Shown here piece after piece: positions 1 through 22,264 of a stretch of 22,264 nucleotides of DNA (positions are counted from its first letter, which is position 1; the number at the start of each line of letters is the position of its first letter). This stretch comes from a virus. The stretch lies in IMG/VR virus record IMGVR_UViG_3300042870_001990, positions 1-22,264 of that record; one strand, 5' to 3'. The notes beneath the pieces are model-generated. The model searched no databases, was not told the DNA's origin, and saw only the letters and a list, made by a program, of their open reading frames with translations. The translations under genes and the position numbers were made by a program.

Positions 1-356
1 AAGGCCAACACGCAGGCGGCTTTCTCGTCTGGGAAGTGCTCCGCGACTTCACCCGAGAAACCGTCACCATTGCCTCCGGCGCTGGATCGCTCGAGCCCGG
101 CTCCGTGCTTGGCAAGATCACCACGGGCGGCAAATTCACCCGCCTTGCACCGGCCGCGACCAACGGCAGCCAAACCCCTGCTGCCATTCTTTGGGATGCG
201 GTCGACGCAAGTGCGGCTGACGCCCTTGGCGTTGTGATCCTGCGTGGGCCCGCGCTCGTCAACCGACATGACCTTGTGTGGCCCGAGGGGGCTACGGAGG
301 TCCAGATCACGGCAGCCACCACGGCACTGGCGGCGCTCGGCATCGTCCTGCGCTGA
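1..356 (+). CDS. Head decoration protein, lambda gpD family (partial, 5' end outside window)
   Basis: This is the C-terminal part of a capsid decoration (head-stabilising) protein that binds the outside of the expanded capsid. The open frame runs in from the left edge (first whole codon at base 3) without a stop. The first residues read GQHAGGFLVWEVLRDFTRE, matching the HAGGFLV... start of the gpD fold, then VTIASGAGSLEPGSVLG, the usual beta-strand region of this family. A GTG at 36 could be taken as a start, but the conserved HAGGFLV segment lies upstream of it, so the true start is outside the window. It sits directly before a gpE-type capsid gene, as in lambda D-E. The family call is from recognition, not a search. 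Confidence 0.85.
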   Translation, partial: GQHAGGFLVWEVLRDFTRETVTIASGAGSLEPGSVLGKITTGGKFTRLAPAATNGSQTPAAILWDAVDASAADALGVVILRGPALVNRHDLVWPEGATEVQITAATTALAALGIVLR

Positions 357-401
357 GCGTTGGGTCGGGCTTAAAGACACTCACATCAAGGAGGTTGGCA
401 T

Positions 402-1415
402 ATGGCCACCATGGATATCTTTGAAGGCGATGCCTTCTCCGTCATTGAGCTCACGCGCGCCTTGGAGAATATTCCCTTCAAGCCCGCGACCTTGTCTGGC
501 TCAGGTCTCTTCGGCGAGCGCGGGGTGCGCACCCGCACGGTCGTGATCGAAAGCCGGGATGGGACCTTGTCACTGATCCCGTTCTCCGAGCGCGGATCAT
601 CCTATGACCAGCAATCGCCAGAAAGCCGTCAGGTCCGTGCCTTTGTGTGCCGGCAGTTCAAAAAGCAGGATGTGCTGTGGGCGTCCGAGATCCAAGGCAT
701 CCGCGAGTTCGGCTCGGAAAGCGTGACCCAGCAGGCGCAGGCCGAAGTTGCGCGCCGGATGCGGCGCCTGAGATCGGATGCCGAAGCGACTTTTGAGTAT
801 CATTTGCTGAATGGGCTTCAGGGTTTGGTGAAGGATCCTCGTGATGGCTCAGTGGTGATCAACTTCGCCACGGAGTTCGGCATCACGCCGGCTGCAGAGA
901 TCGATTTTGATCTTGATAACCAGTCGCCTGCATCTGGCGCGCTCAGAAAGCGCTGCCAGGCTTTGATCGAAGGCGTCGAGGAGAGCCTCGGTGGTCTGGC
1001 GGTGGGGCCTGTGCAGTTGCGCGCGGAATGTGGTTCGGCCTTCTTTGCCGACCTGGTCGCCCATAAGGAGATCCGGGAGACCTATCTCAACACGGCCGCT
1101 GCCAACGAGCTGCGGGGCAGGGCGGTGGATGAGTTCAGCTTTGGTGGGATCACCTTCCGCCGTTATGGGGGCAGTGCCACGATCGGTGTGCCGACGGACA
1201 AGGCCTACTTCTATCCGCAGGGCATTGAGGGGCTCTTTGAGATCTACTTTGCCCCGGCGGATACCTTCGAGACGGTCAACACGATTGGGCTGCCGCTTTA
1301 TGCGCGCATGATCCCAGACCGCGACCGTGACGAATGGGTGCGCCTTGAGATCGAGAGCAACCCCCTGCCGATCTGTACGCGTCCGCAGGTCCTGCGCGCG
1401 GGCCGGCGGACCTGA
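402..1415 (+). CDS. Major capsid protein, lambda gpE family
   Basis: This 337-residue protein should form the icosahedral shell. Length (lambda E is 341 aa) and sequence character fit the phage capsid protein E family: an N-terminal MDIFEGDAFSVIELTRALE segment, then a GLFGERGVRTRTVVIESRDG region typical of this family, and a long mixed alpha/beta body. The start is well fixed by AAGGAGG at 388-394, seven bases before ATG. The gene follows the decoration protein by 45 bases, and its stop shares a base with the next start (TGATG). That coupling and the D-E order support head morphogenesis. The capsid type also separates this element from HK97-type phages and gene transfer agents. Confidence 0.92.
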   Translation: MATMDIFEGDAFSVIELTRALENIPFKPATLSGSGLFGERGVRTRTVVIESRDGTLSLIPFSERGSSYDQQSPESRQVRAFVCRQFKKQDVLWASEIQGIREFGSESVTQQAQAEVARRMRRLRSDAEATFEYHLLNGLQGLVKDPRDGSVVINFATEFGITPAAEIDFDLDNQSPASGALRKRCQALIEGVEESLGGLAVGPVQLRAECGSAFFADLVAHKEIRETYLNTAAANELRGRAVDEFSFGGITFRRYGGSATIGVPTDKAYFYPQGIEGLFEIYFAPADTFETVNTIGLPLYARMIPDRDRDEWVRLEIESNPLPICTRPQVLRAGRRT

Positions 1416-1726
1416 TGACGGCCTTCGCGGACGCGCTGGAGGTGCTTTTTGCGGATAAGAACATCTCAGCCGAAATCTGGCATCGTGACGGGGCAGGGGC
1501 CTTCACACGGGCGCGGGGCATCCTGCGCCGACCTGATGAGATCACGGAGTTTGGCGCGGCGCGGCTACTCTCAGATACCACCCGGATCGACGTCCGGGTG
1601 GCAGACATCCCTAATCCGCGACCGCAGGAGCAGATCCTGATGGGAGATGAGACATTTTTGATTGAGGGTGAGCCGCGCCGAGATCGGGAGCGGCTCATCT
1701 GGACGATGACCCTCTGCCCTGCGTGA
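1415..1726 (+). CDS. Head-tail joining protein, lambda gpFII-like
   Basis: A 103-residue protein that probably seals the head-tail connector and gives the docking surface for the tail. Length (lambda FII is 117 aa), position just after the capsid gene, and the beta-rich second half (DVRVADIPNPRPQEQILMGDETFLIEGEP) fit the phage head-tail attachment family. The start ATG overlaps the capsid stop by one base, and the stop overlaps the GTG start of the next gene (GTGA), so the three genes are translationally coupled. An alternative is another small connector or stopper protein. The context makes a connector role much more likely than the exact family. Confidence 0.6.
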   Translation: MTAFADALEVLFADKNISAEIWHRDGAGAFTRARGILRRPDEITEFGAARLLSDTTRIDVRVADIPNPRPQEQILMGDETFLIEGEPRRDRERLIWTMTLCPA

Positions 1727-2352
1727 GTACGATGCATCTGCGCCTCAACATCGATCCTGACATTGTGGCGCTCATGCGGGAAGAGATTGACGCCGGCGAG
1801 CGTGCGGTGTCGAAGGCGATCCGCGAAGCCAGCACGCGCCTGAAGTCAGCCTGGCGCGGCCAGATTACGGGCGCGGGGCTTGGCACCAGGTTGGCGCGCA
1901 GCATTCGGTCTGCGCAATATCCAAAGGGCAAACCCAGTCTGAACGCGGCGGCTCTGGTCTGGTCGAAGGCCCCGATCATTCTTGGGGCGCACAATACAAG
2001 GCCATTGATCCGCTCGAAGAACGGCTTTTGGCTCGCGATCCCAACGCCCGCGGCTGGTAAGTCCGCGCGTGGCGGCCGGATCTCCCCAGGCGAATGGGAG
2101 CGCCGCACCGGCTTGAGGTTGCGGTTTATCTATCGACGCAAGGGGCCGAGCCTCTTGGTGGCTGAGGGGCGGCTCAACACCAAAGGCCGGGCTGTGGCGT
2201 CACGCTCCAAGACCGGTCGGGGCCTCCTGACCGCACCAATCTTTTTGCTCGTGCCGCAGGTAAAGCTGGCCAAGCGGTTGGATTTGGCGAGGGCCGCCGA
2301 GGCGGAGTTGGGACGTGTGCCGGGAGCGATTGTGGCAAGCTGGGTGGCGTGA
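1723..2352 (+). CDS. DUF6441-like phage morphogenesis protein
   Basis: A basic 209-residue protein. The N-terminal half is helical (RLNIDPDIVALMREEIDAGERAVSKAIREAS...), followed by a region rich in Arg, Lys and Gly (RISPGEWERRTGL) and a segment with LLTAPIFLLVPQVKLAKRLDL. Size, place between head-tail joining and tail terminator genes, and composition match the DUF6441 proteins common in Rhodobacterales prophages. The place corresponds to lambda gpZ, a minor tail protein at the neck, but no gpZ-specific motif was identified. Start GTG 1723 overlaps the previous stop; an in-frame ATG at 1732 is the alternative. Family name is from memory, moderate certainty. Confidence 0.5.
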   Translation: MSTMHLRLNIDPDIVALMREEIDAGERAVSKAIREASTRLKSAWRGQITGAGLGTRLARSIRSAQYPKGKPSLNAAALVWSKAPIILGAHNTRPLIRSKNGFWLAIPTPAAGKSARGGRISPGEWERRTGLRLRFIYRRKGPSLLVAEGRLNTKGRAVASRSKTGRGLLTAPIFLLVPQVKLAKRLDLARAAEAELGRVPGAIVASWVA

Positions 2353-2406
2353 AAGCCATACAGCCCGCTGCATCCATAAACGCTTTGAGCGGTTTGCAAG
2401 AGAGAT

Positions 2407-2482
2407 TGGTAGGCCCGGAGGGACTCGAACCCCCAACCAAGGCGTTATGAGCGCCCGGCTCTAACCATTGAGCTACAGGCCC
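2407..2482 (-). tRNA. tRNA with anticodon CAU, most likely tRNA-Ile2 (lysidine type)
   Basis: The minus strand folds into a full cloverleaf of 76 nt including encoded CCA. The acceptor arm is GGGCCUG paired with CGGGCCU (ending in a G1-U72 wobble), the D arm GCUC/GAGC with GG in the loop, the anticodon stem GGGCG/CGCCU around the loop CUCAUAA, and the T arm GGGGG/CCCUC with loop UUCGAGU. The anticodon is CAU. The initiator is ruled out because it would have three G-C pairs at the base of the anticodon stem and a 1-72 mismatch. Resemblance to Ile2 tRNAs (GUUAGAGC, CUCAUAA, UUGGU) favours tRNA-Ile2 reading AUA after lysidine modification over elongator Met. It lies antisense between two phage late genes, 54 bases after the DUF6441-like stop. 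Confidence 0.9.
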
Positions 2483-2526
2483 AGCCGAGCGCCTCTGTGA
2501 TCGATTTTTTGTCAGAGAACAACCCA

Positions 2527-2952
2527 ATGCCCACCCAACGCGAAATCATCTTAACCGCCTTGGCAGATGCCTTTCGCACGATCCCGCATGTGCCGGTTCT
2601 GCGCGGCGAGGTGCTGCCTGAGCGCATCCCATCCGCAGGGCTGCTGATCCTGCGCGACGGCAACCCGGGCGATCCGGAGGTCACACTGTCCCCGCTGCGC
2701 TATCACTACCAGCAGCGGGCGGAACTTGAGGTCATCGTGCAGGCAAGCGGTGATCGTGATACACGATTTGACCAACTCATCGCCCGGATAGGTGCCTCCA
2801 TCGCTGTTGAGCGTACATTGGGTGGGCTCTGCGACTGGGTCGAGCCGGCAGCACCTGAGCCTGTCGATCTCGCTGTTGAAGGGGCAACCAGCCTAAAGGC
2901 AGCCGTTGTGCCCATCATCCTACATTACTCGCTGGCCGATCCACTTGGCTGA
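2527..2952 (+). CDS. Tail terminator-like protein (gpU position)
   Basis: A 141-residue protein starting MPTQREIILTALADAFRTIP. The pattern of an N-terminal helix, a central segment predicted as strands (LRYHYQQRAELEVIVQASG) and a C-terminal strand pair resembles tail terminator or tail completion proteins of the lambda gpU type. Position between the neck genes and the tail tube gene agrees. ATG 2527 was chosen because it gives a clean family-like N-terminus. The upstream GTG 2497 would add ten residues (IDFLSENNP...) and lies only 14 bases from the tRNA 5' end; no clear Shine-Dalgarno separates them. The 3' end overlaps the convergent bactofilin gene by 28 bases. Function is inferred mostly from place and size. 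Confidence 0.5.
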   Translation: MPTQREIILTALADAFRTIPHVPVLRGEVLPERIPSAGLLILRDGNPGDPEVTLSPLRYHYQQRAELEVIVQASGDRDTRFDQLIARIGASIAVERTLGGLCDWVEPAAPEPVDLAVEGATSLKAAVVPIILHYSLADPLG

Positions 2953-3299
2953 GCGGGTTCCGGGGGCGGGGTTATCATTCTCAGATGGCCCTCGATCATC
3001 GCCCCGGCTTCCACGGCCAGTTTGGAGTAATGAACTGAGCCGTTGATTTGACCGGAATGTGCAACCCGGACATCCTCCGCGATCACAGCGCCAACCACGA
3101 CGCCTTCAATCGTTGCCTGCTTGGCCTCAATGTCGCCCTTTACATCGGCCCAATGCTCAATCGTCACGATCTCACCGGTGATGTTGCCGACAACACGCGC
3201 TTGAACCACCAAGGGGCCGGTGCTGGTAATATCACCCGTGACTTCGAGATCCGGTGCGAGGACGGAAGGTTTTGCCGTGCTTGGTGTGAGAGTGGTCAT
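2925..3299 (-). CDS. Bactofilin-type polymer-forming protein
   Basis: A 124-residue protein with a core of repeated short beta-strands with Gly and Val/Ile at regular steps (VTGDITSTGPLVVQ, VVGNITGEIVTIE, VKGDIEAKQATIEG, INGSVHYSKLAVEAG, IEGHLRM). This is the right-handed beta-helix pattern of bactofilins, which form non-nucleotide-dependent filaments at membranes and cell poles. Short disordered tails flank the core, the C-tail being Pro-rich (PPPEPAQPSGSASE). ATG 3299 is preferred (GAAGG about ten bases upstream); ATG 3332 would add eleven residues. It is antisense to the late operon and overlaps the end of the tail terminator-like gene. A bactofilin is not a virion component in any phage I know, so a cargo role is inferred. 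Confidence 0.8.
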   Translation of the reverse strand: MTTLTPSTAKPSVLAPDLEVTGDITSTGPLVVQARVVGNITGEIVTIEHWADVKGDIEAKQATIEGVVVGAVIAEDVRVAHSGQINGSVHYSKLAVEAGAMIEGHLRMITPPPEPAQPSGSASE

Positions 3300-3429
3300 T
3301 CGAGGTCTGCCTTCGGGTCGTGTCTGCACCATAGGTGCGTTGGCTGAGCGCTTGTCCCAGCATGAATTGCCTCTGCGTCAAATGCAATTGCTGCTCCTCT
3401 AACCAAAATCCGCTGAAAAGGATACCAAA
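3300..3429. other. Divergent intergenic region between bactofilin and tail tube genes
   Basis: These 130 bases lie between the two outward-facing starts. The right side carries the tail tube ribosome binding site AAAAGGA at 3416-3422. The rest is less GC-rich than the flanks and is the natural place for a bactofilin promoter. The only candidate seen on the minus strand is a TTGACG hexamer near 3380, but no acceptable -10 box lies 16-18 bases further, so no promoter is called. Confidence 0.5.
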
Positions 3430-4368
3430 ATGGCACGAGCCCATGGGGCGCGGGCGCACATGGCGCTGGCGTTCGAGACTGTTTATGGCACTGCGCCCGC
3501 CACAGGCTTCCGCACGGTGCCCTTTGCCAGCACCACGCTTGGGTCCGAGCAGCCCTTGATTGCCTCGGAGCTCTTGGGCCAGGGGCGCGACCCGCTGGCC
3601 CCGATCAAGGATGCGGTCACGGCGGATGGCGATGTCGTGGTGCCGATCGATGTTGAGAACTTTGGCCTCTGGCTGAAGGCGGCCTTCGGAGGCCCCACGA
3701 CCACCGGCACGACACCGAAGACCCACACGTTCCAGTCGGGGAACTGGTCGCTTCCAAGCATGGCGATCGAGACGGGCATGCCCGAAGTGCCGCGCTATGC
3801 GATGTACACGGGCTGCGTTTGCGATCAGCTAAGCTGGCAAATGTCACGGTCAGGTCTTCTAACCGCAACCGCGCGGCTCATCGCGCAAGGGGAAAGTGCC
3901 TCAGCCGCCACGGCTGCAGGTACGACCACCGCGCTTGGCTTGCAGCGCTTCGGGCACTTCAACGGATCCATTACCCGCAATGGGACGCCGCTCGGCAATG
4001 TCATCTCAGCGGAGGTCACCTATTCCAATGGTCTTGACCGGATCGAGACAATTCGCGCGGACGGCAAGATCGAGGGTGCCGATCCCGGAATGGCGTCCCT
4101 AACCGGGCGGATGGAGGTGCGATTTGCCGACACGGCCCTCATCACCCAAGCCCTGGATGGCACACCTTGTGAGTTGGTCTTCGCCTGGAGCCTTGGGGCA
4201 AGTGCCAGCTTCACCTTCACGGCCCATGCCGTCTACCTGCCGCGCCCCCGGATCGAAATCCCGGGGCCACAGGGCATTCAGGCGACCTTCGAATGGCAGG
4301 CCGCCAAGGCTGCGAGCCCCACCCGGATGTGTACGGCCGTCCTCGTCAACACTGTCGCCTCCTACTGA
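3430..4368 (+). CDS. Phage tail tube protein (major tail protein)
   Basis: A 312-residue protein expected to polymerise into the inner tube of a non-contractile tail. It starts MARAHGARAHMALAFETVYGT, as usual for tail tube proteins of this group, then has long beta-rich repeats, a central segment on a fixed-strand plan (LSWQMSRSGLLTATARLIAQGE; NGSITRNGTPLGNVISAEVTYSNGL) and a C-terminal part IQATFEWQAAK. The ATG is preceded by AAAAGGA with seven bases spacing. It is followed 11 bases later by the tail assembly chaperone gene, which in lambda-like phages acts on the tube and tape measure proteins. No contractile sheath gene is next to it, so the tail is of siphovirus type. Confidence 0.85.
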   Translation: MARAHGARAHMALAFETVYGTAPATGFRTVPFASTTLGSEQPLIASELLGQGRDPLAPIKDAVTADGDVVVPIDVENFGLWLKAAFGGPTTTGTTPKTHTFQSGNWSLPSMAIETGMPEVPRYAMYTGCVCDQLSWQMSRSGLLTATARLIAQGESASAATAAGTTTALGLQRFGHFNGSITRNGTPLGNVISAEVTYSNGLDRIETIRADGKIEGADPGMASLTGRMEVRFADTALITQALDGTPCELVFAWSLGASASFTFTAHAVYLPRPRIEIPGPQGIQATFEWQAAKAASPTRMCTAVLVNTVASY

Positions 4369-4379
4369 GAGAACCCAAC

Positions 4380-4817
4380 ATGCTAACCCTCGATCTCACC
4401 AACGCACCTATTTGGTGCGACCTTGTCCCCGGCGTGCGCGTAAAACTCCGCCCGCTCACCACGGCGCTGATGGTGGCTGCACGCAGCGACCCCGCGATTG
4501 CCGACCTTCCGAAAGAGGCGAGGACGGAGGAGGCCGCACTGGCGATGGCCAAGGCGCTCGCGCGCTCTGCCATTCTTGAATGGGAAGGGATTGGGGACGC
4601 GGAGGGAGAGCCATTGCCGATAAGCCCTGATGCGATCGACGCGCTTTTGGACATCTGGCCGATCTTCGAGGCCTTCCAAAGCCTTTATGTCGCGAAAGGC
4701 TTGCTGCTGGACGCGGAAAAAAACGCCTCATCGCCCGTGCCGAGTGGGAGTTCGGCGGGGGCGACGGCTACTGCGCTGCCTGCGGATCCGTCTGCCCTGA
4801 CTGCCCTACACGACTGA
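4380..4817 (+). CDS. Tail assembly chaperone, lambda gpG-like (zero-frame product)
   Basis: A 145-residue protein. The conserved part is residues 1-115: a short strand-rich start (MLTLDLTNAPIWCDLVPG) and then helices ending in a WPIFEAFQSLYVAKGLLLDAEK segment. The last 30 residues are low-complexity Ser/Ala/Thr/Pro and look like the out-of-frame tail expected after a frameshift site. Such chaperones coat the tape measure protein and guide tail tube polymerisation. Position between tail tube and tape measure genes is as in lambda G. The heptamer A AAA AAC at 4718-4724, in the right phase, and an uninterrupted -1 frame after it indicate that a longer GT-type form is also made. ATG 4380 was chosen because the longer upstream frame overlaps the tail tube gene. 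Confidence 0.75.
   Translation: MLTLDLTNAPIWCDLVPGVRVKLRPLTTALMVAARSDPAIADLPKEARTEEAALAMAKALARSAILEWEGIGDAEGEPLPISPDAIDALLDIWPIFEAFQSLYVAKGLLLDAEKNASSPVPSGSSAGATATALPADPSALTALHD
4718..4724 (+). promoter_or_regulatory. Programmed -1 frameshift slippery heptamer A AAA AAC
   Basis: Zero-frame codons are GAA AAA AAC, so the heptamer reads A AAA AAC in the X XXY YYZ phase needed for tandem -1 slippage. The -1 frame stays open from here to the stop at 5042-5044. A short GCCGA/TCGGC hairpin (4739-4743 with 4752-4756) follows 14 bases downstream and could act as a stimulator, although the usual spacer is shorter. Lambda uses GGGAAAG at the same functional place. Confidence 0.65.
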
Positions 4818-5044
4818 ACCAGCCAATAACTTTCGAGGGTTGGCTGGTCTGGGACCTGGTCGGCCGCCTTGGGGGTCAGTTGCGCATCGTCCCCGGCGCT
4901 GTGATCGGCTGGGACATGAACGCGGCCTTTGCGCTTGGTGCGTCCCTCGGCATTCCGGCCCCAGCGATCGCTGAACTTTTACCTGCCATCGAGGCGGTGA
5001 TGGTGCGTAAGGTAAATGACCGGCTCGGCTCAGGCGGCCTTTAG
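4724..5044 (+). CDS. T-like extension of the tail assembly chaperone (made by -1 frameshift, fused from 4380)
   Basis: Read after -1 slippage at 4718-4724, this adds 106 residues to the first 115 of the chaperone, giving a 221-residue GT-like protein. The added part has a Cys cluster C-x2-C-x3-C-x2-C (CAACGSVCPDC) like a zinc knuckle, then a compact domain (FEGWLVWDLVGRLGG; GWDMNAAFALGASLGI; IEAVMVRKVNDRL). No plausible start with a ribosome site is seen at its head. The first in-frame start-like codons lie inside the domain, so frameshift expression is the simplest explanation. In lambda the T domain binds the tail tube subunit and G binds the tape measure protein. The last 15 bases overlap the convergent higA gene. 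The G-rich linker and Cys cluster are direct observations; zinc binding is inferred. Confidence 0.65.
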   Translation, partial: RLIARAEWEFGGGDGYCAACGSVCPDCPTRLNQPITFEGWLVWDLVGRLGGQLRIVPGAVIGWDMNAAFALGASLGIPAPAIAELLPAIEAVMVRKVNDRLGSGGL

Positions 5045-5320
5045 AGGTGTGATGTGTGAGACGTCGATTGTCTCTCGGGCACGCGCCAAATCCCAAGCGC
5101 GCTGGAGGTTCATCCAATACTCTGGCGTGGTTGAGAAAAACTGAGCAAGCCGCATCGCAGTATCAATCGTGATGGCGGTCTGGCCTTTAACAAGGCGCTC
5201 GATACGGGTTCTCGGCACTTCGAGCCTGCCGGCGAGCGAAATCGGGCTCATGTCGAGTGGCATGAGATAAAGCTCCGCCAGGACTTCGCCCGGGTGGGAT
5301 GGATTGGTTACGAGGCTCAT
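5030..5320 (-). CDS. higA: HigA-type antitoxin (XRE helix-turn-helix)
   Basis: A 96-residue protein beginning MSLVTNPSHPGEVLAELYLMPLDMS, the hallmark start of the HigA addiction-module family. The helix-turn-helix is in the middle (LAGRLEVPRTRIERLVKGQTAIT, then TAMRLAQFFSTTPEYWMNLQRAWDL). It should neutralise the HigB toxin and repress its own operon. ATG 5320 was chosen because AGGAGGG (complement of 5327-5333) lies six bases upstream; this site overlaps the higB stop codon. In this family toxin precedes antitoxin, and that order is present here, with 11 bases between. The gene is antisense to the tail operon and its 3' end overlaps the T-like reading frame by 15 bases. Confidence 0.9.
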   Translation of the reverse strand: MSLVTNPSHPGEVLAELYLMPLDMSPISLAGRLEVPRTRIERLVKGQTAITIDTAMRLAQFFSTTPEYWMNLQRAWDLARARETIDVSHITPLKAA

Positions 5321-5331
5321 GTTTAGCCCTC

Positions 5332-5613
5332 CTAGTGATAGTCCAGAATCTCGACCTCGGCAGGTCCCTGATCGGTCCAGATGAAACAAATGCGCCATTG
5401 GCCGTTGATGCGCACCGAATGTTGTCCTGCACGGTCACCGCTCAAAGCTTCCAAATGGTTGCCGGGCGGGAACCGCAAGTCTTCGAGAACGACGGCCGCA
5501 TCCAAGGCTGAAAGCATGGCGCGCGTTCTCTTAACCAAGTCAGCAGGAAAGCCTTTGCCGAAGCGACCTTGAACCGCTCCAGCGGCAAGCTTTCCACGTG
5601 TGCTGAAGATCAT
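5332..5613 (-). CDS. higB: HigB-type toxin (RelE superfamily mRNA interferase)
   Basis: A 93-residue protein of HigB size. The family signature is present: a central segment with LVKRTRAMLSALDAAVVLEDLRFPPGNHLEALSGDRAGQ and a C-terminal strand pair (HSVRINGQWRICFIW...VEILDYH). The closing ...DYH with its terminal His matches the usual HigB end. Such toxins cut mRNA on the ribosome. ATG 5613 gives the normal N-terminus; ATGs at 5631 and 5628 would put the start inside the palindrome upstream. It forms an operon with higA and is probably repressed by HigA bound to the inverted repeat at 5620-5640. It lies antisense just before the tape measure gene. Confidence 0.88.
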   Translation of the reverse strand: MIFSTRGKLAAGAVQGRFGKGFPADLVKRTRAMLSALDAAVVLEDLRFPPGNHLEALSGDRAGQHSVRINGQWRICFIWTDQGPAEVEILDYH

Positions 5614-5619
5614 AATGGC

Positions 5620-5640
5620 ATGTATCATCATGTGATACAT
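5620..5640. promoter_or_regulatory. Palindromic operator of higBA
   Basis: A perfect inverted repeat with 8-bp arms, ATGTATCA and TGATACAT, around a 5-bp spacer TCATG. It lies seven bases upstream of the higB start and 17 bases before the tape measure start. Placement and symmetry are what is expected for the HigA-HigB autorepression site. It is the only clear AT-rich palindrome in this GC-rich stretch. Confidence 0.7.
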
Positions 5641-5657
5641 ATTGCAAGGGCAATACC

Positions 5658-8165
5658 GTGGCCGAAAAACGCATCTCTGTCCGGCTTGCCGCGGTGGGTG
5701 GCCGTCAAGTTCGTGCTGAGCTGGAAGGTGTGGGCCAGGCCGGATCCAAAGGCTTTGGACGTCTCTCACGCGAGATGGAGCTGGCCAACGCCCGTCTTGC
5801 GGGTTTTGCGCGCAAAGCCGGAATTGCCCTTGGAGCTGCGGCCGCGGCAGCGACAGCGTCGCTGGGCGTTATTGTGCGATCCACGGCACAGAGTGCTGCC
5901 GAGATCACCCAGTTTGCCCAGATCGCCAATGCCGCGCCGGAGGCTTTCCAGCGCTGGACGGCCGCATCGGTGACGGTCGGGATCGAACAAGAGAAACTCG
6001 CCGATATTCTGAAGGACGTGAACGACCGGGTGGGGGACTTCCTGCAGACGGGCGGCGGCCCGATGGCGGACTTTTTTGAGAAGATCGCGCCGAAGGTGGG
6101 GGTGACGGCTGAAGAGTTTGCACGGCTCTCGGGACCTGAGGCGCTGCAGCTTTATGTCTCAAGCTTGGAGAAGGCGGGCGTCAACAGCCAAGAGATGACC
6201 TTCTATCTCGAGGCGATGGCCTCGGATGCCACGCGGCTCATTCCCTTGCTGCAAGACGGTGGCGCGGAGATGGCGCGGTTGGGCGAGCGGGCGGCGGGGC
6301 TTGGGGTGGTGCTTGACCAAAGGGCGCTCAGCGCCTTGCGACGGGCAGAGTTGGCCCTGATCGGTGTGGGTCAGGTCTTTGAGGGCATGCGCAATCAGAT
6401 CGGCGCGGCTTTGGCGCCTGCGGTGGCGGCTCTCGCCGAGGGGTTTGTGCGGCTGGCGGAGGTTGGTGGGCCTATCAATCGGGCCTTCACCGCCGTAATC
6501 GACAATCTCGGCCGGCTGACAACCTATGCCGCAACTTTTGCGACGGTCATGGTGGGGCGCTGGGTGGTGGGATTGGCTGCTGCGGCCCTCTCCGTGAAGG
6601 GCCTCGCCACGGCGCTGGTCTTTCTGCGCGGCGCTTTGATACGCACTGGGATCGGCGCGCTCATCGTGGGCGCGGGCGACCTTGTTTACCAGTTCACGCA
6701 ACTTGTGGGCAAAGTCGGTGGGGTTGGCACCGCCTTCGGCCTCTTGCGTGATGTCGCGGCAGAGGCCTGGGATCGCCTTGCGCTGGCAGCCACAGCGGCG
6801 TGGTCGCGCGTTGAGGCCGGCTGGGTGGACACACAGGCGGGGATTTACGGTGGGCTGCAATCGGCGCTGTCGGCTGTGGTAGCCTGGGGCAATTCTGCTG
6901 TCGGGACGTTCCAGGGCGCTTTTGACGGGGTGAAGGCGATCTGGGGCGCGCTGCCGCAGGCCATCGGGGATTTTGCCTATCAAGCGGCGAATGGACTGAT
7001 CGGTGGTGTCGAGTCGATGTTGAATGCGGTGGTTACGCGCATCAACAGCTTCATCGAAGGTCTGAACGCGGCGCTGGCCCTCCTGCCTGATTGGGCGACG
7101 GGTGAAGCTGGCCTAAGAATCGGCACACTCGAGGCGGTGGACCTCGGCGGAATTACCAATCCCTTCGAAGGCGCAGCCTTGGCGGCAGGCACGGCTGCTG
7201 CTGACGCGTTCCGTGCGGCCATGGGCAAGACCTATATCAAGGCACCTGATCTCTTCGGTGGCATGGCGGAGGCAGCACGCGGTCGCGCTTCCGGCTATGG
7301 TGAGGCGGCGGGTATGCTCTCGGAGGCCGCCTCCCGCCCGATGAACGCTTGGGAGGCCCTCAAGGCAGCAATCACCGGCGCGGGGAGAGAGGGCGAGGAC
7401 GCTTTGGCTGGTGCTACTGAGGCGGCGGGCGCTGTATCCGATGGCTTTGATGCGGCAGGCCAAGCCGCTGGTGGGGCGGGCGGTGCGGCCAAGAAGGCGG
7501 CAGAAGAAGCGGCGACCGGCTGGGCGCAGGTTACAAAGTCCCTCGCGGACTATGCCAAGGGCGCGATGGATTGGGGCAAAGGGCTTGGCGAGACGCTGAC
7601 CTCGGCCTTCTCTTCAGCGGAAAGCGCGTTCCGGCAGTTTGTGACCACCGGCAAGTTTGACTTCAAATCGCTGGTCTCCTCGATCTTGGCGGACCTCGCG
7701 ACGCTTGCCTTCAAGAATGCAGTGTTGGGCCCACTTGCTTCCGCACTTTCGGGCATCTTTGGCGGTGGGATCTTTGGGGGTGGGGCAGCGGCTGCCGCAA
7801 ACCCTATGGTGAACGCGAGCATCTGGCATACGGGCGGCATGGTGGGTGCGGGCGCGCCGATGCGCGCGGTGCCAGTCACCGCCTTTGCAGGTGCCCCTCG
7901 GCTGCATACAAGTGGCTGGGCAGGACTTCGACCTGATGAGGTTCCTGCGATCTTGCAGCGTGGAGAACGGGTGCTGAACCGTCGTGAGGCGGCTGGGTAT
8001 GGACGGGGCGCTGGCACCGGCGTAACCGTGAACATCGACGCACGCGGGGCGCAGATGGGCGTGGCCGAGCAGATTGATGCGCGGCTGCGGGCTGCCATCC
8101 CTGAAATCGCCCGCATCGCGAAGGAAAGCGTGGCCGATGGGCGGCGCCGGGGCCAGGTGATCTGA
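5658..8165 (+). CDS. Tail tape measure protein
   Basis: An 835-residue protein that sets tail length and probably leads DNA entry. The N-terminus (KRISVRLAAVGGRQVRAELEGVG) is typical of lambda-like tape measures. It is followed by an Ala-rich hydrophobic segment near residues 52-73, a second hydrophobic stretch near residues 295-345, helical Ala/Gly-rich regions, and a C-terminal block (FRQFVTTGKFDFKSLVSSILADLA, a Gly-rich GIFGGGIFGGG run, EVPAILQRGERVLNRREA) matching the lambda gpH C-terminal region. At roughly 0.15 nm per residue the tail would be about 125 nm. Start GTG 5658 has AAGGG at 5646-5650, seven bases upstream. The higB operator lies just before it. It follows the chaperone gene across the inserted higBA. 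Confidence 0.92.
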   Translation: MAEKRISVRLAAVGGRQVRAELEGVGQAGSKGFGRLSREMELANARLAGFARKAGIALGAAAAAATASLGVIVRSTAQSAAEITQFAQIANAAPEAFQRWTAASVTVGIEQEKLADILKDVNDRVGDFLQTGGGPMADFFEKIAPKVGVTAEEFARLSGPEALQLYVSSLEKAGVNSQEMTFYLEAMASDATRLIPLLQDGGAEMARLGERAAGLGVVLDQRALSALRRAELALIGVGQVFEGMRNQIGAALAPAVAALAEGFVRLAEVGGPINRAFTAVIDNLGRLTTYAATFATVMVGRWVVGLAAAALSVKGLATALVFLRGALIRTGIGALIVGAGDLVYQFTQLVGKVGGVGTAFGLLRDVAAEAWDRLALAATAAWSRVEAGWVDTQAGIYGGLQSALSAVVAWGNSAVGTFQGAFDGVKAIWGALPQAIGDFAYQAANGLIGGVESMLNAVVTRINSFIEGLNAALALLPDWATGEAGLRIGTLEAVDLGGITNPFEGAALAAGTAAADAFRAAMGKTYIKAPDLFGGMAEAARGRASGYGEAAGMLSEAASRPMNAWEALKAAITGAGREGEDALAGATEAAGAVSDGFDAAGQAAGGAGGAAKKAAEEAATGWAQVTKSLADYAKGAMDWGKGLGETLTSAFSSAESAFRQFVTTGKFDFKSLVSSILADLATLAFKNAVLGPLASALSGIFGGGIFGGGAAAAANPMVNASIWHTGGMVGAGAPMRAVPVTAFAGAPRLHTSGWAGLRPDEVPAILQRGERVLNRREAAGYGRGAGTGVTVNIDARGAQMGVAEQIDARLRAAIPEIARIAKESVADGRRRGQVI

Positions 8166-8166
8166 G

Positions 8167-8754
8167 ATGGCCATTCCAGTATTGCCCCTGACGCTCGTCG
8201 CCTCACTCGAGCGGCGGCTGGTTACGTCTGTGGCCGAGGCGCGCTCGCCTTTTACCGGCACATCCCAGATTCAGGACTGGGGCGCGTCCTGGTGGGAATA
8301 CCAAATCGAGATGGCGGTGACCCAAGGGGCCAAGGCACGCCGCCTCTCGGCCTTCTTTGCGGCTCTAGGCGGCTTGCGGGGGCGGTTCTTGTTCCCCGAT
8401 CCTTCCATCGAGTTGCCGGTGGCGGCGGGCAATCCTTATGTCACCGAGGTGCAAGTCGCTGGCTCCTCCACCCTGAAAACTGCTGGATGGGGAGTTGGCC
8501 TCAGGGCTGGTGATTTCTTTCAACTCGGATCTGATGCCACCACCCGGCTTTACCAGGTAACCGCGGATATCGTGCCCCTCGGGAGCGAGGCGGTGATCAA
8601 CTTTGTGCCGCCGCTCAGAGCCTCAGTCCCGGCCGGTGCGCTTCTTGGTCTCAGCGCCCCGTCGGTGCTCTTGAGGCTCACCGCACCTGTGCCCACAGTG
8701 ATTGGCCGCGCGGATCAGCACCGCTTCACCCTCTCCGCGCGCGAAGCGCTCTGA
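8167..8754 (+). CDS. Distal tail-type protein (lambda gpM place)
   Basis: A 195-residue beta-rich protein starting MAIPVLPLTLVASLERRLVTS, with an aromatic segment GASWWEYQIEMA and a GLRGRFLFPDPS motif. The latter is the pattern of distal tail proteins that join tail tube and tip (tube-binding N-terminal domain). The start follows the tape measure stop by one base, without room for its own strong ribosome site, so translation is probably coupled. The next gene is the DUF2163 tail protein. In lambda-like order this is the place of gpM. Family assignment rests on position, size and the FLFPDP-type motif. Confidence 0.6.
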   Translation: MAIPVLPLTLVASLERRLVTSVAEARSPFTGTSQIQDWGASWWEYQIEMAVTQGAKARRLSAFFAALGGLRGRFLFPDPSIELPVAAGNPYVTEVQVAGSSTLKTAGWGVGLRAGDFFQLGSDATTRLYQVTADIVPLGSEAVINFVPPLRASVPAGALLGLSAPSVLLRLTAPVPTVIGRADQHRFTLSAREAL

Positions 8755-8780
8755 CCAAAGCCATGTGAAAGCGAGCTCCT

Positions 8781-9341
8781 ATGTCGCGTAACATCACACC
8801 CGCCTTCGCCACGGCACTGGCGGATCAGTCGCTGCGGCCAGTCATCTTCTTTGAAGGCCAGTTTGCCACGGGCTGGGTGCGGATCTGGTCGGGCCTTGGG
8901 TCTGTCACTTGGAACGGACGAACTTGGTCTGGCGCAGGCTCGTTGCTTGGCCTCGGGGGCATCGATGAGACCGGCGAGGTCGTAGCTGGTGGAACGGCCG
9001 TGTCGCTTTCTGGCGTGCCGCTGGATCTCGTGCAGATTGCAATAGACGAAGCGCGTCAGGGCCTGCCGGGTCGGATCTGGCTGGGGCTTCTGGCCGAGAA
9101 TGGCAGCATCATCGCTGATCCCGTTCAGGCCTTCTCTGGTCGCCTTGATGTCCCAGAAATCAAGGATGACGCGGACACCTGCACGATTACGATCAGCTAT
9201 GAAAGCCGGCTCATTGATCTCACCGTGGCGCGGACCTGGCGCTACACCCACGAAAGTCAGCAGGTGCTGCATCCAGGCGATCTCGGGTTTGAATATGTGA
9301 CCGCGATCCAGGACAGAGAAATCACCTGGGGGCGGGGATAG
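8781..9341 (+). CDS. DUF2163-type tail protein (lambda gpL place)
   Basis: A 186-residue protein with the usual features of DUF2163: N-terminal TPAFATALADQSLRPVIFFEGQFATG, the WNGRTWSGAGSLLGLGGIDETGEV block, and the C-terminal TCTITISYESRLIDLTVARTWRYTHESQ then HPGDLGFEYVTAIQDREITWGR. These proteins act as tail hub or tip components in Rhodobacterales phages and in gene transfer agents. It sits between a distal tail-type gene and the peptidase-like gene, with a stop two bases before the next start. ATG 8781 is preferred, with GCGAG just upstream as a weak ribosome site. Confidence 0.85.
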   Translation: MSRNITPAFATALADQSLRPVIFFEGQFATGWVRIWSGLGSVTWNGRTWSGAGSLLGLGGIDETGEVVAGGTAVSLSGVPLDLVQIAIDEARQGLPGRIWLGLLAENGSIIADPVQAFSGRLDVPEIKDDADTCTITISYESRLIDLTVARTWRYTHESQQVLHPGDLGFEYVTAIQDREITWGRG

Positions 9342-9343
9342 AC

Positions 9344-9751
9344 ATGCCACGCGTTGAACACTGGGAACGCCTGCTTGCATCGGTGATCGACACCGCCCGC
9401 GAGCGACCCTTCATCTGGGGCCTCCATGACTGCCCGACCTTTGCCTTCGAGACACGGATGATCCTGACCGGCGGCGAGGATATCGCGGGCCTCTGGCGCG
9501 GGCGCTACACAACGCATCTCGGGGGCCTGCGTGTGATGCGCCGCCTTGGCTGGGCCTCAGTGGAAGATATGGGGCGTGCGCTCTTGGGAGAACCGCGCGC
9601 AACCCCGCTTTTGGCGCAGCGCGGGGACATTGTGCTAACGGACACAGGGCTTGGCTTTGGCGTGGTGATCGGCGCCACCGCTGTGGGTCTCGCACCCGTG
9701 GGTCTCACCTTCGCGTCGCTCACCTCTTGTCGACTTGCCTGGCCCATCTGA
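9344..9751 (+). CDS. NlpC/P60-like tail protein (DUF6950 type)
   Basis: A 135-residue protein with the motif PFIWGLHDCPTFA (Cys30), the place of the catalytic Cys in NlpC/P60-type cysteine peptidases, and a GDIVLTDTG turn as usual before the catalytic His. The His itself is not seen at the expected place (the segment reads GFGVVIGATAVGL), so enzymatic activity is doubtful. This agrees with the DUF6950 group found in phage tails, which keeps the Cys motif but not always a full triad. In lambda-like tails the K gene product at this place is a peptidase-like tip protein. It lies between the DUF2163 and gpJ-type genes. Confidence 0.7.
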   Translation: MPRVEHWERLLASVIDTARERPFIWGLHDCPTFAFETRMILTGGEDIAGLWRGRYTTHLGGLRVMRRLGWASVEDMGRALLGEPRATPLLAQRGDIVLTDTGLGFGVVIGATAVGLAPVGLTFASLTSCRLAWPI

Positions 9752-9780
9752 ACGCGACCCATTTAGACGAGACACTCCCC

Positions 9781-12324
9781 ATGCCCTTCATTGTGACAGC
9801 CGTCACCGCGGTCGCGGGGGCGATTGGCGGCGTTTTGGCCGCCGGTGGCATTGGGGCTGCCCTCATTCGGATTGGGGGCACGCTCCTTCTGTCCTATGCG
9901 GCCCAGGCGCTCATGCCAAAGCCGCAAATGACGCTGCAGGCGCGGACGGTCACGGTGCGCGAGCCTGTGATGCCGCGCGATCTTGTTTACGGGCGCACCC
10001 GCAAAGGCGGGGTCATTGTCTTTCTGCATTCCTCCGGATCAGAAAACCAATACCTCGATCTGGTCATCGTTCTTGCGGCGCACCGGGTCAAATCGATCGG
10101 CGCCATCTACTTCGAGGGCGAGATGGCCCTCAGTGCTGCCGGCGTCGCCCAAGGTCGCTGGGCCGGAAAAGTCCTCGTCGAAAAGAAACTCGGCACCGCC
10201 AACCAGACAGCCTTCGTGGGTCTTAAGGCTGCGCTGCCTGACAAATGGACCGAGAACCATCGGCTGCGCGGCTGTGCGGCAATCCGGCTGCGGCTCACCT
10301 ATGATCAGGATGCTTTCCCGGGCGGCATTCCGAACATCACGGTGGACATCGAGGGCAAGGACGACATCTTTGACCCCCGCACAGAAACTCATGCCTATTC
10401 AGAAAACCCTGCGCTGTGCCTTGCCGATTATATGGCGCATCCGGAGTTCGGGATCCGGGCAGAGATCGGGGCGGCGGATGGGGTTGACCGGATGAGCCTC
10501 GTTGAGGCGGCCAACATTTGTGATGAGGTGGTGGCCAAGGTCGGGGGTGGGACAGAGCCGCGCTATGCCTGCAATGGGGTGATCTCGCTTTCCGAGCCTC
10601 CAAAGACAATCATCGAGGGGATGCTCTCGTCTTTTGCCGGGCGCTGCGCCTTCTCGGGCGGGGCCTGGCGCATCCATGCCGGGGCTTGGGCTGTGCCATC
10701 GGTGGCGCTGACCTCGGATCATGTCCGGGAGGGTGGTCTCACCTTGGCGACGCGCGTGACGATGTCGTCAAACTTCAACGCGGTTCGGGGCCAGTTTGTG
10801 AGCCCCGAGAATGACTGGCAGCCGGATGACTTCCCGGCCTATGCGAGCGATGTCTATCTCGCCGAGGACGGTGGGGAGCGGCGGTGGCGCGATATCTCGC
10901 TGCCCTTCACAATATCGGCCTCCATGGCGCAGCGGCTCGCCAAGATTGAGCTTGAACGCGCGCGTCGACAGATGACGGTGCGGCTCTCGGGGAAACTGTC
11001 GGCCTGGGCCGCAACGGTGGGGGATGTGGTGACGCTCTCCTATGCGCGCTGGGGCTTTGCCGCCAAACCGTTTGAGGTGCATGGGGTCAGCCTCGATCTA
11101 ACCGTCTCAGGCGATGGCGCGCTGTTGCTGCCAGAACTCGTTCTGCGTGAGACCTCGCCCTTGGTGTACGACTGGGCGGCCTCGGAAGCGCGGATTTATG
11201 CGGCCGCGCCACGCACCAGCCTGCCGTCGGCGCGGGATATCCCGGCGCCTGGGGCGCCGCAGGCCACTGAGGAGATCTATGTCACCCGTGATGGCGGCGG
11301 GCTCAAGGTTTTGGCGCGGGTCACCTGGGCCGCGGCACCCTCAAGCTTTGTCGCGGCCTATCAGCTGCAGGCCCGCCAAGGCTCGGGGGCTTGGCAGGAT
11401 TATGGGCGGACCGATGGAACCAGCCTTGAGATCCGCGACATCGCGCCAGGTGGCTGGTCCTACCGGGTCAAGGCAGTGTCGGTGCTCGGTGTCTCATCGA
11501 GTTGGCAGACGAGCACGGTTGAGATCCGCGGCCTGACGGCACCGCCGGCGCAGCTTGAGAACGTCACTCTACAGACCGCAGGTGGCCTTGCGATCCTCAA
11601 ATGGACCCGCTCGGCCGATCCCGATGTAAGGGTCGGCGGCAACATCGTGATCCGACACTCGAAGGAAGCGACGGCCACCTGGGCCGACAGCTATTCGATG
11701 GACCGGGTCTCGGGTGGCGAGGCCATCGCCGTCGTGCCGCTGAAACCCGGTACCTACCTGGTGCGCGCCGAGGATAGCGGCGGCCGTGCCGGTCCCGAAA
11801 CCCGCGTCTCGACCAAGGGCGCGCAGGTGCTGGCATTCTCGCCTTTGGGCATGCTGCAGGCTGATCCGGGGTTTGTGGGTTCAAAGACCGGGCTCATGGT
11901 TGCCACAGGCACTCTAACGCTCGCCACGGCAACGGTAAATGGTGTGACGCAGGTGACGTCGTTGGAGGGGCAGTATGGCTTTGCCGCCGGGCTCGATCTT
12001 GGGGCGATCAAGCGTGTCCGACTTCGCTCAGAAATCGGTGTGGCGGCTCTGGCGCTCAACGACCGGATCGATGCACGCACCGCGCTCATGGACACATGGG
12101 CGGACTTTGATGGGGCCGCCGGGGCAGAGATCGATGTGCTCTTTGAGATCCGAGAGACCGATGACAACCCAAGTGCAAACCCCATCTGGGGTCCTTGGGG
12201 TCGACTGGACACCCATGAGATTGAGGCCCGCGCGGTTCAGGCGCGGGCCATCCTCTCGACGAAGGACGCGTCCTACACGCCCATCGTCACCCAATTGCGG
12301 CTATATGCCGATGAGGTCGCCTGA
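9781..12324 (+). CDS. Host specificity / tail tip protein, gpJ-like
   Basis: An 847-residue protein at the tail tip, expected to bind the host receptor. The N-terminus is hydrophobic with many Ala/Gly (residues 1-43), followed by the phage tail domain (PRDLVYGRTRKGGVIVFLHSSG; AHRVKSIGAIYFEGEMA) and the block with NPALCLADYMAHPEFGIRAEIG. Two fibronectin type III-like segments follow (about residues 495-585, with GSGAWQDYGRTDG, and 585-675, with PGTYLVRAEDSGGRAG). The C-terminal part is beta-rich. ATG 9781 was chosen; a TTG further upstream overlaps the preceding gene and adds a non-homologous stretch. The stop shares one base with the next start. Confidence 0.88.
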   Translation: MPFIVTAVTAVAGAIGGVLAAGGIGAALIRIGGTLLLSYAAQALMPKPQMTLQARTVTVREPVMPRDLVYGRTRKGGVIVFLHSSGSENQYLDLVIVLAAHRVKSIGAIYFEGEMALSAAGVAQGRWAGKVLVEKKLGTANQTAFVGLKAALPDKWTENHRLRGCAAIRLRLTYDQDAFPGGIPNITVDIEGKDDIFDPRTETHAYSENPALCLADYMAHPEFGIRAEIGAADGVDRMSLVEAANICDEVVAKVGGGTEPRYACNGVISLSEPPKTIIEGMLSSFAGRCAFSGGAWRIHAGAWAVPSVALTSDHVREGGLTLATRVTMSSNFNAVRGQFVSPENDWQPDDFPAYASDVYLAEDGGERRWRDISLPFTISASMAQRLAKIELERARRQMTVRLSGKLSAWAATVGDVVTLSYARWGFAAKPFEVHGVSLDLTVSGDGALLLPELVLRETSPLVYDWAASEARIYAAAPRTSLPSARDIPAPGAPQATEEIYVTRDGGGLKVLARVTWAAAPSSFVAAYQLQARQGSGAWQDYGRTDGTSLEIRDIAPGGWSYRVKAVSVLGVSSSWQTSTVEIRGLTAPPAQLENVTLQTAGGLAILKWTRSADPDVRVGGNIVIRHSKEATATWADSYSMDRVSGGEAIAVVPLKPGTYLVRAEDSGGRAGPETRVSTKGAQVLAFSPLGMLQADPGFVGSKTGLMVATGTLTLATATVNGVTQVTSLEGQYGFAAGLDLGAIKRVRLRSEIGVAALALNDRIDARTALMDTWADFDGAAGAEIDVLFEIRETDDNPSANPIWGPWGRLDTHEIEARAVQARAILSTKDASYTPIVTQLRLYADEVA

Positions 12325-12980
12325 TGCCCCAGACAACCAGCTTTGTGATTGCCAATGATGCGGGCGCGGCGGTGCGCGCGCGCATCAATGAGGTGATCGC
12401 CGCGCTGCACTCCACAAGTTCGGGTGCTACGGTGCCTGTGGCCACCACCGCGGGTATGCTCTGGGTCGATACCTCGGTCTCGCCGCCCGTCCTGCGCAGG
12501 CGCAATACAACGAACACAGGCTGGGATGCACTTTTGGATGCGGCGGGCAATCTCTCGGGCCTCGCAAATACGGCCATGGCACGCACGAACCTCGGGCTTG
12601 GCACAATGGCCACACGCTCAACGGCAGATTATGACGCGGCGATTGCAGCCAAGGCCAGTCTGACGGGGGCGACCTTCACAGGCGTTGTGACCGCGCCGAA
12701 CTTCGTCTCCTCGTCAGATGCCCGGTTCAAATCCGAGGTCGAAACCATCACAGGGGCATTGGCCATCGTCTCAGCCCTGCGCGGCGTGCGCTTTACCATG
12801 GATGGCAGCCGCCAGATCGGCGTCATCGCCCAGGAGGTCGAGACCGTCCTGCCCGAAGTCGTGCGCGTGGGTGAAGCGGGTCAGCTCTCTGTCGCTTACG
12901 GCAATATCACCGGCCTTCTCATCGAGGCCGTCAAGGAACTCACCGCCCGGGTGGCGGCGCTTGAGGAGGCACGTCCATGA
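12324..12980 (+). CDS. Short tail fibre protein with S74 intramolecular chaperone domain
   Basis: A 218-residue protein coupled to gpJ by a one-base overlap. Residues 1-125 hold a fibre-type stem (TTAGMLWVDTS, TNTGWDALLDAAGNLSGLANTAMARTNLGLGTMA). Residues 126-218 are a peptidase S74 chaperone domain (NFVSSSDARFKSEVE ... IGVIAQEVETVLPEVV ... VAYGNITGLLIEAVKELTARVAALE). Ser131 and Lys136, five residues apart, fit the self-cleaving Ser/Lys pair, so cleavage before Ser131 would release the chaperone after trimerisation. The C-terminal ..KELTARVAALE.. is a coiled coil. The S74 half is very similar to the one at 17964-18557, so this phage has two such proteins. The N-terminal half would be the mature fibre. 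Confidence 0.85.
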   Translation: MPQTTSFVIANDAGAAVRARINEVIAALHSTSSGATVPVATTAGMLWVDTSVSPPVLRRRNTTNTGWDALLDAAGNLSGLANTAMARTNLGLGTMATRSTADYDAAIAAKASLTGATFTGVVTAPNFVSSSDARFKSEVETITGALAIVSALRGVRFTMDGSRQIGVIAQEVETVLPEVVRVGEAGQLSVAYGNITGLLIEAVKELTARVAALEEARP

Positions 12981-13291
12981 ATGACGGTGGGTTTATCGAC
13001 ATGATCAACTCGGCCTTTGGAGGCGCTGTAACCACGCTGATCGGTGCCTTCACCGGGCGGCTGATGTGGCATTCGGGCGAGGTGAAGCTCGGCAACCGCC
13101 GCTTCTTCGGCAAAGAGCTCCTTTGGGAAATCCCCGTCGCCGTTGGCATGGCGCTGATCGGGGAGGCGGCCGCACGCTACATTGGTCTCTCGCAGCCCGT
13201 CTCAACCGGGTTTGTGGCGACGCTCGCCTATTTGGGACCACGCGGGGCGGAGGCATTGCTGACCACTTGGATTGGTCGGCGCAAACCATAG
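12977..13291 (+). CDS. Phage holin, LydA-type (three-helix)
   Basis: A 104-residue membrane protein starting MNDGGFIDMINSAFGGAVTTLIG. Hydrophobic stretches lie at about residues 13-31, 47-70 and 76-98, separated by a basic loop (RLMWHSGEVKLGNRRFFGKE), which is the plan of LydA-type phage holins. It would form the membrane lesion that releases or activates the endolysin. The start overlaps the fibre stop as ATGA, so lysis genes follow the tail genes directly. The endolysin and spanin genes lie about 700 bases downstream, after a stretch carrying a small unknown gene and a terminator. The family call is from pattern recognition. Confidence 0.75.
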   Translation: MNDGGFIDMINSAFGGAVTTLIGAFTGRLMWHSGEVKLGNRRFFGKELLWEIPVAVGMALIGEAAARYIGLSQPVSTGFVATLAYLGPRGAEALLTTWIGRRKP

Positions 13292-13671
13292 GAAGCGCCG
13301 GCTTCTCGGCTCCGCCTTTGTCCAAATCATCAAAGGGCTGTGATCGACGTGGAAAACGCACCTTGGAAGATGCTGCAAGGGTTTTGCTGGTATGAACCTG
13401 GTTTGGGCGCTTGCTTTGTGCCCGGTGGTCCTGACCCCAAAAGGCCAAATCTGCGGAGCGTCTCGTCACGTGATGGATTGTGCGAAGGCAACGGGCGGCT
13501 GACACGTCATAAAAAGCACAAGCTCATACTTTAGACAGTGCTTAGGGTTTCTGCGCTGCCGCTTTCTCGGCAACATGACCACAATCATAATACCATGAGG
13601 ACCGGCTTGATGTCTGGCGGTTAGCAGTGCATCTGGGATGCAATCTTAGGTCAGATTTGGAGGGTGGTATT
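13292..13671. other. Non-coding stretch between holin and small unknown gene
   Basis: These 380 bases hold no convincing gene. The only frames present (for example 13340-13534 plus) have no family-like features and are probably chance. The right half is markedly AT-rich compared with its neighbours (around 13503-13600). It includes CATAAT at 13586-13591, which could be a -10 box, but no good -35 box lies at 16-18 bases. A short GAAGC-GCCG-GCTTC hairpin lies just after the holin stop without a T run. The composition change suggests a boundary of inserted DNA. Confidence 0.5.
13659..13664 (+). promoter_or_regulatory. Ribosome binding site GGAGGG that supports a TTG start
   Basis: GGAGGG lies seven bases upstream of TTG 13672. 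It decides the start of the small unknown gene in favour of this TTG over the GTG at 13627, which has no purine-rich site at its front. Confidence 0.5.
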
Positions 13672-13926
13672 TTGCGACGTCCTGATATTCCAGCCGTGCT
13701 CTCGAAACTTTCGGCATCCAGCAATCCCGTCGAGGTGATACGCGATCTCGTGCTGCGCACGGGTGGCTTTTGGCAGGACACTGAGGAGGCGTCTGGTCTT
13801 TTTGAGATCCAGTTGGCGGGCATCACGGGGCTTGGATCCTCAGCGCAAGCGGCAGTCGAGGATTGGGTCATCCAAGCGCGCCGAACAAAGGTGGAGGACC
13901 TGCGGGTCGCCCTTGAAGAGGGCTAA
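13672..13926 (+). CDS. Small unknown protein between holin and endolysin
   Basis: An 84-residue protein read from TTG 13672 (LRRPDIPAVLSKLSASSNPVE...). It is predicted mostly helical, soluble, without Cys and without signal or membrane segment. I do not recognise the family. The start has a GGAGGG site at a good distance; the alternative GTG 13627 would give 99 residues. It is followed by a strong terminator 37 bases after the stop and preceded by an AT-rich stretch, so it looks like a self-contained transcription unit inserted between holin and endolysin. It could be a small regulator or defence-type moron, but nothing in the sequence shows that. Confidence 0.5.
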   Translation: MRRPDIPAVLSKLSASSNPVEVIRDLVLRTGGFWQDTEEASGLFEIQLAGITGLGSSAQAAVEDWVIQARRTKVEDLRVALEEG

Positions 13927-13963
13927 GGCCGCCCAAGATAACAACGAGAGTTGCACGACACAT

Positions 13964-13991
13964 GGCCGCCCCTTGGGCGGCCTTTCTTTTT
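13964..13991 (+). terminator. Rho-independent terminator before the endolysin gene
   Basis: A perfect 8-bp GC stem GGCCGCCC/GGGCGGCC with a CTT loop, followed by TTTCTTTTT. This is the strongest intrinsic terminator seen in the window. It ends 10 bases before the endolysin start, so endolysin translation signals lie directly behind it (GGAG at 13992-13995). Late transcription must read through, or the endolysin must have its own signal. Confidence 0.85.
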
Positions 13992-14001
13992 GGAGATAGC
14001 C

Positions 14002-14934
14002 ATGACGCCCTTCAACATCGCCCGCAGCTACATCGGTACGACCGAGGGGCCGGGCCTCGCCGACAACCCTGTCATCATGGAGATGTATGCCTCGGTCGGT
14101 CATACTCATGTGGAACATGACTCTGTAGCCTGGTGCGCAGCCTTTGTTGGACATTGCCTTGAGAGGGCAGGGATCCGCTCAACCCGCAAGCTGACGGCGC
14201 GGTCTTATCTCGACTGGGGCATCCCGATCGAGATGGCGGACGCCCAGCAGGGCGACATCGGCGTGATCCCCCGCGGTACCTCCAGTTGGCAGGGCCACGT
14301 GTTCTTCATCGACCGGATCGAGGGACCATGGGTCTGGGGCCTGGGCGGCAACCAAGACGACGCCGTCAATGTGAAGCGTTATCCGGTCTCAAAGCTTCTG
14401 GGCGTTCGGCGGGCTGGGGATGTCGCGCCGCAAGTGGCAATGTCTGTCGAGGCCGTCCAACGCCGTCTGAAGGAGCTTGGCTATCACGAGGTGGGTCAGA
14501 TCGATGGAAAGATCGGGCCTCGTACGCGCGCCGGAATTCTGGCCTTCCGCGATGACAACGATCTTGCTCTGGTGCCGATCATTGATGTCGCTTTGACTGA
14601 GGCGCTTGGCGCGGCACGTCCGAGACCGGTGGCGATCGAGCGCGCGACGGGCAAGCCTGAGGGCTCGCGCATCTTGGCCGCGTCAAATGCACAGATCGCG
14701 CTTGGGGCTGCGGGGTATGCCGGGATTGCGATCAGTGACGTCGCCCCACTTGTTGGGCAGGCTGAGGAGGGGCGTGATCTGGCGGCGCGCCTCTTTGATC
14801 TGGTGGGATTGGGAGGTTACGCCCCGGTCCTCATGCCACTCCTCGGGGCGGCAATCTTCTTTGCAGTCATCGTGCTGGCGTGGAAAGCCCGCGCAGCCCG
14901 GATCGAGGACCATCAGACGGGGCGGACGCCATGA
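14002..14934 (+). CDS. Endolysin: TIGR02594-type peptidase, peptidoglycan-binding domain, C-terminal membrane anchor
   Basis: A 310-residue lysis enzyme. Residues 1-140 match the TIGR02594 CHAP-like family: SVAWCAAFVGHCLERAG (Cys45), GHVFFIDRI (His99), GLGGNQDD (Asn117), which fit a Cys-His-Asn catalytic set. Residues 148-200 are a peptidoglycan-binding domain type 1 (EAVQRRLKELGYHEVGQIDGKIGPRTRAGILAF). Residues 274-294 form one hydrophobic helix (VLMPLLGAAIFFAVIVLAW) followed by a basic tail. No N-terminal signal is seen. Start ATG 14002 follows GGAG at 13992-13995; the longer ATG at 13951 would run through the terminator and was rejected. The stop overlaps the next start (ATGA). Confidence 0.85.
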   Translation: MTPFNIARSYIGTTEGPGLADNPVIMEMYASVGHTHVEHDSVAWCAAFVGHCLERAGIRSTRKLTARSYLDWGIPIEMADAQQGDIGVIPRGTSSWQGHVFFIDRIEGPWVWGLGGNQDDAVNVKRYPVSKLLGVRRAGDVAPQVAMSVEAVQRRLKELGYHEVGQIDGKIGPRTRAGILAFRDDNDLALVPIIDVALTEALGAARPRPVAIERATGKPEGSRILAASNAQIALGAAGYAGIAISDVAPLVGQAEEGRDLAARLFDLVGLGGYAPVLMPLLGAAIFFAVIVLAWKARAARIEDHQTGRTP

Positions 14935-15188
14935 TCACCCTCGTCAGACAGCTTGTCACTGCATTAGCGCAACGCGTCGCGTTTTGGGTCACCCTATGTC
15001 TGATCCTGGCCTCCGCCCTGCGCATCGCAAAACAGCGCGGGCGCCACGCAGCTGAGGCCGAGTTTGCCATTCGCGCGGCCGAGGCCCGCATTTGCGCGCT
15101 GCGCACATCCCGAGAGGTGCACCATGAGATCGAGACTTTGCCTGAGGCTGAGCGTGATCGCCGCCTTGACCGCTGGATGCACGACTGA
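14931..15188 (+). CDS. Rz-like inner-membrane spanin
   Basis: An 85-residue protein with one N-terminal membrane helix (about residues 16-33, FWVTLCLILASALRI) and a basic, helical, charged remainder (QRGRHAAEAEFAIRAAEARICALR ... ETLPEAERDRRLDRWMHD). This is the plan of an inner-membrane spanin (Rz) that spans the periplasm. It overlaps the endolysin stop by ATGA, and it contains the start of an Rz1-type lipoprotein gene in another frame at 15124. Such nested i-spanin/o-spanin pairs are well known at the end of lambda-type lysis cassettes. Sequence identity with named Rz proteins was not checked; the call rests on topology and context. Confidence 0.7.
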   Translation: MITLVRQLVTALAQRVAFWVTLCLILASALRIAKQRGRHAAEAEFAIRAAEARICALRTSREVHHEIETLPEAERDRRLDRWMHD

Positions 15189-15324
15189 TCCCGGTGTGAG
15201 CTCGGGCTGTGATTGGGCAGAGCCGATCCGACCCTCACGGGCGGATCAGTTGAGCGAAGGGACTGCCCAGCAGATCCTCACCCATAACGAAACAGGCGCG
15301 GCTATCTGCGGCTGGCGCCCCTGA
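15124..15324 (+). CDS. Rz1-like outer-membrane lipoprotein spanin
   Basis: A 66-residue protein with a lipoprotein signal: basic start MRSRLCLRLS, hydrophobic VIAALTAG and lipobox LTAGC (Cys19), then a short mature part with Pro and polar residues. It starts inside the Rz-like gene in another frame, with GAGAGGT at 15111-15117 as a ribosome site, and runs 136 bases beyond it. Mature Rz1 proteins are short, often Pro-rich lipoproteins anchored in the outer membrane that bind Rz. The mature part here has extra Cys residues (Cys30 and Cys63), possibly for a disulfide. The convergent minus-strand UPF0149-type gene ends 16 bases downstream. Confidence 0.72.
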   Translation: MRSRLCLRLSVIAALTAGCTTDPGVSSGCDWAEPIRPSRADQLSEGTAQQILTHNETGAAICGWRP

Positions 15325-15340
15325 AAACCTACCTCACCGA

Positions 15341-16024
15341 TCAGTTCTTGCCGCAGCACTGCTTGTATTTGCGACCCGAGCCGCAGGGGCATGGATCGTT
15401 GCGGCCGGGGCGCGGCGCGGATTTGAACGGCTGGCCGGGGAGATTGGCCGGGACCCCGCCGACCAGTTCGGGGCGCGATTGGTGCAGGATCGTCGCCACG
15501 CAGTTCGGGATCAGATCAGGCGCCTCTTGGTCGATCTGGTCGATCTCTTCATCGCTGAACTTGCTGTTCCCCGTGTAGATATCCTGCAGCGCCATGATGA
15601 AAATCATGGTCTCACGGGTCTCGTCATCGGCCCGATCGAGGAGCGCCTCCCAGGCCTTGGGCCTCAAGGCCATGGCGCGTGTGAAGCCATCAACCCAAGG
15701 TTCCCAGAGGGTCTCGTCGCTGTTCGTGTCGATCTCGTAGATCGGTTCGACCCAGAGCGATTGCGTGATCCGGGCAGCGACATCGTTGTAATGGGCCATC
15801 ACCGCGCCGATCGTCTCCTGCGCCGAGGCGAGGTCGGGGAATTGCGCATCTCCCGTGACACCCCAGACCTGCGAGAGCCAATCGGAGGGCGGGATCATCT
15901 CGGGGCAGGCCAGAAGGCCCGTCACGAAGCCATCCAGCTCGCTGACCGTCATAGGTTCGTTCTCGACGGGCAGCGCCTGCAAGAGGTCTTCCAGACGGTC
16001 GAGCCGTTCGTCGTCCTGATCCAT
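15341..16024 (-). CDS. UPF0149/YecA-like protein with C-terminal SEC-C motif
   Basis: A 227-residue protein. The N-terminal two thirds match the UPF0149/YecA family ([31 protein letters not shown], then [20 protein letters not shown]). The C-terminus is a SEC-C zinc-binding motif ([17 protein letters not shown]), as in SecA and many small host proteins. ATG 16024 is fixed by AGGAGG seven bases upstream; an upstream ATG at 16063 lies before this ribosome site. The role of such proteins is poorly known; the SEC-C motif binds zinc and contacts ribosomes or SecB in SecA. It is antisense and not structural, so it is cargo. It separates the lysis genes from the fibre operon. Confidence 0.85.
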
Positions 16025-16126
16025 GACCCGTTCCTCCTGCAGCTGCGCTCCCCTTAGCCGCAATGGCCTGAATTCTCAATCGAACTCGTTCCGACCAGGC
16101 CGCTCGGATGGTCCGCGGAGGCATGC
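16025..16126. other. Divergent intergenic region between UPF0149 and fibre operon
   Basis: About 100 bases with ribosome sites at both ends: AGGAGG for the minus-strand gene and GGAGG at 16117-16121 for the plus-strand fibre operon. Promoters for both directions should lie here or be absent for the plus side if late readthrough is used. A minus-strand TTGAGA box exists, but without a good -10 box, so no promoter is called. Confidence 0.5.
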
Positions 16127-16486
16127 ATGACCACGTCACTTCAAGAAGGCCCGGTCATCCTGATCGGCTACGAATACCGGCTACAACTGCAGGCCGAGGC
16201 TGATCTCTTCCCGGAGGGGGCCAGCTTTGTGGGCCAAGTACGAAGCGCGATCACCGCCGCGACGACGCTGGCGGAACTCTCCACCGCAGCGGGCAGCGTG
16301 CTGCGCGTAGATGACCACACACTGGAAATCGTTCTAGCACCCGAAGTGACGGCAAACCTCGTGCCCGGAATGGTCGTGCTCGATCTCGTGCGCACCGATC
16401 TGAGCCCCGACCGACACCTCGGCTTCCTGCTGGAAATCCCGGTGGCGCTGCCGGTGACAAGGCTCCCGGTCTCCGGAGGGGTCTGA
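16127..16486 (+). CDS. First protein of the fibre operon, unknown
   Basis: A 119-residue protein, strand-rich (VILIGYEYRLQLQAEADLF; HTLEIVLAPEVTANLVPGMVVLDLVRTDL; LGFLLEIPVALPVTRLPV), without signal, membrane helix or catalytic motif. I do not recognise the family. ATG 16127 has GGAGG five bases upstream. It is followed three bases later by the collagen-like gene and sits at the head of a long run of fibre genes, so it is likely a virion or fibre-base protein with an attachment role. The strand-rich region and lack of Cys agree with a structural part, but this is weak evidence. Confidence 0.55.
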   Translation: MTTSLQEGPVILIGYEYRLQLQAEADLFPEGASFVGQVRSAITAATTLAELSTAAGSVLRVDDHTLEIVLAPEVTANLVPGMVVLDLVRTDLSPDRHLGFLLEIPVALPVTRLPVSGGV

Positions 16487-16489
16487 GCC

Positions 16490-16717
16490 ATGGCGACTGC
16501 GCTGGACCTGCGACCGTTCACGGGGCCGATCCGCATCTTTGTCACCTCGGAGGCGCCGATCGCGCTGCGGCTTTCCACAGGGCCGATCGGGATCCGCGTC
16601 CTCGGTCAGCCGGGGCCGCAGGGATTGACTGGCCCCCAAGGCGACAAGGGTGATCAGGGCGCGCCCGGCATCACGATCCTGCCCACTGACACTCCCATCA
16701 ACGGAGGATTTTTCTGA
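16490..16717 (+). CDS. Small fibre protein with collagen-like repeat
   Basis: A 75-residue protein. The N-terminal part (residues 1-40) has two similar halves (FTGPIRIFVTSEAPIALRL, then STGPIGIRVLG). A collagen-like G-X-Y stretch follows (GPQGLTGPQGDKGDQGAPG, six triplets), then a short end PTDTPINGGFF. Collagen-like triplets are common in phage tail fibres and give a trimeric stem. Its stop overlaps the next start by one base, so it is coupled to the large fibre gene. The short length suggests it forms a stem or joint rather than a receptor-binding tip. Confidence 0.7.
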   Translation: MATALDLRPFTGPIRIFVTSEAPIALRLSTGPIGIRVLGQPGPQGLTGPQGDKGDQGAPGITILPTDTPINGGFF

Positions 16718-17961
16718 TGGCGAACACGATCCAGCTCAAACGTCGCGTCTCGGGCGTGGCAGGCGCACCCGCTGCGCTCAAATCCGGCGAGATCGCTCAT
16801 AATGAGGTCGATGACACGCTCTATGTCGGCAAGGGCGATGACGGAGCAGGCAATGCGACCTCGATCGTTCCGGTGGCCGGAAGCGGGGGGTTCCTCGCGC
16901 TCATCGGCACACAGACCCTGGGCGGGTCCAAGACTTTCTCTCTCGTCCCCAAATCTGCCCAGGACGCCAGTGCCGCGACCGATCTCGTACGCAAGTCCCA
17001 GCTGGATGCCGGCCTTGCCGCGAAGGCCGCGCTCAGCCATAGCCATGCCATCGCAGATGTCACCGGTCTGCAGGGCGCACTCGATGGAAAGCTTGGCGCG
17101 ACGGCGAATGCCGTCTCGGCAAGCAAACTGGCCACCGCCCGCACGATCGCGCTAGCAGGTGATCTTTCCGGATCTGTCAGCTTTGACGGCTCGGCCAATG
17201 TCAGCATTACAGCCGTGGTAGCCGATGACAGCCACGCCCATGTCATCGCCAATGTGGACGGTCTTCAGGCCGCACTTGACGCGAAGGCTCCGCTAGCTTC
17301 GCCCGCGCTAACCGGCACGCCGACTGCGCCCACGGCCATCTCGGGGACGAACACCACCCAGGTGGCAACGACCGCCTTCGTGCAGCAGGCCATTGTCGAC
17401 TTTGGCCCCGGCGACATGCTGGCTGCCACTTATGACACAGATGCCGATGGCAAGGTCGATGCAGCGGAGGTGGCAGATGCGGCACCCTGGGCTGGTATCA
17501 CCGATAAGCCCACGAGCTTTCCGCCCTCGACCCACAGCCATACGATCTCGCAGGTCACCGGCCTGCAGACCGCGCTTGATGCCAAGGCGGCTCTGGCCTC
17601 GCCGGCTTTGACCGGTACGCCGACCGCTCCAACGGCCGTTGCGGGCACCAACACGGCTCAGATCGCGACGACCGCCTTTGTCGCCGCCGCCATCGGCGCG
17701 TTGATTGATGCCGCACCCGGCGCAATGGACACACTGAACGAGTTGGCGGCGGCCCTCGGGGACGATCCGAGCTTCGCAACCACGGTGACGAATGCGTTGG
17801 CGGGCAAGCTCTCCGCCGCCTCGAACCTCTCGGATCTGCCGAACAAGGCAACAGCCCGCACCAACCTCGGGCTTGGCTCGATTGCCACGCAAGCGGCGAA
17901 CAGCGTCGCGATCACCGGCGGGTCGATCGACGGGATTGCGCTCGACGGGGGCACGTTCTGA
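16717..17961 (+). CDS. Tail fibre protein with 100-residue repeat and EF-hand-like loop
   Basis: A 414-residue fibre protein. The N-terminus (MANTIQLKRRVSGVAGAPAALKSGEIAHNE) is shared in pattern with the next gene. Tail fibre repeats follow: SHSHAIADVTGLQ, DDSHAHVIANVDGLQ and STHSHTISQVTGLQ, each with ..LDAK or ..LDGK. Two near-identical segments (residues 183-226 and 283-326) lie exactly 100 residues apart. Between them DTDADGKVDAAE (residues 240-251) matches the EF-hand calcium loop. The end has LSDLPNKATARTNLGLGSIATQ, a common fibre motif also seen in the gene at 12324. Function: long side or tip fibre, probably trimeric. No S74 domain is present in this protein; the next gene has one. Confidence 0.85.
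   Translation: MANTIQLKRRVSGVAGAPAALKSGEIAHNEVDDTLYVGKGDDGAGNATSIVPVAGSGGFLALIGTQTLGGSKTFSLVPKSAQDASAATDLVRKSQLDAGLAAKAALSHSHAIADVTGLQGALDGKLGATANAVSASKLATARTIALAGDLSGSVSFDGSANVSITAVVADDSHAHVIANVDGLQAALDAKAPLASPALTGTPTAPTAISGTNTTQVATTAFVQQAIVDFGPGDMLAATYDTDADGKVDAAEVADAAPWAGITDKPTSFPPSTHSHTISQVTGLQTALDAKAALASPALTGTPTAPTAVAGTNTAQIATTAFVAAAIGALIDAAPGAMDTLNELAAALGDDPSFATTVTNALAGKLSAASNLSDLPNKATARTNLGLGSIATQAANSVAITGGSIDGIALDGGTF
17263..17394 (+). repeat. Intragenic fibre repeat, copy 1
   Basis: Codes for residues 183-226 of the fibre protein, with the core ASPALTGTPTAPTA. Similar at DNA level to copy 2, 300 bases downstream, with mostly silent differences, which indicates old duplication under protein selection. 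Confidence 0.8.
17563..17694 (+). repeat. Intragenic fibre repeat, copy 2
   Basis: Codes for residues 283-326 of the fibre protein; the same pattern as copy 1 with exact 300-base spacing. Both copies carry the ATTAFV motif at their end. Confidence 0.8.
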
Positions 17962-17963
17962 CC

Positions 17964-18557
17964 ATGGCCAACACGCTTCTCGTCAAGCGCACGACCGTGG
18001 CAGGCCGTGTGCCTACCACGGCGCAGCTGGCCGCGGGGGAACTGGCCGTCAATGTCACCGACGGCAAGCTCTACCTCAAGAAAAGCACGAGCGGGGTCGA
18101 AAGCATCGTCGATGTGACATCGGCCGCGCTCACTGACGCCCAGATCTTCGCCAAGGTCACAGCGCAGGATGGCGCGGGGTCCGGCCTTGATGCCGACCTG
18201 CTCGATGGCAGCCATGCCAGTGCTTTCGCACTCCTGAGCGGAGCGACCTTCTCTGGCACGGTGACCGCACCGAACTTCGTCTCATCCTCGGACGCGCGGC
18301 TCAAAGCCGATATTGCGCCAATCCAGGACGCTCTTCCGAAGGTGCAGGCCCTAACCGGCGTCACCTTCACGATGGTAGGCAGCAATCTGCGGCAGATGGG
18401 TCTCATCGCACAGCAAGTCAAAGTTGTCGCGCCGGAGGCCGTCGTCGAGGCCGAGGGCATCTTGCGCCTCGCTTATGGCAATCTCGTGGGTCTCCTCGTC
18501 GAGGCCATCAAAGACCTCGCAGCAGAGGTCGATCAGTTGAAAAGGACCGCGCGATGA
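17964..18557 (+). CDS. Second tail fibre protein with S74 intramolecular chaperone domain
   Basis: A 197-residue protein. The N-terminus (MANTLLVKRTTVAGRVPTTAQLAAGELAVN) resembles the start of the fibre gene before it. A DLLDGSHASAF fibre motif follows at about residues 79-89, then an S74 domain (NFVSSSDARLKADIAPI ... MGLIAQQVKVVAPEAVV ... LAYGNLVGLLVEAIKDLAAEVDQLK). Ser109 and Lys114 match the self-cleavage pair. The domain is very close to the one in the gene at 12324, over protein and partly over DNA (the GTGACCGC.CCGAACTTCGTCTC stretch). It starts two bases after the fibre stop and its own stop overlaps the next start. It may act as chaperone for the fibre assembly or be a fibre by itself. 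Confidence 0.85.
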   Translation: MANTLLVKRTTVAGRVPTTAQLAAGELAVNVTDGKLYLKKSTSGVESIVDVTSAALTDAQIFAKVTAQDGAGSGLDADLLDGSHASAFALLSGATFSGTVTAPNFVSSSDARLKADIAPIQDALPKVQALTGVTFTMVGSNLRQMGLIAQQVKVVAPEAVVEAEGILRLAYGNLVGLLVEAIKDLAAEVDQLKRTAR

Positions 18558-19456
18558 TCGAGACAGGGCTTTATGCCATTACGAACTGCGGCGTCCCGCG
18601 CCATTATGCCGTAGACATCAAGCCGGACTATGTCGCCGTCGCGGTCTTTGAGTTTTCGGCGCCTGGCACCTCGAGCGCTATGGGCGGGGTCATGCTTTGG
18701 GCAGACCTGCTCGCCCATCTCGAGGCGCGGCCGGCCTTCGGTAATCAGGCAGGCTTTGTCGATCTATCCCATAACGAGAGCTTCATCCCCGATCTGCCGG
18801 GCGCGCCTGTGGGCGCGGTCTACAAGGGCAGGTCCTGCATCTTCGCTGCTGGCATGCGCGGACATGACGAGTTGGTCGATTACTCGCTGATCGATATGGC
18901 TGTCGGCGCCGATGGGCGGCCGCTGTCGTGGCGGAACCGCTTTGCCCAATCCGCGCGCGAGAAGGTCGATACGTCCTTTCGGCATCGGGCGCGGGAAGGG
19001 ATATCCAATGCGCTTGTGGTCTTCCTGCCCGTGGTCGTGCCTTTCGATCAGGCACGCGTGGAGGTACTTTGCCAGATCCCACCCATCCTTCTGAACGGCA
19101 CGGTGCTGGCAGGGACCATCGATGACGCCACGATCCCCAAAGATGGGCTCTGGTACAAGCAGTTCTACTTCCATGGCGTTGGTCCGCAGATTGCCACCGT
19201 GATGGCTGGCGGACGCGTGGATGTGCCTGTCGCACTTCGGTGGAATGCCGATGGCTCGGCCTTTGCACATCCCGTGATGCTGAAACTCGAGGCAGATGCG
19301 GGCTACCTGCCGAAGCGGCGCCTGCTGACCGCACCAGATGGAACTGGCAGCTTCGCCGTCGAGGCTGCGGGTCTTTCCCCCGGCGATCGCATTACCGTGA
19401 AACTCAACACCGAGCATTACACCGCGATCGGGAAGATTGTGGTGGAGGTGGTCTGA
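18554..19456 (+). CDS. Unknown fibre-operon protein with Ig-like C-terminus
   Basis: A 300-residue protein that I do not recognise. It has a mixed N-terminal half (GLYAITNCGVPRHYAVDIKPDYVAVAVFEF; SHNESFIPDLPGAP; CIFAAGMRGHDELVDYSLIDMAV) and a C-terminal strand-rich segment (residues about 215-300, MAGGRVDVPVALRWNADG ... SFAVEAAGLSPGDRITVKLN) resembling an Ig-like domain. No signal or membrane helix is seen. The start overlaps the S74 protein stop (ATGA) and the stop shares a base with the oxygenase-like gene, so it is coupled on both sides. It may be a fibre or host-surface binding protein, or an accessory part of the modification system downstream. Confidence 0.55.
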   Translation: MIETGLYAITNCGVPRHYAVDIKPDYVAVAVFEFSAPGTSSAMGGVMLWADLLAHLEARPAFGNQAGFVDLSHNESFIPDLPGAPVGAVYKGRSCIFAAGMRGHDELVDYSLIDMAVGADGRPLSWRNRFAQSAREKVDTSFRHRAREGISNALVVFLPVVVPFDQARVEVLCQIPPILLNGTVLAGTIDDATIPKDGLWYKQFYFHGVGPQIATVMAGGRVDVPVALRWNADGSAFAHPVMLKLEADAGYLPKRRLLTAPDGTGSFAVEAAGLSPGDRITVKLNTEHYTAIGKIVVEVV

Positions 19457-20196
19457 TGGAATTTCACACCACAAGCGAGTTCCAGCTGATCTACCCGAGC
19501 TTTGTGCTGCACAAGCATTGGGAGATGCCGGAGGGCTTCAACGACCGGCTTCATGCGCTTGCGGTCCACGATGCCGAGACCAATCGGATCCGCGAGGTTA
19601 GCGATGGGCGCAATGTCGGGGACCTGACCAATCACCTTGGCCATCTGCGGCACAACTTTCTGATGGACCGGCGAGACCCAGCGCTGGCCGTTTTGGCGCA
19701 GATGGTGGCTGCGGGCGTGCGGGAATATCTTCAGCTGGCCTATGGCTACGGCCACACTGGCGATATCTGCATGATGTCGGACACGTTCTGGCAGCGCCGC
19801 GCTGCCCGCGAAAACGTGGGCATCAACACCCACACCCATATCCAGACCGACATCGTCTGCACCTACTACCCGCGGGTGGCGCTGGACGCCGATTGCCCGG
19901 ACACCTCGCTGCATCGCGGGGCGGTGCGGTTTTATGATCCTGCGAATGTTGGCAAGCGGCTTTGGCCCTGCCGGAACCCCGACGCCTATGTCGGCGGCTG
20001 GTATGCGGTCTATCCGAAGGCAGGCTCGATGCTCGTCTTCGAAGGGCATGTTCCCCACGACAGCACTTACTTCGAGGGCGAGGAGCGGATGTGTATCCCG
20101 GTCCTCTGTTCGCTCGAACTCCCGAATTCTCACCGCAAGGTCAGGCTCGCAGAGATCTTGGCCCATCAGGCGCAAGGAGGCAGCTATGGCGTATAA
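19456..20196 (+). CDS. 2OG-Fe(II) oxygenase-like protein, phage-type (Oxy_5 group)
   Basis: A 246-residue protein. Pattern of the double-stranded beta-helix oxygenases of the PF13759 type: NTHTHIQTDIVCTYY aligns residue by residue with the HxHp...SGvyY motif (His126 and His128 as metal ligands). It is followed by AVRFYDPANVG, then AVYPKAGSMLVFEGHVPHDS, which is the FPswlpH motif (His201), and an Arg at 211 (GEERMCIPV) as usual for 2OG binding. Such enzymes hydroxylate proteins or small molecules. The start overlaps the preceding stop, and the last bases overlap the next start. Placed directly before a Cys-rich small protein, a second oxygenase and a radical SAM gene, so a protein-modifying role on a fibre-type substrate is inferred. 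Confidence 0.72.
   Translation: MEFHTTSEFQLIYPSFVLHKHWEMPEGFNDRLHALAVHDAETNRIREVSDGRNVGDLTNHLGHLRHNFLMDRRDPALAVLAQMVAAGVREYLQLAYGYGHTGDICMMSDTFWQRRAARENVGINTHTHIQTDIVCTYYPRVALDADCPDTSLHRGAVRFYDPANVGKRLWPCRNPDAYVGGWYAVYPKAGSMLVFEGHVPHDSTYFEGEERMCIPVLCSLELPNSHRKVRLAEILAHQAQGGSYGV
20174..20180 (+). promoter_or_regulatory. Ribosome binding site AAGGAGG of the Cys-tail protein
   Basis: A full consensus Shine-Dalgarno, five bases before ATG 20186 and inside the coding end of the oxygenase. Among the coupled genes here this is by far the strongest site, so the small Cys-tail protein is probably made in larger amount than the enzymes around it. Confidence 0.65.
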
Positions 20197-20500
20197 GGTT
20201 GGAACGACCATCGTGATTGATGACAGCGGAAACGTGGACTGGTCGCGCATCGCCAACAAGCCCGCGATCGGTACGGGCGATGTGACGGGTGTGACGGTGG
20301 TCAACGGGACCCCAACGTCAGGTGCCACAGGTTCCTCGACTGGCGCGGTCTATGGCACAGGGACGATCAATACCAACTTCAACGGTACAACGACCTACAA
20401 CTGCTACGTTGAAAGCCTTTCGGGCGGTGGCACCGCAGGGGCGGTCACGATCACGGCCAACCGCAAGACCTTCAACTGCAACTGCGCCTGCCGGTGCTGA
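20186..20500 (+). CDS. Small fibre-like protein with alternating-Cys C-terminus (candidate substrate of the modification enzymes)
   Basis: A 104-residue protein. Residues 1-30 (MAYKVGTTIVIDDSGNVDWSRIANKPAIG) have the W-x-x-I-x-x-KP motif also seen in the fibre at 16717 (PWAGITDKP). The middle is Gly/Thr/Ser/Asn-rich and beta-like, without charge. The end is TFNCNCACRC: Cys at 98, 100, 102 and 104, the last as terminal residue; one more Cys at 73. An alternating C-x-C-x-C-x-C tail with Asn, Ala and Arg between is unusual, and could be a site for thioether or disulfide linkages or metal binding. ATG 20186 has AAGGAGG at 20174-20180. It lies between two oxygenase-like genes and just before a radical SAM protein, so it is the natural substrate candidate. 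That link is an inference. Confidence 0.8.
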   Translation: MAYKVGTTIVIDDSGNVDWSRIANKPAIGTGDVTGVTVVNGTPTSGATGSSTGAVYGTGTINTNFNGTTTYNCYVESLSGGGTAGAVTITANRKTFNCNCACRC

Positions 20501-20502
20501 CA

Positions 20503-21129
20503 ATGGAGGCTCAAAGCACCACCCTGGAGCTCTGGCCGACGCGGGTCACCTTCTTTGAAACGCCGGTGGACTGGGACGCTGACCGGCGGCTTGCCGACGA
20601 AGCAATCGCGGCTGTAACGGGCAATTCTACGCGCCTGTCTGCGGCCGAGCGCCGAGTGCGGGGCATTCTCGAGCGTAGTGAAGCCGGCCAAGCCCTGAAA
20701 TCCCACCTCTTCGCCTGCGCGCGTGCGGTCCTCGGCCCCTGGGCCCAATATCTCGACCCCTCCCATTGCGAAAACCGCGCCCTCGTCATCGAGCCCGGTG
20801 GCTTCATCTCGACCCACAAGGACAGCCGGGAGGGGGATCTCACTTGCGTACACTTCCTCACCGGCAGCGGGGCGGGGCGGCCGGTGAACTCTGTTGGCAC
20901 CCCGCGTTTTGTGATCGAGGATCCGTCGCGCTACTTTGATGAGGGACGGCTGCCCTATGAGAGCCGTCATGGCTACTCGGTCAATCCGCGGCCAGGGCTC
21001 TCAGTCTTCTTCCCTTCCCACATTCCCCACAACCAGCACCCCTATGAGGGGAGCGCGCCGCATGTGCAGGTCGTCGCGAACTTCCGCGTCAACTTGCCTG
21101 TGGCGATCGAGGAAAGGTTTTTTGACTGA
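20503..21129 (+). CDS. Second 2OG-Fe(II) oxygenase-like protein
   Basis: A 208-residue protein with a beta-helix oxygenase pattern: PGGFISTHKDSREGDLTCVHFLTG gives an H-x-D pair (His105, Asp107). FVIEDPSRY follows, then PGLSVFFPSHIPHNQHPYEG, which holds the distal His (His176), and a closing VVANFRVNL strand. It differs clearly from the oxygenase at 19456, which has an H-x-H type motif, so the two are not simple copies. ATG 20503 was chosen; the GTG at 20494 overlapping the previous stop would add three residues. It begins two bases after the Cys-tail protein, and its stop shares a base with the radical SAM start. The substrate is unknown. Confidence 0.68.
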   Translation: MEAQSTTLELWPTRVTFFETPVDWDADRRLADEAIAAVTGNSTRLSAAERRVRGILERSEAGQALKSHLFACARAVLGPWAQYLDPSHCENRALVIEPGGFISTHKDSREGDLTCVHFLTGSGAGRPVNSVGTPRFVIEDPSRYFDEGRLPYESRHGYSVNPRPGLSVFFPSHIPHNQHPYEGSAPHVQVVANFRVNLPVAIEERFFD

Positions 21130-22264
21130 TGTGGTTCGACCTGACGCTCGAAGCGCGTGACGGCAGCCGCCATCACATGCGCTACAACCCGCACACATCG
21201 GAATGCGAGGGGCTGCCGCTGCCGGTGAACCCGGGAACCTTCGCGCCGGTACCGCGTGTCGCCAAAGACAAGCCCCTCGGAAAATCGCGCGCTCCCCGCA
21301 TCCTGAAGATCCAGCTCGGGCTCTCGTGCAACTATGCCTGCAGCTATTGCAGCCAGGCCTTCCAGATTGCGGATGCGACAGTCTCGAAGTTTGCGGATGT
21401 CGAGCACTTCCTGACCGAGCTGGACGGCTGGATTGCCCAAGCCCCAGAAAAGATCGAGCTTTGGGGCGGGGAGCCGTTTCTGTATTGGGCCAAGATCAAG
21501 CGGCTGATCCCGGCGCTGGCGGAGCGGTTCCCGAAGGCAGCCTTCTCAATCATCACGAATGGGTCGCTCCTTGACCGTGAAAAGCTCAACTTCATTGTCG
21601 CGCATGACATCGCCATCACGATCTCGCATGACGGGCCCGGCCAGCATTTGCGCGGGCCTGATCCTTTTGATGATCCCGAAAAGCGGCGCTGGATTGAAGC
21701 TCTGCTGGCGGAGCGGCCGGGGAGGACCGGCTTCAACGCAGTGCTGACGCGGGGGAACCATGATCTCAGGGCGCTGAAGGCATGGTTCGCTGAAAAGGTC
21801 GGGCCGGACATCTTCGTGGGGCTCGAGGGCGTGGTGAACGTTTATGACGCCGCGACTGCCATCGGGACGGGGCGGTTTGAGCCCGCAGAACTGAACAGCC
21901 TGACGTGGTCGGTATTCGAGGCGCTGGTTGAGGATCCGAACGCCTTCGGTCTCGGGGAGCGCATCAACGAATTCTACGCCTCGATCCAACGGCGGCGGCC
22001 GATCCAAGCCCTCGGTCAGAAATGTGGAATGGACAGCGCGGACGCCATCGCAGTTGATCTGCGTGGGAACGTCATGACCTGTCAGAACACAGGTGCCAAG
22101 GGGGCGCACAAGATCGGTCATGTTGCTGACTTTGACGCAATCGCGCTCGACACTGCGACGCATTTTGCCTTCCGGGAGGAATGCATGTCATGCCCGGTCG
22201 TTCAGCTCTGCAAGGGATCGTGCATGTTCCTCGAGGGGGAGTTCTTCAAGCAGAGCTGCGCGAA
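21129..22264 (+). CDS. Radical SAM/SPASM protein (partial, 3' end outside window)
   Basis: At least 378 residues, open to the right edge. It has the radical SAM site CNYACSYC (Cys67, Cys71, Cys74), a GGEP motif at 113-116 for SAM binding, and TIM-barrel strands (FSIITNG; ITISHDG). A SPASM domain follows: Cys299-x13-Gly313-x4-Cys318, then Cys352-x2-Cys355-x5-Cys361-x3-Cys365 and Cys377, which is the complete seven-Cys plan for two auxiliary iron-sulfur clusters. SPASM enzymes modify ribosomally made peptides (thioether, carbon-carbon or other links) or proteins. No leader-binding RRE domain is seen at the N-terminus; the first 55 residues are a separate small segment (DGSRHHMRYNPHTSECEGLPLPVNPG). 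It is coupled to the oxygenase before it. Confidence 0.93.
   Translation, partial: MWFDLTLEARDGSRHHMRYNPHTSECEGLPLPVNPGTFAPVPRVAKDKPLGKSRAPRILKIQLGLSCNYACSYCSQAFQIADATVSKFADVEHFLTELDGWIAQAPEKIELWGGEPFLYWAKIKRLIPALAERFPKAAFSIITNGSLLDREKLNFIVAHDIAITISHDGPGQHLRGPDPFDDPEKRRWIEALLAERPGRTGFNAVLTRGNHDLRALKAWFAEKVGPDIFVGLEGVVNVYDAATAIGTGRFEPAELNSLTWSVFEALVEDPNAFGLGERINEFYASIQRRRPIQALGQKCGMDSADAIAVDLRGNVMTCQNTGAKGAHKIGHVADFDAIALDTATHFAFREECMSCPVVQLCKGSCMFLEGEFFKQSCA

Follow-up and report, generated by a model that had tools for sequence, protein, structure and literature searches.

In the ranthipeptide systems (SCIFF/CteB, freyrasin/PapB and NxxcA/NxxcB), a SPASM enzyme adjoins a Cys-rich substrate in which Asn, Asp or Thr lies near Cys, and that substrate is a small leader-core peptide. 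A beta-thioether between Asn20 and Cys23 is known from NxxcA (PMC8326336). QhpD, a radical SAM enzyme of quinohemoprotein amine dehydrogenase maturation, cross-links Cys of a protein subunit, and anSME combines the same fold and SPASM domain with a protein substrate and a Cys target. Among phage proteins, self-processing fibres are described that carry an S74 intramolecular chaperone or a Hint domain. The locus analysed here resembles each of these systems in part. Unlike in the ranthipeptides, the proposed substrate is the C-terminus of a phage fibre-type protein, and 2OG oxygenase-like partners are present. The partner protein is no small leader-bearing precursor like those of PapB and SCIFF; QhpD likewise works without such a precursor, but it is non-viral, serves a host metabolic enzyme and has neither NC repeats nor a 2OG partner.

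The stretch of DNA analysed (the window) has 22,264 bases and is a complete IMG/VR record; since the window spans the whole record, the radical SAM gene is truncated at its 3' side. Four overlapping genes close a siphophage tail module, encoding a first 2OG-like protein (2OG-1), a small protein with an alternating-Cys tail, a second 2OG-like protein (2OG-2) and a radical SAM/SPASM enzyme. An earlier note on this DNA had proposed the same set at the end of a fibre operon; profiles and models confirmed it, and the coordinates of all four genes were correct on re-check. The features are as follows.

16717-17961 and 17964-18557, + strand: two tail-fibre genes upstream in the same gene run (PHROG tail fibre matches)
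18554-19456, + strand: fib300, a conserved partner protein of 300 aa (homologues in 89/117 loci)
19456-20196, + strand: 2OG-Fe(II) oxygenase-like protein 1 (2OG-1), with HTH...H metal-site motif (PF13759, PHROG 81, TIGR02466, alignment)
20186-20500, + strand: Cys-tail protein of 104 aa, proposed substrate (N-terminal anchor, variable middle, invariant C-terminal Asn-Cys tail)
20474-20497, + strand: tail NCNCACRC, residues 97-104 of the 104-aa protein, proposed modification site (sequence, alignment)
20503-21129, + strand: 2OG-Fe(II) oxygenase-like protein 2 (2OG-2), with HKD...H (PHROG 81, AlphaFold2 fold match)
21129-22262, + strand: radical SAM/SPASM enzyme of PHROG 1802 type, incomplete (profiles, alignment, predicted fold)
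21327-21350, + strand: CNYACSYC, the CxxxCxxC motif for the SAM-cleaving [4Fe-4S] cluster (Cys invariant in 39 relatives)
22023-22259, + strand: SPASM region with seven invariant Cys, C299, C318, C352, C355, C361, C365 and C377 (alignment)

The start ATG of 2OG-1 shares bases with the TGA of fib300, the gene before it. The product of fib300 is probably a virion protein; a relative of it gave a weak match to the Ig-like Big_1 domain at its C-terminus. No DNA match for positions 19456-21126 was found in the phage isolate collection.

The enzyme is 378 aa long in the window and 425 aa in a 95%-identical relative (L004), so that about 47 residues are missing, but every catalytic cysteine is retained. 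It matched PF04055 and the TIGR04085 SPASM model, both above cut-off, and PHROG 1802 at 2e-52. C67, C71 and C74 of CxxxCxxC are invariant in 39 aligned sequences, as are the seven Cys and the Gly of the SPASM pattern CX9-15GX4C-CX2CX5CX3C-C, the spacings of which fit. The AlphaFold2 model (pLDDT 92) has CteB, a maturase that forms thioethers, as its top structural match (Z 23.4 over residues 1-395), followed by ChlB, anSME (Z 21.4) and TigE, all of which modify peptides or proteins; QhpD and PapB were not in the fold-comparison listing, which is evidence in neither direction. By its motif, its seven-Cys pattern and its fold, the enzyme is a member of the radical SAM superfamily with a SPASM domain. 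The alignment shows that the extra SPASM Cys of anSME is missing, as in CteB. The nearest NCBIfam models were those of PapB and other RiPP maturases, together with QhpD, to which similarity extends over almost the full rSAM-SPASM length. Since the scores fell far under all curated maturase cut-offs (PapB 70 against 340, SCIFF 32.5 against 425, QhpD 46 against 453), the reaction cannot be read from homology. A further difference from the ranthipeptide enzymes lies in the N-terminal part of the model, which holds a short beta element and no clear leader-binding domain.

Both oxygenase-like proteins matched PHROG 81 (2OG-1 at 1.9e-7, 2OG-2 at 1.3e-5), and both missed the curated cut-off of 27 for PF13759 (2OG-1 4.4e-5, score 24.2; 2OG-2 0.013, score 16.3); 2OG-1 also matched TIGR02466 at 1.1e-6, under the curated cut-off. 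A partner gene in another locus passed PF13640. The metal-ligand residues H103 and H174 are invariant in 36 aligned sequences, and the AlphaFold model of 2OG-2 (pLDDT 85) resembles 3bvc, 2rg4 and the prolyl-4-hydroxylases Pseudomonas P4H and PHD2. The last two are the closest named folds, but their identity to the 2OG partner is only about 11-18%. Two metal-ligand His in a double-stranded beta-helix characterise 2OG-Fe(II) enzymes, and the invariant His and the fold match agree with this.

The 104-aa protein begins with the conserved anchor MAYKVGTT.. and ends with ...RKTFNCNCACRC. It had no match in Pfam or PHROG and so belongs to no fibre family known there; it may be called fibre-like purely by its position and its N-terminal anchor. 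Fibre-type domains are present in the tailed proteins of other loci, which range from about 70 to 700 aa and share the layout of N-terminal anchor and C-terminal tail. Across 19 aligned relatives NCNC-x-C-x-C is kept unchanged while the protein middle varies or is replaced, which rules out a chance origin of the tail. The residues partnering 630 tail Cys are mainly Asn (67%), Ala (12%) and Asp (10%), and synonymous codons are mixed. The tail is brought to the protein end by three routes, namely a stop codon, a Hint domain (PF05203 or PF14623 above cut-off after the tail in three cases) or an S74 chaperone (Peptidase_S74 above cut-off after the tail in one locus, L194). Some NC-tailed fibres thus have the domains of self-processing fibres directly after the tail, with the difference that self-cleavage here would expose a tail linked to a radical SAM enzyme.

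Linkage was examined in both directions. The forward set comprised 117 distinct radical SAM relatives from phages and prophages, with a same-strand window of 5 kb upstream. An alternating-Cys ORF was found in 102 of these loci, the tail standing at the protein end in 91 and preceding a Hint domain in 11; the opposite strand gave 5/117. Same-strand tails of the end type numbered 91/117 upstream and 2/56 downstream (Fisher p 2.5e-22 for forward linkage versus the downstream control). Of the 15 loci scored as forward misses, L086, L091, L094, L121 and L218 in fact hold true tails that the search pattern overlooked. An independent scan of the DNA took the reverse direction. Every one of the 41 distinct ORFs that end in NCNCNCNC and are followed by 4 kb or more of sequence had the radical SAM enzyme (41/41), compared with 1/9 of the other ORFs in which the same DNA pattern occurs, and this single hit was a true case fused to Hint (Fisher p 1.7e-8 for the deduplicated reverse set). 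The co-occurrence which the earlier note had asked to be checked was thus established both ways, and no Cys-tail protein lacked the enzyme when 4 kb or more of downstream sequence was present. Single-linkage scaffold clustering was set aside because shared fibre repeats merge families. The linkage is widespread, and this locus is one case of it. Others include prophages of Thalassobacter stenotrophicus CECT 5294 and Limnohabitans, and Achromobacter phage JWF, a temperate phage inducible by UV (PMC3899368), whose gp028 has a Hint domain.

The gene order, which was also to be sought in other phages and prophages, is conserved: fib300, 2OG, NC-tail, 2OG and rSAM follow one another in 24/24 near relatives having the module. 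The genes after the radical SAM gene are unrelated between hosts, which rules out that this gene belongs to a separate downstream cluster. Genes for 2OG enzymes were present at 64/117 radical SAM loci, which rules them out as generally essential; the NC tail and the radical SAM enzyme are the core pair, and the 2OG enzymes are accessory. The idea of a phage-borne system for modifying fibre tips therefore gains support from the tail/enzyme linkage, but has to be amended in that the oxygenases are not part of its core.

We consider it probable that the cassette serves the dedicated maturation of a phage fibre tip, the radical SAM enzyme cross-linking the tail and 2OG hydroxylation being added in about half of the phages. 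The C-terminal (Asn/Asp/Ala-Cys)n tail of the fibre-type protein would end at or beside the mature C-terminus. From the genomic linkage, the tail is likely to be the substrate of the enzyme, which would bind it and remove a hydrogen atom from a residue adjacent or close to Cys. The Cys sulfur would then be joined to that residue, most likely Asn or Asp, in a reaction of QhpD, CteB or NxxcB type that leaves thioether cross-links. The chances that the bond is a thioether are about even. NCNC includes N-x-x-C, the spacing of NxxcA, which counts in favour, and Ala, at 12% of the tail partners, is uncommon as an acceptor of non-alpha thioethers, which counts against. One or two 2OG oxygenases would presumably then hydroxylate the same protein. 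Radical SAM enzymes are oxygen-labile and 2OG enzymes require oxygen, which counts against this reading. Such a tip would be compact, chemically locked and proof against oxidation, and it may serve receptor binding and adsorption. Counted against the cassette as a maturation system are the lack of 2OG enzymes at about half of the loci, the fibre-type substrate in place of a small leader-core peptide, and a chromosomal clade (Variovorax, Ramlibacter and others) beside whose enzyme no fibre tails were detected.

The same tail could be the substrate of a different radical chemistry, in which formylglycine made from Cys (anSME-like), C-C cross-links, epimers or dehydro residues would give a reactive or rigid tip. 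The high structural rank of anSME, which aligned over the entire rSAM-SPASM length, speaks for this, as do the closeness of ChlB and TigE in the ranking and the annotation of one isolate's gene as 'anaerobic sulfatase-maturating enzyme'. Yet the extra SPASM Cys is absent, the tails have no C/S-x-P-x-R sulfatase motif, and the curated anSME model scored 39 against a cut-off of 349; we regard this chemistry as possible, though rather unlikely. Still less probable is a metal-binding, Fe-S-binding or disulfide-locked tip, which the enzyme would load or beside which it would act elsewhere. HxH iron sites occur in other phage tips, and alternating Cys of a fibre could by analogy align in the same way, but a constant SPASM peptide-modifying partner would be left unexplained, no cluster-assembly genes are prominent among the recurrent neighbours, and metal binding does not need the Asn bias.

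The fibre module holds both tail and enzyme, and cargo genes collect there, so that the two might be hitch-hikers without functional contact. We give this explanation very little weight, since it is strongly disfavoured by the near-complete two-way association with the Fisher values above, which spans relatives of about 35-45% identity and differing gene orders, and by two loci (L029 and L030) that share the anchor and lack both tail and enzyme.

As to maturation of the fibre tip, the earlier note knew of no described system of this kind; the literature (open PubMed Central papers) gave none either, nor any paper in which a phage fibre is the target of a radical SAM enzyme, and chemical finishing of the host-touching tip is apparently undescribed so far. 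On balance, though with less assurance than for the cassette itself, we favour a new class of viral protein maturation in which hundreds of phages bear radical-made cross-links, thioether or other, in the C-terminal (Asn-Cys)n tail of a receptor-touching tip, often with 2OG hydroxylation and with Hint/S74 self-cleavage as an alternative exposure. If true, virions would contact the host through a chemically modified peptide unpredictable from sequence, which bears on receptor binding, host-range prediction and tail-fibre models. It would also provide a function for the phage radical SAM family PHROG 1802, currently filed under 'other', and peptide cross-linking would gain many natural pairs of substrate and enzyme, some of them from culturable hosts. 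It may further account in part for the 11-12 radical SAM genes of Campylobacter phages, a gene content that was termed highly unusual when these phages were described (PMC2853527).

The window spans one complete IMG/VR record, in which PHROG matches identified a siphophage-type structural module comprising a major head protein, tape measure, distal tail protein and central fibre. The genes lying at its far end were:

16717-18557, two tail-fibre genes, directly before the 300-aa protein gene
18554-19456, conserved 300-aa protein
19456-20196, 2OG oxygenase-like protein
20186-20500, 104-aa protein with the C-terminal end NCNCACRC
20503-21129, second 2OG oxygenase-like protein
21129-22262, radical SAM/SPASM enzyme, cut off by the record end

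Neighbouring genes of this run overlap or nearly touch, and these coordinates bear out the earlier note's observation of four adjoining genes for a 2OG protein, a Cys-tail protein, a second 2OG protein and a SPASM enzyme. By eye, three further minus-strand features were seen in the window: a bactofilin-like ORF within the head-tail module (2925-3332), two small HigB/HigA toxin-antitoxin-like ORFs amid the tail genes (5030-5769), and an ORF with a terminal SEC-C-like motif, UPF0149/YecA-like (15341-16063).

Profile searches with the radical SAM enzyme gave matches above cut-off to PF04055 and TIGR04085, and to PHROG 1802 at 2e-52. Across 39 diverse relatives, neither the CxxxCxxC cysteines nor any of the seven SPASM cysteines varied. 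An AlphaFold2 model of a full-length relative, 95% identical to the window enzyme (pLDDT 92), was closest in fold comparison to CteB (Z 23.4), ChlB, anSME and TigE, each a peptide- or protein-modifying enzyme. Its SPASM segment (CGMD..GNVLTC) resembles that of CteB (CGSG..GDIYPC) and lacks the extra cysteines of anSME (CGMNGTCTC); it is compatible with an auxiliary cluster, on which a site would be open to a substrate thiol. Both 2OG proteins fell under Pfam's own cut-off, so their family assignment rests on PHROG, fold and two invariant His. The nearest folds to the model of the second (pLDDT 85) were 3bvc, 2rg4 and two protein hydroxylases, Pseudomonas P4H and PHD2.

The association was counted from the enzyme in 117 distinct relatives, each with at least 4 kb upstream. 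In 102 of them an alternating-Cys ORF lay on the same strand no more than 5 kb upstream; the Cys run closes the ORF in 91 of these and immediately precedes a Hint domain in 11. Such an ORF was present on the opposite strand in 5/117, and end-type tails lay downstream on the same strand in 2/56. At least five of the 15 misses do carry a tail, more distant or spelled otherwise (L086, L091, L094, L121, L218); that of L086 (3-518), beside the same enzyme family, consists of CKCKCKC/CQC repeats. Homologues of the 300-aa protein occurred at 89 of the 117 loci and 2OG-profile genes at 64, other subfamilies at some loci being PF13640 and a weak Asp/Asn-hydroxylase match. The order 300-aa protein, 2OG, Asn-Cys-tail protein, 2OG, radical SAM was kept in 24/24 near-relative loci. 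Membership of the enzyme in a separate downstream cluster was ruled out, since the genes after it vary from host to host. Two loci (L054:5488-5981, L247:7478-7981) have a tandem pair of short alternating-Cys proteins ahead of a single radical SAM gene.

Counting from the tail, an enzyme-independent DNA scan of 2.9 million viral contigs for NCNCNCNC matched at least 120 stretches. Among the matches listed, the enzyme was present wherever the pattern closed a real ORF with at least 4 kb after it (53/53 raw, 41/41 distinct), and in one of nine distinct cases elsewhere, that one a Hint-fused tail. In the DNA available for two loci that share the N-terminal anchor but lack the Asn-Cys tail, no radical SAM or 2OG gene was present. 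A second class of short proteins, ending HTHxFYDDY(S/G)T(A/N)CNCNCNC..., was seen at L116, L122, L157, L165 and L181, all but L165 having same-strand radical SAM relatives, mostly weaker.

In an alignment of 19 relatives of the 104-aa protein, the NCNC-x-C-x-C end was invariant and so were most of the 15 N-terminal residues, with the middle variable or wholly replaced; judged from sequence, the pattern is that of an anchored protein with variable body and fixed tip. Asn preceded 67% of 630 tail cysteines in 120 distinct runs, Ala 12% and Asp 10%, and the mixed Asn and Cys codons indicate selection at the protein level. Hint and S74 domains are established self-cleaving families, and the tail would reach the mature end by three routes: a stop codon (directly after Cys in 72 of 107 end-type tails), a Hint domain starting where the Cys run ends (as in Achromobacter phage JWF gp028, ...NCNCDCNCNCSCFPAGT..., PF05203 above cut-off), or an S74 autoproteolytic chaperone (L194).

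The tail is most likely the substrate of the enzyme. The nearest chemistry would be Cys thioether formation, given PapB and QhpD among the nearest models, CteB as nearest structure and the N-x-x-C contained in NCNC, a spacing shared with NxxcA, whose Cys23 is bonded to Asn20 (PMC8326336). Instead, the enzyme may make formylglycine, carbon-carbon bonds or epimers in the tail. The 2OG step is optional, and the product is proposed to be a locked, oxidation-proof tip for adsorption, a purpose suggested by fibre-operon position and variable protein body. The enzyme chemistry itself belongs to a known kind, the SPASM maturases. A search of open PubMed Central papers found no description of a radical SAM cassette dedicated to a structural protein of a virus, and we know of none. 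We rate the system as a categorically new kind of virion maturation, with the reservation that its modification step is putative; on a more cautious view it may be called a variant of SPASM protein maturation.

Enzyme matches were found in the cultured Achromobacter phages JWF and 2-1; those in bacterial genomes fell in Rhodobacteraceae, Limnohabitans and other Comamonadaceae, Rhodospirillales and others. Thalassobacter stenotrophicus CECT 5294 (Rhodobacteraceae) has at least four radical SAM gene copies at separate places (L239, L240, L243, L297). No tail was detected at ten loci, most in two bacterial-genome clades (Variovorax/Ramlibacter with a gammaproteobacterial MAG; Sulfuritalea/Sulfuricella). 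Two of the ten have a small ORF directly upstream of the enzyme, with motifs NC[NE]V and DCGC[FA]ISP, which is perhaps a free-standing precursor peptide:

L251:7636-7929 and L263:7452-7925, small upstream ORFs in bacterial genomes (Variovorax, gammaproteobacterial MAG)

In Campylobacter phage CP220 (L315:25932-27536; NC_027997 160932-162536), gp140 has a CDCNYCT-type repeat of six 21-bp units, the sole intragenic repeat noted by the phage's describers (PMC2853527); gp136, found 2.2 kb downstream, is a radical SAM gene of SPASM type. The pair is possibly a distant version of the fibre-tail system and offers a lead on the reason for the 11-12 radical SAM genes in these Campylobacter phages.

Follow-up and report, generated by a model that had tools for sequence, protein, structure and literature searches.

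Phage adhesins are regarded as plain folded proteins, sometimes with a bound metal. The receptor-binding tip of the trimeric T4 fibre protein gp37 carries a short i, i+2 motif, and its HxH iron sites were described together with the Trojan Horse idea (PMC11705849). The fibre-like protein analysed here likewise ends in a short i, i+2 motif, but with Cys in place of His and with genes for dedicated modifying enzymes close by. The commonest reaction of SPASM enzymes on Cys-rich substrates is thioether formation. QhpD (TIGR03906), the thioether maturase of quinohemoprotein amine dehydrogenase, is a radical SAM/SPASM enzyme whose substrate is an entire protein subunit and not a small peptide, as would also hold for the enzyme of our locus; in contrast, the substrate here would be a phage fibre with Asn-Cys repeats instead of QhpC, and the score against the QhpD model is far under its cutoff. 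The PapB ranthipeptide and CteB/SCIFF maturases, which provide the best sequence model (PapB) and the best fold (CteB) for our enzyme, also have Cys-rich substrates adjoining the enzyme. Our system differs from these in an enzyme that falls under all family cutoffs and shows no RRE in its structure model, and in a candidate substrate with alternating Asn-Cys repeats, where a fibre domain replaces the leader.

The biosynthesis of polytheonamide, which has alternating D-residues and an Asn ladder, involves both a radical SAM and a 2OG enzyme, and proteusins of this type (PoyD epimerase, PoyI hydroxylase) resemble our locus in combining a radical SAM enzyme and a 2OG-Fe oxygenase with an alternating Asn-containing repeat. 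Here, however, the NHLP/Nif11 leader was not found, Cys occupies every second position, and the product would remain on a structural protein. Hint domains cleave at their first residue via a thioester, as established for Hedgehog and inteins. In some relatives of our protein a Hint domain (PF05203/PF01079) of the Hint/Hedgehog/BIL autoprocessing type adjoins the tail, beginning at its last Cys or directly behind it; the protein studied here has no Hint domain, and the repeat preceding the Hint domain is itself likely the substrate of another enzyme.

Here we analysed the full length (22,264 bases) of a fragmentary virus record (the window). We conclude, with a probability of roughly three in four, that it encodes a phage-borne RiPP-like maturation cassette whose core and substrate are the C-terminal Asn-Cys repeats of a fibre. 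The enzyme types are known, but their use on a viral adhesin appears to be new, and no description of such a phage system was found in the open-access literature outside bioRxiv.

Results

Organization of the locus

The genes of the putative cassette are listed in Table 1. They are packed head to tail from 18554 to 22262 in what looks, from the gene arrangement, like one translationally coupled operon: TGATG overlaps occur at the junction of G5 with the first oxygenase-like gene (19456) and at the start of the radical SAM gene (21129), and the second oxygenase-like frame opens at GTG 20494, with its ATG three bases past the stop codon of the fibre-like gene. The tail genes upstream code for one phage-tail-repeat protein (PF12789) and two fibre proteins with S74 chaperone domains (PF13884); the latter (12324-12980 and 17964-18557) are short, end in the same kind of chaperone domain and are possibly duplicated. 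The window also encodes, on the minus strand, a bactofilin (2925-3332; PF04519, 8e-21), a polymer-forming cytoskeletal protein, and a tRNA-Met (2407-2482), both inside the structural gene region, a HigB-like toxin (PF05015) with an HTH antitoxin-like protein between tail genes (5030-5769), likely a type II toxin-antitoxin pair, and, immediately ahead of the fibre genes, a UPF0149 protein that has a SEC-C motif (15341-16063).

Table 1 Features of the candidate maturation cassette and its 5′ neighbour in the window.
Feature	Position	Strand	Basis
Tail-fibre protein with S74 chaperone domain, directly 5′ of the cassette	17964..18557	+	PF13884 2e-12
G5, uncharacterised, about 300 aa, C-terminal Ig-like domain, recurrent cassette member	18554..19456	+	Present in 141/166 tail cassettes; model pLDDT 92.7
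2OG-Fe(II)-oxygenase-like protein 1, overlapping the fibre start	19456..20196	+	PF13759 4.4e-5, TIGR02466 1.1e-6, phrog_81 2e-7
Fibre-like protein, candidate substrate, 104 aa, MAYKVGTTIVIDD...FNCNCACRC	20186..20500	+	ORF; homologues at about 27-29 loci
Internal Asn-Cys dyad in the body of the fibre-like protein	20399..20404	+	Sequence; alignment; matches NCNCxxNC of several relatives
C-terminal N-C-N-C-A-C-R-C tail	20474..20497	+	Sequence; N and C columns unchanged across 33 distinct homologues
2OG-Fe(II)-oxygenase-like protein 2, ATG 20503	20503..21129	+	phrog_81 1e-5, PF13759 0.012; H-x-D and distal H
Radical SAM/SPASM maturase, truncated at its 3′ end where the contig stops	21129..22262	+	PF04055 4.4e-9; TIGR04085; phrog_1802 2e-52

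Neither oxygenase-like protein reached the PF13759 gathering score of 27 (24.2 bits for protein 1 and 16.4 bits for protein 2), and protein 1 was under the curated cutoff of TIGR02466 as well; the facial-triad residues were recognized by eye. The last 96 residues of G5 (205-300) formed an Ig-like domain of the intimin/invasin type (Z about 10), such as is also found in the neck protein of phage Chi. The remainder of G5 matched only uncharacterised phage proteins, its N-terminal part gave no PDB structure match in the search with whole G5, and PDB sequence searches with G5 and both oxygenase-like proteins found no useful relative. As a guess, G5 could serve as a chaperone or belong to the virion as a protein associated with the tip.

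The Asn-Cys tail is conserved while the body of the protein varies

In the frame of ATG 20186, the codons AAC TGC AAC TGC GCC TGC CGG TGC TGA (20474-20500) confirmed the four alternating Cys that the preliminary description had noted at the very C-terminus of a Gly/Thr/Ser-rich protein, where they belong to the last eight residues. The protein itself had no match in Pfam and PHROG profile searches or in a tblastn search of annotated phages, and we call it fibre-like by inference from its tail-fibre gene neighbours (PF12789, PF13884). Several unrelated proteins bearing the same tail did match PHROG tail-fibre families. Neither of the leaders expected of a proteusin precursor, nitrile-hydratase-like or Nif11, was found in it by Pfam and NCBIfam search. 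It has no signal peptide and no lipobox, leaving the lipid-type anchoring proposed earlier unsupported.

A scan of viral contigs placed relatives of the fibre-like protein at about 27-29 loci, and more came with the enzyme. Among 33 distinct homologues, taken from IMG/VR and from bacterial genomes, the tails read NCNCACRC (12), NCNCNCRC (12), NCNCNCNCRC (4), NCNCNCACRC (3), NCNCNCDCQCYC (1) and NCNCQCYC (1), so that the general form (NC)n-xC-[RY]C was present in 33/33, with a body that varied or was replaced. The N and C columns of NCNCxCxC were 100% conserved, compared to at most 80% for most columns of the body. The codons of the tail varied synonymously (AAC 66/AAT 24; TGC 122/TGT 19) in the same 33 homologues, indicating that the protein sequence is the level at which the tail is conserved. 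Judged by these sequences, the alternating-Cys tail is not due to chance. The number of Cys varied (4-6 in the family of the window fibre) and the alternation was never lost, which was the pattern that the preliminary description had proposed to look for among homologues. Homologues with an absent or random tail, which it had named as refuting evidence, were not what we observed, and the invariance of the tail under a changing body bore out its view of the tail as real and functional.

At the loci L022-L028 the middle of the protein was swapped for an unrelated one, with the N-terminal 29 aa and the tail kept. One of these, L025, lies on the same contig as L032 and has an enzyme 95% identical to that of the window beside the swapped-body fibre. 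From sequence, such a swap would be expected if the tail were the substrate of something and the body a variable receptor-binding part.

The tail and the radical SAM/SPASM enzyme are linked in both directions

The radical SAM/SPASM and oxygenase genes directly downstream of the tail, which the preliminary description had not noticed, provided the key evidence on its role. Starting from distinct loci found by enzyme homology alone and having at least 4 kb of upstream sequence, we found an alternating-Cys ORF near the enzyme on the same strand in 97 of 106 and on the opposite strand in three of the 106. Nine enzyme loci lacked a same-strand tail despite long upstream flanks, some of them being truncated enzyme copies. 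Two loci (L070, L086) carried two radical SAM genes of the family separated by four other genes; a Cys-repeat ORF was not found there, and these loci may hold a related system that acts on a different substrate.

In the reverse direction, viral contigs were scanned with the DNA pattern (AAYTGY)4 alone and 80 loci were read. The pattern lay inside an ORF in the Asn-Cys frame at 66 of these. The enzyme was present at 34/34 in-frame loci with at least 4 kb downstream, one of which (L247) is doubtful owing to a weak enzyme match on the other strand; each of the 14 in-frame loci without an enzyme had a downstream flank shorter than 4 kb. None of the 14 out-of-frame control loci had the enzyme. Its gene was nearly always on the same strand as the tail ORF and downstream of it, at a median of 1.0 kb. 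The tail proteins fell into 17 clusters at 40% identity, the largest with 28 loci, which argues against one lineage copied many times.

Bacterial genomes gave a similar picture. Among 248 Rhodobacteraceae genomes the pattern occurred four times, in two genomes, with a full-length enzyme gene beside each occurrence. Most pattern matches in 250 Comamonadaceae genomes were (AACTGC)n microsatellites in other frames; three genomes had real terminal or Hint-linked tails, and the enzyme was found in 3/3. The locus shows the linkage of a candidate substrate gene to a modifying enzyme that is expected of a RiPP cassette.

Composition of the tail and of the cassette

Nearly all of 166 enzyme-adjacent tails had at least four alternating Cys. 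The residue before Cys was Asn for 59% of 970 Cys in 95 distinct tail proteins, 7.3 times the background of 8%; the first two such positions were Asn in 151 and 150 of the 166 tails (~90%), and the last was relaxed (N, R, D, A, Y). An oxygenase gene was present in 113 and G5 in 141 of the 166 cassettes, the constant pair being enzyme and tail. The idea that Asn is conserved for the oxygenases only was dropped, as Asn preceded Cys in 72% of cases with an oxygenase gene and in 65% without one; this near-equal preference points rather to the radical SAM enzyme. At four loci (L064, L105, L106, L110) a conserved 69-aa protein was encoded between the oxygenase and radical SAM genes. A single enzyme gene stood next to a tandem of two or three different tail proteins at L223 (6202-7114), L054 (4488-4981) and L279, suggesting that one enzyme serves several fibres.

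The enzyme represents a subfamily of its own

The enzyme of the window exceeded the cutoffs of the radical SAM superfamily (PF04055, 37.1 bits, cutoff 29.5) and of the SPASM domain (TIGR04085, 32.9 bits, cutoff 27), and belongs to phrog_1802, placed by PHROG in the category ‘other’. Its CX3CX2C codons lie at 21327-21350 and those of the SPASM cysteines at 22023-22259. Across 35 diverse enzyme relatives C67, C71, C74 and GGEP were invariant, as were all seven Cys of the SPASM pattern CX9-15GX4C...CX2CX5CX3C...C (C299, C318, C352, C355, C361, C365, C377).

All 35 relatives matched the PapB, nif11-maturase, QhpD, HxsB and related models, each far under the curated cutoff. Assignment of the window enzyme to the PapB ranthipeptide maturases (NF047865; 70.2 bits, curated equivalog cutoff 340), QhpD (46-48 bits, cutoff 453), the SCIFF maturases (TIGR03974; 32.5 bits, cutoff 425, though CteB was the best fold match) and the anaerobic sulfatase maturases (TIGR03942; 39 bits, cutoff 349, with no C-x-A/P-x-R in the tail) was rejected on these scores. 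Since no curated maturase cutoff was reached, we regard the enzyme as a subfamily of its own, and family membership does not reveal its reaction. The structure model (pLDDT 90.6) was closest in fold to CteB (5why, Foldseek E 1.6e-12), followed by TigE, ChlB, anSME and SkfB; the match to EpeE was weaker than those to anSME and TigE. In this model the N-terminus was predicted as a beta hairpin, and an RRE-like winged helix was not seen; many maturases lack an RRE. The radical SAM protein of Campylobacter phage CP220 was rejected as the same system, giving only a partial match, with no such repeat in the CP220 genome.

Hint-fused and short variants of the tail protein

In sixteen tail proteins a further domain of 160-210 residues started with the final Cys of the tail or shortly behind it. 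It was a Hint domain in those scanned, with scores above the PF05203 gathering score (32.1) for L111 (47.5 bits) and L055 (35.3 bits) and below it for the others. Hint or Hint-like fusions were seen at L055, L058, L061, L065, L094, L096, L111, L112, L155, L162, L164, L167, L200 and L292, and at L055, L111, L112, L155 and L167 one and the same Cys was the last of the repeat and the first of the Hint or Hint-like domain. As Hint cleavage occurs at the first residue of the domain, these fibres should end in the repeat after processing, so that in both architectures the repeat would come to lie at a free C-terminus, the tip of a trimeric fibre.

Very short proteins (67-79 aa) with the repeat followed by TRGIL/SRGIL-like ends were encoded at L187, L193, L228 and L252. 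At L187 and several relatives the short tail protein directly preceded the enzyme gene. The short proteins look like RiPP precursors and are accompanied by neither G5 nor oxygenases.

Discussion

Action of the radical SAM enzyme on the tail is a strong inference and, in our estimate, highly probable. The enzyme would recognise the fibre and modify its C-terminal Asn-Cys repeats before or during assembly. Its most likely reaction would link Cys sulfur to a carbon atom of an adjacent residue, probably Asn, either inside one chain or across the three chains. Where one or two 2OG-Fe(II) oxygenases are encoded, these would add a further oxidation, for example a hydroxylation, and the fibre would assemble after modification. 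In the relatives with Hint domains, self-cleavage would expose the repeats as the mature C-terminus. The product would be a rigid, redox-proof tip of unusual chemistry on the adhesin with which the phage contacts the host envelope, and its purpose is presumably host attachment or fibre stability; the gain could possibly lie in stability, receptor contact or metal binding.

For the nature of the cross-link we give about even odds to a thioether, with Cys to Asn as the likeliest form. A thioether is favoured because Cys is invariant, SPASM enzymes acting on Cys-rich substrates mostly form thioethers, and CteB is the nearest fold. The same points weigh against the principal alternative, in which the Asn-Cys repeats are modified by the enzyme through another chemistry, namely epimerisation of alternate residues (PoyD/EpeE), formylglycine formation (anSME) or a C-C ring (TigE). 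This we consider unlikely, even though the closest folds include anSME and TigE (EpeE less so) and the alternating repeat resembles polytheonamide with its Asn ladder and its alternating D-residues; formylglycine formation is further disfavoured by the absence of C-x-A/P-x-R from the tail.

The tail could instead cap the fibre by binding metal or Fe-S, as a thiolate analogue of the HxH iron sites in T4 gp37, with the radical SAM enzyme serving something else. The i, i+2 ligands of three chains would indeed stack like the HxH tip, and the tail has C-x-C, but it contains no His and so no HxH. Metal binding needs no radical SAM maturase, yet the linkage of the two genes is near-absolute both ways, and ligation leaves the strong preference for Asn before Cys unexplained; this explanation is therefore improbable. 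Still less probable is release of the tail as a small modified peptide, a toxin or signal, with the fibre merely as its carrier. The precursor-like short versions directly before the enzyme gene would suit such a peptide, but most tails stand at the end of long fibre proteins that have phage attachment domains, Hint would cut behind the tail and not before it, and the cassette has no recurring protease or exporter. Plain interchain disulfides stapling the fibre tip, conceivable with up to twelve Cys near one another in a trimer, are very unlikely, as they need no radical SAM gene and phage proteins assemble in a reducing cytoplasm. Of the cross-links offered in the preliminary description, the thioether thus now leads, and disulfides alone fall away in leaving the enzymes unexplained.

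We consider it an evenly balanced proposition that these proteins form an undescribed and widespread class of viral adhesins with a cross-linked, receptor-contacting Asn-Cys tip made by a radical SAM enzyme, in whose Hint variant the C-terminus of the fibre would go through a thioester and may be joined to another molecule. The isolated Achromobacter phages JWF and 2-1 carry the system, their annotations describing gp028 solely as a Hint protein and listing gp030 as a radical SAM protein, and the proposal is directly testable on isolated phages. If it is correct, phrog_1802 gains a function, and the cassette may account for some of the 2OG oxygenases filed as viral auxiliary metabolic genes. 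Natural products would gain a structural role in virions, and host recognition could depend on amino-acid chemistry that is not readable from the gene.

Follow-up and report, generated by a model that had tools for sequence, protein, structure and literature searches.

Many phages appear, from their sequences, to carry a module in which a fiber protein ends in a cysteine-rich tail and a radical SAM/SPASM enzyme, here called R, is encoded close by; the module is widespread and, as far as our literature search shows, undescribed. The pairing of this (NC)n tail with R is strongly supported by the genomic linkage documented below, and we consider it very likely that R acts on the tail. Our preferred reading, which we think rather probable, is that R modifies the tail cysteines, with thioether cross-links as the most likely product, and thereby gives the fiber a hardened tip. 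No description of the tail/R pairing was found in the literature that we covered, which was mostly open-access with bioRxiv preprints outside its scope, and we saw no virion proteomics that included these tails. The analysis started from a single stretch of viral DNA, the window, which is the entire IMG/VR virus record IMGVR_UViG_3300042870_001990 (22,264 bases).

The fiber locus of the window

The window encodes a major capsid protein of phage type (PF03864, E 6.8e-79) as well as the tail and fiber genes summarized in Table 1. The genes for P, O1, the Cys-tail protein, O2, and R follow each other in this order with overlaps of 1, 11, 7, and 1 bases between neighbors, and the Cys-tail gene thus lies between the two O genes. 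The last of these overlaps is the TGATG at 21127-21131, which bears out the sequence-only reading that R is coupled by a one-base overlap to a gene in a phage fiber operon. The same reading had argued that R is not a host neighbor at the edge of a prophage, and we agree: this candidate explanation was rejected because the module is phage-wide and, of 295 genomes from one host family, just 4 carry R.

Table 1. Tail and fiber genes of the window and the proposed members of the Cys-tail module.
Feature	Position	Strand	Matches and remarks
Tail tip (J-like) protein	9727..12324	+	PF13550 E 3.4e-13; upstream of the fiber module
Tail-fiber protein with phage tail repeats	16717..17961	+	PF12789 E 9.6e-14; phrog_2631 E 3.8e-49
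Fiber protein with S74 intramolecular chaperone	17964..18557	+	PF13884 E 2e-12; tail-fiber PHROGs
Protein P, 300 aa, no named family; C-terminal Ig-like domain 205-300	18554..19456	+	
O1, 2OG-Fe(II) oxygenase-like	19456..20196	+	PF13759 E 4.4e-5; TIGR02466 E 1.1e-6; phrog_81 E 1.9e-7
Cys-tail protein, 104 aa, C-terminal FNCNCACRC; proposed substrate of R	20186..20500	+	
O2, 2OG-Fe(II) oxygenase-like, HxD...H motif	20494..21129	+	PF13759 E 0.012; phrog_81 E 1e-5
R, radical SAM/SPASM enzyme, phrog_1802 family, 3' end cut by record end	21129..22264	+	

Elsewhere in the window, several genes lie on the minus strand. A bactofilin gene (2925-3332; PF04519, E 8.1e-21) is found within the phage morphogenesis region, a HigB-like toxin gene (PF05015, E 1.2e-13) paired with an HTH antitoxin-like gene (5030-5398 and 5332-5769) is inserted among the tail genes, and the gene of a UPF0149/SEC-C protein (15341-16063; PF03695, E 4.8e-34) is flanked by a peptidoglycan-binding gene and fiber genes.

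Sequence, fold, and phylogeny of R

The reading frame of R starts with the ATG at 21129 and stays open for 378 codons up to the end of the record. As the sequence-only reading had claimed, the CxxxCxxC motif (C67/C71/C74), GGEP (residues 113-116), and seven SPASM cysteines (C299, C318, C352, C355, C361, C365, and C377) are intact, and none of the ten cluster cysteines varies across 30 aligned rows, namely the window and 29 relatives that are 34-95% identical to it. That reading had also called the enzyme complete, which holds for the domains but not for the gene, which is cut by the contig end: the record stops one codon past the last SPASM cysteine, and a relative with 95% identity to R (L003) reaches its stop about 36 codons beyond the end of the window.

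R meets both the SPASM model TIGR04085 (32.9 bits, cut-off 27) and the radical SAM model PF04055 (37.1 bits, cut-off 29.5), and its match to the phrog_1802 profile across residues 46-377 (E 2.2e-52) identifies it as a member of this large phage family. Relatives of R are encoded by all 444 candidate stretches from viral contigs and, in a second scan of viral contigs, by at least 588 stretches (588 of 599 among the matches listed), so that the match is not due to chance. Another 235 stretches with R relatives come from bacterial genomes, with records that include Thalassovita, Thalassobacter, Nereida, Limnohabitans, Variovorax, Ramlibacter, Bradyrhizobium, Magnetospirillum, and Paraburkholderia. 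Among the 25 curated full-length maturase models listed, R scores above the cut-off of none; the nearest is PapB (NF047865; 70.2 bits, cut-off 340), and the score is far below the cut-off for SCIFF, too. The models for the anaerobic sulfatase-maturating enzyme anSME (TIGR03942) and for QhpD (TIGR03906) give 39 bits against a cut-off of 349.45 and 46 bits against 453, respectively.

The structural model of R (pLDDT 90.6) has its best match in the thioether synthase CteB (Z 22 over 324 residues), besides matches to ChlB (Z 20.5), anSMEcpe (Z 20.2), and TigE (Z 17.8), and fits the epimerase EpeE more poorly (Z 15). Its N-terminal 50 residues are modeled as three short strands that align onto the start of CteB, which makes the absence of an RRE leader-binding domain, as read from the sequence alone, less than certain. 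In a tree of 45 proteins, a branch with 99/99 support parts the main phage R rows from the anSME, QhpD, and NlpM references, and some divergent phage paralogues stand on long branches on the reference side of it. This placement among SPASM enzymes, suggested as a check when the sequence was first read, puts R outside the anSME clade. An arylsulfatase gene neighbors anSME in 3/3 references, and no sulfatase gene is present among the window genes scanned around R. The homologue of R in phage JWF is annotated as an anaerobic sulfatase-maturating enzyme; we considered this identity for R and discarded it by score, tree, and neighbors.

Genomic linkage of the Cys tail and R

Proteins that end in NCNCNCRC, NCNCNCNCDCYC, and similar sequences are seen upstream of R across its first 80 relatives. 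A DNA scan that is independent of R yielded at least 120 stretches matching NCNCNCNC, and among the matches listed the repeat forms the end of an open reading frame of at least 60 aa in 94 cases. With contig ends included, R lies downstream on the same strand for 78 of these 94 C-terminal tails. It is found within 6 kb on the same strand for 67 of the 68 tails listed that have at least 3 kb of downstream sequence, a count that leaves out the 26/94 tails with less, and for 57/57 of those listed with 4 kb. Another 30 of the matches listed are non-C-terminal or fall into short reading frames, and R is present at 3 of their 29 loci, in two of which (L094 and L193) the run is a tail with a further domain behind it.

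Controls behaved differently: R is near none of 124 matches of the control repeat NTNTNTNT, and a same-strand R within 6 kb is missing at all 63 matches of KCKCKCKC; four contigs with KC runs do carry R, but farther away than this rule allows. The variant DCNCDCNC has R at 4/4 C-terminal matches with room for it. Since KCKCKCKC occurs without R nearby, the linkage follows the N/D-C pattern and not cysteine ladders as such. It persists across R enzymes that are only about 40% identical. In the 295 genomes of one bacterial family mentioned above, the window-type tail pattern is confined to 4 sites in 2 genomes, all of them 683-686 bases away from a gene for R. The prophages of Thalassobacter stenotrophicus CECT 5294 comprise three full copies and one fragment at a contig end.

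Seen from the side of R, a same-strand tail is present at 69/71 viral, 48/62 bacterial-genome, and 12/18 further viral loci, compared to opposite-strand tails at 13, 5, and 0 of them; these counts refer to loci with at least 6 kb upstream (9/80, 18/80, and 14/32 were left out), and the 80 loci kept per relative scan are the best matches, not a random draw. Under a stricter tail rule, the figures are 61/71 on the same versus 7/71 on the opposite strand and 47/62 versus 0/62. By the rules used, a tail is absent from 14/62 bacterial-genome and 6/18 further viral loci. Loci without a tail despite sufficient room are L042; L211, L214, L219-L223, L226, L235, L238, and L275; as well as L332, L335, L348, L355, and L357. 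Also counted as tail-less are L278 and L281, the YC-type tails of which are missed by the rule, and L242, where the run is off the C-terminus and R is incomplete at the contig end, while L057 and L312 have internal tail runs only.

Anatomy of the tail and the domains behind it

Across 795 XC units from 160 distinct tails, X is Asn in 72%, Ala in 10%, and Asp in 9%, and the XC run ends exactly at the C-terminus in 84 of these tails. In window-type tails (27 distinct DNAs), Cys at positions -1, -3, -5, and -7 and Asn at -6 and -8 are invariant while the codons vary at all of these positions except the last Cys, and selection therefore acts on the protein level. The body ahead of the tail differs between near relatives and can even be of unrelated sequence (L003 versus L005); tail-bearing fiber proteins span about 65 to 700 aa, and their bodies form 8 clusters without detectable mutual similarity. 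This variation speaks against the earlier idea that R recognizes its partner via the fiber-like N-terminal part of the Cys-tail protein. Because the bodies change while the (NC)n end and its C-terminal place persist, recognition by R seems more likely to lie in the tail or in protein P. The broader proposal that the Cys-tail protein is the likely partner of R is upheld in kind by the linkage of tail and enzyme.

Three short NC-tail proteins are encoded in tandem at L124, L139, L146, L178, and L195. The fiber regions of L089, which looks like a T4-type phage, and of L129 contain four and three radical SAM genes, respectively, next to a short protein with an NC tail; the L089 tail gene had no blastn match among phages. 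Fiber-like proteins with very long KCKCKC repeats were noticed at L041:951-1748, where an S74 chaperone follows, and at L057:1790-2518, and both contigs have R more than 5 kb off the KCKCKC gene.

The tail is either a free C-terminus or stands directly before a domain of the Hint or S74 type. Achromobacter phages JWF and 2-1 have a Hint domain immediately behind the fiber tail (PF05203; 47.5 bits in JWF and 46.6 bits in 2-1, cut-off 32.1), with the JWF sequence reading NCNCDCNCNCSCFPAGTMVLMADG... at this point. L026 passes the same cut-off, L065, L271, and L193 are under it, and the tail-then-Hint layout is discernible by sequence in L029-L032, L036, L067, L259, L266, and L268. At L041 and L166, an S74 chaperone comes within a few residues of the tail (50.6 and 29.2 bits, cut-off 22). 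An impression that some R loci lack tails was dropped, as most of these had a tail and then a Hint or S74 domain. Hint and S74 domains cut themselves off. Self-cleavage would leave the tail as the new C-terminus, and, of all our observations, the position of these self-cleaving domains directly behind the tail points most strongly to the importance of a free tail end. A separate layout at L094:41-943 and L196:2-937, both on the minus strand, has an NC tail followed by a C-terminal domain with an ICTEL/ICTKL motif.

Accessory proteins

Judging from gene neighborhoods, one or two putative 2OG-Fe(II) oxygenases and the Ig-tailed protein P often complete the module. The usual order is fiber with tail, P, none to two O, and R, with tail, R, P at other loci. 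P was found in 182 loci and is present in 56/71, 29/43, and 44/62 of those with 6 kb upstream; these counts take in R loci only, since the P DNA alignment is too loose to serve as bait and enzyme-less P loci were thus not counted. The figures for O are 58/71, 22/43, and 40/62. In the model of P (pLDDT 92.3), the C-terminal Ig-like domain is similar to domains found in intimin and in GH2 enzymes (Z about 10); the protein resembles unnamed phage proteins in BFVD and has no match in phage records. O1 and O2 score 24.2 and 16.4 bits with PF13759 (cut-off 27), which another member of the O family, at L044, passes with 27.7 bits. The Asn content of tails is no different whether a 2OG oxygenase is present or absent (0.71 versus 0.68, p 0.76), so that Asn hydroxylation gains no support from that test.

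Relatives of R in chromosomes and giant phages

A clade of R in Ramlibacter, Variovorax, and a gammaproteobacterial MAG is nested among the phage rows with 100/99 support, and no P, O, or tail is present in the stretches examined. At L222, L223, and L226, the R relative comes after a 70-aa reading frame, which in L223 reads LNCNVEVEPSSIDFLNEGAVFVAGSTSDCGCFISP. This Cys-bearing peptide is conserved in Variovorax and the gammaproteobacterial MAG (L222:7768-7977, L223:7711-7926, and L226:7716-7931), and from its sequence it looks like a RiPP precursor beside a chromosomal R.

SPN3US-like giant phages appear to carry a parallel system. In the four examined out of 82 records with the radical SAM enzyme (SPN3US, CR5, Wellington, and EarlPhillipIV), two (SGxC)n reading frames of 128-147 aa with 20-23 cysteines precede a radical SAM pair, being located one or two genes before it in 4/4. 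The SPN3US frames lie at L369:4094-4486 and 4497-4901, with a like layout in L282, L370, and L371; in SPN3US, both lack annotation, and the gene call SPN3US_0166 takes a different frame of that stretch. SPN3US gp168, encoded nearby, resembles phiKZ gp131, a protein that the available text of PMC5105663 places at the baseplate periphery.

Proposed mechanism and alternative explanations

In the mechanism that we propose, the C-terminal tail of the newly made fiber protein would alternate Cys with other residues, mostly Asn, and R, encoded just downstream, would act on this tail inside the infected cell. The likeliest chemistry would bond a Cys sulfur to a carbon of a tail Asn, Asp, or Ala. Accompanying 2OG-Fe(II) oxygenases would hydroxylate tail residues, and in some phages a Hint or S74 domain behind the tail would excise itself and set the tail free. 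The outcome would be a compact tip, proof against oxidation and resistant to proteases, on the host-contacting fiber, and its cross-links would avert stray disulfides outside the cell. Our best guess for the bond is a thioether, given the fold of R, a substrate rich in Cys, and the kinds of residue found at X, yet we see about an even chance that it is right: R passes no curated thioether-maturase cut-off, and anSME follows CteB closely in fold (Z 20.2 versus 22). Thioether acceptors named in the accessible parts of the respective papers are Asn and Ala in ruminococcin C and Asn in thurincin H (PMC8172795) as well as Asp or Glu for PapB, which accepts Cys-Asp separations of zero to six residues (PMC9413430). 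Whether the modified tip then serves adsorption is, in our estimate, evenly poised.

If tail and R merely shared a variable fiber locus without acting on each other, the mosaic nature of fiber loci and the differing bodies ahead of the tail among relatives would be expected, but we find this hardly credible in view of the 67/68 linkage (among the matches listed) in a DNA scan that started without R, the results with the control repeats NTNTNTNT and KCKCKCKC, and a linkage kept across distant R enzymes. We also think it very improbable that the tail is cut off and released as a RiPP-like toxin, signal, or superinfection factor with the fiber body as its leader. The small Cys-bearing peptide adjoining chromosomal R relatives and the tandem trios of short NC-tail proteins would suit such a release, but tails are fused to proteins with phage tail-fiber domains, and the domain behind the tail is mostly S74 or Hint, where a cut would keep the tail on the fiber.

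The tail could instead be a metal tip in which the Cys ladder of a fiber trimer holds iron, zinc, or an Fe-S cluster, with the enzymes tuning or protecting the ligands or modifying P, and no cross-linking of the tail. With X and Cys alternating, the thiols along a strand all point to one side, as in the HxH motifs that hold seven irons in the tip of T4 gp37 according to the consulted portion of PMC11705849, and P accompanies the module at most of the loci counted above. On the other hand, KCKCKCKC would offer equally good ligands and is without R within 6 kb at all 63 matches. Free thiols outside the cell would, moreover, oxidize, and on balance we regard a metal tip as unlikely. We assign a similarly low probability to other radical chemistry on the tail, be it conversion of Cys to formylglycine as by anSME, epimerization, or carbon-carbon links. 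It draws on anSMEcpe being among the closest folds and on the annotation of the JWF homologue, and two-residue repeats would suit alternate epimerization. Formylglycine formation goes with a CxPxR-type motif, which the tails lack, and the anSME references stand across the 99/99 branch with arylsulfatase neighbors, while epimerization is disfavored by the poorer fold match of EpeE.

Implications

More broadly, it may be that phages own RiPP-like adhesins, the exposed Cys-repeat ends of which are rebuilt by radical SAM enzymes and uncovered by Hint or S74 autoproteolysis; we see this as a proposition that could go either way. The same holds for its structural side, a tip that would be cross-linked, and possibly hydroxylated or metal-holding, on fiber or baseplate proteins. 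If true, the so far unexplained radical SAM genes within structural clusters of SPN3US-like, marine T4-like, and other phages would encode fiber maturases in place of metabolic enzymes, and the (NC)n and (SGxC)n repeats would represent two chemistries. Phages would equip the tips that bind the host with a kind of chemistry familiar from peptide antibiotics, and a viral structural protein would be matured by the radical peptide chemistry hitherto seen with bacterial peptides and a few enzymes, likely at the very site where the phage meets its host. The modules would further be a source of new thioether and oxygenase enzymes, and fibers expressed without their enzymes may be inactive.

Radical SAM genes have been noted at such places before: as cassettes that pelagimyophages carry in their host recognition cluster (PMC7029224), as eight genes that Aeromonas phage 332-Vera has in a structural cluster (PMC12390700), and as eleven genes in Campylobacter phage CP220 that were interpreted as metabolic (PMC2853527). 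The sections of these three papers available to us make no link to Cys tails. The adhesin reading, if correct, would account for the genes without a role in the first two and for those deemed metabolic in the third, as far as these sections describe them. Cultured phages JWF and 2-1 carry the tail/R system and, together with SPN3US, make it testable.

Comparison with known systems

The closest parallels are CteB, PapB, and the sactisynthases, which share a seven-Cys SPASM domain and a Cys-rich substrate encoded next to the enzyme. RiPP systems in general encode the substrate beside the maturase, as is the case for the Cys tail and R with the tail as presumed substrate. However, CteB, PapB, and the sactisynthases use short precursors with a removable leader, whereas here the substrate would be the end of a phage fiber protein; unlike in CteB-type maturases, no full RRE is seen in R, and PapB substrates have Cys-X3-Asp/Glu repeats that are absent from the FNCNCACRC tail of the window. 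With anSME (TIGR03942), R has in common its fold (Z 20.2), a proposed action on Cys, and the annotation in JWF, but anSME has a sulfatase partner and forms a separate clade, and the operon of R is without a sulfatase. QhpD, the maturase of quinohemoprotein amine dehydrogenase, is like R a radical SAM/SPASM enzyme and makes Cys cross-links inside a protein subunit; it differs by falling into a separate clade.

Among phages, the radical SAM genes of SPN3US (gp163/gp164), CR5, Wellington, and EarlPhillipIV are comparable in having Cys-rich repeat reading frames in a baseplate or fiber locus, but the repeats are (SGxC)n and not (NC)n, and the enzymes are only remotely related to R. T4 gp37-type HxH tips share with the (NC)n tails an alternating ligand-type residue at the tip of a fiber; the residue in gp37 is His, whereas the (NC)n tails have Cys, at the very C-terminus and with dedicated enzymes.
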